Positions 1-36,445 of a stretch of DNA of 36,445 nucleotides are shown here, piece after piece. The notes beneath the pieces are model-generated. The model was not told the origin of the DNA. It searched no databases and saw only the letters and a program-made list of their open reading frames with translations. The stretch's first letter is position 1; the number at the start of each line of letters is the position of its first letter. Origin of the DNA: Solirubrobacteraceae bacterium (GTDB lineage Bacteria > Actinomycetota > Thermoleophilia > Solirubrobacterales > Solirubrobacteraceae); the NCBI GenBank assembly GCA_030690545.1, contig JAUYGN010000008.1, positions 1-36,445 on the forward strand, in the 5' to 3' direction. Both the position numbers and the translations under genes were made by a program.

Positions 1-850
1 GGTTCGGGTGCTCGGTATCGATGAGACACGCCGCGGGCGGCCGCGCTGGAGTAAAGATCCAATCAGCGGGAAGTGGCTGAAACTGGACACGTTCGAGACG
101 AACTTCTTCGATCTCGACGGTGATGGTGGCCTGCTCGGTCAAGCTTCCGGCCGCACGAAACAGTCAGTCATCGCATGGCTGGATGCCCGCGGCCAGGAGT
201 GGAAGGACAGCGTGCGGGTGGTGGCGATCGACCCGTCGGCGACGTATCGGGCCGCTATCCAGCAAGCGCTACCCAACGCGATCATCGTCGCTGATCATTT
301 TCATTTGGTGATGCTGGCGAACAAGATGATCACCGGCGTGCGCCAGCGGGTAGTCCGGGAAACCCGCGGCCGTCGCGGTCTTGCCACCGATCCGATCTGG
401 GCCGGGCGACGTCGCCTGCTGCGCGGCCGCGAAACCCTGTCGGAGCAGGCTTTCGCCGCCATGTGGAACGGGCTGATCGAGCACGATCCGACCAACCAGA
501 TCCTGACCGCGTGGATCGCCAAGGAAGAACTACGGGCACTGTTCGCCACGGCACGCACCGGTGGGCAGCGCCACGATATCGCCCACCGCCTCGACCGCTT
601 CTACTCCTGGTGCGCCGGACCGGGAGCGGACATCCCGGAAGTGCAGCGTCTGGCTGGCACGATCGATGCCTGGTGGCCGCAGATCCTGGCGTTCCTCCAA
701 ACTGGGATCACCAACGCCGCGACCGAAGGCGGCAACCATCTGATCAAAGACGCCGCACGGGTCGCCTTTGGCTTTCGCAACCTGGAAAACCAGCGACGAC
801 GAGTACGGTGGGCATGCACGCGCCGCCAGCGACTGGCAGCCACGGGATGA
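1..850 (+). CDS. ISL3-family transposase, 5' truncated by window edge
   Basis: DDE transposase of the ISL3 family, catalysing cut-and-paste or replicative movement of its insertion sequence. The frame is open to the left edge, so the start (N-terminal zinc finger and helix-turn-helix) lies outside. Visible catalytic signature: the first Asp in LGIDE at the left edge; the second Asp in VAIDPS followed by a Tyr-Arg and, about 25 residues on, VADHFH; and the final Glu in NAATEGGNHLIK followed by the family hallmark GFRNLENQRRR near the C-terminus. About 283 residues are visible of a usual 400-440. Stop TGA at 848-850. The element's right inverted repeat follows at 860-879. No frameshift is visible, so the enzyme may be intact beyond the window. 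Confidence 0.93.
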   Translation, partial: VRVLGIDETRRGRPRWSKDPISGKWLKLDTFETNFFDLDGDGGLLGQASGRTKQSVIAWLDARGQEWKDSVRVVAIDPSATYRAAIQQALPNAIIVADHFHLVMLANKMITGVRQRVVRETRGRRGLATDPIWAGRRRLLRGRETLSEQAFAAMWNGLIEHDPTNQILTAWIAKEELRALFATARTGGQRHDIAHRLDRFYSWCAGPGADIPEVQRLAGTIDAWWPQILAFLQTGITNAATEGGNHLIKDAARVAFGFRNLENQRRRVRWACTRRQRLAATG

Positions 851-859
851 AGATCAATC

Positions 860-879
860 CCCCTTAACTTCGAAGAGCC
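860..879 (+). repeat. Right terminal inverted repeat of the ISL3 element
   Basis: Ten bases after the transposase stop lies a sequence whose reverse complement begins GGCTCTTCGAAGTTAA, the typical ISL3-family terminus (GGCTCTTC...). The following 8 bp, AGTTAACT (880-887), would be the target-site duplication, which ISL3 elements usually make at 8 bp. The left end is outside the window, so the duplication cannot be confirmed here. Confidence 0.75.
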
Positions 880-887
880 AGTTAACT

Positions 888-1607
888 TATGACCAGGCAT
901 TGGCGTTGTCCGGTCATCAAGTCACCGCATGCCAGATAACCATTGCGCCCGCGCAGGGTGAGCCGAAAGTCACTACTATCCCGGGTGCCGTGACGGCTGA
1001 GCCACAGTTCGCGGAGGGCGTGGCGATGGACCGACCCCGGCCCCCAGGGTGTGACACGGTCGCAAGGAGCACGGTCTTGTTCTTCGTCGTAGATGGTTCG
1101 CTGGTCGAGGCCCGTCTATGTGGCACCAGCGATCAGTCGTAAGTCATGGGCGTTGGTGTCGCGCGACGTCCTGGCCAGTGTGCGCGGCACGTCGATGCGG
1201 AGCACGGTCAGGGTCTCGGGCAGGCGGGGGCCGGTCAGCATCCGCCTGCCGTCGAGCGCCCTATCCCCGTTGCGGCTATCACCTCGTCGAGGATCCTGCT
1301 CTTGTCCGGCTTCGACGCTTTCGCGTACCCGGTCCGGAGCTTGTTGGCCACATGTCGCCTCGCGGCCATGTCGATCTTGCCTTCCACGTCAGGCAAGCCT
1401 GCCCCCGCCAGGAGACAACACGCGCTCAAAGGAGCTGAGGCACGCCGGTCCGTTGACTCTCCCGTTGCCCATCCGAGTACTTGAATCATTGAATCCCGAG
1501 GTGGGGTTCAGTCCCCTCCTCCATCTGACCCCCGGGGAGCGAGGAATCGATCCCCGCATCATCTTTCGGGGAAGGCCGGTCGGCCTTCTCGCGGGGGGGG
1601 GGAGCGG
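888..1607. other. About 700 bp of non-coding or degraded insertion-sequence DNA
   Basis: No convincing intact gene lies here. Open frames on both strands lack family motifs and have poor ribosome-binding sites. The recognisable content is a degraded minus-strand transposase N-terminus (1112-1369, listed separately). The stretch ends in a run of ten Gs at 1593-1602 just before a small ORF. It lies between the ISL3 element and the beta-oxidation operon and looks like an insertion hot spot. Confidence 0.5.
1112..1369 (-). pseudogene. Degraded transposase/integrase N-terminus
   Basis: On the minus strand from an ATG at 1369 the frame reads MAARRHVANKLRTGYAKAS, then KPDKSRILDEVIAATGIGRSTA. This pattern (Tyr-x-x-Ala, Lys-x-x-ILDEV, TG-x-x-R-x-x-ARR-x-L) is the N-terminal helical region of a group of actinobacterial integrase-core transposases. 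Near 1245 the expected continuation ARRMLTGP is found only after a change of frame, and the shifted frame stops near 1112. No integrase core follows. I read it as a frameshifted, truncated relic. The family assignment rests on motif memory and is tentative. Confidence 0.4.
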
Positions 1608-1817
1608 ATGAACGAGACGGTTGTCTACGCTTCCGTCAAGCCGAACGAGGAGAGGCTCAAGAACTGGCTGGGGACCTTCGTCGATCGTCAGCCGTTCGTG
1701 AAAGTCAAGATCCGGGAGTTCCGGACTCGCGCCCAACGCCGCGTTTCAAGCCCCCAGCCCGCCTCCCCGATGATCTTGTTGCGAAAACGGCCAAATGTGG
1801 CCGGTTTCGCGTTCTGA
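1608..1817 (+). CDS. Small hypothetical ORF ending inside a palindromic repeat
   Basis: ATG at 1608 is preceded by GGAG at a reasonable distance. The product starts MNETVVYASVKPNEERLKNW and has a hydrophilic N-terminal half. From about residue 54 on the codons come from the 70-bp inverted-repeat element at 1772-1841, which supplies the last residues and the stop (1815-1817). The ORF may therefore be a gene truncated by that element, or chance coding. No family is recognised. Confidence 0.25.
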   Translation: MNETVVYASVKPNEERLKNWLGTFVDRQPFVKVKIREFRTRAQRRVSSPQPASPMILLRKRPNVAGFAF

Positions 1818-1841
1818 AGTGGCCGGAAGCGCTACAAGATC
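1772..1841. repeat. 70-bp MITE-like element with terminal inverted repeats, copy 1
   Basis: The ends are inverted copies: GATCTTGTTGCG at the left and CGCTACAAGATC at the right, with a second matched block (CGGCCA/TGGCCG) inside each end. The interior contains a hairpin, GCGAAAACGGCC paired with GGCCGGTTTCGC around AAATGT. A related copy, at least its left half, starts at 16502. It has no coding capacity and is probably a non-autonomous element or a structured intergenic repeat. Confidence 0.65.
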
Positions 1842-1979
1842 GCCGAAAGGCGTGACGCACGCCCCCGGGCGGACCGGGTCGGGCGAGGCGCGGAACAATC
1901 CTTCAAGGTGACACGGACCCGGGCCCGGATCCGAGCTCCGGCACCTGACCCGCCCGGACCGCAAACGAGGGAGGACCAC

Positions 1980-2111
1980 GTGGCGAACATCGCGGAGACC
2001 ACGAACTCGGAGCACGCGGCTCAGCGTGAGAGGCCCGCCAGCCCCAAAGGCGCGGCCGCCTTCGCCGAGAAGCGTCCGGCGGACTTCGCCCAAAACGTCC
2101 ACCGGCACTGA
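1980..2111 (+). CDS. Possible small leader protein (43 aa) before the acyl-CoA dehydrogenase
   Basis: GTG at 1980 has a good Shine-Dalgarno (GAGGGAGG, about 6 nt upstream) and gives a hydrophilic 43-residue product beginning MANIAETTNSEHAAQ and ending NVHRH before TGA at 2109-2111. The stop lies 13 nt before the ATG of the dehydrogenase at 2125, which has no ribosome-binding site of its own, so translational coupling is plausible. No family is recognised. It could also be a remnant of a longer gene. Confidence 0.4.
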   Translation: MANIAETTNSEHAAQRERPASPKGAAAFAEKRPADFAQNVHRH

Positions 2112-2124
2112 CGGGCGCGACGAC

Positions 2125-3270
2125 ATGGACTTCAGCTTCGACGCCGACACCGAGAGCTACCGCCAACACCTGAGGCGCTGGGCCACGGCCACCCTCGCGC
2201 CTCACTACCAAGCCGACGACAAGGCCGCCCGCCTGCGCCCGGACCTCGTGCCGTCAATGGCCGAGATGGGCCTGACGGGTCTGCGCATCCCCGAGGAGTA
2301 CGGAGGCCAAGGCGCCACCGCGATCACTGCCGGGATGGCGAACGAAGAGGTGGGCCGCGCCGACTTCAACGCCACCTACGTCATCATCAACACCGCGCTC
2401 GTAGGCGACATCCTCGTACGCAACGCCTCGCCGGACCAGTGCCACCGCTGGCTGCCCGGCATCGCCGACGGCTCCCAGATCCCCTGCCTGTGCGTCACTG
2501 AACCCGAGCACGGCAGCGACGCCGCGACCCTAGAACTCAAGGCCATCGGCGACGGCGACGACTGGCTGCTCAACGGCGAGAAGACGTCGATCACGCTCGG
2601 CCTCAACTCCCACCGCGGCCTGGTCCTGGCCCGCACCGGCGGCCCGGGCGCGCGCGGCGTCAGCGCCTTCTACGTCGACCTGACCGACGAGACCATCGCC
2701 CGGTCCGGATTCGACGACCTCGGCGGACGCTCGATCGGAAGGGCCTCACTGCACTTCGACAACACGCGTGTCACTCGCGACGAACTCATCGGAGAAGTCG
2801 GCGGCGGATTCGCCTCGGTCATGCAGGGCTTCGACTACTCGCGCGCGATCATCGGCATGGGGTGCCTGGGTGCCGCGCAGATCTCCCTTGAGGAGACCCT
2901 GCAGTGGGCCCGCGACCGCGAGGCGTTCGGCGGTCCGATCGGCAAGCTCCAGGGCGTCGCGTTCCCGCTCGCCGAATGCGCCACGTATCTGCGAGGCGCC
3001 AGGCACGTGTGCCTCGAAGCCCTTTGGAAGAAGGACAACGACCTCGACCACAGCGCCGAAGCAGCCATGGCAAAGTTCTGGGCGCCGAAGCTCGCCGCCG
3101 AGGTCATCCACCGATGCCTGCTGACGTTCGGCCACGTCGGCTACTCCGCGGAGAGCCCGCTAGGCCAGCGCCTGCGCGACGTCATCGGCCTGGAGATCGG
3201 CGACGGCACCGAGCAGGTGTCCAAGCTCGTCATCGCGCGCAGCCTCCTGGGCCGCGCCTACGCTCCCTGA
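2125..3270 (+). CDS. Acyl-CoA dehydrogenase, AliB-like (cyclohexanecarboxyl-CoA dehydrogenase-like)
   Basis: FAD-dependent alpha,beta-dehydrogenation of an acyl-CoA, passing electrons to ETF. The 381-residue product has the full three-domain fold: N-terminal helices with IPEEYGG near residue 55, the middle beta-domain with VTEPEHGSDAATL near 130, and the C-terminal helical domain with DREAFGGPIGKLQ near 270. The C-terminal loop reads IGDGTEQVSKLVIAR instead of the common YEGTSEIQ. That IGDGT form is known from alicyclic enzymes such as AliB and BadJ, which is the basis for the substrate guess. I chose ATG 2125 (MDFSFDADTE) because it fits family N-termini. An upstream in-frame ATG at 2026 would overlap the small ORF. 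First large gene of a five-enzyme operon. The dehydrogenase call is firm; the substrate is inference. Confidence 0.9.
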   Translation: MDFSFDADTESYRQHLRRWATATLAPHYQADDKAARLRPDLVPSMAEMGLTGLRIPEEYGGQGATAITAGMANEEVGRADFNATYVIINTALVGDILVRNASPDQCHRWLPGIADGSQIPCLCVTEPEHGSDAATLELKAIGDGDDWLLNGEKTSITLGLNSHRGLVLARTGGPGARGVSAFYVDLTDETIARSGFDDLGGRSIGRASLHFDNTRVTRDELIGEVGGGFASVMQGFDYSRAIIGMGCLGAAQISLEETLQWARDREAFGGPIGKLQGVAFPLAECATYLRGARHVCLEALWKKDNDLDHSAEAAMAKFWAPKLAAEVIHRCLLTFGHVGYSAESPLGQRLRDVIGLEIGDGTEQVSKLVIARSLLGRAYAP

Positions 3271-3344
3271 GTGCCACTAGAGAGCCGAGTAATGCTAGAA
3301 ACGACGCCCTTCTATGCTGATCCCAACTAGCGGAAGGACCAATC

Positions 3345-4544
3345 GTGAGCGTTGCGTACTTCGTGTCTGGGCTGCGCACACCGTTCGGGCGCTACGGTGG
3401 TGACCTCGCGGCGGTGCGCCCTGACGACCTGGCGGCCGGCGTAGTCCGTGCCCTGATCGCCAGCCAGCCGAGCGTCGGCTGGGGCCTCCTGGACGACGTG
3501 ATCATCGGCTGCGCCAACCAGGCTGGCGAAGACTGCCGAAACGTGGCGCGCATGACGGTGCTGCTGTCCGGCCTGCCCGTCGAGATACCGGGCATGACCG
3601 TCAACCGGCTGTGCGCGTCGAGCCTGGACGCGATCAACCTGGCCGCGCGCTCGATCAAGGCTGGCGACGCGGACCTCGTCATCGCCGGGGGAGTCGAGTC
3701 GATGACCCGCGCGCCATTCGTAACGCCGAAGTCCGCGACAGCGTGGGGCCGCACCGCCGAGCTGTTCGACACGACAATCGGCGCGCGCTTCGTCAACCCC
3801 GCCATCGAGAGCCAGTTCGGCACCCACTCGATGCCTCAGACCGCGCAGATCGTCGCCGACGAGTTCTCCGTATCCCGCGAGGACCAGGACGCTTTCGCGT
3901 TGCGGTCCCAGCAGCGGGCCGCGGCCTCCATCGCACGCGGACGCCTGGCTCGGGAGATCTCGCCGGTCGAGGTGCCCGTGCGCAAGGGACCGCCGACCAT
4001 CGTTGACACTGACCAGCATCCGCGAGCGATCACCGCCGAGAAGCTCGCGGCCCTGAAGCCCCTGTTCCCCGGCGGCAGCGTCACCGCGGGCAACGCTTCG
4101 GGCGTCAACGACGGTGCGGTCGCCGTGCTCGTCGCCTCCGAGCGAGCGGTGCGGACCTACGGCCTGACGCCGCTGGCCCGGATCACGTCCGGTGTCGCGA
4201 CGGGCGTGCCACCTCGGACCATGGGCATGGGGCCGGAGTCGGCGACGAAGTACCTGCTCGAGCGCAACAAGCTGACGATCGGCGACATCGACGTCATCGA
4301 GCTGAATGAGGCGTTCGCGTCCCAGTGTTTGGCGGTGCTGCGCGGCCTCGGTCTGCCCGACGATGCCGAGCACGTCAACCCGACCGGCGGGGCGATAGCC
4401 CTCGGTCATCCTCTCGGCGCTAGCGGCGCGCGGCTGGCGCTGACGGCGGTGACCGAGATGTCGGACCGAGGTGCTCGCCGGGCTGTCGCAACCATGTGCG
4501 TCGGAGTCGGGCAAGGCGTCGCCATCCTGTTCGAGGCGCCATGA
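3345..4544 (+). CDS. Acetyl-CoA acyltransferase (thiolase, beta-ketoadipyl-CoA thiolase-like)
   Basis: Degradative thiolase that cleaves a 3-oxoacyl-CoA with CoA to acetyl-CoA and a shortened acyl-CoA. All catalytic residues are present in 399 residues: nucleophilic Cys90 in NRLCASSLDA, His355 in GHPLGASGAR and Cys385 in MCVGVGQG, plus NEAFASQ. The VNPTGGAIALGHPLG block resembles PcaF-type thiolases. GTG start at 3345 is preceded by GGAAGGA (3331-3337). The 74-bp gap upstream could hold a promoter, though no clear boxes are visible. The stop overlaps the next start (ATGA at 4541-4544), so translation is coupled to the 3-hydroxyacyl-CoA dehydrogenase. Confidence 0.93.
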   Translation: MSVAYFVSGLRTPFGRYGGDLAAVRPDDLAAGVVRALIASQPSVGWGLLDDVIIGCANQAGEDCRNVARMTVLLSGLPVEIPGMTVNRLCASSLDAINLAARSIKAGDADLVIAGGVESMTRAPFVTPKSATAWGRTAELFDTTIGARFVNPAIESQFGTHSMPQTAQIVADEFSVSREDQDAFALRSQQRAAASIARGRLAREISPVEVPVRKGPPTIVDTDQHPRAITAEKLAALKPLFPGGSVTAGNASGVNDGAVAVLVASERAVRTYGLTPLARITSGVATGVPPRTMGMGPESATKYLLERNKLTIGDIDVIELNEAFASQCLAVLRGLGLPDDAEHVNPTGGAIALGHPLGASGARLALTAVTEMSDRGARRAVATMCVGVGQGVAILFEAP

Positions 4545-5464
4545 TGGCGGCTGACCCGGGGGCGGCCGAGTCGCCACCGGCGGACCGCGACGTCTTCCCC
4601 AGCGTCCTAGTCATCGGAGCCGGGACCATGGGCGCCCAGATCGCCATGGTCGTAGCCCTGTCCGGTCGCACTGTCTGCGTGACTGACATCGCCGCCGACG
4701 CACTGGACCGAGCCCGCGCAGAGCTCGACAGCCGGATGCGAGCCCGCGTGGACAAAGGGCGCCTGACCCAAGAGCAACTCGACGACGCGTTCGCCCGGCT
4801 AACCACCACGACCGACCTAGCCGCCGCCGCCAGCGACGTCGACCTGGTCATCGAGGCCGTCGTCGAAAGGCTCGAAGCCAAACGCGCGCTCTTCGCCGAA
4901 CTGGACTCGCTGTGCCCGACAGCCACAGTCTTCGCGAGCAACTCGTCGAGCTTCATGCCGTCGCAGATGGCGGACGCCCGGCCCGACCGGTTCATCAACC
5001 TGCACTTCTTCAACCCCGCCCTGGTGATGCGCTGCGTCGAAGTGATTCGAGCCCCGTCCACCGCGCAGCAAACCGTCGACGCCGCCGTGGCGTTCGTGCG
5101 CGACATCGGCAAAGAGCCCGTCCTTCTGGACAAGGAGATCCCCGGGTTCATCGCCAACCGGATACTCAACGCCGTCCGCGACGAGGCGGTCTCGCTGATG
5201 GAGAACGGCGTCGCGTCCGTCAGCCAGATAGACCTGGCCTGCCGAACCGCCTTGGGATATCCGATGGGGCCTTTCGAGCTGATGGACCTCACCGGGATCG
5301 ACATCGGTTACTTGATCAAGAAGGCGCGCTTCGAGGCCACCGGCGACCCGGCTGACGCGCCCGCCCGCAGCATGAGCGAGCTCGTGGCGGCCGGTCACTT
5401 GGGACGCAAGACAGGCCGTGGCTGGTACATGTACGAAAACGGCGAGAAGGTGGGAGAAGCCTGA
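4541..5464 (+). CDS. 3-hydroxyacyl-CoA dehydrogenase (3-hydroxybutyryl-CoA dehydrogenase type)
   Basis: NAD-dependent oxidation of 3-hydroxyacyl-CoA to 3-oxoacyl-CoA, the step before the thiolase encoded just upstream. The 307-residue product has a Rossmann GAGTMGAQIA near residue 27, the catalytic His in NLHFFNPALVMRCVEV, the IPGFIANRI hinge, and the C-terminal helical domain with GYPMGPFELMDLTGID ending in GRKTGRGWYMY. The length is that of the single-domain HBD/PaaH type, not the FadB fusion. ATG at 4541 (followed by a second ATG) overlaps the thiolase stop by 4 nt, and its TGA (5462-5464) shares a base with the next ATG. No enoyl-CoA hydratase gene lies in this operon, so that step must be supplied elsewhere. 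Confidence 0.93.
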   Translation: MMAADPGAAESPPADRDVFPSVLVIGAGTMGAQIAMVVALSGRTVCVTDIAADALDRARAELDSRMRARVDKGRLTQEQLDDAFARLTTTTDLAAAASDVDLVIEAVVERLEAKRALFAELDSLCPTATVFASNSSSFMPSQMADARPDRFINLHFFNPALVMRCVEVIRAPSTAQQTVDAAVAFVRDIGKEPVLLDKEIPGFIANRILNAVRDEAVSLMENGVASVSQIDLACRTALGYPMGPFELMDLTGIDIGYLIKKARFEATGDPADAPARSMSELVAAGHLGRKTGRGWYMYENGEKVGEA

Positions 5465-6615
5465 TGGACCTGACCCTGACCGACGAGCAGCTCAGCTTCC
5501 AGAAGCTGGCGCGGGAGTTCCTGGACCGGGAGGTCGTGCCTCACCGCATGGAGTGGGACCGCGCCGAATCCGTCGACCCGGCGATCGTGCCCAAGCTAGC
5601 CGAGCTGGGGTTCTTCGGCCTGACGATCCCCGAGGAATACGGCGGCGTCGCTGGCGACTACATCACCTACTGCCTCGGCATGGAGGAACTCGGCCGCGCC
5701 GACTCTTCCGTGCGCGGCATCGTGTCGGTGTCGATGGGCCTGGTCGGAAAGCCGATCCTCGGCTTCGGCACCGAGGAGCAGAAGCAGGACTGGCTGCGGC
5801 GAATCGCCACCGGCACGGCGACGGGATGCTTCGCTTTGACCGAGCCGGACATAGGATCCGACGCCAGCAACCTGACGACCAAGGCCGTGCGGCAGGGCGA
5901 CGAATACGTCATCGACGGGCAGAAGATCTTCATCACGAACGGCACTTGGGCCGACGTGTGCGTGGTGTTCGCCCGCACCGGCGGCCCCGGCCCGAAGGGC
6001 ATCTCCGCGTTCCTCGTTCCCACCGACACCCCCGGGTTCGAGCGCCGCGAGATCAAGGGCAAGCTCGGCCTGCGGGGACAGGCGACGTGCGAGATATTCC
6101 TGACCGGAGTGCGGGTCCCGGCGTCGGCGATGCTCGGCCAGGAGGGCCAAGGCTTCAAGATCGCGATGTACTCCCTGGACCGTGGCAGGGTTTCGATGGC
6201 AGCCGGATGTGTTGGGATCATCTGCGGCTGCCTCGACGCTGTCGTCGCGTACTCCAAGGAGCGTCACCAGTTCGGCCGGCCGTTGGCGTCGTTCCAGATG
6301 ATCCAGGACATGATCGCCGAGATGTCCGTCGACGCCGACGCTGCCCGGCTGCTCGCCTGGCGCGCGGCGGATCTGCTGCAACGCGGCGAGCCGTTCGGCG
6401 TCGAGGCGTCGAAGGCGAAGTACTTCGCGTCGGAAGCGGCCGTTCGCGCTTCGAATCTGGCGATCCAGGCGTTCGGCGGCTACGGCTACATCGACGAGTA
6501 CCCGGTGGCGAAGTTCATGCGCGACGCACGGGTCACGACACTGTACGAAGGCACGTCGCAGATCCAGAAGCTGCTCATCGGGCGCGCCGAGACCGGCGTC
6601 AGCGCTTTCGTGTGA
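5464..6615 (+). CDS. Acyl-CoA dehydrogenase (short/branched-chain type)
   Basis: FAD enzyme of 383 residues with family blocks in order: LTDEQLSFQKLAREF, IPEEYGG, ALTEPDIGSDAS near residue 125, KIFITNG, KLGLRGQATCEIFL, RHQFGRPLASFQMIQ, FGGYGYIDEYPV, and the catalytic Glu in LYEGTSQIQKLLIG near residue 362. This is the standard SCAD/BCAD layout. Its start overlaps the upstream stop (TGATG), so it is translated as part of the same operon. Lying next to glutaryl-CoA dehydrogenase and the AliB-like enzyme, it may act on a medium dicarboxylyl-CoA or short branched substrate. That is inference from context only. Confidence 0.92.
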   Translation: MDLTLTDEQLSFQKLAREFLDREVVPHRMEWDRAESVDPAIVPKLAELGFFGLTIPEEYGGVAGDYITYCLGMEELGRADSSVRGIVSVSMGLVGKPILGFGTEEQKQDWLRRIATGTATGCFALTEPDIGSDASNLTTKAVRQGDEYVIDGQKIFITNGTWADVCVVFARTGGPGPKGISAFLVPTDTPGFERREIKGKLGLRGQATCEIFLTGVRVPASAMLGQEGQGFKIAMYSLDRGRVSMAAGCVGIICGCLDAVVAYSKERHQFGRPLASFQMIQDMIAEMSVDADAARLLAWRAADLLQRGEPFGVEASKAKYFASEAAVRASNLAIQAFGGYGYIDEYPVAKFMRDARVTTLYEGTSQIQKLLIGRAETGVSAFV

Positions 6616-6643
6616 AAGCGGCCCTCGTCTGAAAGGACAACCC

Positions 6644-7816
6644 ATGGCAACGCAGCAGACCCCGCTCGGGCTCCTCGCGACCGACAGCCTGCTCAGCTCC
6701 GAGGACCGCGACATGCGCGACACCGTGCGCAAGGCCCTCGACCGCTCGGTGCGGCCGCACCTCGCCGAGTGGTTCGAGGCTGGCTCGGTGCCTGCCCGCG
6801 AGCTGATGCGTCAGTTCGGAGATCTCGGCCTGCTCGGGATGCACCTGGACGGCTACGGCTGCGCTGGCACGAGTGCCACCGCGTACGGCCTGGCCTGCAT
6901 GGAGCTTGAGGCCGCCGACTCCGGCATCCGCTCGCTGGTGTCGGTGCAGGGATCTCTTGCGATGTTCGCGATCTGGCGCTGGGGCAGCGAGGACCAGAAA
7001 CTTCAGTGGCTGCCGCAGATGGCCGCCGGGGAGCTAATCGGCTGTTTCGGCCTGACCGAGCCCGACTTCGGTTCCAACCCCGGCGGGATGCGCACGTTCG
7101 CCCGGCGCGACGGCGACGACTGGGTGCTGAACGGCACGAAGATGTGGATCACCAACGGGTCGGTCGCCGACGTCGCCATCGTGTGGGCGGCGACCGACGA
7201 CGGGATCCGGGGCTTCATCGTGCCGACGGATGCGCCGGGGTTCTCCGCGCCGGGCATCAAGGGCAAGCTGTCATTGCGCGCGTCGGTGACGTCGGAGCTG
7301 GTCTTCGATGACGTCCGGCTGCCTTCGTCCGCCCTATTGCCCGAGGCGAGGGGACTGTCGGGGCCGCTGTCGTGTCTGAACGAGGCGCGGTTCGGGATCG
7401 CTTTCGGCGCTTTGGGCGCCGCCCGGGATTGCCTCGAGGTGACGATCGCGTACGTGGGCGACAGGCAGATGTTCGACCGGCCTCTGGCGGCGTACCAGAT
7501 CACTCAGACCAAACTCGCCGACATGACGGTCGAGCTGGGCAAGGGGATGCTCCTGGCGTTGCACCTCGGTCGGCTCAAGGACGCTCACGCTGTGCGGCCG
7601 GAGCAGATCAGCATCGGCAAGCTCAACAACACGCGTGAGGCGATCGCGATCGCGCGGGAATGCCGCACGCTGCTCGGCGCCAACGGGATCACGCTGGCTT
7701 ACTCGGTCATGCGGCACGCCAACAACCTGGAGTCGGTGCTGACGTATGAGGGCACATCCGAGGTTCACCAGCTCGTCATCGGCCAGGCCCTGACGGGGAT
7801 CTCCGCCTTCCGCTAG
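6644..7816 (+). CDS. gcdH: Glutaryl-CoA dehydrogenase
   Basis: Oxidative decarboxylation of glutaryl-CoA to crotonyl-CoA and CO2. The 390-residue protein carries GCDH hallmarks: RSLVSVQGSLAMFAI near residue 93 (the Arg in this segment binds the substrate gamma-carboxylate in characterised enzymes), EPDFGSNPGGMRT, KLSLRASVTSELVFDDVRLP, and the C-terminus TYEGTSEVHQLVIGQALTG. The ATG is preceded by AAAGGA (6631-6636) and lies 28 nt after the previous gene, so it probably belongs to the operon. Crotonyl-CoA is hydrated and then oxidised and cleaved by enzymes like the two upstream. The call is strong by motif; whether the pathway is for lysine, tryptophan, aromatic or alicyclic acids is open. 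Confidence 0.88.
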   Translation: MATQQTPLGLLATDSLLSSEDRDMRDTVRKALDRSVRPHLAEWFEAGSVPARELMRQFGDLGLLGMHLDGYGCAGTSATAYGLACMELEAADSGIRSLVSVQGSLAMFAIWRWGSEDQKLQWLPQMAAGELIGCFGLTEPDFGSNPGGMRTFARRDGDDWVLNGTKMWITNGSVADVAIVWAATDDGIRGFIVPTDAPGFSAPGIKGKLSLRASVTSELVFDDVRLPSSALLPEARGLSGPLSCLNEARFGIAFGALGAARDCLEVTIAYVGDRQMFDRPLAAYQITQTKLADMTVELGKGMLLALHLGRLKDAHAVRPEQISIGKLNNTREAIAIARECRTLLGANGITLAYSVMRHANNLESVLTYEGTSEVHQLVIGQALTGISAFR

Positions 7817-7891
7817 CGGTTGCGCCCGCTCCCGCCGGACGCGCGGATCTCTCGTGTGCAGCGTGTTGTCTCCGATGAGCGCGCCAGTGGG

Positions 7892-7897
7892 TAATCA
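7892..7897 (+). promoter_or_regulatory. Probable -10 element for leaderless pafB-like transcript
   Basis: TAATCA lies 6 nt before the ATG at 7904, the spacing expected when transcription starts at or next to the start codon. No Shine-Dalgarno is present between them. Confidence 0.45.
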
Positions 7898-7903
7898 TGG
7901 GGC

Positions 7904-9037
7904 ATGCGCGAGGACCGGCACGGTGCCCGGCGGAATGCCGGTAGCCCTGAGCCGATCGATCGGATGATCGCGATCTCGATAGCGTTGACGCACGCTGGCG
8001 CTGCCGGCAAAGCTGCCCTCGAGCTCGCCGACATAGTCGGGTACGCCGGTGCGCATGAGAGCCGCAGGGAGATGCTGGCTCGTGACATCCGAGGCCTGCG
8101 CAGGTCGGGCCTTGAGATCAGAAACGCCGCTGCTCCGGGAGAGGAATCGCGCTGGGTGCTAGTCCCCGGTGACAGCCGAGTGCGCGTCGCGTTCACGGCG
8201 AGTCAGCGTTCGGAGTTGCGTCGCGCGGCGCTGCTGGCTGACGGGCGGGAGTTGGCCTCGCAGATCACGCCTGGGGGCCCCCCCGCCCGGCGCCTAGCGC
8301 CGGGGAGGGGGAGGGGTACCGATGAGGATCAGGGCTTGAGAATTCGCGTCAGACCATTGCCGCCGGAGCTAGAGCAAGTCCAGCGAGCCGTGATCGACAA
8401 GTGCCTGCTCGAGTTCTGGTACAACGGCAGCCCCCGCAGCGTCGATCCGTACACGATGATGTTCACCGCCGGGGAATGGGCGGTGCACGGCCTCGAGCGC
8501 GGGACCGGGCTCGCCAAGACCTTCACCGTTACCCGGATGCAGCGCATATCGATCGGCAATCCTGGTTCCGCGGTCGTTCCGGCCGACCCCGTGCGGCCGT
8601 CGGTGGATCCGCTGACGTGGCACCAGGACGTGCCGATCGAGGCTGAGCTGGTCTGTCCCGCCGAGTTCGCCGCCGACGTCGCGGCCATGCTGAACGCCGT
8701 AGCCGTCCCCGCCGCCGCCGCCGCCGCGGAAACGGCCGCTAACGAAAGAAGCGACAGTTACGGTCAGAAACGGGCGTTGCAACGGGCGCATCCGTACCTA
8801 ACGGGCGCGTTTGACGTTAGCGGCCGTTTCTGCGAAGCCGGACCGCCTCCCGCCGCCGCCGCCCTCGATGCCATGGGCGGCGAGGAAGATGTGGTGGCAA
8901 TGCGAGCGGTGGTCACCAACCGGTGGCTGTTCCTCGCCCGGCTGATGGAACTCGGTGAGCGCGTCCGCTTGGTCGGCCCGGAGGCCCTGCGCTCCGAACT
9001 CCGCGAGCGCCTGACTGCCGTGGCGGCGCCCTCATGA
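7904..9037 (+). CDS. WYL-domain transcriptional regulator, PafB-like, with two in-frame palindromic insertions
   Basis: Likely half of a PafBC-type heteromeric activator, which in mycobacteria switches on the LexA-independent DNA-damage response. The N-terminus has a winged-helix region (about residues 18-70, with SRREMLARDIRGLRRSG). The WYL core lies near residues 165-195 (KCLLEFWYNGSPRSVDPYTM), and the C-terminal WCX-like region ends RLVGPEALRSELRERL. Two stretches do not fit the family: a Gly/Pro/Arg segment near residues 123-138 encoded by a GC hairpin (8271-8316), and about 36 residues near 275-311 encoded by a 109-bp repeat (8727-8836) also found at 14872-14981. Both keep the frame. The start follows a leaderless-type -10 box. 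The stop overlaps the next ATG by 4 nt. No Pup-proteasome genes are nearby. Confidence 0.75.
   Translation: MREDRHGARRNAGSPEPIDRMIAISIALTHAGAAGKAALELADIVGYAGAHESRREMLARDIRGLRRSGLEIRNAAAPGEESRWVLVPGDSRVRVAFTASQRSELRRAALLADGRELASQITPGGPPARRLAPGRGRGTDEDQGLRIRVRPLPPELEQVQRAVIDKCLLEFWYNGSPRSVDPYTMMFTAGEWAVHGLERGTGLAKTFTVTRMQRISIGNPGSAVVPADPVRPSVDPLTWHQDVPIEAELVCPAEFAADVAAMLNAVAVPAAAAAAETAANERSDSYGQKRALQRAHPYLTGAFDVSGRFCEAGPPPAAAALDAMGGEEDVVAMRAVVTNRWLFLARLMELGERVRLVGPEALRSELRERLTAVAAPS
8271..8316. repeat. GC-rich hairpin inserted in the pafB-like gene
   Basis: CCCGGCGC (8286-8293) and GCGCCGGG (8297-8304) pair around CTA, flanked by a C-run on the left and G-runs on the right that extend the stem. 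It encodes a low-complexity Gly-Pro-Arg stretch between the winged-helix part and the WYL domain. The frame stays open. It looks like a palindromic repeat that has invaded a linker. Confidence 0.5.
8727..8836. repeat. 109-bp inverted-repeat element inside pafB-like gene, copy A
   Basis: Terminal inverted repeats CGGAAACGGCCGCTAACG (left) and CGTTAGCGGCCGTTTCTG (right) are almost perfect. The core GAAACGGGCGTTGCAACGGG is identical in copy B at 14872-14981, and the two copies align over their full length with a single gap. Here the element is translated as part of the regulator without a stop codon. Confidence 0.75.
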
Positions 9038-10020
9038 GCCCCGGGGAGGCGCGAGCTGCGAGCGCGGTTGCGATGATCCCTCGAGTACTGGCTCTCCTCA
9101 GCGCCTACCCGGACGGGCTTCCCCTGGCGACTGTCGCCCGACAGCTCGGACTTGACTCAGACAAGCTGCGGCGCGACATCCTCCGGTTCTACGCCGCCGA
9201 CATTCAGGCCGACTCGATGCTCGGGCTTGGCCGACCGGAAGTGCTCGAGTTCCTGTCCGCCACCGGCGAGGATGCGGATCCGGGGGACGCGGCCTTCATC
9301 CGCGTGGTCTGCGATCAACCCGCTGCCGAGCTCGGGGTCGAGTACATCCCGGCTGACCGGCTGGCCATCTTGTACGCGGCCGCTGCCAGCCTTGCCCAGA
9401 CCGAACCCGACAACGCTGACCTGCTCGGCGCTGTCGAGACTCTGGCGTCGACGTTCCTGTCAGGCCTCGAAATCAGCGTGACCCAATCCGCTGACACGAC
9501 ACCAGCCCTGATCCGCCAAGCGATGGACGACCGGCGCGCTGTGCGGATCAAGTACTCGCGCGCCTGGAGGCCCGGCGTGAGCAACCGGGTAGTCCATCCA
9601 TACGCGCTGCATCACACTCCGCGCGGATGGGAACTCGACGCGGGCCCGCTGGTCGGAGGGCACGCTCGCACGTACATAGTCAGCAGGATTCGGGACGCTG
9701 AAGTCCTCGCCGAGTCCTTCGAACGCCCCGACGGCGTGGACTCGGTCATCGGAGCGGACCGGCGCGCGCGAGACGTTCAGATGAACCTGCCGCAGGGGAC
9801 TCGGTGGGTCGCTGACAGATTCGCCGAGCGCGTTGACGTAGCCGAATCCGACCGGGATGACCTGACTGTGAGGGCCGAGTTCCTGCCGCCGGTGGAGGAA
9901 CGCGTCGGCTTGGTGCTGGCGATCGCGGGGCCTGAGGCGTTCGTGATCGAGCCGGATGCCCTGGCCGATGCTGGCGCGATCATGGCCGCTCGACTCCTTC
10001 GCCACCACGGCCTGGACTAG
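9034..10020 (+). CDS. WYL-domain transcriptional regulator, PafC-like
   Basis: Partner of the upstream PafB-like protein; PafB and PafC act together as a DNA-binding regulator in mycobacteria. The 328-residue product shows an N-terminal winged helix (ARQLGLDSDKLRRDILRF near residues 40-58), a middle helical region with LAILYAAAASLAQTEP, and a WYL domain near residues 168-215 (DDRRAVRIKYSRAWRPG, then NRVVHPYALHHTPRGWELDAG). A C-terminal WCX-like part ends GPEAFVIEPDALADAGAI. ATG at 9034 overlaps the previous stop (ATGA), indicating coupled translation. Assignment to PafC rests on the gene pair and domain order; other paired WYL regulators are possible. Confidence 0.75.
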   Translation: MSPGEARAASAVAMIPRVLALLSAYPDGLPLATVARQLGLDSDKLRRDILRFYAADIQADSMLGLGRPEVLEFLSATGEDADPGDAAFIRVVCDQPAAELGVEYIPADRLAILYAAAASLAQTEPDNADLLGAVETLASTFLSGLEISVTQSADTTPALIRQAMDDRRAVRIKYSRAWRPGVSNRVVHPYALHHTPRGWELDAGPLVGGHARTYIVSRIRDAEVLAESFERPDGVDSVIGADRRARDVQMNLPQGTRWVADRFAERVDVAESDRDDLTVRAEFLPPVEERVGLVLAIAGPEAFVIEPDALADAGAIMAARLLRHHGLD

Positions 10021-10076
10021 CCCGAGCCCCGGCGTCCGGTCCGGAGTCCGCGATCTGCGCAAACGAGCGGGCCCGC

Positions 10077-10517
10077 TCAGTGCGCGAGCCCCGCCTGGAC
10101 CTCCTCGACGTTGCTCGCTGAGCCAGCGCTGCTCGACTTCTCGTCGGCGAGCAACTGATGCACGCGCTGGAAGGAAACGCCCATGGCGAATCCGATATCG
10201 CGCATCGACCAGCCTTGGCTGTGCAGGTGAACGGCCGCCGAGCGCAGTTGGGCGCTCGCCTCGCGCGCCTGTTCACCGGCCGAACGCCGGAGTTCACGCC
10301 CCCGAGCGATCGCTTCCTCGACTTCGCGCGGAACGGCTGGGCTAACTGTCACATCCACTGACGCCGACGGCACGTTGGCGACGAAGGCGATCGCTTCTCT
10401 GTGGATCTTGGCGGCTTGGCCGAGGTTGCTCACTTGAGAGATAGCGCCGGGGAACTCGACGCATTGGACTACCCACCAGCGACCGTCCTTGGTCGCTATG
10501 GCGTTGTACCTGGTCAT
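10077..10517 (-). CDS. HicB-like antitoxin with C-terminal helix-turn-helix
   Basis: Antitoxin of a type II HicAB-like system. The N-terminal half has the HicB fold signature: RYNAIATKDGRWWVVQCVEFPGA then the regularly spaced QAAKIHREAIAFV. The C-terminal half has an HTH (GWSMRDIGFAMGVSFQRVHQLL, near residues 102-123) for autoregulation. I prefer ATG at 10517 (MTRYNAIA), which overlaps the toxin stop as ATGA and follows GGTGGAG. A GTG at 10526 is the alternative. It is co-transcribed behind the toxin on the minus strand and converges on the PafC-like gene. Confidence 0.75.
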   Translation of the reverse strand: MTRYNAIATKDGRWWVVQCVEFPGAISQVSNLGQAAKIHREAIAFVANVPSASVDVTVSPAVPREVEEAIARGRELRRSAGEQAREASAQLRSAAVHLHSQGWSMRDIGFAMGVSFQRVHQLLADEKSSSAGSASNVEEVQAGLAH

Positions 10518-10708
10518 CGTCTCCACCAGCCTTTTCCCAGCGCTGGCTCCAGTTGCTTGAACAGTGCGAGCGCTGCCCGGTCGGCGGTTTCGGTGTGGCG
10601 GCCGATCGTGGTTCGTACCGAACCCACTCGAAGGCCCAGATGGTTCGTCCTCTGGAACTCCTCGTACGGCACGCCGGCTTCCCTTGCCGCTTGCTTGATC
10701 CTCTTCAA
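10514..10708 (-). CDS. HicA-like toxin (small mRNA-interferase candidate)
   Basis: A 64-residue basic product upstream of and overlapping the HicB-like gene. The central strand-His pattern (RTNHLGLRVGSVRTTIGRH) and the helix ending in FKQLEPALGKGWWR match actinobacterial HicA-like toxins. In HicA the His follows a Gly-Ser; here it is in TNH and again in GRH. The TTG start at 10708 follows TAAGG. An in-frame extension upstream (KTRKVLKRIKQ) exists, but no better start codon is seen before a stop near 10739. Toxin-first order is normal for hicAB. Confidence 0.65.
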   Translation of the reverse strand: MKRIKQAAREAGVPYEEFQRTNHLGLRVGSVRTTIGRHTETADRAALALFKQLEPALGKGWWRR

Positions 10709-10954
10709 GACCTTACGCGTCTTCAGCGTCGACGTCTACCCCCCTCGACATGGAGTGTCAATGTGCGCTAGACACGATGCGTGCTGGATTCGTGCTTGGC
10801 CCAATTGCGGCCAGCCCCGTCGGTAGCTGCGGCTGGGTTGGCAGATCCCGCCAGGCTCGAGCCGTCCCCCGCCCACAAGCCCGGATGGCGTGTCGCTGGA
10901 GCCGCCCTGAGGCCCCCTCAGCGAAGATGGGGAACCGGCGGCGATGAGGTGAAG

Positions 10955-12712
10955 ATGGATCCTGGGCGCTTGAGGTCTCTGCCGCTGACCCGCGTGGCGC
11001 CCTACGCCGCGACGGCTCTCGCCACCCTCGGCGTCGCGTTGTGGTTCTACCAGCCCTGGAGTATGACGGGGAGCGACGTGTTCTTCGGTGGCGAGGACAT
11101 CATCGCGCTGCAGGCAAACGTCGCCGCCGCCGGGCAGGTGGGACCCTTCGGGGCCGATCCCCATCTGGCCTGGCCGACCGGCTACGACCTGTGGAGCTTC
11201 CCGCAACTCGGGCTCGGCATCCTCACCGCAGCATGGGTTCTCACTGGACCACTCGGAGTCGGGTCAGGCGCAGCCGCGCTGATCATCATGATCGGGGCGC
11301 TTGTCTCCACGAGCGTGGCGTCACTGTTCTTCATCCGCTCGGTCATCGGCCGACGGCTTCCGTTCCTGGCAGCAGTGCTCGCGGCGGCCATAGGGCTCTC
11401 GCCGTTCTTCATGGGCAAGGTCGGCCACCTGAACGTCGCCGTGTTCTTCCTCGTGCCCATCACGCTCGGTGCCGTCATCCGTCTGCGCGGCAGGGGAGTC
11501 AGGGCCGCCTGCGCCGCTGCTGCCGCGCTCGCCGTCGCCTCCGCGGTGTCGCCGCTCTGGTGGGTTGTCGTGGTGTGCCTGGTACTGGGCGTAGTGGCTG
11601 TGGGCACGGCGCTGCGCCGATCTTGGTCTCGCCTGCTGGGAGTCGGGATCGTCCTGGCTGGCGTCGGCGCGGGATTCGTCTTCCAGACTCTGCTGTTCTG
11701 GCGGGCCCGCGTTGACGGAGCCCCTCTCGGCAGAGGTGTGTGGGGATCGAACGAGTGGGGTGGACGCCTGTCGGACCTGACGATCTCGTCGCCGTTCCTC
11801 AACCAGTTCTACCCCGACGAGATGTACGGCTCGCTCGTCGAAGGATCCAGCCAGGAACAAAAGCCGCTGGGTCTTGTCGCGGCGACCGCCGCTCTGGCCG
11901 TCGCGCTTGTACTACTCAAGGGAATGCCAAGGCGGGTCGCGCTCCCCGACGGCGGCTCCATCCGCACCGGGATGCTGGCCCTGGTCAGCACCGTTGTCTT
12001 GCTGTTCTTCCTCGCGGGCGGGTTGGGGAACGCGCAGGCAGCCTTCGCCGTGGGGCTGGGGGGCGCGTCGCCAGCCCGGGTCTGGTCCCGGATGACCATC
12101 GTGCTGGCGGTCGCCGGTATGGCCTGGTGCCTCGTCTACTTCGCCCGCTGGGCTCGCGACACCAGACGCGGCACCGGCACCGTGAAGGTCGCCTCCCTGG
12201 GCATCGGCATCGTCGTGTCCGTCGTGATGGTGTTGGAGCTGACAAGCACGGAGCCGCCCCGGGCAATCCAGTCAGCGTCGCTTTCGGAGTACCCGGCCGT
12301 CGAGTTCCTCCGGTCTCGCACCGAGCCGTGTCCCATCGCGCAGATTCCCCAGGACGGGGCGCCCGTCGTCAGAGTGCCGCGCGGCCCCAAGACCCCGGAA
12401 AGCCTGTTCTACTACCGTGGGTATTACTCGTACCTCCTGGCCCCCGAGTACTTCTGGAGCATCGGGTCGTGGGTTCCGGACAAGCCGACGGTCATGAATT
12501 CGATCGGCGCGACGCTGGACGCGGATGGGATGACGAGGCTGAGGTCGGCCGGCGCTTGCGCGGTGATGTACGACAAGCTCCTGGCCCGCGTTTCGCGGAA
12601 GAAGCGTCTGGGTCTTGAGGGTTCCAAGGTCTCCGGGCTGCCTCAGCCCGACTTCACTTCGGACCGGTACGACGTTTATCTGCTCGCTGGGGGCGGCTCT
12701 ACGGCCTCCTGA
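10955..12712 (+). CDS. Polytopic membrane protein, GT-C-type glycosyltransferase-like
   Basis: 585 residues with about ten to twelve hydrophobic segments, starting with PYAATALATLGVALWFY, and a C-terminal extracytoplasmic part of about 150 residues (from SLSEYPAVEFLRS on). A first-loop acidic segment (SDVFFGGED) and the motif GHLNVAVFFLVPITLG resemble large prokaryotic membrane glycosyltransferase-like proteins that use polyprenyl-phosphate sugars. The ATG at 10955 is chosen because GAGGT lies 4-5 nt upstream; the frame is open further upstream to 10781 but without membrane character. A GtrB-like gene follows, which makes the lipid-linked donor such enzymes need. Specific substrate unknown. 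Confidence 0.7.
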   Translation: MDPGRLRSLPLTRVAPYAATALATLGVALWFYQPWSMTGSDVFFGGEDIIALQANVAAAGQVGPFGADPHLAWPTGYDLWSFPQLGLGILTAAWVLTGPLGVGSGAAALIIMIGALVSTSVASLFFIRSVIGRRLPFLAAVLAAAIGLSPFFMGKVGHLNVAVFFLVPITLGAVIRLRGRGVRAACAAAAALAVASAVSPLWWVVVVCLVLGVVAVGTALRRSWSRLLGVGIVLAGVGAGFVFQTLLFWRARVDGAPLGRGVWGSNEWGGRLSDLTISSPFLNQFYPDEMYGSLVEGSSQEQKPLGLVAATAALAVALVLLKGMPRRVALPDGGSIRTGMLALVSTVVLLFFLAGGLGNAQAAFAVGLGGASPARVWSRMTIVLAVAGMAWCLVYFARWARDTRRGTGTVKVASLGIGIVVSVVMVLELTSTEPPRAIQSASLSEYPAVEFLRSRTEPCPIAQIPQDGAPVVRVPRGPKTPESLFYYRGYYSYLLAPEYFWSIGSWVPDKPTVMNSIGATLDADGMTRLRSAGACAVMYDKLLARVSRKKRLGLEGSKVSGLPQPDFTSDRYDVYLLAGGGSTAS

Positions 12713-12776
12713 CGATCGGCCCGCGCCACGCCCGGTCCCCACCGCAGCGCGCAGGCGTGCCTACCATGTCCGGGTG

Positions 12777-13856
12777 ATGGCCAACCCATTCGGGCACGGG
12801 GGAGAGCACGGAATGATCCCCACTCTGCCGGGTTCGCTCAGCGTTGTCGTGCCTTGCTTCAACGAGGAATCCTCAGTCGAGGAGCTTGTGGCAAGGATCG
12901 GTAGAGCCGCTTCGGGACTGGTGGCTGACTTCGAGGTCCTAATCATCGATGACGGGAGCACAGACGGGACTCTTCGGCAGGCTCGGTTGCTCGCCGATCT
13001 GGATGCTCGCGTTCGCTACGTCTCGCTGAGCCGGAACTTCGGTAAGGAGGGGGCGATCTACGCCGGTTTGCTCCACGCCCGGGGCGAATCGGTCTTGCTG
13101 ATGGACGGGGACCTTCAGCACCCTCCCGAAGTGATCCGGATGCTTCTCGAGAAGCGGGCTGAAACCGGTGCCGACCAGGTGATCGCGCGGCGGACTCGCG
13201 CGGGCGATCCGCCTATTCGCACTCTGCTGACGCGGATTTGCTACGGGCTGATGAACCGGGCGGTTGATGTACGCCTCGCCGATGGCGAAGGTGATTTCAG
13301 GCTGCTGTCGCGCCGCGCCGTCGCGGCCGTTCTTGAACTCTCCGAGGCGAACCGGTTCTCGAAGGGCCTCTTCGCTTGGATCGGCTTCCCGAGCGCGACC
13401 GTGGACTACGAGAACGTCTCCAGGGCCCACGGGCGGAGCCGTTGGTCGACTCGGCACTTGATCAACTACGGAATCGACGGCGTGATGTCGTTCAACAGCC
13501 GACCGCTGAGGACGATGATCCACCTGGGCTACGTGATCACAATCTTGTCCTTGCTCTATGTGGCCTGGCTCGTGATGAACGCGATCGTGTTCGGGGTCTC
13601 TGCTCCCGGGTACATCACCGTCATCGCCGCGGTCGTCGGATTCGGGGGCATCCAGCTGCTGAGTCTCGGGGTCATCGGTGAGTACGTGGGGCGCATGTAC
13701 GTCGAGACCAAGAACCGCCCGAAGTACTTCATCGCGGAGACAGGCGGATCGGGGCTGGGCGGATTCCGGCTGGCGGAGCAGCTGTCGGCAGGGAATGAAG
13801 TTGACGTCCGCCGGGTCGAGCGCCAGATCTCCCCGCAGTCGCCGCGAGACGCGTGA
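12777..13856 (+). CDS. Polyprenyl-phosphate glycosyltransferase, GtrB/ArnC-like (GT2)
   Basis: Transfers a sugar from a nucleotide donor to undecaprenyl (polyprenyl) phosphate on the cytoplasmic face. GT2 domain: SVVVPCFNEES near the N-terminus, IIDDGSTDGT, the donor/metal motif LLMDGDLQHPP, and the GtrB-type segment SLSRNFGKEGAIYAGL. Two C-terminal membrane hairpins follow (YVITILSLLYVAWLVMNAI and FGGIQLLSLGVIGEYVGRMY), ending ETKNRPKYFI. ATG 12777 lies 9 nt after TACCAT (GTG 12774 lies 6 nt after), fitting leaderless initiation. ATG 12813 with GGGGAG upstream is an alternative that removes 12 residues. It probably supplies the GT-C-like protein encoded just upstream. Confidence 0.88.
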   Translation: MANPFGHGGEHGMIPTLPGSLSVVVPCFNEESSVEELVARIGRAASGLVADFEVLIIDDGSTDGTLRQARLLADLDARVRYVSLSRNFGKEGAIYAGLLHARGESVLLMDGDLQHPPEVIRMLLEKRAETGADQVIARRTRAGDPPIRTLLTRICYGLMNRAVDVRLADGEGDFRLLSRRAVAAVLELSEANRFSKGLFAWIGFPSATVDYENVSRAHGRSRWSTRHLINYGIDGVMSFNSRPLRTMIHLGYVITILSLLYVAWLVMNAIVFGVSAPGYITVIAAVVGFGGIQLLSLGVIGEYVGRMYVETKNRPKYFIAETGGSGLGGFRLAEQLSAGNEVDVRRVERQISPQSPRDA

Positions 13857-13942
13857 AGCGCGACCTGTTGAGAGCCATTTCGGGCTGACCGCACCCGCCC
13901 TGCGGCGAACACTCACAGTCAGACGAACCGCCGGAGGAACTC

Positions 13943-14752
13943 CTAGGTCGCGGTCGCAATCACACGCAGCATCGCTCGCGAAGCTCTCCTCGACCCGGCT
14001 GCGTTGAGGTGTCCCTCGTCGCTGGCATAGCCGCCGTACAGGGCGAAGTAGCGCTTGCCGCCGCGATGTCCCACGACCCGGGTTCCGTTGGGGCGGGTCG
14101 ACTCCACCTTGGCCAGGTCGAAGAGCCGCCCAGTTCCCGCGTAGGCCCTGCGGATCAAAGCGTTGTACTTCTGCCGGACAACGTTGCTGGCTGGATCGTT
14201 TGTGGTCAGAGGCGCGGTCACGTGAAGGAAGGCCACGCCCGGGTACTCGCTAGACAGGGCCTTGATCGTCCTGCGGTACTTCTTGAAGACGGACTTGGGG
14301 TGAGATCCGGGGCCGAAGTCGACGTAACACAGCTTCATGAACGCGACCCGGACGTCATCTCCCGCGCCCGCCCGAATCTTCCCCGCGAAGTCGTTGATCT
14401 TCGAGTTGGGGGCTCCGTTGGATCCGATGCCCTCGTGGGCGAAGACTCCACCCGCCGGCAAGCCCGCGCTCCCTTCGAACTGGTTCGGCGCTGCTAGCCC
14501 GCGCGCCGCGTAGAGCGCATTCATGCCGTCGATGATGTTCCAGCCGACCGACTGGTGCCCGAAGAAGACGCGAGAGTTCCGGGCCTTCCGCAGCTGGCCC
14601 TTCGTTGGCCCGGCGGAGGCAGCGCTGGCGGTCACAGTCGGGTTCAGTGAAGCGCCTGGGGCTATCGCCTGCGCGGGCGAGAGCAGAGTTACGGCCGCAA
14701 CGGCAACTCCCGTCGCCGAGGCGATTGCGACCGCGAATCCGCGTCTACGCAT
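13943..14752 (-). CDS. Secreted SGNH-hydrolase-like protein
   Basis: A 269-residue exported protein. The N-terminus MRRRGFAVAIASATGV...LLSPAQA is a signal peptide with a predicted cleavage after AQA. Conserved-looking blocks are FFGHQSVGWNIIDG, a central Cys-Tyr-Val-Asp-Phe-Gly-Pro, the strand FLHVTAPLT, and a C-terminal SDEGHLNAAGSRRAS. The last has the Asp-x-x-His spacing of the SGNH/GDSL catalytic pair. A clear N-terminal GDS motif is not evident, so catalysis is uncertain. I chose ATG 14752 because GAGAGG lies 7 nt upstream; an ATG 30 nt earlier has none. It converges on the glycosyltransferase gene and may modify a cell-surface glycan. Confidence 0.6.
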   Translation of the reverse strand: MRRRGFAVAIASATGVAVAAVTLLSPAQAIAPGASLNPTVTASAASAGPTKGQLRKARNSRVFFGHQSVGWNIIDGMNALYAARGLAAPNQFEGSAGLPAGGVFAHEGIGSNGAPNSKINDFAGKIRAGAGDDVRVAFMKLCYVDFGPGSHPKSVFKKYRRTIKALSSEYPGVAFLHVTAPLTTNDPASNVVRQKYNALIRRAYAGTGRLFDLAKVESTRPNGTRVVGHRGGKRYFALYGGYASDEGHLNAAGSRRASRAMLRVIATAT

Positions 14753-14871
14753 CTTGCTACCTCTCGTCGGGGTTACTGCCATGTATCGATCGTTTCACGC
14801 GTCGAATTGAGCCAACGCGACGGTGGGTTTCGGCCTTGCTTTGATGGATCCCGGCCGCCCCGCCTCCCGCG

Positions 14872-14981
14872 CGGAAGCGGCCGTTCCGCACAAACGCGAC
14901 GCTTTCGCCAAGAAACGGGCGTTGCAACGGGTGTTTCTGAGGGTCTCCGGGTGCGTCTGTCGGGAGCGGCCGTTTCTTCCA
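14872..14981. repeat. 109-bp inverted-repeat element, copy B (intergenic)
   Basis: Same family as the element inside the pafB-like gene: the core GAAACGGGCGTTGCAACGGG is identical and the ends GCGGAAGCGGCCGTT and GAGCGGCCGTTTCTTCC are imperfect inverted repeats. Here it lies between the SGNH-like gene and the nuclease-ACBP gene. The rest of the 282-bp gap (14753-15034) shows nothing I can name. Confidence 0.75.
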
Positions 14982-15034
14982 ACGCTGCGGGGACAGGGCC
15001 GCTGGGGCTGCCGGGGCGCGAGTGCCCTGGGCGG

Positions 15035-15733
15035 TCAGAGCCCGGACACGACGCTGATGTACTGACTCTTCGCATCCTCACTCGTGAGGCCCTTGAGCGT
15101 CGACCACGCCTCATGCTTGGCCCGGCCCACGAAATCGGTGAACCCTGGCTTCTTGCCAGCCACGTCACCAACTGTCGCCTGCTTGTACAGGGCGTACAGC
15201 TTGAGTTTGATGTCGTTGCCAGGGTCGGTCGTGAGGGTCTTCACTTTCTCCAGGGCGCTCGCGAACTCAGCGCCCGGCCCGTCCGAAGGGGTGTTGGTGA
15301 ACTCAGCGCCCGGCCCGTCCGACGTCGGTCGCCGACTTGATACTGCATGATCGCGTAGCAGTTGCGTGGCCAGCTGATTGGATGGCACGACGTCGCCGGC
15401 ATAGTCGAATTTGAACAGACAGACGCCAGCATGGTCGGCCCATTTGACGGCCTCTGGAGAGTACCCTGCCAACGCGAAGAACAGGGGCTTCTTGTTGAGG
15501 GGTGCGGCCACGCCGTACAGTTCCTGAATCTTTGGACGGCCGACTGGCTTCACTTGGGCCTTGACCTGGGCAACTGCTGAAGATGACTGCACGTCGACTC
15601 CGGCGTCCTTGCCTTTTGGGGTGCATACCGCATCGGCGAAGCCGTGGCTGAGCATCCAATCCCTGGTAGCGAGTTCCGCGTCGCGTGGGGTGCGGATGAT
15701 GCGGCCCACCTGACTATCGGCTTCGATATCCAT
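15035..15733 (-). CDS. Mrr-type restriction endonuclease domain fused to an acyl-CoA-binding protein domain
   Basis: 232 residues. Residues about 15-115 are an Mrr_cat-like PD-(D/E)xK nuclease fold: TPRDAELATRDWMLSHGF, the acidic GKDAGVDVQSS (Asp43/Asp47), then AQVKAQVKPVGRPKIQELYG with a Gln-x-Lys (Gln56-Lys58) in place of (D/E)xK, as in many Mrr proteins. Residues about 155-232 are a bacterial acyl-CoA-binding protein: FASALEKVKTLTTDPGND, LYALYKQATVGDV, PGFTDFVGRAKHEAW, LKGLTSEDAKSQYI. The ligand residues known in ACBP (Tyr, Lys of YKQA, the Lys of RAKHEAW, Tyr225) are all present. The linker contains SDGPGAEF twice, from an in-frame 36-bp duplication. The start lies 7 nt after a TAGCGT box (leaderless). 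Both domains look intact. Function unknown; an acyl-CoA-sensing nuclease is my inference. Confidence 0.8.
   Translation of the reverse strand: MDIEADSQVGRIIRTPRDAELATRDWMLSHGFADAVCTPKGKDAGVDVQSSSAVAQVKAQVKPVGRPKIQELYGVAAPLNKKPLFFALAGYSPEAVKWADHAGVCLFKFDYAGDVVPSNQLATQLLRDHAVSSRRPTSDGPGAEFTNTPSDGPGAEFASALEKVKTLTTDPGNDIKLKLYALYKQATVGDVAGKKPGFTDFVGRAKHEAWSTLKGLTSEDAKSQYISVVSGL
15263..15322. repeat. Direct repeat in the linker of the nuclease-ACBP gene
   Basis: GAACTCAGCGCCCGGCCCGT followed by CCGA occurs at 15263-15286 and again at 15299-15322. The period is 36 bp, giving a 12-residue in-frame duplication that repeats SDGPGAEF between the two domains. Confidence 0.9.
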
Positions 15734-15740
15734 GGGCCGA

Positions 15741-15746
15741 ACGCTA
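15741..15746 (-). promoter_or_regulatory. Probable -10 element for leaderless nuclease-ACBP transcript
   Basis: On the minus strand TAGCGT stands 7 nt before the ATG at 15733, with no Shine-Dalgarno between. This matches the TANNNT spacing seen before several other genes of the window and supports the start chosen. Confidence 0.4.
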
Positions 15747-15904
15747 TCGACAGGTGGACAGCGTTGCCGGATGAGTGAGCCAACTCAGCGACCTCCGTCG
15801 GCGCGTCGCTCGGTCGCTGCCCGGCGCGCCTTCGCGGCCAGCCACTACCTCTGCGCCACGATAGGCGGTGCCGAAGGACCAGTGGGCGACACGGAGGGAC
15901 AAGC

Positions 15905-16486
15905 GTGGCGACTGCTACGACGATGCGACCCCTGAGGTCATCGAGGTGGGTCTCGGTCGGGGCCGTACCGGTTCTTCTTGGATTGCTGTGTCTGGTCATC
16001 GGCGTGGTTCTCGCGATGACTGCTATTGACCGCGCGACGGTCCTCGGCTTTGACGCTGGCTATCTACGGCATGTGCTCGCGCTGGACGCTCCAGTTCAGG
16101 CGGACCTCGTGGAGTTGGGCCCGGCCAGCGACACAGTGGGGAATCTGGCCTTCTTGTTGGCGTTGGCGTTCACGTGTGTCGCCGCGACCCTGTTGCTTGT
16201 TGCCAGTGGTTTCTGGATGACGTCAGCCCGGACGCGTCACCCTGAGGCAGCGGGCCGCATCGCCGCGATAGGGCTTTGGCTGGCCCTGATCCTCGCGGCT
16301 CTGGCGGTGCTTCCGGTCAACGGCGGCTGGAGGGAGGCCGGACTCGGGTCCCCGGCGGATCTAGGAGAAGCGGCTGTGGAGATCCTGCCGGTCGCAGTGC
16401 TTTCCCTGTTCGGGCTCTTGCTGCTGCAGTTCTCGGTGCAACAGTGGGGTGCCCGAATGCGCGCGGCGATGCGTGGCCGCACTTAG
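15905..16486 (+). CDS. Four-helix integral membrane protein of unknown function
   Basis: 193 residues with four hydrophobic segments: VGAVPVLLGLLCLVIGVVLAM (about 18-38), NLAFLLALAFTCVAATLLLVA (about 79-99), IAAIGLWLALILAALAVL (about 119-136) and ILPVAVLSLFGLLLLQF (about 160-176). There is a basic C-terminus (MRAAMRGRT). The GTG start at 15905 follows GGAGGGA, a good ribosome-binding site. No family recognised. It is divergent from the nuclease-ACBP gene across a 171-bp gap, so the two may share a regulatory region. Confidence 0.65.
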   Translation: MATATTMRPLRSSRWVSVGAVPVLLGLLCLVIGVVLAMTAIDRATVLGFDAGYLRHVLALDAPVQADLVELGPASDTVGNLAFLLALAFTCVAATLLLVASGFWMTSARTRHPEAAGRIAAIGLWLALILAALAVLPVNGGWREAGLGSPADLGEAAVEILPVAVLSLFGLLLLQFSVQQWGARMRAAMRGRT

Positions 16487-16501
16487 CCCCGCATCTGGGG
16501 T

Positions 16502-16547
16502 GATCTTGTAGCGAATCCGGCCAGATATGGCCGCTTTCGGTGTTTGT
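16502..16547. repeat. MITE-like element, copy 2 (partial)
   Basis: GATCTTGTAGCG, then CGGCCAGATATGGCC and CTTTCG, match the left half of the 70-bp element at 1772-1841 (GATCTTGTTGCG, CGGCCAAATGTGGCC, GTTTCG). The matching right end is not seen; the sequence runs into a short tandem array at 16548. Confidence 0.6.
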
Positions 16548-16588
16548 GCGAGCCAGGCCCCGCGAGCCAGGCCCCGCGAGCCAGGCCC
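16548..16588. repeat. Three tandem copies of a 14-bp unit
   Basis: GCGAGCCAGGCCCC occurs at 16548-16561 and 16562-16575, and 13 of its 14 bases recur at 16576-16588. It directly abuts the partial MITE-like copy, which suggests slippage or damage at the element's right side. Confidence 0.85.
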
Positions 16589-16695
16589 GAGTGTGGCGAG
16601 TACCTCATTGACCGCGACCACACCGGCGGCTGGATACTTAGCGGGCACGTCCGTGGACTGACGCGGGGCCACGGAATCCGCTGAGAGGACTGACC

Positions 16696-17895
16696 ATGGC
16701 GCGACTAGCGCAAACTGAAGGACTCACCGAGATCCAGACCGACATCTTGGCTGCTGTCCACGATTTCGTGGACAAGGAGATCATTCCGAACGCCAGCCGC
16801 CTTGAGCACGCGGACGAGTACCCGACCGACATCGTGGAAGGGCTCAAGGAAATTGGCGTGTTCGGGCTCGTCATCCCAGAGGAATACGGCGGCCTGGGGG
16901 AGTCGATCTTGACCTACGCGCTCGTGGTGGAGGAGATAGCCCGCGGCTGGATGAGCGTGTCCGGCGTGATCAACACGCACTTCATCGTCGTCCACATGAT
17001 CATGAACCACGGCACCGAGGAGCAGAAGCAGAAGTACTTGCCGCGCCTGGCGACCGGAGAGCTCAGAGGCGCCTTCTCGATGTCAGAGCCCGACTGTGGC
17101 TCGGATGTCGCCGCGATCCAGACCAAGGCGGTGCGTGAAGGGGACGAGTTCGTGCTCAACGGCACGAAGATGTGGGTTACAAACGGCGGGTCGTCGACCC
17201 TGGTGGCCGTGCTCGCTCTGACGGACGGCGAAGCCGACGAGGGAGCCAGCGTCTATAAGAGGATGACTACGTTCCTGATCGAGAAGCCCCAGGGCTTCGG
17301 TGAGGTCGCTCCTGGCCTGACGATCCCGGGCAAGATCGAGAAGATGGGGTACAAGGGCGTCGACACCACCGAGCTGATCATGACCGACTTCCGCCTCGCC
17401 GCTGACGAGGTTCTCGGCGGCGAGCCGGGCAAGGGCTTCTACCAGATGATGGACGGCGTGGAGGTCGGACGCGTCAACGTGGCCGCGCGGGCTTGCGGCG
17501 TCGCGGCGCGCGCGTTCGAGCTGGGCATCGATTACGCCCAGCAGCGCCACGCGTTCGGCAAGCCCATCGCTCAGCACCAAGCGGTCATGTTCCGCCTGGC
17601 CGAGATGGCGACGAAAGTGGAGGCCGCCCACGCGATGATGACCAAGGCGGCGCGCAAGAAGGACTCCGGGCAGCGCAACGACCTGGAAGCCGGGATGGCT
17701 AAGTACCTGGCCAGCGAGTCCTGCAAAGAGGTCGTGGAGGACTCATTCCGCATCCACGGCGGCTACGGCTACTCGAAGGAGTACGAGATCGAGCGCCTGT
17801 ACCGCGACGCGCCGCTGCTGCTGATCGGCGAGGGCACGTCGGAGATCCAGCGGATGGTGATCGGCCGCAAGCTGCTGGCGCGCAACAAGATCTGA
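16696..17895 (+). CDS. Acyl-CoA dehydrogenase
   Basis: 399-residue FAD acyl-CoA dehydrogenase with IPEEYGGLGES near residue 57, the middle-domain SMSEPDCGSDVAAIQ, KMWVTNG, KIEKMGYKGVDTTELI, RHAFGKPIAQHQAV, HGGYGYSKEYEIERLYRD, and the catalytic-loop Glu in LIGEGTSEIQRMVIG near residue 387. ATG at 16696 follows GAGAGGA. The middle region is longer than usual (an insertion around EADEGASVYKRM). Codon style looks like the first part of the window at the 5' end and like the second part at the 3' end, so the gene may span a junction. A perfect-stem terminator follows. Substrate unknown. Confidence 0.9.
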   Translation: MARLAQTEGLTEIQTDILAAVHDFVDKEIIPNASRLEHADEYPTDIVEGLKEIGVFGLVIPEEYGGLGESILTYALVVEEIARGWMSVSGVINTHFIVVHMIMNHGTEEQKQKYLPRLATGELRGAFSMSEPDCGSDVAAIQTKAVREGDEFVLNGTKMWVTNGGSSTLVAVLALTDGEADEGASVYKRMTTFLIEKPQGFGEVAPGLTIPGKIEKMGYKGVDTTELIMTDFRLAADEVLGGEPGKGFYQMMDGVEVGRVNVAARACGVAARAFELGIDYAQQRHAFGKPIAQHQAVMFRLAEMATKVEAAHAMMTKAARKKDSGQRNDLEAGMAKYLASESCKEVVEDSFRIHGGYGYSKEYEIERLYRDAPLLLIGEGTSEIQRMVIGRKLLARNKI

Positions 17896-17898
17896 TCG

Positions 17899-17945
17899 TC
17901 GCGGTGCGCGTTTCGGAGCTTGAGCTGCCGAAACGCGCACCGCGA
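17899..17945 (+). terminator. Intrinsic-type hairpin after acyl-CoA dehydrogenase
   Basis: TCGCGGTGCGCGTTTCGG (17899-17916) is perfectly complementary to CCGAAACGCGCACCGCGA (17928-17945), an 18-bp stem around an 11-nt loop that can pair further (AGCT/AGCT). It starts 3 nt after the stop codon. No T-run follows, as is common in high-GC actinobacteria. Confidence 0.8.
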
Positions 17946-17954
17946 GCGATCGTC

Positions 17955-17960
17955 TAGGGT
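17955..17960 (+). promoter_or_regulatory. Probable -10 element for leaderless SCP2-like transcript
   Basis: TAGGGT stands 7 nt before the ATG at 17968, immediately after the terminator hairpin, with no Shine-Dalgarno in between. Confidence 0.5.
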
Positions 17961-17967
17961 CTCGCGG

Positions 17968-18336
17968 ATGGCCGAGGACGCCAAGACGCTGATCGAGACT
18001 GCGGTGACGCGCTTCATCGAGGAGGTGCCCGCGCTGGCGCCGCTGAAGCTCGTCTTCGCGGTCGAGCTGCGTGGCCGCGGCGACGTGCAGATGTACCGCG
18101 TCGAGCTGCCGGGGCCGACGGTGGCGAAGGGGATCGCGGAGGACGCCCGCGTGCGCGTCGAGATGCCGCGCTCGTTCTTCAACATCATGGCCAAGGAGGG
18201 CAATGTCGCCGACTGGCGCGAGGCCTTCACGTACGGGCAGGCGAAGGCGACCGGCGTCGGCGAGATCATGAAGCTCATCGTGCACGTCGTCGAGAAGCAG
18301 GAGGAGCGCCAGCGCACGCGCCGCGCGCGCCAGTAG
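17968..18336 (+). CDS. SCP2 sterol-binding-domain-like protein
   Basis: 122 residues. The pattern of alternating strands (LKLVFAVELRGRGDVQMYRVEL, then ARVRVEMPRSFFNIMAKEG) followed by a helix and the segment EAFTYGQAKATGVGEIMKLI resembles the SCP2 fold, which binds lipids or acyl chains in the cytoplasm. The C-terminus is Arg-rich (EERQRTRRARQ). ATG 17968 is chosen because a TAGGGT -10-like box lies 7 nt before it; upstream in-frame sequence is the terminator of the preceding gene. The SCP2 assignment is by pattern only; no ligand can be inferred. Confidence 0.6.
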   Translation: MAEDAKTLIETAVTRFIEEVPALAPLKLVFAVELRGRGDVQMYRVELPGPTVAKGIAEDARVRVEMPRSFFNIMAKEGNVADWREAFTYGQAKATGVGEIMKLIVHVVEKQEERQRTRRARQ

Positions 18337-18362
18337 GCCGAGCAGCGGGTCCGGAGCTCCGC

Positions 18363-18368
18363 TAGAAC
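18363..18368 (+). promoter_or_regulatory. Probable -10 element for leaderless phosphatase transcript
   Basis: TAGAAC stands 6 nt before the ATG at 18375; no Shine-Dalgarno is present. Confidence 0.45.
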
Positions 18369-18374
18369 ATCGCC

Positions 18375-20222
18375 ATGCAGACAGCGCGTGCTCTCGCGGC
18401 GCTCGACGAGCTCCCCGCGGCGACCGTCGTGTTGCGTCCCGTCCGCGACCCGGCGGGTTCGATCGTCGACCTCGCGTTCGACTACGCCAATCGGGCCGCG
18501 GACGACTTCGCTCGTCTGCCGGTCGGCGGGCTGATCGGACACCGCCTGCTCGAGGCGCTGCCGGCGTTTCCGCCGGACCTGTTCGCGGGCTTCGTGAAGG
18601 TGCTCCAGGACGGCGCGTCGCTGCGCACGGAGCTGGACTACAGCGACCGGCTCGCCGGGCAGACCGAGTTCTCGACGCGGTTCGCGATCTCGGCGTCCCG
18701 GCTCGGCGACGACGCCCTGCTGCTCGTCTACGAGGACGCCGGCGCGCGCGACCGCGGGCTGGCGACCGAGCGCCGGTACGGCGCGCTGCTGGAGGCGACG
18801 TCGGACTGGGTTTCGATCGCCGACCGCGACAACAACCTCGTGTACGTCAACGGGGCCGGCCGGCGGATGGTCGGGATCGGGCCCGACGAGGACATCTCCG
18901 GGCGGCGGATCGGCGAGTTCTCGCCCGCCTGGGCGCGCGAGCGCGTGCTCGGCGAGGCGCTCGCCGCCGCTCGCCGCGACGGCGCCTGGCGCGGCGACCT
19001 CGCGCGGCTGCACCGCGACGGCCACGAGATCCCCGTCTCGCAGGTCATCGTCGCGCGCCTTGCGCCCGACGGCGAGGTCGACTTCTACGCCACGATCGCG
19101 CGCGACATGACGCGCGAGCGCGCCGCCGAAGCGGCCCTGCGCGAGAGCGAGGAGCGCTTCCGCGTCACCTTCGAGCAGGCCCCGATCGGCGTCTCGCTGA
19201 TCGATCTGGAGGGGAACTTCGTGCAGGTCAACGATGCCTACTGCCAGACGGTGCGGCGCACGCGCGAGGAGCTAGCGGGGCTCGGGCCGAGGGCGATCAC
19301 GCATCCCGACGACGTCGCCTTCACGAGCCTCGCCATGCAGTCGCTGATCGAGGGCGACGAATCCGTCTGTCGCTTCCAGAAGCGCTACGTGGACGCGCAC
19401 GGCGAGCCGATCTGGGTGGAGATCAGCGCCAGCCTGTTCCCTGACGCCACGGGCAAGCCGCAGTACCTCATCGGGATGGTGCAGGACCTCGGCGAGCGTC
19501 GCGTCGCGCACACGCTGCAGCGCAGCATGCTGACGACGCAGCTGCCGGCCGTCGACGGCGTCGAGCTTGCCGTGCGCCACCTGCCGGGCACGCGCCAGAA
19601 CCAGATCAGCGGCGACTGGTACGACGTGATCCCGCTGCTCGACGGCCGCGTCGGCGTCGTCATCGGCGACGTCGTCGGTCGCGGGATCGAGGCTGCCGCG
19701 ACGATGAGCCAGCTGCGCACGGCGCTGCGTGCCTACGCGATCGAGGGTGTCGAGCCCGCCGACGTCGTCGCCAAGCTGCATCGCCTCGTCGACCATCTCG
19801 GCGTCGGGTTGAGCACGACGCTCGTCTACCTGGACTTCGACCCGTCCACGCGCGCGGTGCGCTACGTGAGCGCCGGCCACCTGCCGGTCCTGCATGTGCC
19901 CGCCGCCGGACCGTCGTACTACCTGCCCGGCGCGCGTTCGGCCCCGCTGGGGACCGTCGCCGACGGTGCCCCGATCCCGCAAGAGCACCTCGTGCTGGCG
20001 CCCGGCGACGCCGTCCTGCTCTACACCGACGGGCTCGTCGAGCGGCGCGACGTCGGCATCGACGCGCGCTTGGAGCAGCTGCGCGCAGCGGTTGCCGCCG
20101 CCCCCGACGACCTGCAGGCCGCCCTTGCGCACCTCACGGCGACGCTGCTCGCCGACGACGAGCTGATTCGCCACGACGACGTCGCGCTGCTCGCGCTACG
20201 GGTCAGCTCGGGGCCGCGGTGA
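18375..20222 (+). CDS. Multi-PAS sensor PP2C phosphatase (SpoIIE/RsbU-like)
   Basis: 615-residue cytoplasmic protein likely dephosphorylating an anti-sigma-factor antagonist in a partner-switching pathway. An N-terminal PAS-like domain (about 10-120) is followed by PAS 2 (about 135-250: YGALLEATSDWVSIADRDNN, ending FYATIARDMTRERAAE) and PAS 3 (about 258-380: RFRVTFEQAPIGVSLIDLEG, with HPDDVAFT). The PP2C/SpoIIE domain (about 395-612) has the metal-binding Asp pair in SGDWYDV and VVIGDVVGRGIEAA, the YVSAGHLPVL block, LLYTDGLVERR and HDDVALLAL. No kinase or HTH domain. No sigma factor or anti-sigma gene lies in the window, so its partner is elsewhere. Signal unknown. Confidence 0.92.
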   Translation: MQTARALAALDELPAATVVLRPVRDPAGSIVDLAFDYANRAADDFARLPVGGLIGHRLLEALPAFPPDLFAGFVKVLQDGASLRTELDYSDRLAGQTEFSTRFAISASRLGDDALLLVYEDAGARDRGLATERRYGALLEATSDWVSIADRDNNLVYVNGAGRRMVGIGPDEDISGRRIGEFSPAWARERVLGEALAAARRDGAWRGDLARLHRDGHEIPVSQVIVARLAPDGEVDFYATIARDMTRERAAEAALRESEERFRVTFEQAPIGVSLIDLEGNFVQVNDAYCQTVRRTREELAGLGPRAITHPDDVAFTSLAMQSLIEGDESVCRFQKRYVDAHGEPIWVEISASLFPDATGKPQYLIGMVQDLGERRVAHTLQRSMLTTQLPAVDGVELAVRHLPGTRQNQISGDWYDVIPLLDGRVGVVIGDVVGRGIEAAATMSQLRTALRAYAIEGVEPADVVAKLHRLVDHLGVGLSTTLVYLDFDPSTRAVRYVSAGHLPVLHVPAAGPSYYLPGARSAPLGTVADGAPIPQEHLVLAPGDAVLLYTDGLVERRDVGIDARLEQLRAAVAAAPDDLQAALAHLTATLLADDELIRHDDVALLALRVSSGPR

Positions 20223-20241
20223 ACCGTGCCGCGGGCCGCGG

Positions 20242-20511
20242 CTACTCGAGCGTCGCCCCGCCGTCGTAGAGCTTCAGCACGCGGACGGCATCCTGGCCGA
20301 CGTCGAGCTGCGCGAGATCGAGGCACAGCCGGCACAGGACGCATTCGTCGACGTTGCGCTCGACGATCTCCAACCCGCCGTCGCCGACCTCCTTGTAGAT
20401 GTCGACGGGGCAGACCGTGTCGAGGTGCCGGGCCAGCCCGGGCTCGGCAGCGAGCGCCGCGTCGTCGACCTCGATGCCGATGAACACGCCGTCGGTCCTC
20501 ATCGCGAGCAC
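20242..20511 (-). CDS. Small FixX-like [4Fe-4S] ferredoxin
   Basis: 89 residues. The Cys pattern is one Cys in TVCPVDIYKE and three in DECVLCRLCLD (CxxCxxC). This arrangement of CP-x-x-x-Y followed by a CxxCxxC cluster recalls FixX-type ferredoxins, but the usual fourth Cys after CxxCxxC is absent, so one cubane cluster from four Cys is likely. It is the third gene of the minus-strand set after the SucC- and SucD-like genes, 46 nt behind SucD. GTG 20511 (GGAAGG 3-4 nt upstream) and ATG 20502 are both possible starts. It could carry electrons for an acyl-CoA-linked step; that is inference. Confidence 0.65.
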   Translation of the reverse strand: MLAMRTDGVFIGIEVDDAALAAEPGLARHLDTVCPVDIYKEVGDGGLEIVERNVDECVLCRLCLDLAQLDVGQDAVRVLKLYDGGATLE

Positions 20512-20557
20512 CTGCCTTCCGGTTCGACGCTGGCGACGGTCGAGCGACGACGCGCTG

Positions 20558-21532
20558 TCATGCCGAACCTCCTCGTGTCCACGACGGGACGCTGACGCCG
20601 GGCGGCTTGAGATGCTCGACGTGCGCGGGCAGCTTGCTCTTCATGATGTCCGGGATCTCGGAGATCTCCTCGGCGACGACGATGCCGGCATCGGCGAGGC
20701 GGGCGATCTTCTCGGTCGCGGTGTCCTCCTTGCCCTCGACGATCGTGCCGGCGTGGCCGAAGCTCATGCCCGGCATCTCGTCCATGAAGCGCCCGGCCAT
20801 GAAGGCGACGATCGGCATCCGGCAGTCGTTGTCGATCACCCATGTCGCCAGCTCGGCCTCCATCCGTCCGCCCGGCTCGGTGTAGATGACGATCCCCTCC
20901 GTCTGCTCGTCGGCCTCGAAGTGCCCCATCAGCTCGGCGTACGTCGAGCCGATGATCGCGTCGCCGCCGATCGAGACGGCGGTCGACTGGCCGAGGCCGG
21001 CGGCCGACAGCGTCGAGGACATCTCGGTCGTCATCCCGCCGGAGCGGCTGATGACGCCGATCGGCCCCGGCGTGTAGGCCTGCGCTGCGTTCTTCGCGGG
21101 GCCGCCGATGCCGCCCATCTTGACGACGTCGGGCACGATGATCCCGAGGCAGTTGGGTCCGATGATGCGCGCGCCGCGCAGCGCCGCGAGCTCGACCATC
21201 TGGGCGACGTCGCGGCGCGGGATCCGCTCGGTGACGATGACGATCAGCGTGATGCCGTTCTCGAGCGCCTCGAAGACGGCGTCCTTCGTGAACGCGGGGG
21301 GGACCGTCACGACGGAGCCGTTGATCGGGGCGCCGTGCGCCTCGACGGCCTGCTGCACCGTGTCGTAGACCATCACGCCGTGGACGTCGCGGCCCTTGCG
21401 GCCCGGCGTCACGCCGCCGACGATCTTCGCGCCGGCGCCGTAGTCGAGGCACTCGCGCGTGAGGTTGACGGCCTCGCGGCCGGTGATGCCCTGGACGATG
21501 AACGTCGTGTCTGCGTCGACGAGGATGCTCAT
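20558..21532 (-). CDS. Succinyl-CoA synthetase alpha-like subunit (possible malate/other acid-CoA ligase)
   Basis: ADP/GDP-forming CoA ligase alpha subunit of 324 residues. CoA-binding N-terminus with FIVQGITGREAVN and VGGVTPGRKG; ligase domain with GPNCLGIIVPD and GVISRSGGMTTE; the active-site His in GHAGTIVEGKE, which is phosphorylated during catalysis. ATG 21532 overlaps the beta-subunit stop (ATGA). SucD is usually about 290 residues; this one has a C-terminal extension (LKPPGVSVPSW...). The neighbourhood of a malyl-CoA lyase suggests malate or a methylated C4/C5 diacid as substrate in place of, or besides, succinate. That is inference. Confidence 0.85.
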   Translation of the reverse strand: MSILVDADTTFIVQGITGREAVNLTRECLDYGAGAKIVGGVTPGRKGRDVHGVMVYDTVQQAVEAHGAPINGSVVTVPPAFTKDAVFEALENGITLIVIVTERIPRRDVAQMVELAALRGARIIGPNCLGIIVPDVVKMGGIGGPAKNAAQAYTPGPIGVISRSGGMTTEMSSTLSAAGLGQSTAVSIGGDAIIGSTYAELMGHFEADEQTEGIVIYTEPGGRMEAELATWVIDNDCRMPIVAFMAGRFMDEMPGMSFGHAGTIVEGKEDTATEKIARLADAGIVVAEEISEIPDIMKSKLPAHVEHLKPPGVSVPSWTRGGSA

Positions 21533-22749
21533 ACGGCGACGGCGTCCGGGCCGGCGATCTTCGCCACGGCGCGGCGCGCCGCCTCGTGCATCGAGACCGA
21601 GCGGTCGGCGTACTCGATCCCGTACTTGGCGAGGATCTTGAAGCCCTCCTCCTCCCACGCGCCGGGGATGCGGAAGATCGCGATCTTCTCGGCCGGGTCG
21701 AAGCCGAGCTCCAGGCAGGCCTTGATCACGCCCCGCGCGACGATGTCCACGCGCGTGTTGGAGACGATCGACATCATCACCGCGATCTTGTCGACGCCGG
21801 GCTTCGTGAGCACGAGCTTCGCCAGGCCGCAGGTCTTCTGGACGGACGGGTTGCCGCCGATCTCGCAGTAGTTGGCGGGCTCGCCGCCGTGCGCGCGGAC
21901 GGCGTCGAACAGCGTCAGCGAGCCGCCGCCGGCGCCGATCACGAGGCCGATGTTGCCGTCGAACTCCGTCACGTTGCCGGCCACGCCGCGGTGGTCGGAG
22001 CCGTCGACCTCCTCGCCGGCGAGCTCGAACGGCGTCGGCTCGCGCGCGAGGCGCGTCTCGTCGTCGCCGACGCCGAGGTCCTTCAGCAGCTGCTTGTGGC
22101 GCCCGCGCGCCTCTGACTCCATGTCCATGTGCGCGTCGAGCGCGACGAACGTCCCGTCATGCATCTCGCAGAGCGGGTTGATCTCGGCGAGCACCATGTC
22201 GTTGTCGACGAACAGCTGGGCGAGGCGGCGCACGATCGGCGTCAGGCGCTGCAGCGCCTTGCCGGTGACGCCGGTCTGGGCGATGCACTCCTTCGCCTTG
22301 TGATCGGAGATCGGCATCAGGTTGGAGAGGTGCACGCGGCCGACATGGTCGGGGTGCTCCTCGGCGACCTGCTCGATGTCGATGCCGCCCATGTCGCTGA
22401 AGAGGATCACCGGCTTCTTCGCCGTGCCGTCCCAGACGACGCCTGCGTAGTACTCCTGCTTGACGTTCGCCTTCGGATCGACGAGCACGCCGCGCGGCAT
22501 GTGCCCGTTGATCTCGAGCTCGAGGATGTCGGCCGCGTGCCGCGCGGCCTCCTCGGGCGTGTCGGCGAACTTCACGCCGCCGGCCTTCATCCGCCCGCCG
22601 GTCAGGACCTGCGACTTGATGACGGTCGGGCCGCCGATCCGCTCGGCGATCGCGCGCGCCTGCGCGGCGTCGGTCGTGAAGCCGAAGTCGGTGACCGGGA
22701 TACCCGCGCGCTTGACGATCTCGCGGGCTTCGTACTCGAAGAAACGCAT
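21529..22749 (-). CDS. Succinyl-CoA synthetase beta-like subunit (ATP-grasp; possible malate/other acid-CoA ligase)
   Basis: ATP-grasp beta subunit of 406 residues, forming the CoA ligase with the alpha-like protein. Motifs in order: FFEYEAREIVKRAGIP, KSQVLTGGRMKAGGVK, an EYYAGVVWDG strand, LAEINPLCEMHDG (metal-binding), then IGLVIGAGGGSLTLFDAVRAHG, NYCEIGGNPS and MSIVSNTRVDIVARGVI. ATG 22749 is preceded by CAGGAG. It differs from housekeeping SucC in several places (a DMGGIDIEQVAEEHP segment; TRVDIVARG where E. coli has a different loop), so I do not call it sucC. First gene of the three-gene set that ends with the ferredoxin. Confidence 0.85.
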   Translation of the reverse strand: MRFFEYEAREIVKRAGIPVTDFGFTTDAAQARAIAERIGGPTVIKSQVLTGGRMKAGGVKFADTPEEAARHAADILELEINGHMPRGVLVDPKANVKQEYYAGVVWDGTAKKPVILFSDMGGIDIEQVAEEHPDHVGRVHLSNLMPISDHKAKECIAQTGVTGKALQRLTPIVRRLAQLFVDNDMVLAEINPLCEMHDGTFVALDAHMDMESEARGRHKQLLKDLGVGDDETRLAREPTPFELAGEEVDGSDHRGVAGNVTEFDGNIGLVIGAGGGSLTLFDAVRAHGGEPANYCEIGGNPSVQKTCGLAKLVLTKPGVDKIAVMMSIVSNTRVDIVARGVIKACLELGFDPAEKIAIFRIPGAWEEEGFKILAKYGIEYADRSVSMHEAARRAVAKIAGPDAVAV

Positions 22750-22928
22750 GTGCTCCTGACCGGCCGCTGGGCGCCGAAATCCGTGGTGGCGAGACCCGCA
22801 GGACCCTATAAGACGACCGTGGTCCTGTGCCGTACATCTAACTGGGGTAAGTCGTTCCTCGATCTGTGTCTCGACGGCTCGCCGTGCTCGGGTGAGCCGG
22901 TCGGCCGGGTTCGCCATCCTGGGTGTCG

Positions 22929-24449
22929 ATGAAGCCCGTCTGGCTGATCTGCGCCGCGGCCCTGACGGTGTTCCTCGCCGTCCGTCGCCGCCGGCTGGAG
23001 CCGCTGCTGCTGATCGGCGGAGCGCTCGCGGTGGCCTGGATGGCCGTCTACTCCACGGGCGTCATCGAGCTGCCCGACCTGGGCAGCCTGCTGGAGGACA
23101 TCGGCCGCGCGCTCGGGCCGTGGACGTACCTGCTCGTGGCGGTCGTGTCGTTCATGGAGGCCGCCGCCTTCCTCGGGCTGTTCGTGCCCGGCGAGACGGG
23201 GATCCTCGTCGGCGGCGTCGTCGCCGGCCAGGGCGAGATCGACATCGTGATCCTGATCGCCGTGGCATGGTCGGCGGCGTTCGCGGGAGATCTCACCGGC
23301 TACGCGCTCGGACGCCGCTTCGGGCGTCCGTTCCTCGTCGCGCACGGCCGTCGCTTCGGCCTCACCGAGGAGCGCATCGAGGCCGTCGACGGCTTCTTCC
23401 AGCGCCACGGGGGAAAGACGATCTTCGTCGGTCGCTTCGTCGGGCTCGTCCGCTCGCTGTCGCCGTTTCTGGCGGGCGCGTCGCGCATGCCGCTGCGGCG
23501 CTTCGTTCCCTACGACATCCTCGGCTCGGGCGTGCAGACGACGCTGCTGTGCCTCGCCGGCTTCCTGCTGTGGCGCTCGCTCGACACGGTGCTGACGCTG
23601 GCCAAGCAGGGCGCCGTCGCCTTCAGCGTGACGATCGTCGCCGTCACGGCGCTGATCGTCGCGATCCGCTTCCTGCGCGACCCCGCCAAGCGCGCGCGGG
23701 CGGCCGCCTGGCTGGCCGACCGTGACGACCGGCTGACCGTGCGCCTGCTGCTCGTCGTCGGCCGCCGCGGCCGCCGGCCGGCCTGGTTCGTCGCCGATCG
23801 ACTCACCCCGGGCAACCTCGGCCTCGAGCTGACGAGCCTGCTGGCGGCGGCGAGCGTCGCCGGCTACGTGTTCTTCGGCTACCTCGTGCTGCTCAGCGCG
23901 GGCGCGCCGACGAGCGGCGATCGGCGCGCGCTGTCGCTGGCCGGCGATCTGCGCACGACGACGCTCGACGACGTCGCCGAGACCTTCCTGCGGCTCGGAG
24001 ACCCGGCGGTCGTCGGAGTCGCGCTGTGCGTCGTCGCGGCCTGGCTGATCGTGCGCCGCGAGTGCCTCGAGGGCATCGTGCTGCTGGCCGGCCTGGGCCT
24101 GATCGTCGGCGGCGTCGAGCTGACCCAGCTGTCGACGCAGCGCACGGGGCTCCCGGGCGATGCTGACGGCGACGCGTACCCGTCACCGCAGGCGGCCTAC
24201 GCGACGGCGTGGATCGCGATCGCGATCGCGCTGCGCCGCGGCTCCCCGCGCCTCACCTACCAGGCGGCCGTGCTCGTCGCGGCGGTCACCGTCGTCGCCG
24301 CCGTCGCCGGGTCGATCGTGTACGCGGGGAGCGGCTGGTTCTCGGATGCCGCCGGCGGCGTGGCGCTGGGAACGCTCGTCTTCTGCGTCGCCGGCATCAC
24401 CGGCCTCGTGCTGGCCGCCGCCGGCGAGCAGCGCCGGCGGTCGCGGTAG
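22929..24449 (+). CDS. DedA/SNARE-associated membrane protein with degenerate PAP2-like C-terminus
   Basis: 506 residues, many membrane segments. Residues about 60-210 are a DedA (VTT) domain, a lipid-scramblase-type family: EAAAFLGLFVPGETGI, then FAGDLTGYALGRRFGRPF and FFQRHGGKTIFVGRFVGLVR with the conserved Arg. The last third (about 290-500) has the helix arrangement of PAP2 phosphatases, yet its catalytic motifs are altered: PSPQAAYA where PSGHA is expected, and YAGSGWFSDAAGG where the His of a SRxxxxxHxxxD motif should be. So the phosphatase part is probably inactive. ATG 22929 is chosen; GTG 22923 is also in frame. It is divergent from the CoA-ligase genes. Confidence 0.8.
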   Translation: MKPVWLICAAALTVFLAVRRRRLEPLLLIGGALAVAWMAVYSTGVIELPDLGSLLEDIGRALGPWTYLLVAVVSFMEAAAFLGLFVPGETGILVGGVVAGQGEIDIVILIAVAWSAAFAGDLTGYALGRRFGRPFLVAHGRRFGLTEERIEAVDGFFQRHGGKTIFVGRFVGLVRSLSPFLAGASRMPLRRFVPYDILGSGVQTTLLCLAGFLLWRSLDTVLTLAKQGAVAFSVTIVAVTALIVAIRFLRDPAKRARAAAWLADRDDRLTVRLLLVVGRRGRRPAWFVADRLTPGNLGLELTSLLAAASVAGYVFFGYLVLLSAGAPTSGDRRALSLAGDLRTTTLDDVAETFLRLGDPAVVGVALCVVAAWLIVRRECLEGIVLLAGLGLIVGGVELTQLSTQRTGLPGDADGDAYPSPQAAYATAWIAIAIALRRGSPRLTYQAAVLVAAVTVVAAVAGSIVYAGSGWFSDAAGGVALGTLVFCVAGITGLVLAAAGEQRRRSR

Positions 24450-24474
24450 GCGCCGGCGCTGGACGCGAGCCCGT

Positions 24475-25539
24475 TCAGGCCGGCGCGCCCCGCAGCTCGT
24501 AGGCCTCGGCCAGCTCGGGGTCCTTGCGGGCGAGCATCTCGGCGAGGTCGACCATCACCTTGCACTGCTTCCAGGTCGCGTCGTCCTGCATCTTGCCGTC
24601 GATCATGTGCACGCCGCGGCCGTCGGGGATCGCCTCGATGACGCGCTTGGCGAAGCGCACCTCGTCGGGGTCGGGCGAGAAGACCTTCTTGGCGATGTCG
24701 ATCTGCACGGGGTGCAGCGACCAGGCGCCGACGCAGCCCATGATGAACGCGGCACGGAACTGCGCCTCGCAGCCCGCGACGTCCTTGATGTCGCCGAACG
24801 GACCGTAGAACGGCAGCAGGTCGGCGGCCGCGCAGGCGTCGACCATGCGCCCGAACGAGTCGTGCCAGAGGTCCTGCTGGGCGGTCACGCGCTGTGCGTC
24901 GGGGTTCTCCGGGTCGGGATCGGAGAGGACGAGGTAGCCGGGGTGCCCGCCGCCGACGCGCGTCGTCTTCATCCGGCGGCTCGCGGCGAGGTCGGCGGGG
25001 CCGAGGCTCATGCCCTGCATGCGCGGGCTGGCGGTCGCGATCTCGTCGAGGTTCTGCACGCCGAGCGCGGTCTCCAGCAGCGCGTGGATCATGATCGGGC
25101 GCTCGATCCCTGCCTTCGCCTCGAGCTGGGCGAGCAGGCGGTCGACGTAGTGGATGTCCCACGCGCCCTCGACCTTCGGGACCATGATCACGGAGAGCTT
25201 GTGGCCGATCTCCGCGACGATCCGCGTCAGGTCGTCGAGGATCCAGGGCGACTCGAGCGCGTTGACGCGCGTCCAGAGCGCCGTGTCGCCGAGGTCCATC
25301 TCGCGGCCGACGGTGATCAGGCCCTCGCGCGCGGCCTCCTTGCGCTCGACCGGCACGGCGTCCTCGAGGTTGCCGAGCAGGATGTCGACCTTGGCGGCGA
25401 TCGCCGGCGCCTTGGCGACCATCTTCTCGTTGGAGAAGTCGAGGAAGTGGATCATCCGCGATGGCGTCACGGGGATCTCGTGCAGCGGGTCGGGGGCGCC
25501 GATCGCCAGCGGCTTGAAGAAGGCTCGGGGGTTCTTCAC
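24475..25539 (-). CDS. mcl: Malyl-CoA / beta-methylmalyl-CoA lyase (HpcH/HpaI-CitE family)
   Basis: Reversible cleavage of (S)-malyl-CoA to acetyl-CoA and glyoxylate and/or of methylmalyl- or citramalyl-CoA. The 354-residue product has the long Mcl layout: [30 protein letters not shown], the metal-binding [27 protein letters not shown] (active-site Glu region), [35 protein letters not shown], and the C-terminal [20 protein letters not shown]. It is nearer to Chloroflexus-type Mcl than to citrate lyase CitE. GTG 25539 follows GGAGAG; an upstream ATG gives no family sequence. It diverges from a MaoC hydratase, which fits mesaconyl-CoA/methylmalyl-CoA chemistry. Confidence 0.87.
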
Positions 25540-25693
25540 GGTGGTCGCTCTCCAGGATCGTCGGGCGGCGGGGTCGTCGCCCCGGAACCTATCGAGTCGT
25601 CGCGCCGGTGGCTGCGCGTGGCGCCGGGGCGCCGCCGCGTCGCGGTCTGCGCGATGATCCGCGCTCCGTGACCGACGAAGGAGACGCCCCCGG

Positions 25694-26209
25694 ATGAGCG
25701 ACGAGTTCACGACCGACCAGGCCGCGCGCGAGGCGACCGGCGCGCATCCCTACGGTCGCTACTTCGAGGAGTTCGAGGTCGGCGCCAACTACAGGCACTG
25801 GCCCGCCAAGACGGTCACCGAGACCGAGGACCACCTCTTCTGCCTGCTGACGATGAACCACCACCCGCTGCACGTCAACGACGTCTACGCGGCGCAGTCC
25901 CAGCAGGGGCGCAACGTCGTCGTCGGGCCGATGGTCTACTCGCTCGCGCTCGGCATGAGCGTCTCGGACGTCAGCGGCAAGGCGATCGCCAACCTCGCCA
26001 CGGAGGAGCTCAAGCATCCGGCGCCGGTCTTCCACGGCGACACGCTGTTCTGCGAGTCCGAGGTGCTCGAGAAGCGCGAGTCGAGGTCCAAGCTCGACCG
26101 CGGCACGGTCCGCGTGCGCACGCGCGTCTATAACCAGGACGGCGTGCTCGTCGCCGAGTTCAAGCGCCTCGTGCTCGTGCCGCGGCGCGAGCACGGCAAG
26201 CCCGAGTAG
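25694..26209 (+). CDS. MaoC-family single-hotdog acyl-CoA hydratase
   Basis: 171 residues with one hotdog fold. N-terminal [20 protein letters not shown] is typical of MaoC proteins near CitE/Mcl genes. The hydratase motif appears as [11 protein letters not shown]: the His is kept, while the Asp and Asn usual in D-x-N-P-L-H are Asn and His. Such variants occur in mesaconyl- or itaconyl-CoA hydratase-type proteins, so activity is not excluded. AAGGAGA lies 10 nt before ATG 25694. Divergent from the malyl-CoA lyase across 154 bp, and followed by a strong hairpin. A role in hydrating mesaconyl-CoA or itaconyl-CoA for the lyase is inference. Confidence 0.8.
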
Positions 26210-26220
26210 GCCTGGCGCGC

Positions 26221-26251
26221 CGGGGTGGGACGCCTTTCGCGTCCCACCCCG
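26221..26251. terminator. Bidirectional terminator hairpin
   Basis: CGGGGTGGGACGC (26221-26233) and GCGTCCCACCCCG (26239-26251) form a perfect 13-bp stem with a CTTTC loop. It lies between the convergent MaoC gene and the secreted repeat protein. Confidence 0.85.
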
Positions 26252-26282
26252 ATCCGTCATCCGTCGGCCGGGCCCAGATCGC

Positions 26283-27231
26283 CTACGGAGCGGTGTAGGC
26301 CCAGAGCGCCCGCACGGAGGACTGGGAGTTGGCCACCGTCGCGTTCCACTCCATCTGGAACCCGAGCGTCGTGGTGCCGGCGACACCGACGTTGGCGGTG
26401 ATCGCGGTGGCCTGGACGATGATCGAGGGATAGACGCAGACGAATCCGGGTGCGGCGATCACGTTCGTCGTGCTGCCGGTGCAGTTCGCGCTCGGCGCGA
26501 CCTCGACGTTCGCGTTGGCGAGCGGAACCGGCGCCGGGATCGGGAAGCTCGCGGTCGCGCCCATGCCGGCATTGACGTTGGGCCCGTTCTGGAACCGGCC
26601 GCCGACGATGCCGCGGATCGTCGTGCCCGACGGGATCGTGCCGCCGTACTGCAGGAAGCCCGACGAGTCGACGCCGTCGAGCGTGTCGGCGTCCAGGCCC
26701 GCCTTGGTGCGTGCGGCGGCGATGATCTCGGCCGCGTGCAGGCCGTCGACGCGGTCGGCGTTGAAGCCGGTGGCGACGCCGGTGGCGTTCGTCGTCAGCG
26801 GCTTCTTCGTGTCGCCGCCCGCACCTGCGGTGATCGTCCCGACGACCGCGCCGCTTCTGGAGCTGAGCTCGAACGCGCGCCCGGTCGAGAGGTTGTTGGC
26901 GCGGTAGCAGGGCTTGCTCGTGGCGGCGGCCGACGCGCGGCAGCCGTTGATGAAGCCGCCGCCGGTGGAGGAGAGGTTGGACATCCGCATCGAGTAGCCG
27001 CCCGTCGGGCGCGCGGTCGTCCTGATGTTCGAGATGATCTGCGTCTCGGCGGACGTGGTGCCGTTGCGCACGCCCTCGCGCAGGTTGTCGCCGGTGCGGG
27101 CGTTGGGCGAACGGCGCGATGCAGACGACGAGCAGGGCGGTCGCGGCGACCGCGGCACGACCCCGCCCGCTGCTGGGTGGGCGCCTCCGTCCCGGTGCGA
27201 GTCGATCGACGGATCGGTGAACGCGGCTCAT
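26283..27231 (-). pseudogene. Secreted NAD-x-x-DG repeat protein, frameshifted
   Basis: Paralogue of the gene at 27617-28597. From ATG 27231 (AGGAG upstream) the frame gives a signal peptide ending AATALLVVCIAPFA. It then leaves the frame, and the homologous ARTGDNLREGVRNGTT continues in another frame to the stop at 26283. The cause is visible: CGTTGGGCGAACGG at 27101-27114 has one more G (27105-27107) than CGTTGGCGAACGG in the paralogue. Repeats NADRVDGLHAAEI and DADTLDGVDSSGF are of the type found in trimeric, fibre-like exported proteins. The C-terminal domain differs from the paralogue. It may be a true pseudogene or a one-base assembly error. Confidence 0.75.
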
Positions 27232-27330
27232 GATGCTCCTCTTCATGTCTGGGACGTCGTGGTCATCGCCGCACCGGCATCATCGGTCTGCAGCGTCGCG
27301 CCGGGGTGCCGGGCTTGCGGTCTGGCGCAC

Positions 27331-27357
27331 CTTATATGCGCTCGGTCGCCGTTCCAA
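27331..27357 (-). promoter_or_regulatory. Candidate sigma70-type promoter of the frameshifted secreted protein gene
   Basis: On the minus strand TTGGAA (27357-27352) and TATAAG (27336-27331) are separated by 15 bp. The TATAAG stands out in this GC-rich region. The transcript would have a leader of about 90 nt before ATG 27231, with AGGAG close to the start. Confidence 0.45.
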
Positions 27358-27521
27358 CCGCCGCCCGAGACGCGTTCGAGGCCCGATCGCGCTACGGTCC
27401 GCATCGATACGCGCGTGATGACATCAGGACGGGGTGCTCGTCGCAGGGCCCAACCGGCTCGCTCGTGCCCCGTCGGGACCACTGCACGTCAGCGTAGGTG
27501 GGGGAGACGCAGGACGCGCGC

Positions 27522-27549
27522 GCGGGGCGGCCCGGGGGGACCGCCCCGC
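27522..27549. terminator. GC hairpin downstream of secreted protein gene
   Basis: GCGGGGCGG (27522-27530) pairs with CCGCCCCGC (27541-27549). It is the second of two adjacent hairpins in the minus-strand 3' region of the gene ending at 27617. Confidence 0.55.
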
Positions 27550-27564
27550 ACAGCGCGCCAACGA

Positions 27565-27590
27565 CGAGGGGGCGCCGTAGCGCCCCCTCG
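27565..27590 (-). terminator. Terminator hairpin of the secreted repeat protein gene
   Basis: CGAGGGGGCGC (27565-27575) and GCGCCCCCTCG (27580-27590) form a perfect 11-bp stem with loop CGTA, 26 nt after the stop of the minus-strand gene. Confidence 0.8.
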
Positions 27591-27616
27591 AGATGCTTCG
27601 GTGACGGCGTCGGCGG

Positions 27617-28597
27617 CTAGCCGGCGATCGTCACGTAGAAGCGCTTGCGGGTGCCGTCGGTCGTGGCCGTGCCGTCGCTGTTGCGCGGGCTGATCACGAC
27701 GTGGTTGGGGTTGTTCGTGCCGGTCGGCGCGCAGTTGACGATCGCGCCCTCGCCGGGCGTGAAGCAGCGCGACGCGCTGATCTCGCCGCTGAACTCCGGG
27801 TTGGCGTCAGCGCCCGGCGCGGTGCCGTTCGTGATGCCGTCGCCGTTCTGATCGGTCGTGTTCTGCAGCGCGATCGTGGCGTTGATCCCCTTGTTGGTGA
27901 GGTCCGCGCCCGTGTCGACGTAGCAGTTGCCGTTGGCGGCTGCCGGGTCAGCGGGGTAGCAGGTGGTGATCGTGAAGCCGCCCGACTGCGCCTCGATCTG
28001 GCCGGCGGCGTTGACGAGGAACCAGCGCGACTTCGCGGCGTTGGCCTTCGCCGTGGCGTCGGCTGCGGCGGCGGTCAGGATCTCGGAGGCGTGCAGGCCG
28101 TCGAGGCGGTCGGCGTTGAGCCCGACGGCGACGCCGGTCGCGTTCGTGATGAACGGCCGCTTGCTGTCGCCGCCGGCGCCGGCGGTGATCAGCCCGGCGA
28201 TGTCGCCGCGCGTCGCGTGGAACTCGAACGCGAAGCCGGTCGAGAGGTTGTTGGCTCGCACGCACGGGTTCTGCGGCGGGTTGGCGGCTGAGCCGCCGGC
28301 TGCCGAGCGGCAGCCGTAGATCGCGCCGCCGCCGGACGACGACAGGTTGGACTGCCGGGTCGAGTAGCCGCCCGTCGTCCTCGTCGTGGCGTTGATGTTC
28401 GAGACGATCTGCGTCTCGGCGGTCGTCGTGCCGTTGCGCACGCCTTCACGCAGGTTGTCGCCCGTGCGGGCGTTGGCGAACGGCGCGACGCAGACGACGA
28501 GCAGCGCGGTCGCTGCGATCACCGAGCGCGTGCGCGGCGCGCGGCTGATGAGCCGCTGCTTGACGCCCGGATCGGCAGCGTGACGAGATGAGTGCAT
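27617..28597 (-). CDS. Secreted NAD-x-x-DG repeat protein (intact paralogue)
   Basis: 326 residues, exported: basic N-terminus then VIAATALLVVCVAPFANA, a signal peptide with cleavage near ANA. The mature N-terminus (ARTGDNLREGVRNGTTTAETQIVSN) is nearly identical to the frameshifted neighbour, followed by a Ser/Gly-rich strand region and ATGVAVGLNADRLDGLHASEI. This N-D-R-L-D-G motif occurs in fibre-like proteins and is common in Solirubrobacterales exported proteins. The C-terminal half (from KSRWFLVNAAGQIEAQSG) has paired Cys residues (TTCYP, NCYVD, RCFTP, VNCAP). ATG 28597 has GGAGGA 7 nt upstream. Surface location is likely; function unknown. Confidence 0.7.
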   Translation of the reverse strand: MHSSRHAADPGVKQRLISRAPRTRSVIAATALLVVCVAPFANARTGDNLREGVRNGTTTAETQIVSNINATTRTTGGYSTRQSNLSSSGGGAIYGCRSAAGGSAANPPQNPCVRANNLSTGFAFEFHATRGDIAGLITAGAGGDSKRPFITNATGVAVGLNADRLDGLHASEILTAAAADATAKANAAKSRWFLVNAAGQIEAQSGGFTITTCYPADPAAANGNCYVDTGADLTNKGINATIALQNTTDQNGDGITNGTAPGADANPEFSGEISASRCFTPGEGAIVNCAPTGTNNPNHVVISPRNSDGTATTDGTRKRFYVTIAG

Positions 28598-29022
28598 GGG
28601 GGGTTCCTCCAGGGGTTGTGGCACGAGGCAGCGGCCGAGCCGGCATCTGCTCGCGTGGGCTTCGCCGGCCGGGCGCGCGTGGCGTCCCGTCGCGACGCGG
28701 TGCAGGGTCAGGCGACAGCGGTGCTGCCGGTCGCCGGCCTGCCTTCTGGCGGACCTAGGACCGGTGGGCTACCCACCGACGTAGGTCACGAACGATCGCT
28801 GTGCGGGCTGACGACGCCCCACGCTCTGAGCTCTGCGGCGCGCCGCGGTCGCTGGTGCTGGAATGCTGCAACGCGCCTCGGTTCGGGCGCCTCGGTTGTG
28901 TCATGTGAGATGTTCTTTCTGGGGTCGGATCGAATATCCGTCTCCTGTCTCGACCCGCCACCGGGGCCGAAGTTGCGCCACACTTCGTGCCAACAGCAAA
29001 GCGACCAGGCGAGGAACCACGC
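28598..29022. other. 425-bp divergent intergenic region
   Basis: Separates the secreted repeat protein (minus) from PEP carboxykinase (plus). It contains a long imperfect hairpin (28752-28787, listed separately). I see no gene. An AT-richer patch at about 28890-28945 (TTGTGTCATGTGAGATGTTC, then CGAATATCC) may hold the PEP carboxykinase promoter, but no clear pair of boxes is visible. Confidence 0.4.
28752..28787. other. Imperfect inverted repeat / possible structured leader element
   Basis: CGGTGGG and CCCACCG pair around CTA, and outer GACCTA/TAGGTC arms extend the structure. On the minus strand it would lie in the long leader (about 150-190 nt before ATG 28597) of the secreted protein mRNA. 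I cannot match it to a known riboswitch class. Confidence 0.4.
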
Positions 29023-30837
29023 GTGAGCGAAACGACGACAGTGCCGACGAAGAACCAGAAGCTCATCGACTGGGTCGACGAGATCGCGGCCCTGACGAAT
29101 CCCGACGAGGTCTATTGGTGCGACGGCTCGGCCGAGGAGTACGACCGCCTGACCCAGCTGCTCGTCGATGCCGGGACGTTCACGAAGCTCGCCGACGCCA
29201 AGCGCCCCAACTCGTTCCTGGCCCGCTCGGATCCGGGTGATGTCGCGCGCGTCGAGGACCGCACGTACATCTGTACGCAGACCGAGCGCGACGCCGGCCC
29301 GACGAACAACTGGACCGATCCCGCCGAGATGCGCGACAAGCTCGCCGGCCTGTTCGAGGGCTGCATGGAGGGGCGCACGATGTACGTCGTGCCGTTCTCG
29401 ATGGGTCCGCTGGGCTCGCCGATCGCGCACATCGGCGTCGAGCTGACCGACTCGGCCTGCGTCGCGGTGAACATGATGATCATGACCCGCGTCGGCGCCA
29501 GGACGCTCGACGTGCTCGGCGAGAACGGGGAGTTCGTCCCCTGCGTGCACTCCGTCGGGGCGCCGCTGGCCGCGGGCGAGGAGGACGTGCCCTGGCCCTG
29601 CAACGCCGAGAACAAGTACATCGTCCACTACCCCGAGACGCGCGAGATCTGGTCCTTCGGCTCGGGCTACGGCGGCAACGCGCTGCTCGGCAAGAAGTGC
29701 TTCGCGCTGCGGATCGCGTCGAAGATGGCACGCGACGAGGGCTGGATGGCCGAGCACATGCTGATCCTCAAGCTCACCTCGCCCGAGGGCGAGGTCAAGG
29801 TCGTCACGGGCGCGTTCCCGAGCGCCTGCGGCAAGACGAACCTCGCGATGCTGATCCCGACGCTCGAGGGCTGGACCGTCGAGACGATCGGCGACGACAT
29901 CGCCTGGATGAAGTTCGGCGACGACGGCAAGCTCTACGCGATCAACCCCGAGTCGGGCTTCTTCGGCGTCGCGCCGGGCACCGGCGAGGACACGAACCCC
30001 AACGCGATGGCGACGGTCGAGAAGAACACGCTGTTCGCCAACTGCGCGCTGACCGACGACGGCGACGTGTGGTGGGAGGGCATGACGAAGGAGCCGCCCG
30101 CGCACGCGATCGACTGGAAGGGCAACGACTGGACGCCCGCCTCCGATACGCCTGCCGCGCACCCCAACGGCCGCTTCACGACGCCCGCCGCGCAGGACCC
30201 GGCGATCGCGCCCGAGTGGGAGGACCCCAGGGGCGTCGCGGTCGACGCGATGATCTTCGGTGGCCGCCGCGCGACGGTCGTGCCGCTCGTCACCGAGGCG
30301 TTCGACTGGAGCCACGGCGTCTTCATGGGCTCGACGATGAGCTCGGAGATGACCGCGGCGGCTGCCGGCGGCGTCGGTCAGCTGCGCTTCGACCCGTTCG
30401 CGATGCTCCCGTTCTGCGGCTACAACATGGCCGACTACTTCCAGAACTGGCTCGACATCGGCGCTGTCGAGGGCGCGCAGCTGCCGAAGCTCTTCTACGT
30501 CAACTGGTTTCGCAAGGACCCCGAGAGCGGCAAGTTCCTATGGCCCGGGTTCGGCGAGAACTCGCGCGTGCTGGCGTGGATCTTCGGGCGCTGCGCGGGC
30601 ACGGCGCAGGGCGTCGAGACGGCGGTCGGGATCGTGCCGGCGCCGGGCGAGCTGAACGTCGAGGGCCTCGACATCTCCGCCGAGGACCTCGAGCAGGTCG
30701 TCGCGGTCGATCCCGACGCGTTCAAGGCGCAGCTGCCGCAGGTGCGCGAGTTCCTCGCGAAGTTCGGCGACGACCTGCCGGCCGAGATCAGCTCCCAGCT
30801 GGCGGCGTTCGAGCAGCGGCTCGACGAGGCGATCTGA
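29023..30837 (+). CDS. pckG: Phosphoenolpyruvate carboxykinase (GTP)
   Basis: Converts oxaloacetate and GTP to phosphoenolpyruvate, CO2 and GDP, linking C4 acids to gluconeogenesis. 604 residues, the normal length for the GTP class. Motifs: [30 protein letters not shown], the P-loop-like [23 protein letters not shown], the substrate region [29 protein letters not shown], and [21 protein letters not shown] 29023 has GAGGA 7 nt upstream. The 20-codon ORF at 30837 overlaps the stop. In this neighbourhood it could drain malate/oxaloacetate made through malyl-CoA reactions, which is inference. Confidence 0.96.
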
Positions 30838-30899
30838 TGCTCTCGCTGCTCAAGCGCTGGCTGCGGATGCGCAAGCGCAAGAAGGCCCGCCGCCGTTGA
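30837..30899 (+). CDS. Putative 20-residue basic microprotein coupled to PEP carboxykinase
   Basis: The PEP carboxykinase stop and this ATG overlap as TGATG (30835-30839). The product is [20 protein letters not shown]: an amphipathic hydrophobic start followed by a strongly cationic tail. Termination-reinitiation could translate it without its own ribosome-binding site. It may be real or chance; 10 of its 20 residues are Lys or Arg, and no family is known to me. Confidence 0.35.
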   Translation: MLSLLKRWLRMRKRKKARRR

Positions 30900-31135
30900 G
30901 TGGCGGGCGTGCGTCCCCACCTGTTCTGCAGCACGCGACCGGATTTCGCAAGAGCAGTCGCTCGGCGTCACGGCAGACCCTTGTTAGGGTCCCCTAAGTA
31001 AGCCAAGGACGAACGCTCTCCCGTGGCCCGATAGCGCGGGCGGGCAACGCTCCTCCCCTCCTGGCAAAGCGGCAGTCGGCGCCGATGCGGGGCATACGCC
31101 CGCGGGGTGCCGGCTGCCGTGCGCCGGACCGAGGC
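30900..31135. other. Intergenic region with a palindromic operator-like site
   Basis: 236 bp between the coupled ORF and the ArsR gene (convergent). TTAGGG-TC-CCCTAA at 30984-30997 is a perfect 6-bp inverted repeat in an AT-richer patch. A GC hairpin (GCCGGCTGCCGTGCGCCGG, 31108-31126) follows. I see no gene; terminators for both neighbours are probably here. Confidence 0.4.
30984..30997. promoter_or_regulatory. Inverted repeat TTAGGG-N2-CCCTAA, candidate operator
   Basis: A perfect short palindrome that resembles half-sites of metal-dependent DtxR/IdeR boxes (TTAGG...CCTAA), but the consensus centre is shorter than a true box. It has no obvious target gene directly downstream on either strand. 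Confidence 0.3.
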
Positions 31136-31459
31136 TCAGTCCTCCGCGACCGTGCGGGCAAGGGCGGCGAGGCGGTCGTCCCACTGGTCGCCGACGGCGG
31201 TCATCCAGGCGATCGCGTCCTCGAGCGGTGCGGGGGTGGCCTGGAAGCGCGTCTCGCGGCCGACGCGCTCGGGATCGACGAGGCGCGCCTGCTCGAGCAG
31301 CGCGAGGTGCTTGGCGACGGCCTGGCGCGTGACCGGCAGGCGCGCGGCGAGCTCCGTCGCCGTCGCCGCCTCGCCGGACGCGATCGAGCGCAGCACGGCG
31401 CGCCTCGTCGGGTCGGCGAGCGCCGTGAAGACCGCCTGCTCGCGCTCGGCTGCCGTCAT
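31136..31459 (-). CDS. ArsR-family transcriptional repressor
   Basis: 107 residues with a winged helix: FTALADPTRRAVLRSIASG, then TATELAARLPVTRQAVAKHLALLEQARLV (recognition helix near residues 41-55) and the wing GRETRFQATPAP. This is the ArsR subgroup that sits next to SRPBCC/AHSA1 genes (no metal-binding Cys pair is present). It follows the SRPBCC gene by 43 nt on the same strand. It probably binds the two GCAAC-N6-GTTGC sites at 32001-32058 and so controls its own operon and perhaps clpP. ATG 31459 starts the family sequence; upstream frame is non-family. Confidence 0.87.
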   Translation of the reverse strand: MTAAEREQAVFTALADPTRRAVLRSIASGEAATATELAARLPVTRQAVAKHLALLEQARLVDPERVGRETRFQATPAPLEDAIAWMTAVGDQWDDRLAALARTVAED

Positions 31460-31502
31460 CGCTCGGGCTGCCTCGTCTCTCGTCGAGCCGGGTCGGTCGG
31501 GA

Positions 31503-31982
31503 TCACGCGGCGACGAGGTCGTTCGTGCGCCGCAGGCGCTCGAGCGCCGGCTCCCAGTCGAGCGTCGTGAGGACGTGCGCGTGGCCGATCGCCAGGCTCG
31601 GCGACGCCGTCGCGGCGGCGCCGCTGCGTGCTCGTGGGCCGCGGCTCGCGCCGCCCGACCACGGCGAGCCGCAGATCGGCATGCCGGCATAGCCGCTCTC
31701 GACGACGACGATCCGCGTGCCTTCGGGGACGGCGACGAGATCGACCTCGACGAGCGTCGCGAGCGCGTCGGGCGCGTGCCACCAGAACGAGAGGTGCTCG
31801 CCGGCGCGGACGTCCTGCACCGTCGCCCAGCGCGTCTCGCCGTCGCGCAGCGTCAGCTCGCCCTCGGCGCCGGGCTCGAGCTCGAGCGAGCCGTCGTCGG
31901 TGAGCCAGCGCTCGAGGTCGCAGACGGCGTCCCAGGCCGACTCGGGGTCGACGGGGAGGGTGATCTCGCGGGTGACGTCCAT
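31503..31982 (-). CDS. SRPBCC (AHSA1-like) domain protein
   Basis: 159 residues with a START/Bet v1-type fold: REITLPVDPESAWDAVCDLERWL at the N-terminus, LRDGETRWATVQDVRAGEHLSFWWHAPD in the middle, and the long C-terminal helix HVLTTLDWEPALERLRR. ATG 31982 has AAAGGAG 7 nt upstream. It is the first gene of a two-gene unit with the ArsR repressor, an arrangement widespread in actinobacteria. Such proteins bind a hydrophobic ligand; the ligand is unknown. A Ser/Gly/Ala-rich insertion (near residues 108-130) breaks the usual domain. Confidence 0.82.
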   Translation of the reverse strand: MDVTREITLPVDPESAWDAVCDLERWLTDDGSLELEPGAEGELTLRDGETRWATVQDVRAGEHLSFWWHAPDALATLVEVDLVAVPEGTRIVVVESGYAGMPICGSPWSGGASRGPRARSGAAATASPSLAIGHAHVLTTLDWEPALERLRRTNDLVAA

Positions 31983-32000
31983 CGACGGCTCCTTTGTCGT

Positions 32001-32016
32001 GCAACTGATTGGTTGC
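32001..32016. promoter_or_regulatory. ArsR-type operator, copy 1
   Basis: GCAACTGATTGGTTGC: arms GCAAC/GTTGC. It lies just downstream of the minus-strand -10 (TAGCAT at 32022-32017) of the SRPBCC-ArsR unit, a position where a repressor would block initiation. Confidence 0.7.
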
Positions 32017-32046
32017 ATGCTACCGTGCTGCCTCGGCAAAATGCAA
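32017..32046 (-). promoter_or_regulatory. Promoter of the SRPBCC-ArsR unit
   Basis: On the minus strand TTGCAT (32046-32041) and TAGCAT (32022-32017) are separated by 18 bp. The -35 overlaps operator copy 2, and the -10 abuts copy 1. Confidence 0.6.
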
Positions 32047-32058
32047 CCTAATGGTTGC
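32043..32058. promoter_or_regulatory. ArsR-type operator, copy 2
   Basis: GCAACCTAATGGTTGC: perfect 6-bp arms GCAACC/GGTTGC around TAAT. It covers the minus-strand -35 and lies 27 nt before the clpP start, so it could control both directions. Confidence 0.7.
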
Positions 32059-32084
32059 GCAACCCGAGAGGAGCTCGATCCCAC

Positions 32085-32678
32085 ATGCCCCTTGTCCCGA
32101 TGGTCGTGCAGCAGGATGGGCGCGGCGAGCGCTCGTTCGACATCTACAGCCGCCTGCTCAACGAGCGGATCGTCTTCCTCGGCCAGGCGATCGACGACGA
32201 GATCGCGAATCTCCTCGTCGCCCAGCTGCTGCACCTCGAGGCCGCCGACCCCGATCGCGACATCGCGCTGTACGTCAACTCGCCCGGCGGGCAGGTCTAC
32301 GCGGGCCTGGCGATCTACGACACGATGCAGTCGATCGCCTGCGACGTGCAGACGATCTGCGCCGGCGTCGCGATGTCGATGGCGGCGCTCGTCCTCGCCG
32401 CCGGCGCGCCCGGCAAGCGCCTGACGCTGCCCAACGGCCGGATGCTCATCCACCAGCCGACCGGGGGATACCAGGGCCAGTCGTCGGACATCGAGATCCA
32501 TGCCCGCGAGACGCTCGCGCTGCGCACCCAGCTCGACGCGCTCTACGCCAAGCACACCGGCCAGAGCGCCGAGCAGGTCAACGCCGACTCCGAGCGCGAC
32601 CGCTACATGACGCCCGAGGAGGCCGTCGCCTACGGGCTCGTCGATCGGATCGTCGAGCCGCGAACCCACGCGACGTGA
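32085..32678 (+). CDS. clpP: ATP-dependent Clp protease proteolytic subunit (ClpP)
   Basis: Serine protease subunit that forms the tetradecameric chamber working with Clp ATPases. 197 residues with [19 protein letters not shown], the oxyanion strand [17 protein letters not shown], the catalytic Ser in [15 protein letters not shown], His in MLIHQPTGG, and the Asp in [24 protein letters not shown] 32085 follows GAGAGGAG. It stands alone, with no clpX or second clpP adjacent, and is divergent from an SRPBCC-ArsR pair across an operator region. Housekeeping clpP usually sits with tig/clpX, so this is probably an additional, regulated ClpP. Confidence 0.93.
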
Positions 32679-32777
32679 CCGCGACCGGTCGAGCGGCGTC
32701 CAGGTGTGCCTCAGGACATGCTCGTCGCCACTCGACCGTCGGCGTCTCGCAGAACGGCGCTCGTGGCGCCGCTCGGG

Positions 32778-32783
32778 TACCGT
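32778..32783 (+). promoter_or_regulatory. Probable -10 element for leaderless dehydrogenase transcript
   Basis: TACCGT stands 6 nt before the ATG at 32790; the GGGAG between them is too close to act as a ribosome-binding site. Confidence 0.45.
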
Positions 32784-32789
32784 CGGGAG

Positions 32790-34106
32790 ATGCCTGCCAG
32801 CGAGTCCACCGGTGCCGCCGACGACGCCGGACGCGAGGACGACGTCGGCGCGGGCCAGGAGTGGGGCTCCACGCTCTATCGCGTCGCCGCCGACCAGTTC
32901 GATCGCGCGGGCGCGCTGCTCGATCTCGAGCCCGAGTTCGTCACCCGGCTCGGCCACCCCCGGCGCTCGCTCGTCGTGAACTTCCCGGTGCGGCTGGACT
33001 CCGGCCAGGTCCTCGGCCTGACCGGCTACCGCGTCCAGCACACGCTCACGATGGGGCCGACGAAGGGCGGCTTTCGCTACGGGCCCGACGTCTCGCTCGG
33101 CGAATGCGCGGCGCTCGCGATGTGGATGACCTGGAAGTGCGCGCTGCTCGGGCTGCCCTACGGCGGCGCCAAGGGCGGCGTGCGCTGCACGCCCGGCGAG
33201 CTCAGCGTCGGTGAGCTCGAGCGCGTGACCCGCCGCTATGCGGCCGAGCTGATCCCCGTGATCGGAGCCGACCGCGACATCCCCGCGCCCGACATGGGCA
33301 CCGGCGAGCGCGAGATGGCGTGGTTCATGGACACGTATTCGCAGATGGTCGGTCACTCGGTCTTCGAGATCGTCACCGGCAAGCCCGTCGCGCTGGGCGG
33401 GACGACCGGCCGGCGCGAGGCGACCGGCCTCGGCGTCGTCTACGTGACGGAGGCCGTCTGCGAGCGCATCGGCCTGGACCTGCGCGAGGCGCGCGTCGCG
33501 ATCCAGGGCTTCGGCAACGTCGGAGCCGTCGCCGCGGCTGAGCTGTCGGCGATCGGCGCCCGCGTCGTGGCGGTCTCCGACACGTCAGGAGGAATCGTCG
33601 ACCACGACGGCCTGGACATCGCGGCGGTCGCGCGCTGGGTCGCGGTGCACGGCGTCCTCGCGGACTACCCGCACGCGGACCATCTCGGGCCCGCGGAGGT
33701 GCTCGAGGTGCCCTGTGACATCGTCATCCCGGCCGCGCTCGAGCAGCAGATCACCGAGCACAACGCCGACCGGCTGCAATGCCAGCTCGTCGTCGAGGCC
33801 GCCAACGGCCCGACGACCCCGGAAGGCGAGGTGATCCTGCGCTCGCGCGGGATCCTCGTCGTGCCCGACGTGCTCGCCAACGCCGGCGGCGTGACGGTCT
33901 CCTACTTCGAGTGGGTGCAGGACCACCAGCGCTACTCCTGGGACGAGCTCGACGTGCGGGAGCGCCTGCGCCGCCAGCTGCGCGCCGCGTTCACGCGCGT
34001 CACCGATGCCGCCGACCGGCTCGACTGCGACTGGCGGATGGCGGCGCTGTCGGTCGCGATCGAGCGCGTCGCGGAGGCTGCGCGCGTGCGCGGGATCTAT
34101 CCGTAG
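32790..34106 (+). CDS. Glutamate/leucine-type dehydrogenase
   Basis: NAD(P)-dependent oxidative deamination of glutamate (or a related amino acid) to the 2-oxo acid. 438 residues in the GDH layout: VNFPVRLDSGQVLGLTGYRVQH, MGPTKGGFRYGPDVSL, the catalytic Lys in LPYGGAKGGVRC, the Asp in DIPAPDMGTGEREMAW, the Rossmann GFGNVGAVAAAELSAIG, and the C-terminal VVEAANGPTTPEGEVIL, VVPDVLANAGGVTVSYFEWVQ. These last blocks are typical of hexameric NAD-GDH of the archaeal/actinobacterial type. I chose ATG 32790 on the leaderless -10 box; the frame is open upstream to 32706. Confidence 0.9.
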   Translation: MPASESTGAADDAGREDDVGAGQEWGSTLYRVAADQFDRAGALLDLEPEFVTRLGHPRRSLVVNFPVRLDSGQVLGLTGYRVQHTLTMGPTKGGFRYGPDVSLGECAALAMWMTWKCALLGLPYGGAKGGVRCTPGELSVGELERVTRRYAAELIPVIGADRDIPAPDMGTGEREMAWFMDTYSQMVGHSVFEIVTGKPVALGGTTGRREATGLGVVYVTEAVCERIGLDLREARVAIQGFGNVGAVAAAELSAIGARVVAVSDTSGGIVDHDGLDIAAVARWVAVHGVLADYPHADHLGPAEVLEVPCDIVIPAALEQQITEHNADRLQCQLVVEAANGPTTPEGEVILRSRGILVVPDVLANAGGVTVSYFEWVQDHQRYSWDELDVRERLRRQLRAAFTRVTDAADRLDCDWRMAALSVAIERVAEAARVRGIYP

Positions 34107-34145
34107 CGCCCGCATCGCGTCCGCGGCGCCAGGCGGGCAGCGATG

Positions 34146-34706
34146 CTAGTGGCGTTCCTCGCCGGTCGCCGCCGGCGGTCGCGACTCCTCGGCGAGCGAG
34201 GTGATCGCCAGCGCGCCGCGGGCCGCCTCCTCGAGCACGCCCGTCGCCTCGTCGAGCGAGCGCGCGTAGAGCTCGACGAGCAGGTGGACGACGATCTTGT
34301 CGGCGTCGTGCTTGTGGAAGCGCACGTGGGTGAAGAACTCGCGCGTGCCGAAGTCGCCGAAGGCCGCATAGGAGAGCGCGTCGCCGGCGTCCGGACCGGA
34401 GCACGTCTCGACGTCGTCGGCCTCGACCGTCACGGTGCATGACGCCACCCACGGCGTTCCGGCGATCATCCGCTCCCAGCGATCCTCGATCGGCTCGACG
34501 CGGCCGTTGTGAAAGCCGAGGTGCGGCTGGTCGTGCATGCATTCCAGGCATTGCACGACGGCCTCCTGCAGCTCGTCGACCGGCTCGGTCCGCTCACCGG
34601 TCTCGGGGTCGATCTTGTGGATCCCCTCGTAGTGCACCTGAACTTCCAGATCCGTCGACCAGCAGCGATAGCAGCGCAGCCACGAGCGGGCTTCGTGTGC
34701 CTCCAT
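34146..34706 (-). CDS. Hypothetical protein with two CxxC motifs
   Basis: 186 residues. An N-terminal zinc-ribbon-like arrangement: CYRC at residues 12-15 and CLEC at about 53-56. The middle has GTPWVASCTVTVEADDVETCSG, and the C-terminal helical half (DKIVVHLLVELYARSLDEATGVLEEAARG) looks like an amphipathic helix bundle. ATG 34706 follows TACCAT by 8 nt on the minus strand (leaderless type). I do not recognise the family. It converges on the dehydrogenase gene. Confidence 0.65.
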   Translation of the reverse strand: MEAHEARSWLRCYRCWSTDLEVQVHYEGIHKIDPETGERTEPVDELQEAVVQCLECMHDQPHLGFHNGRVEPIEDRWERMIAGTPWVASCTVTVEADDVETCSGPDAGDALSYAAFGDFGTREFFTHVRFHKHDADKIVVHLLVELYARSLDEATGVLEEAARGALAITSLAEESRPPAATGEERH

Positions 34707-34714
34707 GCGCGGTC

Positions 34715-34720
34715 ATGGTA
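34715..34720 (-). promoter_or_regulatory. Probable -10 element for leaderless CxxC-protein transcript
   Basis: Minus-strand TACCAT stands 8 nt before ATG 34706, with no Shine-Dalgarno. Confidence 0.4.
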
Positions 34721-34726
34721 GTAGCC

Positions 34727-34941
34727 CTATCCGAACGTGAACGCGAACCCGCTCACGCCCGGATCCAGTCGCAGCGTCAGCACGCGCTCGGCGAGCGCCT
34801 CGCGCTTGACGAGGCCGTACAGGCGCTGGCCGCGCACGGTCGCGACGCCGTCGCGCACGTCGCCGGCAGGACCGGCAGGATGCACGGCGTGATCGCCGTT
34901 GCGCCACCGGCCGGAAATGCGAGGGCGAGCAGGAGGACCAT
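34727..34941 (-). pseudogene. Remnant of a DipZ/CcdA-like cytochrome c biogenesis or thiol-redox membrane protein
   Basis: From ATG 34941 the frame reads MVLLLALAFPAGGATAITPC followed by ILPVLPA, the classic first membrane segment of CcdA/DsbD/DipZ proteins with its PC-x-LP-x-LPA motif. It then runs into low-complexity sequence and stops. In another frame the segment up to 34727 reads RGQRLYGLVKREALAERVLT followed by LRLDPGVSGFAFTFG, a typical end of DipZ-type proteins (PGV-x-AFTFG). So the two ends of a protein of about 550-600 residues lie within 215 bp and out of frame: a large internal deletion. Family identity is by motif; the interpretation is inference. Confidence 0.6.
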
Positions 34942-35046
34942 GCGCTGAGGACCAGTTCTCGCGGACGGCCGTCACGGATGCATGACGGCCGCGTCGTGCA
35001 GCGCTCGGGCGCCACGAGGGTGGGTGCCAAGCCGGGATCAATCATC

Positions 35047-35052
35047 TAGGCT
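35047..35052 (+). promoter_or_regulatory. Probable -10 element before the membrane-anchored protein
   Basis: TAGGCT stands 9 nt before ATG 35062 in an AT-richer patch (ATCAATCATCTAGGCT); no Shine-Dalgarno. Confidence 0.45.
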
Positions 35053-35061
35053 GCCCCGCCT

Positions 35062-35607
35062 ATGAAGAAGGTCGTCTCCGTCGTGGCCGCACCGTTTCGC
35101 GCGCTCGGCAAGCTCCTGATGTGGCTGCTGCGCCGGCTCTCGGTCCTCGGCAAGCCGCTGGCCAAGCTCGGCAAGCTGCGCGGCAAGGCGCGGATCGTCG
35201 TCTACGGCCTGCTCGCCGTCGCCATCGTGGGCGCCGTCGTCGTGCTCAGGCCGGCGCCCGATCAGGACGAGCGCGTCCGCGAGACGCTCGACCGCTACGC
35301 GGAGGCGACGCGCGACAAGGATTACCAGACGATCTGCGACAACCTCTACGCCGCCGATCTCGTCGAACGCGTGCGCGCCGCCGGCCTGCCCTGCGAGGTG
35401 GCGCTGCAGACCGGTCTCGAGGAGCGCCGCAACCCGCGCCTGGAGGTGCTCGGCATCGAGGTCAACGGCGATCAGGCGCTCGCCCGCGTGCGCTCCACGG
35501 CGGCCGGCGAAGTCGCCTCGACGGACATCGTGCGCCTCGTCGACGAGGCCGGCGGCTGGCGCATCGCGTCGCTGACCGAGCCCGGCGCCACGCTCGCGAC
35601 GCCCTGA
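35062..35607 (+). CDS. Membrane-anchored protein with NTF2/SnoaL-like extracytoplasmic domain
   Basis: 181 residues. A basic, amphipathic N-terminus (about 1-44) is followed by one membrane segment (IVVYGLLAVAIVGAVVVL, about 45-62), then a domain beginning DERVRETLDRYAEATRDKDYQTICDNL, with LEVLGIEVNGDQALARVRS and a closing GGWRIASL. The helix-then-strand pattern ending in W-R-I is that of DUF4878/NTF2-like lipoproteins that assess small ligands or act as scaffolds. Two Cys (in TICDN and LPCEV) could form a disulfide outside the cell. The family is a pattern-based guess. Confidence 0.65.
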   Translation: MKKVVSVVAAPFRALGKLLMWLLRRLSVLGKPLAKLGKLRGKARIVVYGLLAVAIVGAVVVLRPAPDQDERVRETLDRYAEATRDKDYQTICDNLYAADLVERVRAAGLPCEVALQTGLEERRNPRLEVLGIEVNGDQALARVRSTAAGEVASTDIVRLVDEAGGWRIASLTEPGATLATP

Positions 35608-35647
35608 GCGCTCGCTGGGCGCAGTGCTTCCGAGCCGCCGCGCGGGC

Positions 35648-35815
35648 TCAGCGCTTGAGCATCACGTAGACGGCTGCCAGTGCAAAGGCGATCATGCCGA
35701 ACGACAGCGCCGTGCCGAGGTTCGCGGCGCCGGCGACCTGTGCGACGAGCGTGGCGACGACGAACGCGCCGATCATCAGCGCGAGGTCGACGAGCAGGTC
35801 GCGGGGGCGGTTCAT
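35648..35815 (-). CDS. Small two-helix membrane protein (55 aa)
   Basis: ATG 35815 overlaps the stop of the upstream GTPase gene (ATGA), so translation is coupled. The product, MNRPRDLLVDLALMIGAFVV to AAVYVMLKR, has two hydrophobic segments (about 10-28 and 33-51) and a basic C-terminus. Similar small hydrophobic proteins often trail operons; no family recognised. Its frame is clean from start to stop, and the two predicted helices are of full membrane length. Confidence 0.6.
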   Translation of the reverse strand: MNRPRDLLVDLALMIGAFVVATLVAQVAGAANLGTALSFGMIAFALAAVYVMLKR

Positions 35816-36445
35816 GGCGCCATCATCGCTTCCAGCGCACCGGTGAGCGCCGGGACGTCGAGCGCGGCGTCCTGCTCGTCGAGCCGCTTGCGCGCCGTGC
35901 GCTGACCGCCGAGCGAGCGCAGCCCGCGTTCGCCGTGCTCGGCGACGAAGTCGGCCAGCGCGCTCGCGCGCCGCGCGGCGAGCCTGCGCGTGGGCACGTC
36001 GAGCTGCTCGCGGTGCTCGTCGAGCGCAGCGACGAGCGTGTCGACGCCTGTCGCCGGCGGCAGCGAGCTGACCGCGACGACCTGCGTCCGCTTGGCGCCG
36101 AGCGAGCGCAGCGCGGCGTTGAGGTCGCGCTGGGAGCGCAGCGCGACCGTGCCGAGGTCGGCCTTCGTGACGACGAGCACGTCCGGGATCTCCATGATCC
36201 CGGACTTCAGGAACTGCAGGACATCGCCGCCGCCGGGCTGGATCACGACCGCGACGGTATCGGCTACCTCCGAGACGTCGGTCTCCGATTGCCCGACGCC
36301 GACCGTCTCGACGACGACGACGTCGAACGCGGCCGCCAGCGCATGGGCCGCCGCGCGCGTCGCCGGCGCGAGGCCGCCGAGCCGCCCTCCGGCGGCCATC
36401 GAGCGGACGAAGACGCCGCTGTCGGCCGGGTCGGCCGCGATCCGC
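35812..36445 (-). CDS. MeaB/ArgK-type P-loop GTPase, partial (runs off right edge)
   Basis: G-protein chaperone of adenosylcobalamin-dependent acyl-CoA mutases (methylmalonyl-CoA mutase family). The visible C-terminal 210 residues start in RIAADPADSGVFVRSMAAGG and continue with VVVVETVGVGQSETDVSEVAD (G3-like region), VVTKADLG (NKxD variant TKAD) and a C-terminal helical region (RRLAARRASALADFV). The P-loop lies outside the window. The 3' end overlaps the small membrane protein gene. It suggests a B12 mutase gene nearby, outside the window, which would fit methylmalonyl- or ethylmalonyl-CoA metabolism with the malyl-CoA lyase. Confidence 0.87.
   Translation of the reverse strand, partial: RIAADPADSGVFVRSMAAGGRLGGLAPATRAAAHALAAAFDVVVVETVGVGQSETDVSEVADTVAVVIQPGGGDVLQFLKSGIMEIPDVLVVTKADLGTVALRSQRDLNAALRSLGAKRTQVVAVSSLPPATGVDTLVAALDEHREQLDVPTRRLAARRASALADFVAEHGERGLRSLGGQRTARKRLDEQDAALDVPALTGALEAMMAP

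What the first reader, a model, noticed from the sequence alone, without database searches (positions are those of the whole stretch)
15035..15733. Mrr-type nuclease domain fused to an acyl-CoA-binding protein
Seen: one uninterrupted 232-codon frame encodes an Mrr_cat-like PD-(D/E)xK domain (GKDAGVDV and AQVKAQVKP) and then an ACBP domain with all its usual ligand residues (YKQA, RAKHEAW, Tyr225). Known: Mrr-type domains cleave DNA, often modified DNA; ACBP binds long-chain acyl-CoA. I know of no described nuclease-ACBP fusion. Inference: acyl-CoA level may gate the nuclease (a metabolic or phage-triggered sensor), or ACBP may tether it near membranes.
Basis: partly seen in the sequence, partly recalled or inferred. 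Interest (0 to 1): 0.88.

Follow-up and report, generated by a model that had tools for sequence, protein, structure and literature searches.

The report
DNA-cutting enzyme fused to acyl-CoA binder
One bacterial gene joins a restriction-type DNA-cutting domain to a complete fat-metabolite-binding domain, a pairing seen in no other genome searched here; close relatives of the cutter mostly carry a membrane anchor instead, so the new domain may steer or switch the enzyme, but no activity has been tested.

Summary
One intact 232-aa frame (15035-15733, minus strand) carries Mrr_cat (E 2.4e-8) and ACBP (E 8.4e-28), both above Pfam cut-off. Catalytic-type E20, D47, Q56, K58 and all seven published acyl-CoA contacts are present. 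The linker has no internal start codon, so the ACBP can only be made as part of the fusion.

The gene lies in a foreign-composition island (about 1-17.9 kb) holding acyl-CoA dehydrogenases, a thiolase and a 3-hydroxyacyl-CoA dehydrogenase, with no recognised defence genes. The ACBP groups with solo ACBPs of Phycicoccus-type actinomycetes (98/98). The nuclease belongs to an actinobacterial, often plasmid-borne Mrr_cat group. By hydropathy 16 of 22 intact relatives carry transmembrane segments; the ACBP variant has none. No second fusion turned up in any scan, so it is a singleton from one draft contig.

Best reading: a modular Mrr-type DNase whose membrane-anchor position is taken by a lipid-ligand domain that places or gates it near acyl-CoA or membrane. 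Localisation is slightly preferred over allosteric gating; neither was tested. New domain architecture. A review reports no extended ACBDs in prokaryotes (PMC7057175); this gene and a Variovorax hydrolase-ACBP contradict that.

The parts
15035..15733 (-). Mrr_cat-ACBP fusion gene, 232 aa, ATG start (a GTG at residue 9 is an alternative start)
   Evidence: in-frame stop upstream at 15785-15787
15413..15688 (-). Mrr_cat nuclease domain, residues 16-107
   Evidence: Pfam PF04471, 34.5 bits against cut-off 21; model fold matches 1y88, EndoMS, MspJI, Can2
15674..15676 (-). E20, helix-1 acidic residue, invariant in 18 of 18
15593..15595 (-). D47, catalytic-type Asp of GKDAGVD, invariant in 18 of 18
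15560..15568 (-). Q56-V57-K58, QxK catalytic-type motif (Q in 17 of 18, K in 18 of 18)
15272..15349 (-). linker, residues 129-154; no ATG, GTG, TTG or CTG codon in frame between residues 126 and 160
15263..15286 (-). 24-bp direct repeat, copy next to the ACBP (SDGPGAEF)
15299..15322 (-). 24-bp direct repeat, copy next to the nuclease
15047..15271 (-). ACBP domain, residues 155-229, all seven ligand residues present
   Evidence: Pfam PF00887, 96.8 bits; TM 0.92 to 2cb8
1..17900 (.). foreign-composition island holding the gene; right edge approximate, left edge is the start of the window
   Evidence: 2-kb tetranucleotide distance mostly above the host 95% value of 0.311 up to about 18 kb, below it beyond; 20-kb correlations 0.40-0.57 for 1-18 kb against 0.83-0.91 for 18-36 kb
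8..850 (+). ISL3-family transposase (frame begins at the window edge)
   Evidence: PF01610 4.6e-47
2026..3270 (+). acyl-CoA dehydrogenase
3345..4544 (+). thiolase
   Evidence: PF00108/PF02803
4496..5464 (+). 3-hydroxyacyl-CoA dehydrogenase
   Evidence: PF02737/PF00725
5464..6615 (+). acyl-CoA dehydrogenase
6644..7816 (+). acyl-CoA dehydrogenase
16696..17895 (+). acyl-CoA dehydrogenase, xenologue; native-type copy is on contig C94

Best explanation
A real single-polypeptide enzyme of the actinobacterial Mrr_cat group. SHOWN: the nuclease core with its active-site residues and a complete ACBP are read as one frame, inside an apparently horizontally acquired island rich in beta-oxidation-type genes; the ACBP cannot start on its own; the ACBP comes from the actinomycete solo-ACBP lineage; most relatives of the nuclease carry membrane segments beside or before the core and this one does not. 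INFERRED: the core cuts DNA, probably incoming DNA; the ACBP binds long-chain acyl-CoA; the ACBP replaces the membrane anchor, holding the nuclease at acyl-CoA-rich or membrane surfaces where foreign DNA enters, much as membrane placement provides selectivity in SNIPE. Binding of acyl-CoA may in addition change activity.
For: Domains above cut-off; full conservation of key columns; confident ACBP model; nuclease fold matches to PD-(D/E)xK enzymes; no internal start in the linker; 16 of 22 intact relatives with predicted membrane segments; relatives mostly on actinobacterial plasmids and two on viral contigs; island context with acyl-CoA enzymes; precedent that nuclease placement at the membrane discriminates phage DNA, and that homologues without membrane segments carry other membrane-binding domains (PMC13190303).
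Against: No biochemical or genetic data. Only one instance known, so conservation of the fusion itself cannot be shown. Membrane segments in relatives were called by a simple hydropathy scan, and in some the long open frame may overstate the true gene. ACBPs are mostly soluble carriers, so membrane tethering by ACBP is not assured. No defence genes adjoin.
Confidence: 0.4

Rival explanations
1. Acyl-CoA-gated nuclease: ACBP is an allosteric sensor, and binding (or loss) of acyl-CoA switches DNA cleavage on or off, coupling lipid metabolism or membrane damage to DNA destruction.
For: All seven ligand residues kept; nuclease fold close to ligand-gated CARF nucleases Can2, Card1 and Cdn1; gene lies among acyl-CoA-metabolism genes.
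Against: No interdomain contact could be assessed: the linker and ACBP are low-confidence in the full-length model. I know of no established allosteric output of this sort for an ACBP. The fold similarity is to the nuclease domain only.
Confidence: 0.28
2. Recent accidental fusion: a solo ACBP gene of the acyl-CoA island became joined to a neighbouring Mrr-type gene. One half does its old job (acyl-CoA buffering or DNA cutting) and the other is a passenger.
For: Singleton in all scans; exact 24-bp repeat at the junction; beta-oxidation surroundings.
Against: Both halves keep every strongly conserved column, and the ACBP end branch is long (0.37 against median 0.074), so neither half looks decayed; but time since fusion is unknown.
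Confidence: 0.25
3. Assembly artefact: two genes joined by mistake at the short repeat, or the island half of the contig belongs to another organism.
For: Draft genome of 149 contigs; 24-bp repeat exactly at the junction; composition changes at about 17.9 kb.
Against: The composition change lies more than 2 kb outside the gene and both halves of the gene share the island's low GC (0.60 and 0.62). A perfect in-frame join with no stop is unlikely for a misjoin, and 24 bp is shorter than the k-mers usually used for final contigs (general knowledge). A mis-assigned island would change the host, not the fusion.
Confidence: 0.07

Closest known systems
Mrr_cat (PF04471) 'restriction endonucleases' of Rhodococcus, Curtobacterium, Streptomyces and Prescottella plasmids
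   Same: Same catalytic core at 36-53% identity with E20, D47, Q56, K58
   Different: They carry membrane segments, helical, zinc-ribbon or second Mrr-like parts; none found has an ACBP
E. coli Mrr (type IV restriction enzyme)
   Same: Pfam catalytic-domain family
   Different: No N-terminal winged-helix domain found by Pfam here; ACBP at the C-terminus
Solo ACBPs of Intrasporangiaceae/Phycicoccus
   Same: ACBP up to 70% identical (L147), grouped at 98/98 support
   Different: All those read are stand-alone genes starting at their own Met
Extended eukaryotic ACBD proteins such as ACBD2/ECI2
   Same: ACBP joined to an enzyme
   Different: Enoyl-CoA isomerase rather than a nuclease; PMC7057175 reports no extended forms in prokaryotes
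CARF nucleases Can2, Card1, Cdn1
   Same: Ligand-binding domain plus a PD-(D/E)xK-type nuclease with a similar nuclease fold (Z 6.5-9.4)
   Different: Ligand domain is CARF, not ACBP; ligand is cyclic oligoadenylate
SNIPE (PMC13190303)
   Same: Nuclease whose variable extra domains give membrane placement, including lipid-binding PH-like domains in homologues without membrane segments
   Different: GIY-YIG nuclease with DUF4041; not homologous

Membership tests
Mrr_cat nuclease (PF04471) | Profile match above the curated cut-off | tested here: met
   34.5 bits against 21
Mrr_cat nuclease (PF04471) | Active-site E, D, QxK residues | tested here: met
   E20, D47, Q56, K58; invariant or nearly so across 18 homologues
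Mrr_cat nuclease (PF04471) | Restriction-endonuclease-like fold | tested here: met
   VIA Z 10.6 to 1y88, 9.3 EndoMS, 8.4 MspJI on a model region of pLDDT about 70-90; Foldseek E did not pass 0.001, so moderate strength
Mrr_cat nuclease (PF04471) | DNA cleavage | not testable with these tools
   needs an enzyme assay
E. coli-type Mrr | N-terminal winged-helix DNA-binding domain | tested here: not met
   Pfam finds only Mrr_cat and ACBP; about 15 residues precede the Mrr_cat match
ACBP (PF00887) | Profile match and four-helix fold | tested here: met
   96.8 bits; TM 0.92, rmsd 0.6 to 2cb8
ACBP (PF00887) | Ligand-contact residues F5, L25, Y28, Y31, K32, K54, Y73 | tested here: met
   all seven present (alignment; residue list from PMC7057175)
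ACBP (PF00887) | Binds long-chain acyl-CoA | not testable with these tools
   needs a binding assay
Known anti-phage defence system | Match to a described system or defence-gene neighbourhood | tested here: inconclusive
   PDC-S02 4e-5 and mREase_IV 0.043, both partial; only WYL-type regulators among the neighbours scanned
CARF-type ligand-gated nuclease | CARF sensor domain | tested here: not met
   no CARF in the Pfam scan; nuclease fold alone is similar
SNIPE | GIY-YIG nuclease and DUF4041 | tested here: not met
   neither found by Pfam

The most novel reading that the evidence does not exclude
The protein is a metabolite-gated DNA nuclease: free long-chain acyl-CoA, or its sudden rise or fall when phage or stress disturbs the membrane, directly controls DNA cleavage. 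That would be a class of nuclease effector controlled by a primary lipid metabolite rather than by a dedicated nucleotide messenger.
Probability: 0.22. Interest if true: 0.85.

Novelty: new variant of a known kind. Interest (0 to 1): 0.55.

Why it matters
It joins two well-known but unrelated activities, DNA cutting and acyl-CoA binding, in one small protein that can be expressed and assayed directly. If acyl-CoA affects the nuclease or its location, it would link lipid state to DNA restriction in bacteria. It also shows that prokaryotes do have extended ACBP proteins, contrary to a published statement, and that Mrr-type cores in actinobacteria are modular, with membrane segments usually in the position the ACBP takes here.

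Tried and rejected
None found. Considered that the ACBP might be a separate gene with an internal start: rejected, no start codon in the linker. Considered that the Curtobacterium plasmid hit covering 84% of the query might be a fusion: it is not, Pfam sees only Mrr_cat and the rest is helical. Alignments A4 and A5 misaligned the nuclease rows and were not used for folding; A6 and A8 were used. Foldseek on the full model gave nothing under E 0.001. No paper was found on an Mrr-ACBP fusion. One search used an alignment with two edited ACBP rows (A2) only to widen the patterns; no biological claim rests on those rows. The viral structure library was not searched.

Full report
CHECKING THE OBSERVATION. 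The frame 15035-15733 on the minus strand is open from an ATG for 232 codons. Pfam assigns Mrr_cat to residues 16-107 and ACBP to residues 155-229, each above its curated cut-off. ACBP is also recognised against solved ACBP sequences at E 1.4e-18. The whole genome of 3.53 Mb in 149 contigs holds a single ACBP and a single Mrr_cat match, both in this gene.

ACTIVE-SITE AND LIGAND RESIDUES. Across 18 homologues of the nuclease core, E20, D43, D47 and K58 are invariant and Q56 is present in 17. The seven ACBP residues listed in a review as contacts for acyl-CoA (PMC7057175) map onto F157, L177, Y180, Y183, K184, K206 and Y225, all present, using the alignment. All 14 strongly conserved Mrr columns and all 26 strongly conserved ACBP columns are kept. 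There is no usable start codon in the linker, so the ACBP is made only as part of the fusion.

STRUCTURE. A thin-alignment AlphaFold2 model of the whole protein gives confidence of about 70-90 over the nuclease and low confidence over linker and ACBP. The nuclease part aligns best to AF1548 (1y88, Z 10.6), and to Can2, EndoMS, Cdn1 and MspJI at Z 8.0-9.4; Foldseek alone gave no match below 0.001, so this is moderate evidence. The ACBP modelled alone has mean pLDDT 88 and superposes on liganded human ACBP at 0.6 A. The arrangement of the two domains relative to each other was not resolved.

WHERE THE GENE LIES. The first roughly 18 kb of the window differ in composition from the rest of the genome and the remainder does not. 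The right half contains genes collinear with congeneric genomes, including a succinyl-CoA-ligase-like gene at 91-94% identity. The left half contains an ISL3 transposase, four acyl-CoA dehydrogenases, a thiolase and a 3-hydroxyacyl-CoA dehydrogenase. The acyl-CoA dehydrogenase at 16696-17895 is only about 57-63% identical to the lineage's own copies, whereas the gene on contig C94 is 81-85% identical to those of the genus and keeps their downstream order. I read the left half as a horizontally acquired island; a chimeric contig cannot be fully excluded, but the compositional step is more than 2 kb outside the fusion gene.

ORIGIN OF THE TWO HALVES. ACBP was found in one of 396 sampled genomes of the phylum, this one, but in 51 of 150 genomes of the Phycicoccus family. 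In a tree of 104 ACBPs the window sequence falls in a 24-row set, made up otherwise of actinomycete ACBPs and one long-branched human sequence, with 98/98 support; the nearest row is 70% identical. With 77 columns the tree is coarse. Every ACBP of that family whose frame I read begins with its own methionine as a stand-alone protein. The nuclease half belongs to a group annotated 'restriction endonuclease' on plasmids of Rhodococcus, Curtobacterium, Streptomyces, Prescottella and Cellulosimicrobium, with two members on viral contigs.

MODULARITY OF THE NUCLEASE GROUP. Of 22 intact relatives, 16 carry at least one strongly hydrophobic 19-residue stretch by a Kyte-Doolittle scan, usually a pair after the core, sometimes before it. 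Others carry helical regions, zinc-ribbon-like parts or a second degenerate Mrr-like copy. The window protein has no such stretch and ends in the ACBP. This is the main reason to think of the ACBP as taking the place of an anchor. The hydropathy scan is crude and some upstream open frames may not be coding.

HOW IT MAY WORK. Step 1, DNA cleavage by the Mrr_cat core: inferred from family and residues. Step 2, binding of long-chain acyl-CoA by the ACBP: inferred from residues and fold. Step 3, the ACBP places the nuclease at membranes or acyl-CoA-rich sites, or changes its activity: inferred, with placement slightly preferred because of the relatives. SNIPE shows that placing a nuclease at the membrane can restrict cutting to incoming phage DNA, and some SNIPE homologues without membrane segments carry lipid-binding domains instead (PMC13190303). 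CARF nucleases show that small-molecule gating of a similar nuclease fold is possible. Neither is a relative by its defining features.

COMPARISON WITH WHAT IS KNOWN. By profile, residues and fold this is an Mrr_cat protein and an ACBP protein. It lacks the winged-helix domain of E. coli Mrr. A review reports no extended ACBD proteins among prokaryotes (PMC7057175). This gene is one, and a Variovorax plasmid protein with an alpha/beta hydrolase and a C-terminal ACBP is another. The nuclease-ACBP pairing was not found in any other genome searched here nor in the papers searched.

VERDICT. Observation confirmed; interpretation partly supported; new variant of a known kind; singleton; function untested. 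Interest 0.55, rising if further members or an acyl-CoA effect are found.

Noticed in passing
L130-L137 (Mrr-like hits): A set of large-genome actinobacterial proteins carries an Mrr-like domain in which the D and QxK residues are gone (for example AQVDPTV), joined to an N-terminal cysteine-rich region; probably a non-catalytic DNA-binding or scaffold derivative.
   Followed up: no
L010:3881-4255 (Streptomyces sp. NBC_00040 plasmid): A plasmid-borne ACBP with a signal-peptide-like N-terminus that groups with an animal ACBP (2fdq) at 100/98 support instead of with bacterial ACBPs; may be an exported, eukaryote-derived ACBP.
   Followed up: partly
L013:1753-3222 (Variovorax boronicumulans plasmid): A 489-aa protein with an N-terminal alpha/beta hydrolase, a middle region and a C-terminal ACBP: another prokaryotic extended ACBP.
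   Followed up: partly
L009:3917-4159 (Rhodococcus jostii RHA1 plasmid pRHL1): An ACBP-like stretch covering only part of the domain, apparently continued in another frame; looks like a broken ACBP gene.
   Followed up: no
L170:2492-3418 (Rhodococcus sp. GA1 plasmid): An intact Mrr_cat core followed by a second, degenerate Mrr-like copy, on a plasmid between two HNH endonuclease genes.
   Followed up: no
window 7904-10020: Two adjacent, slightly overlapping WYL-domain regulator genes inside the foreign island, of a kind often found next to defence or DNA-damage genes; target unknown.
   Followed up: partly
window 15263-15322: A 24-bp exact direct repeat with 36-bp spacing sits at the domain junction and encodes SDGPGAEF twice; possibly a scar of the fusion or slippage.
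   Followed up: partly
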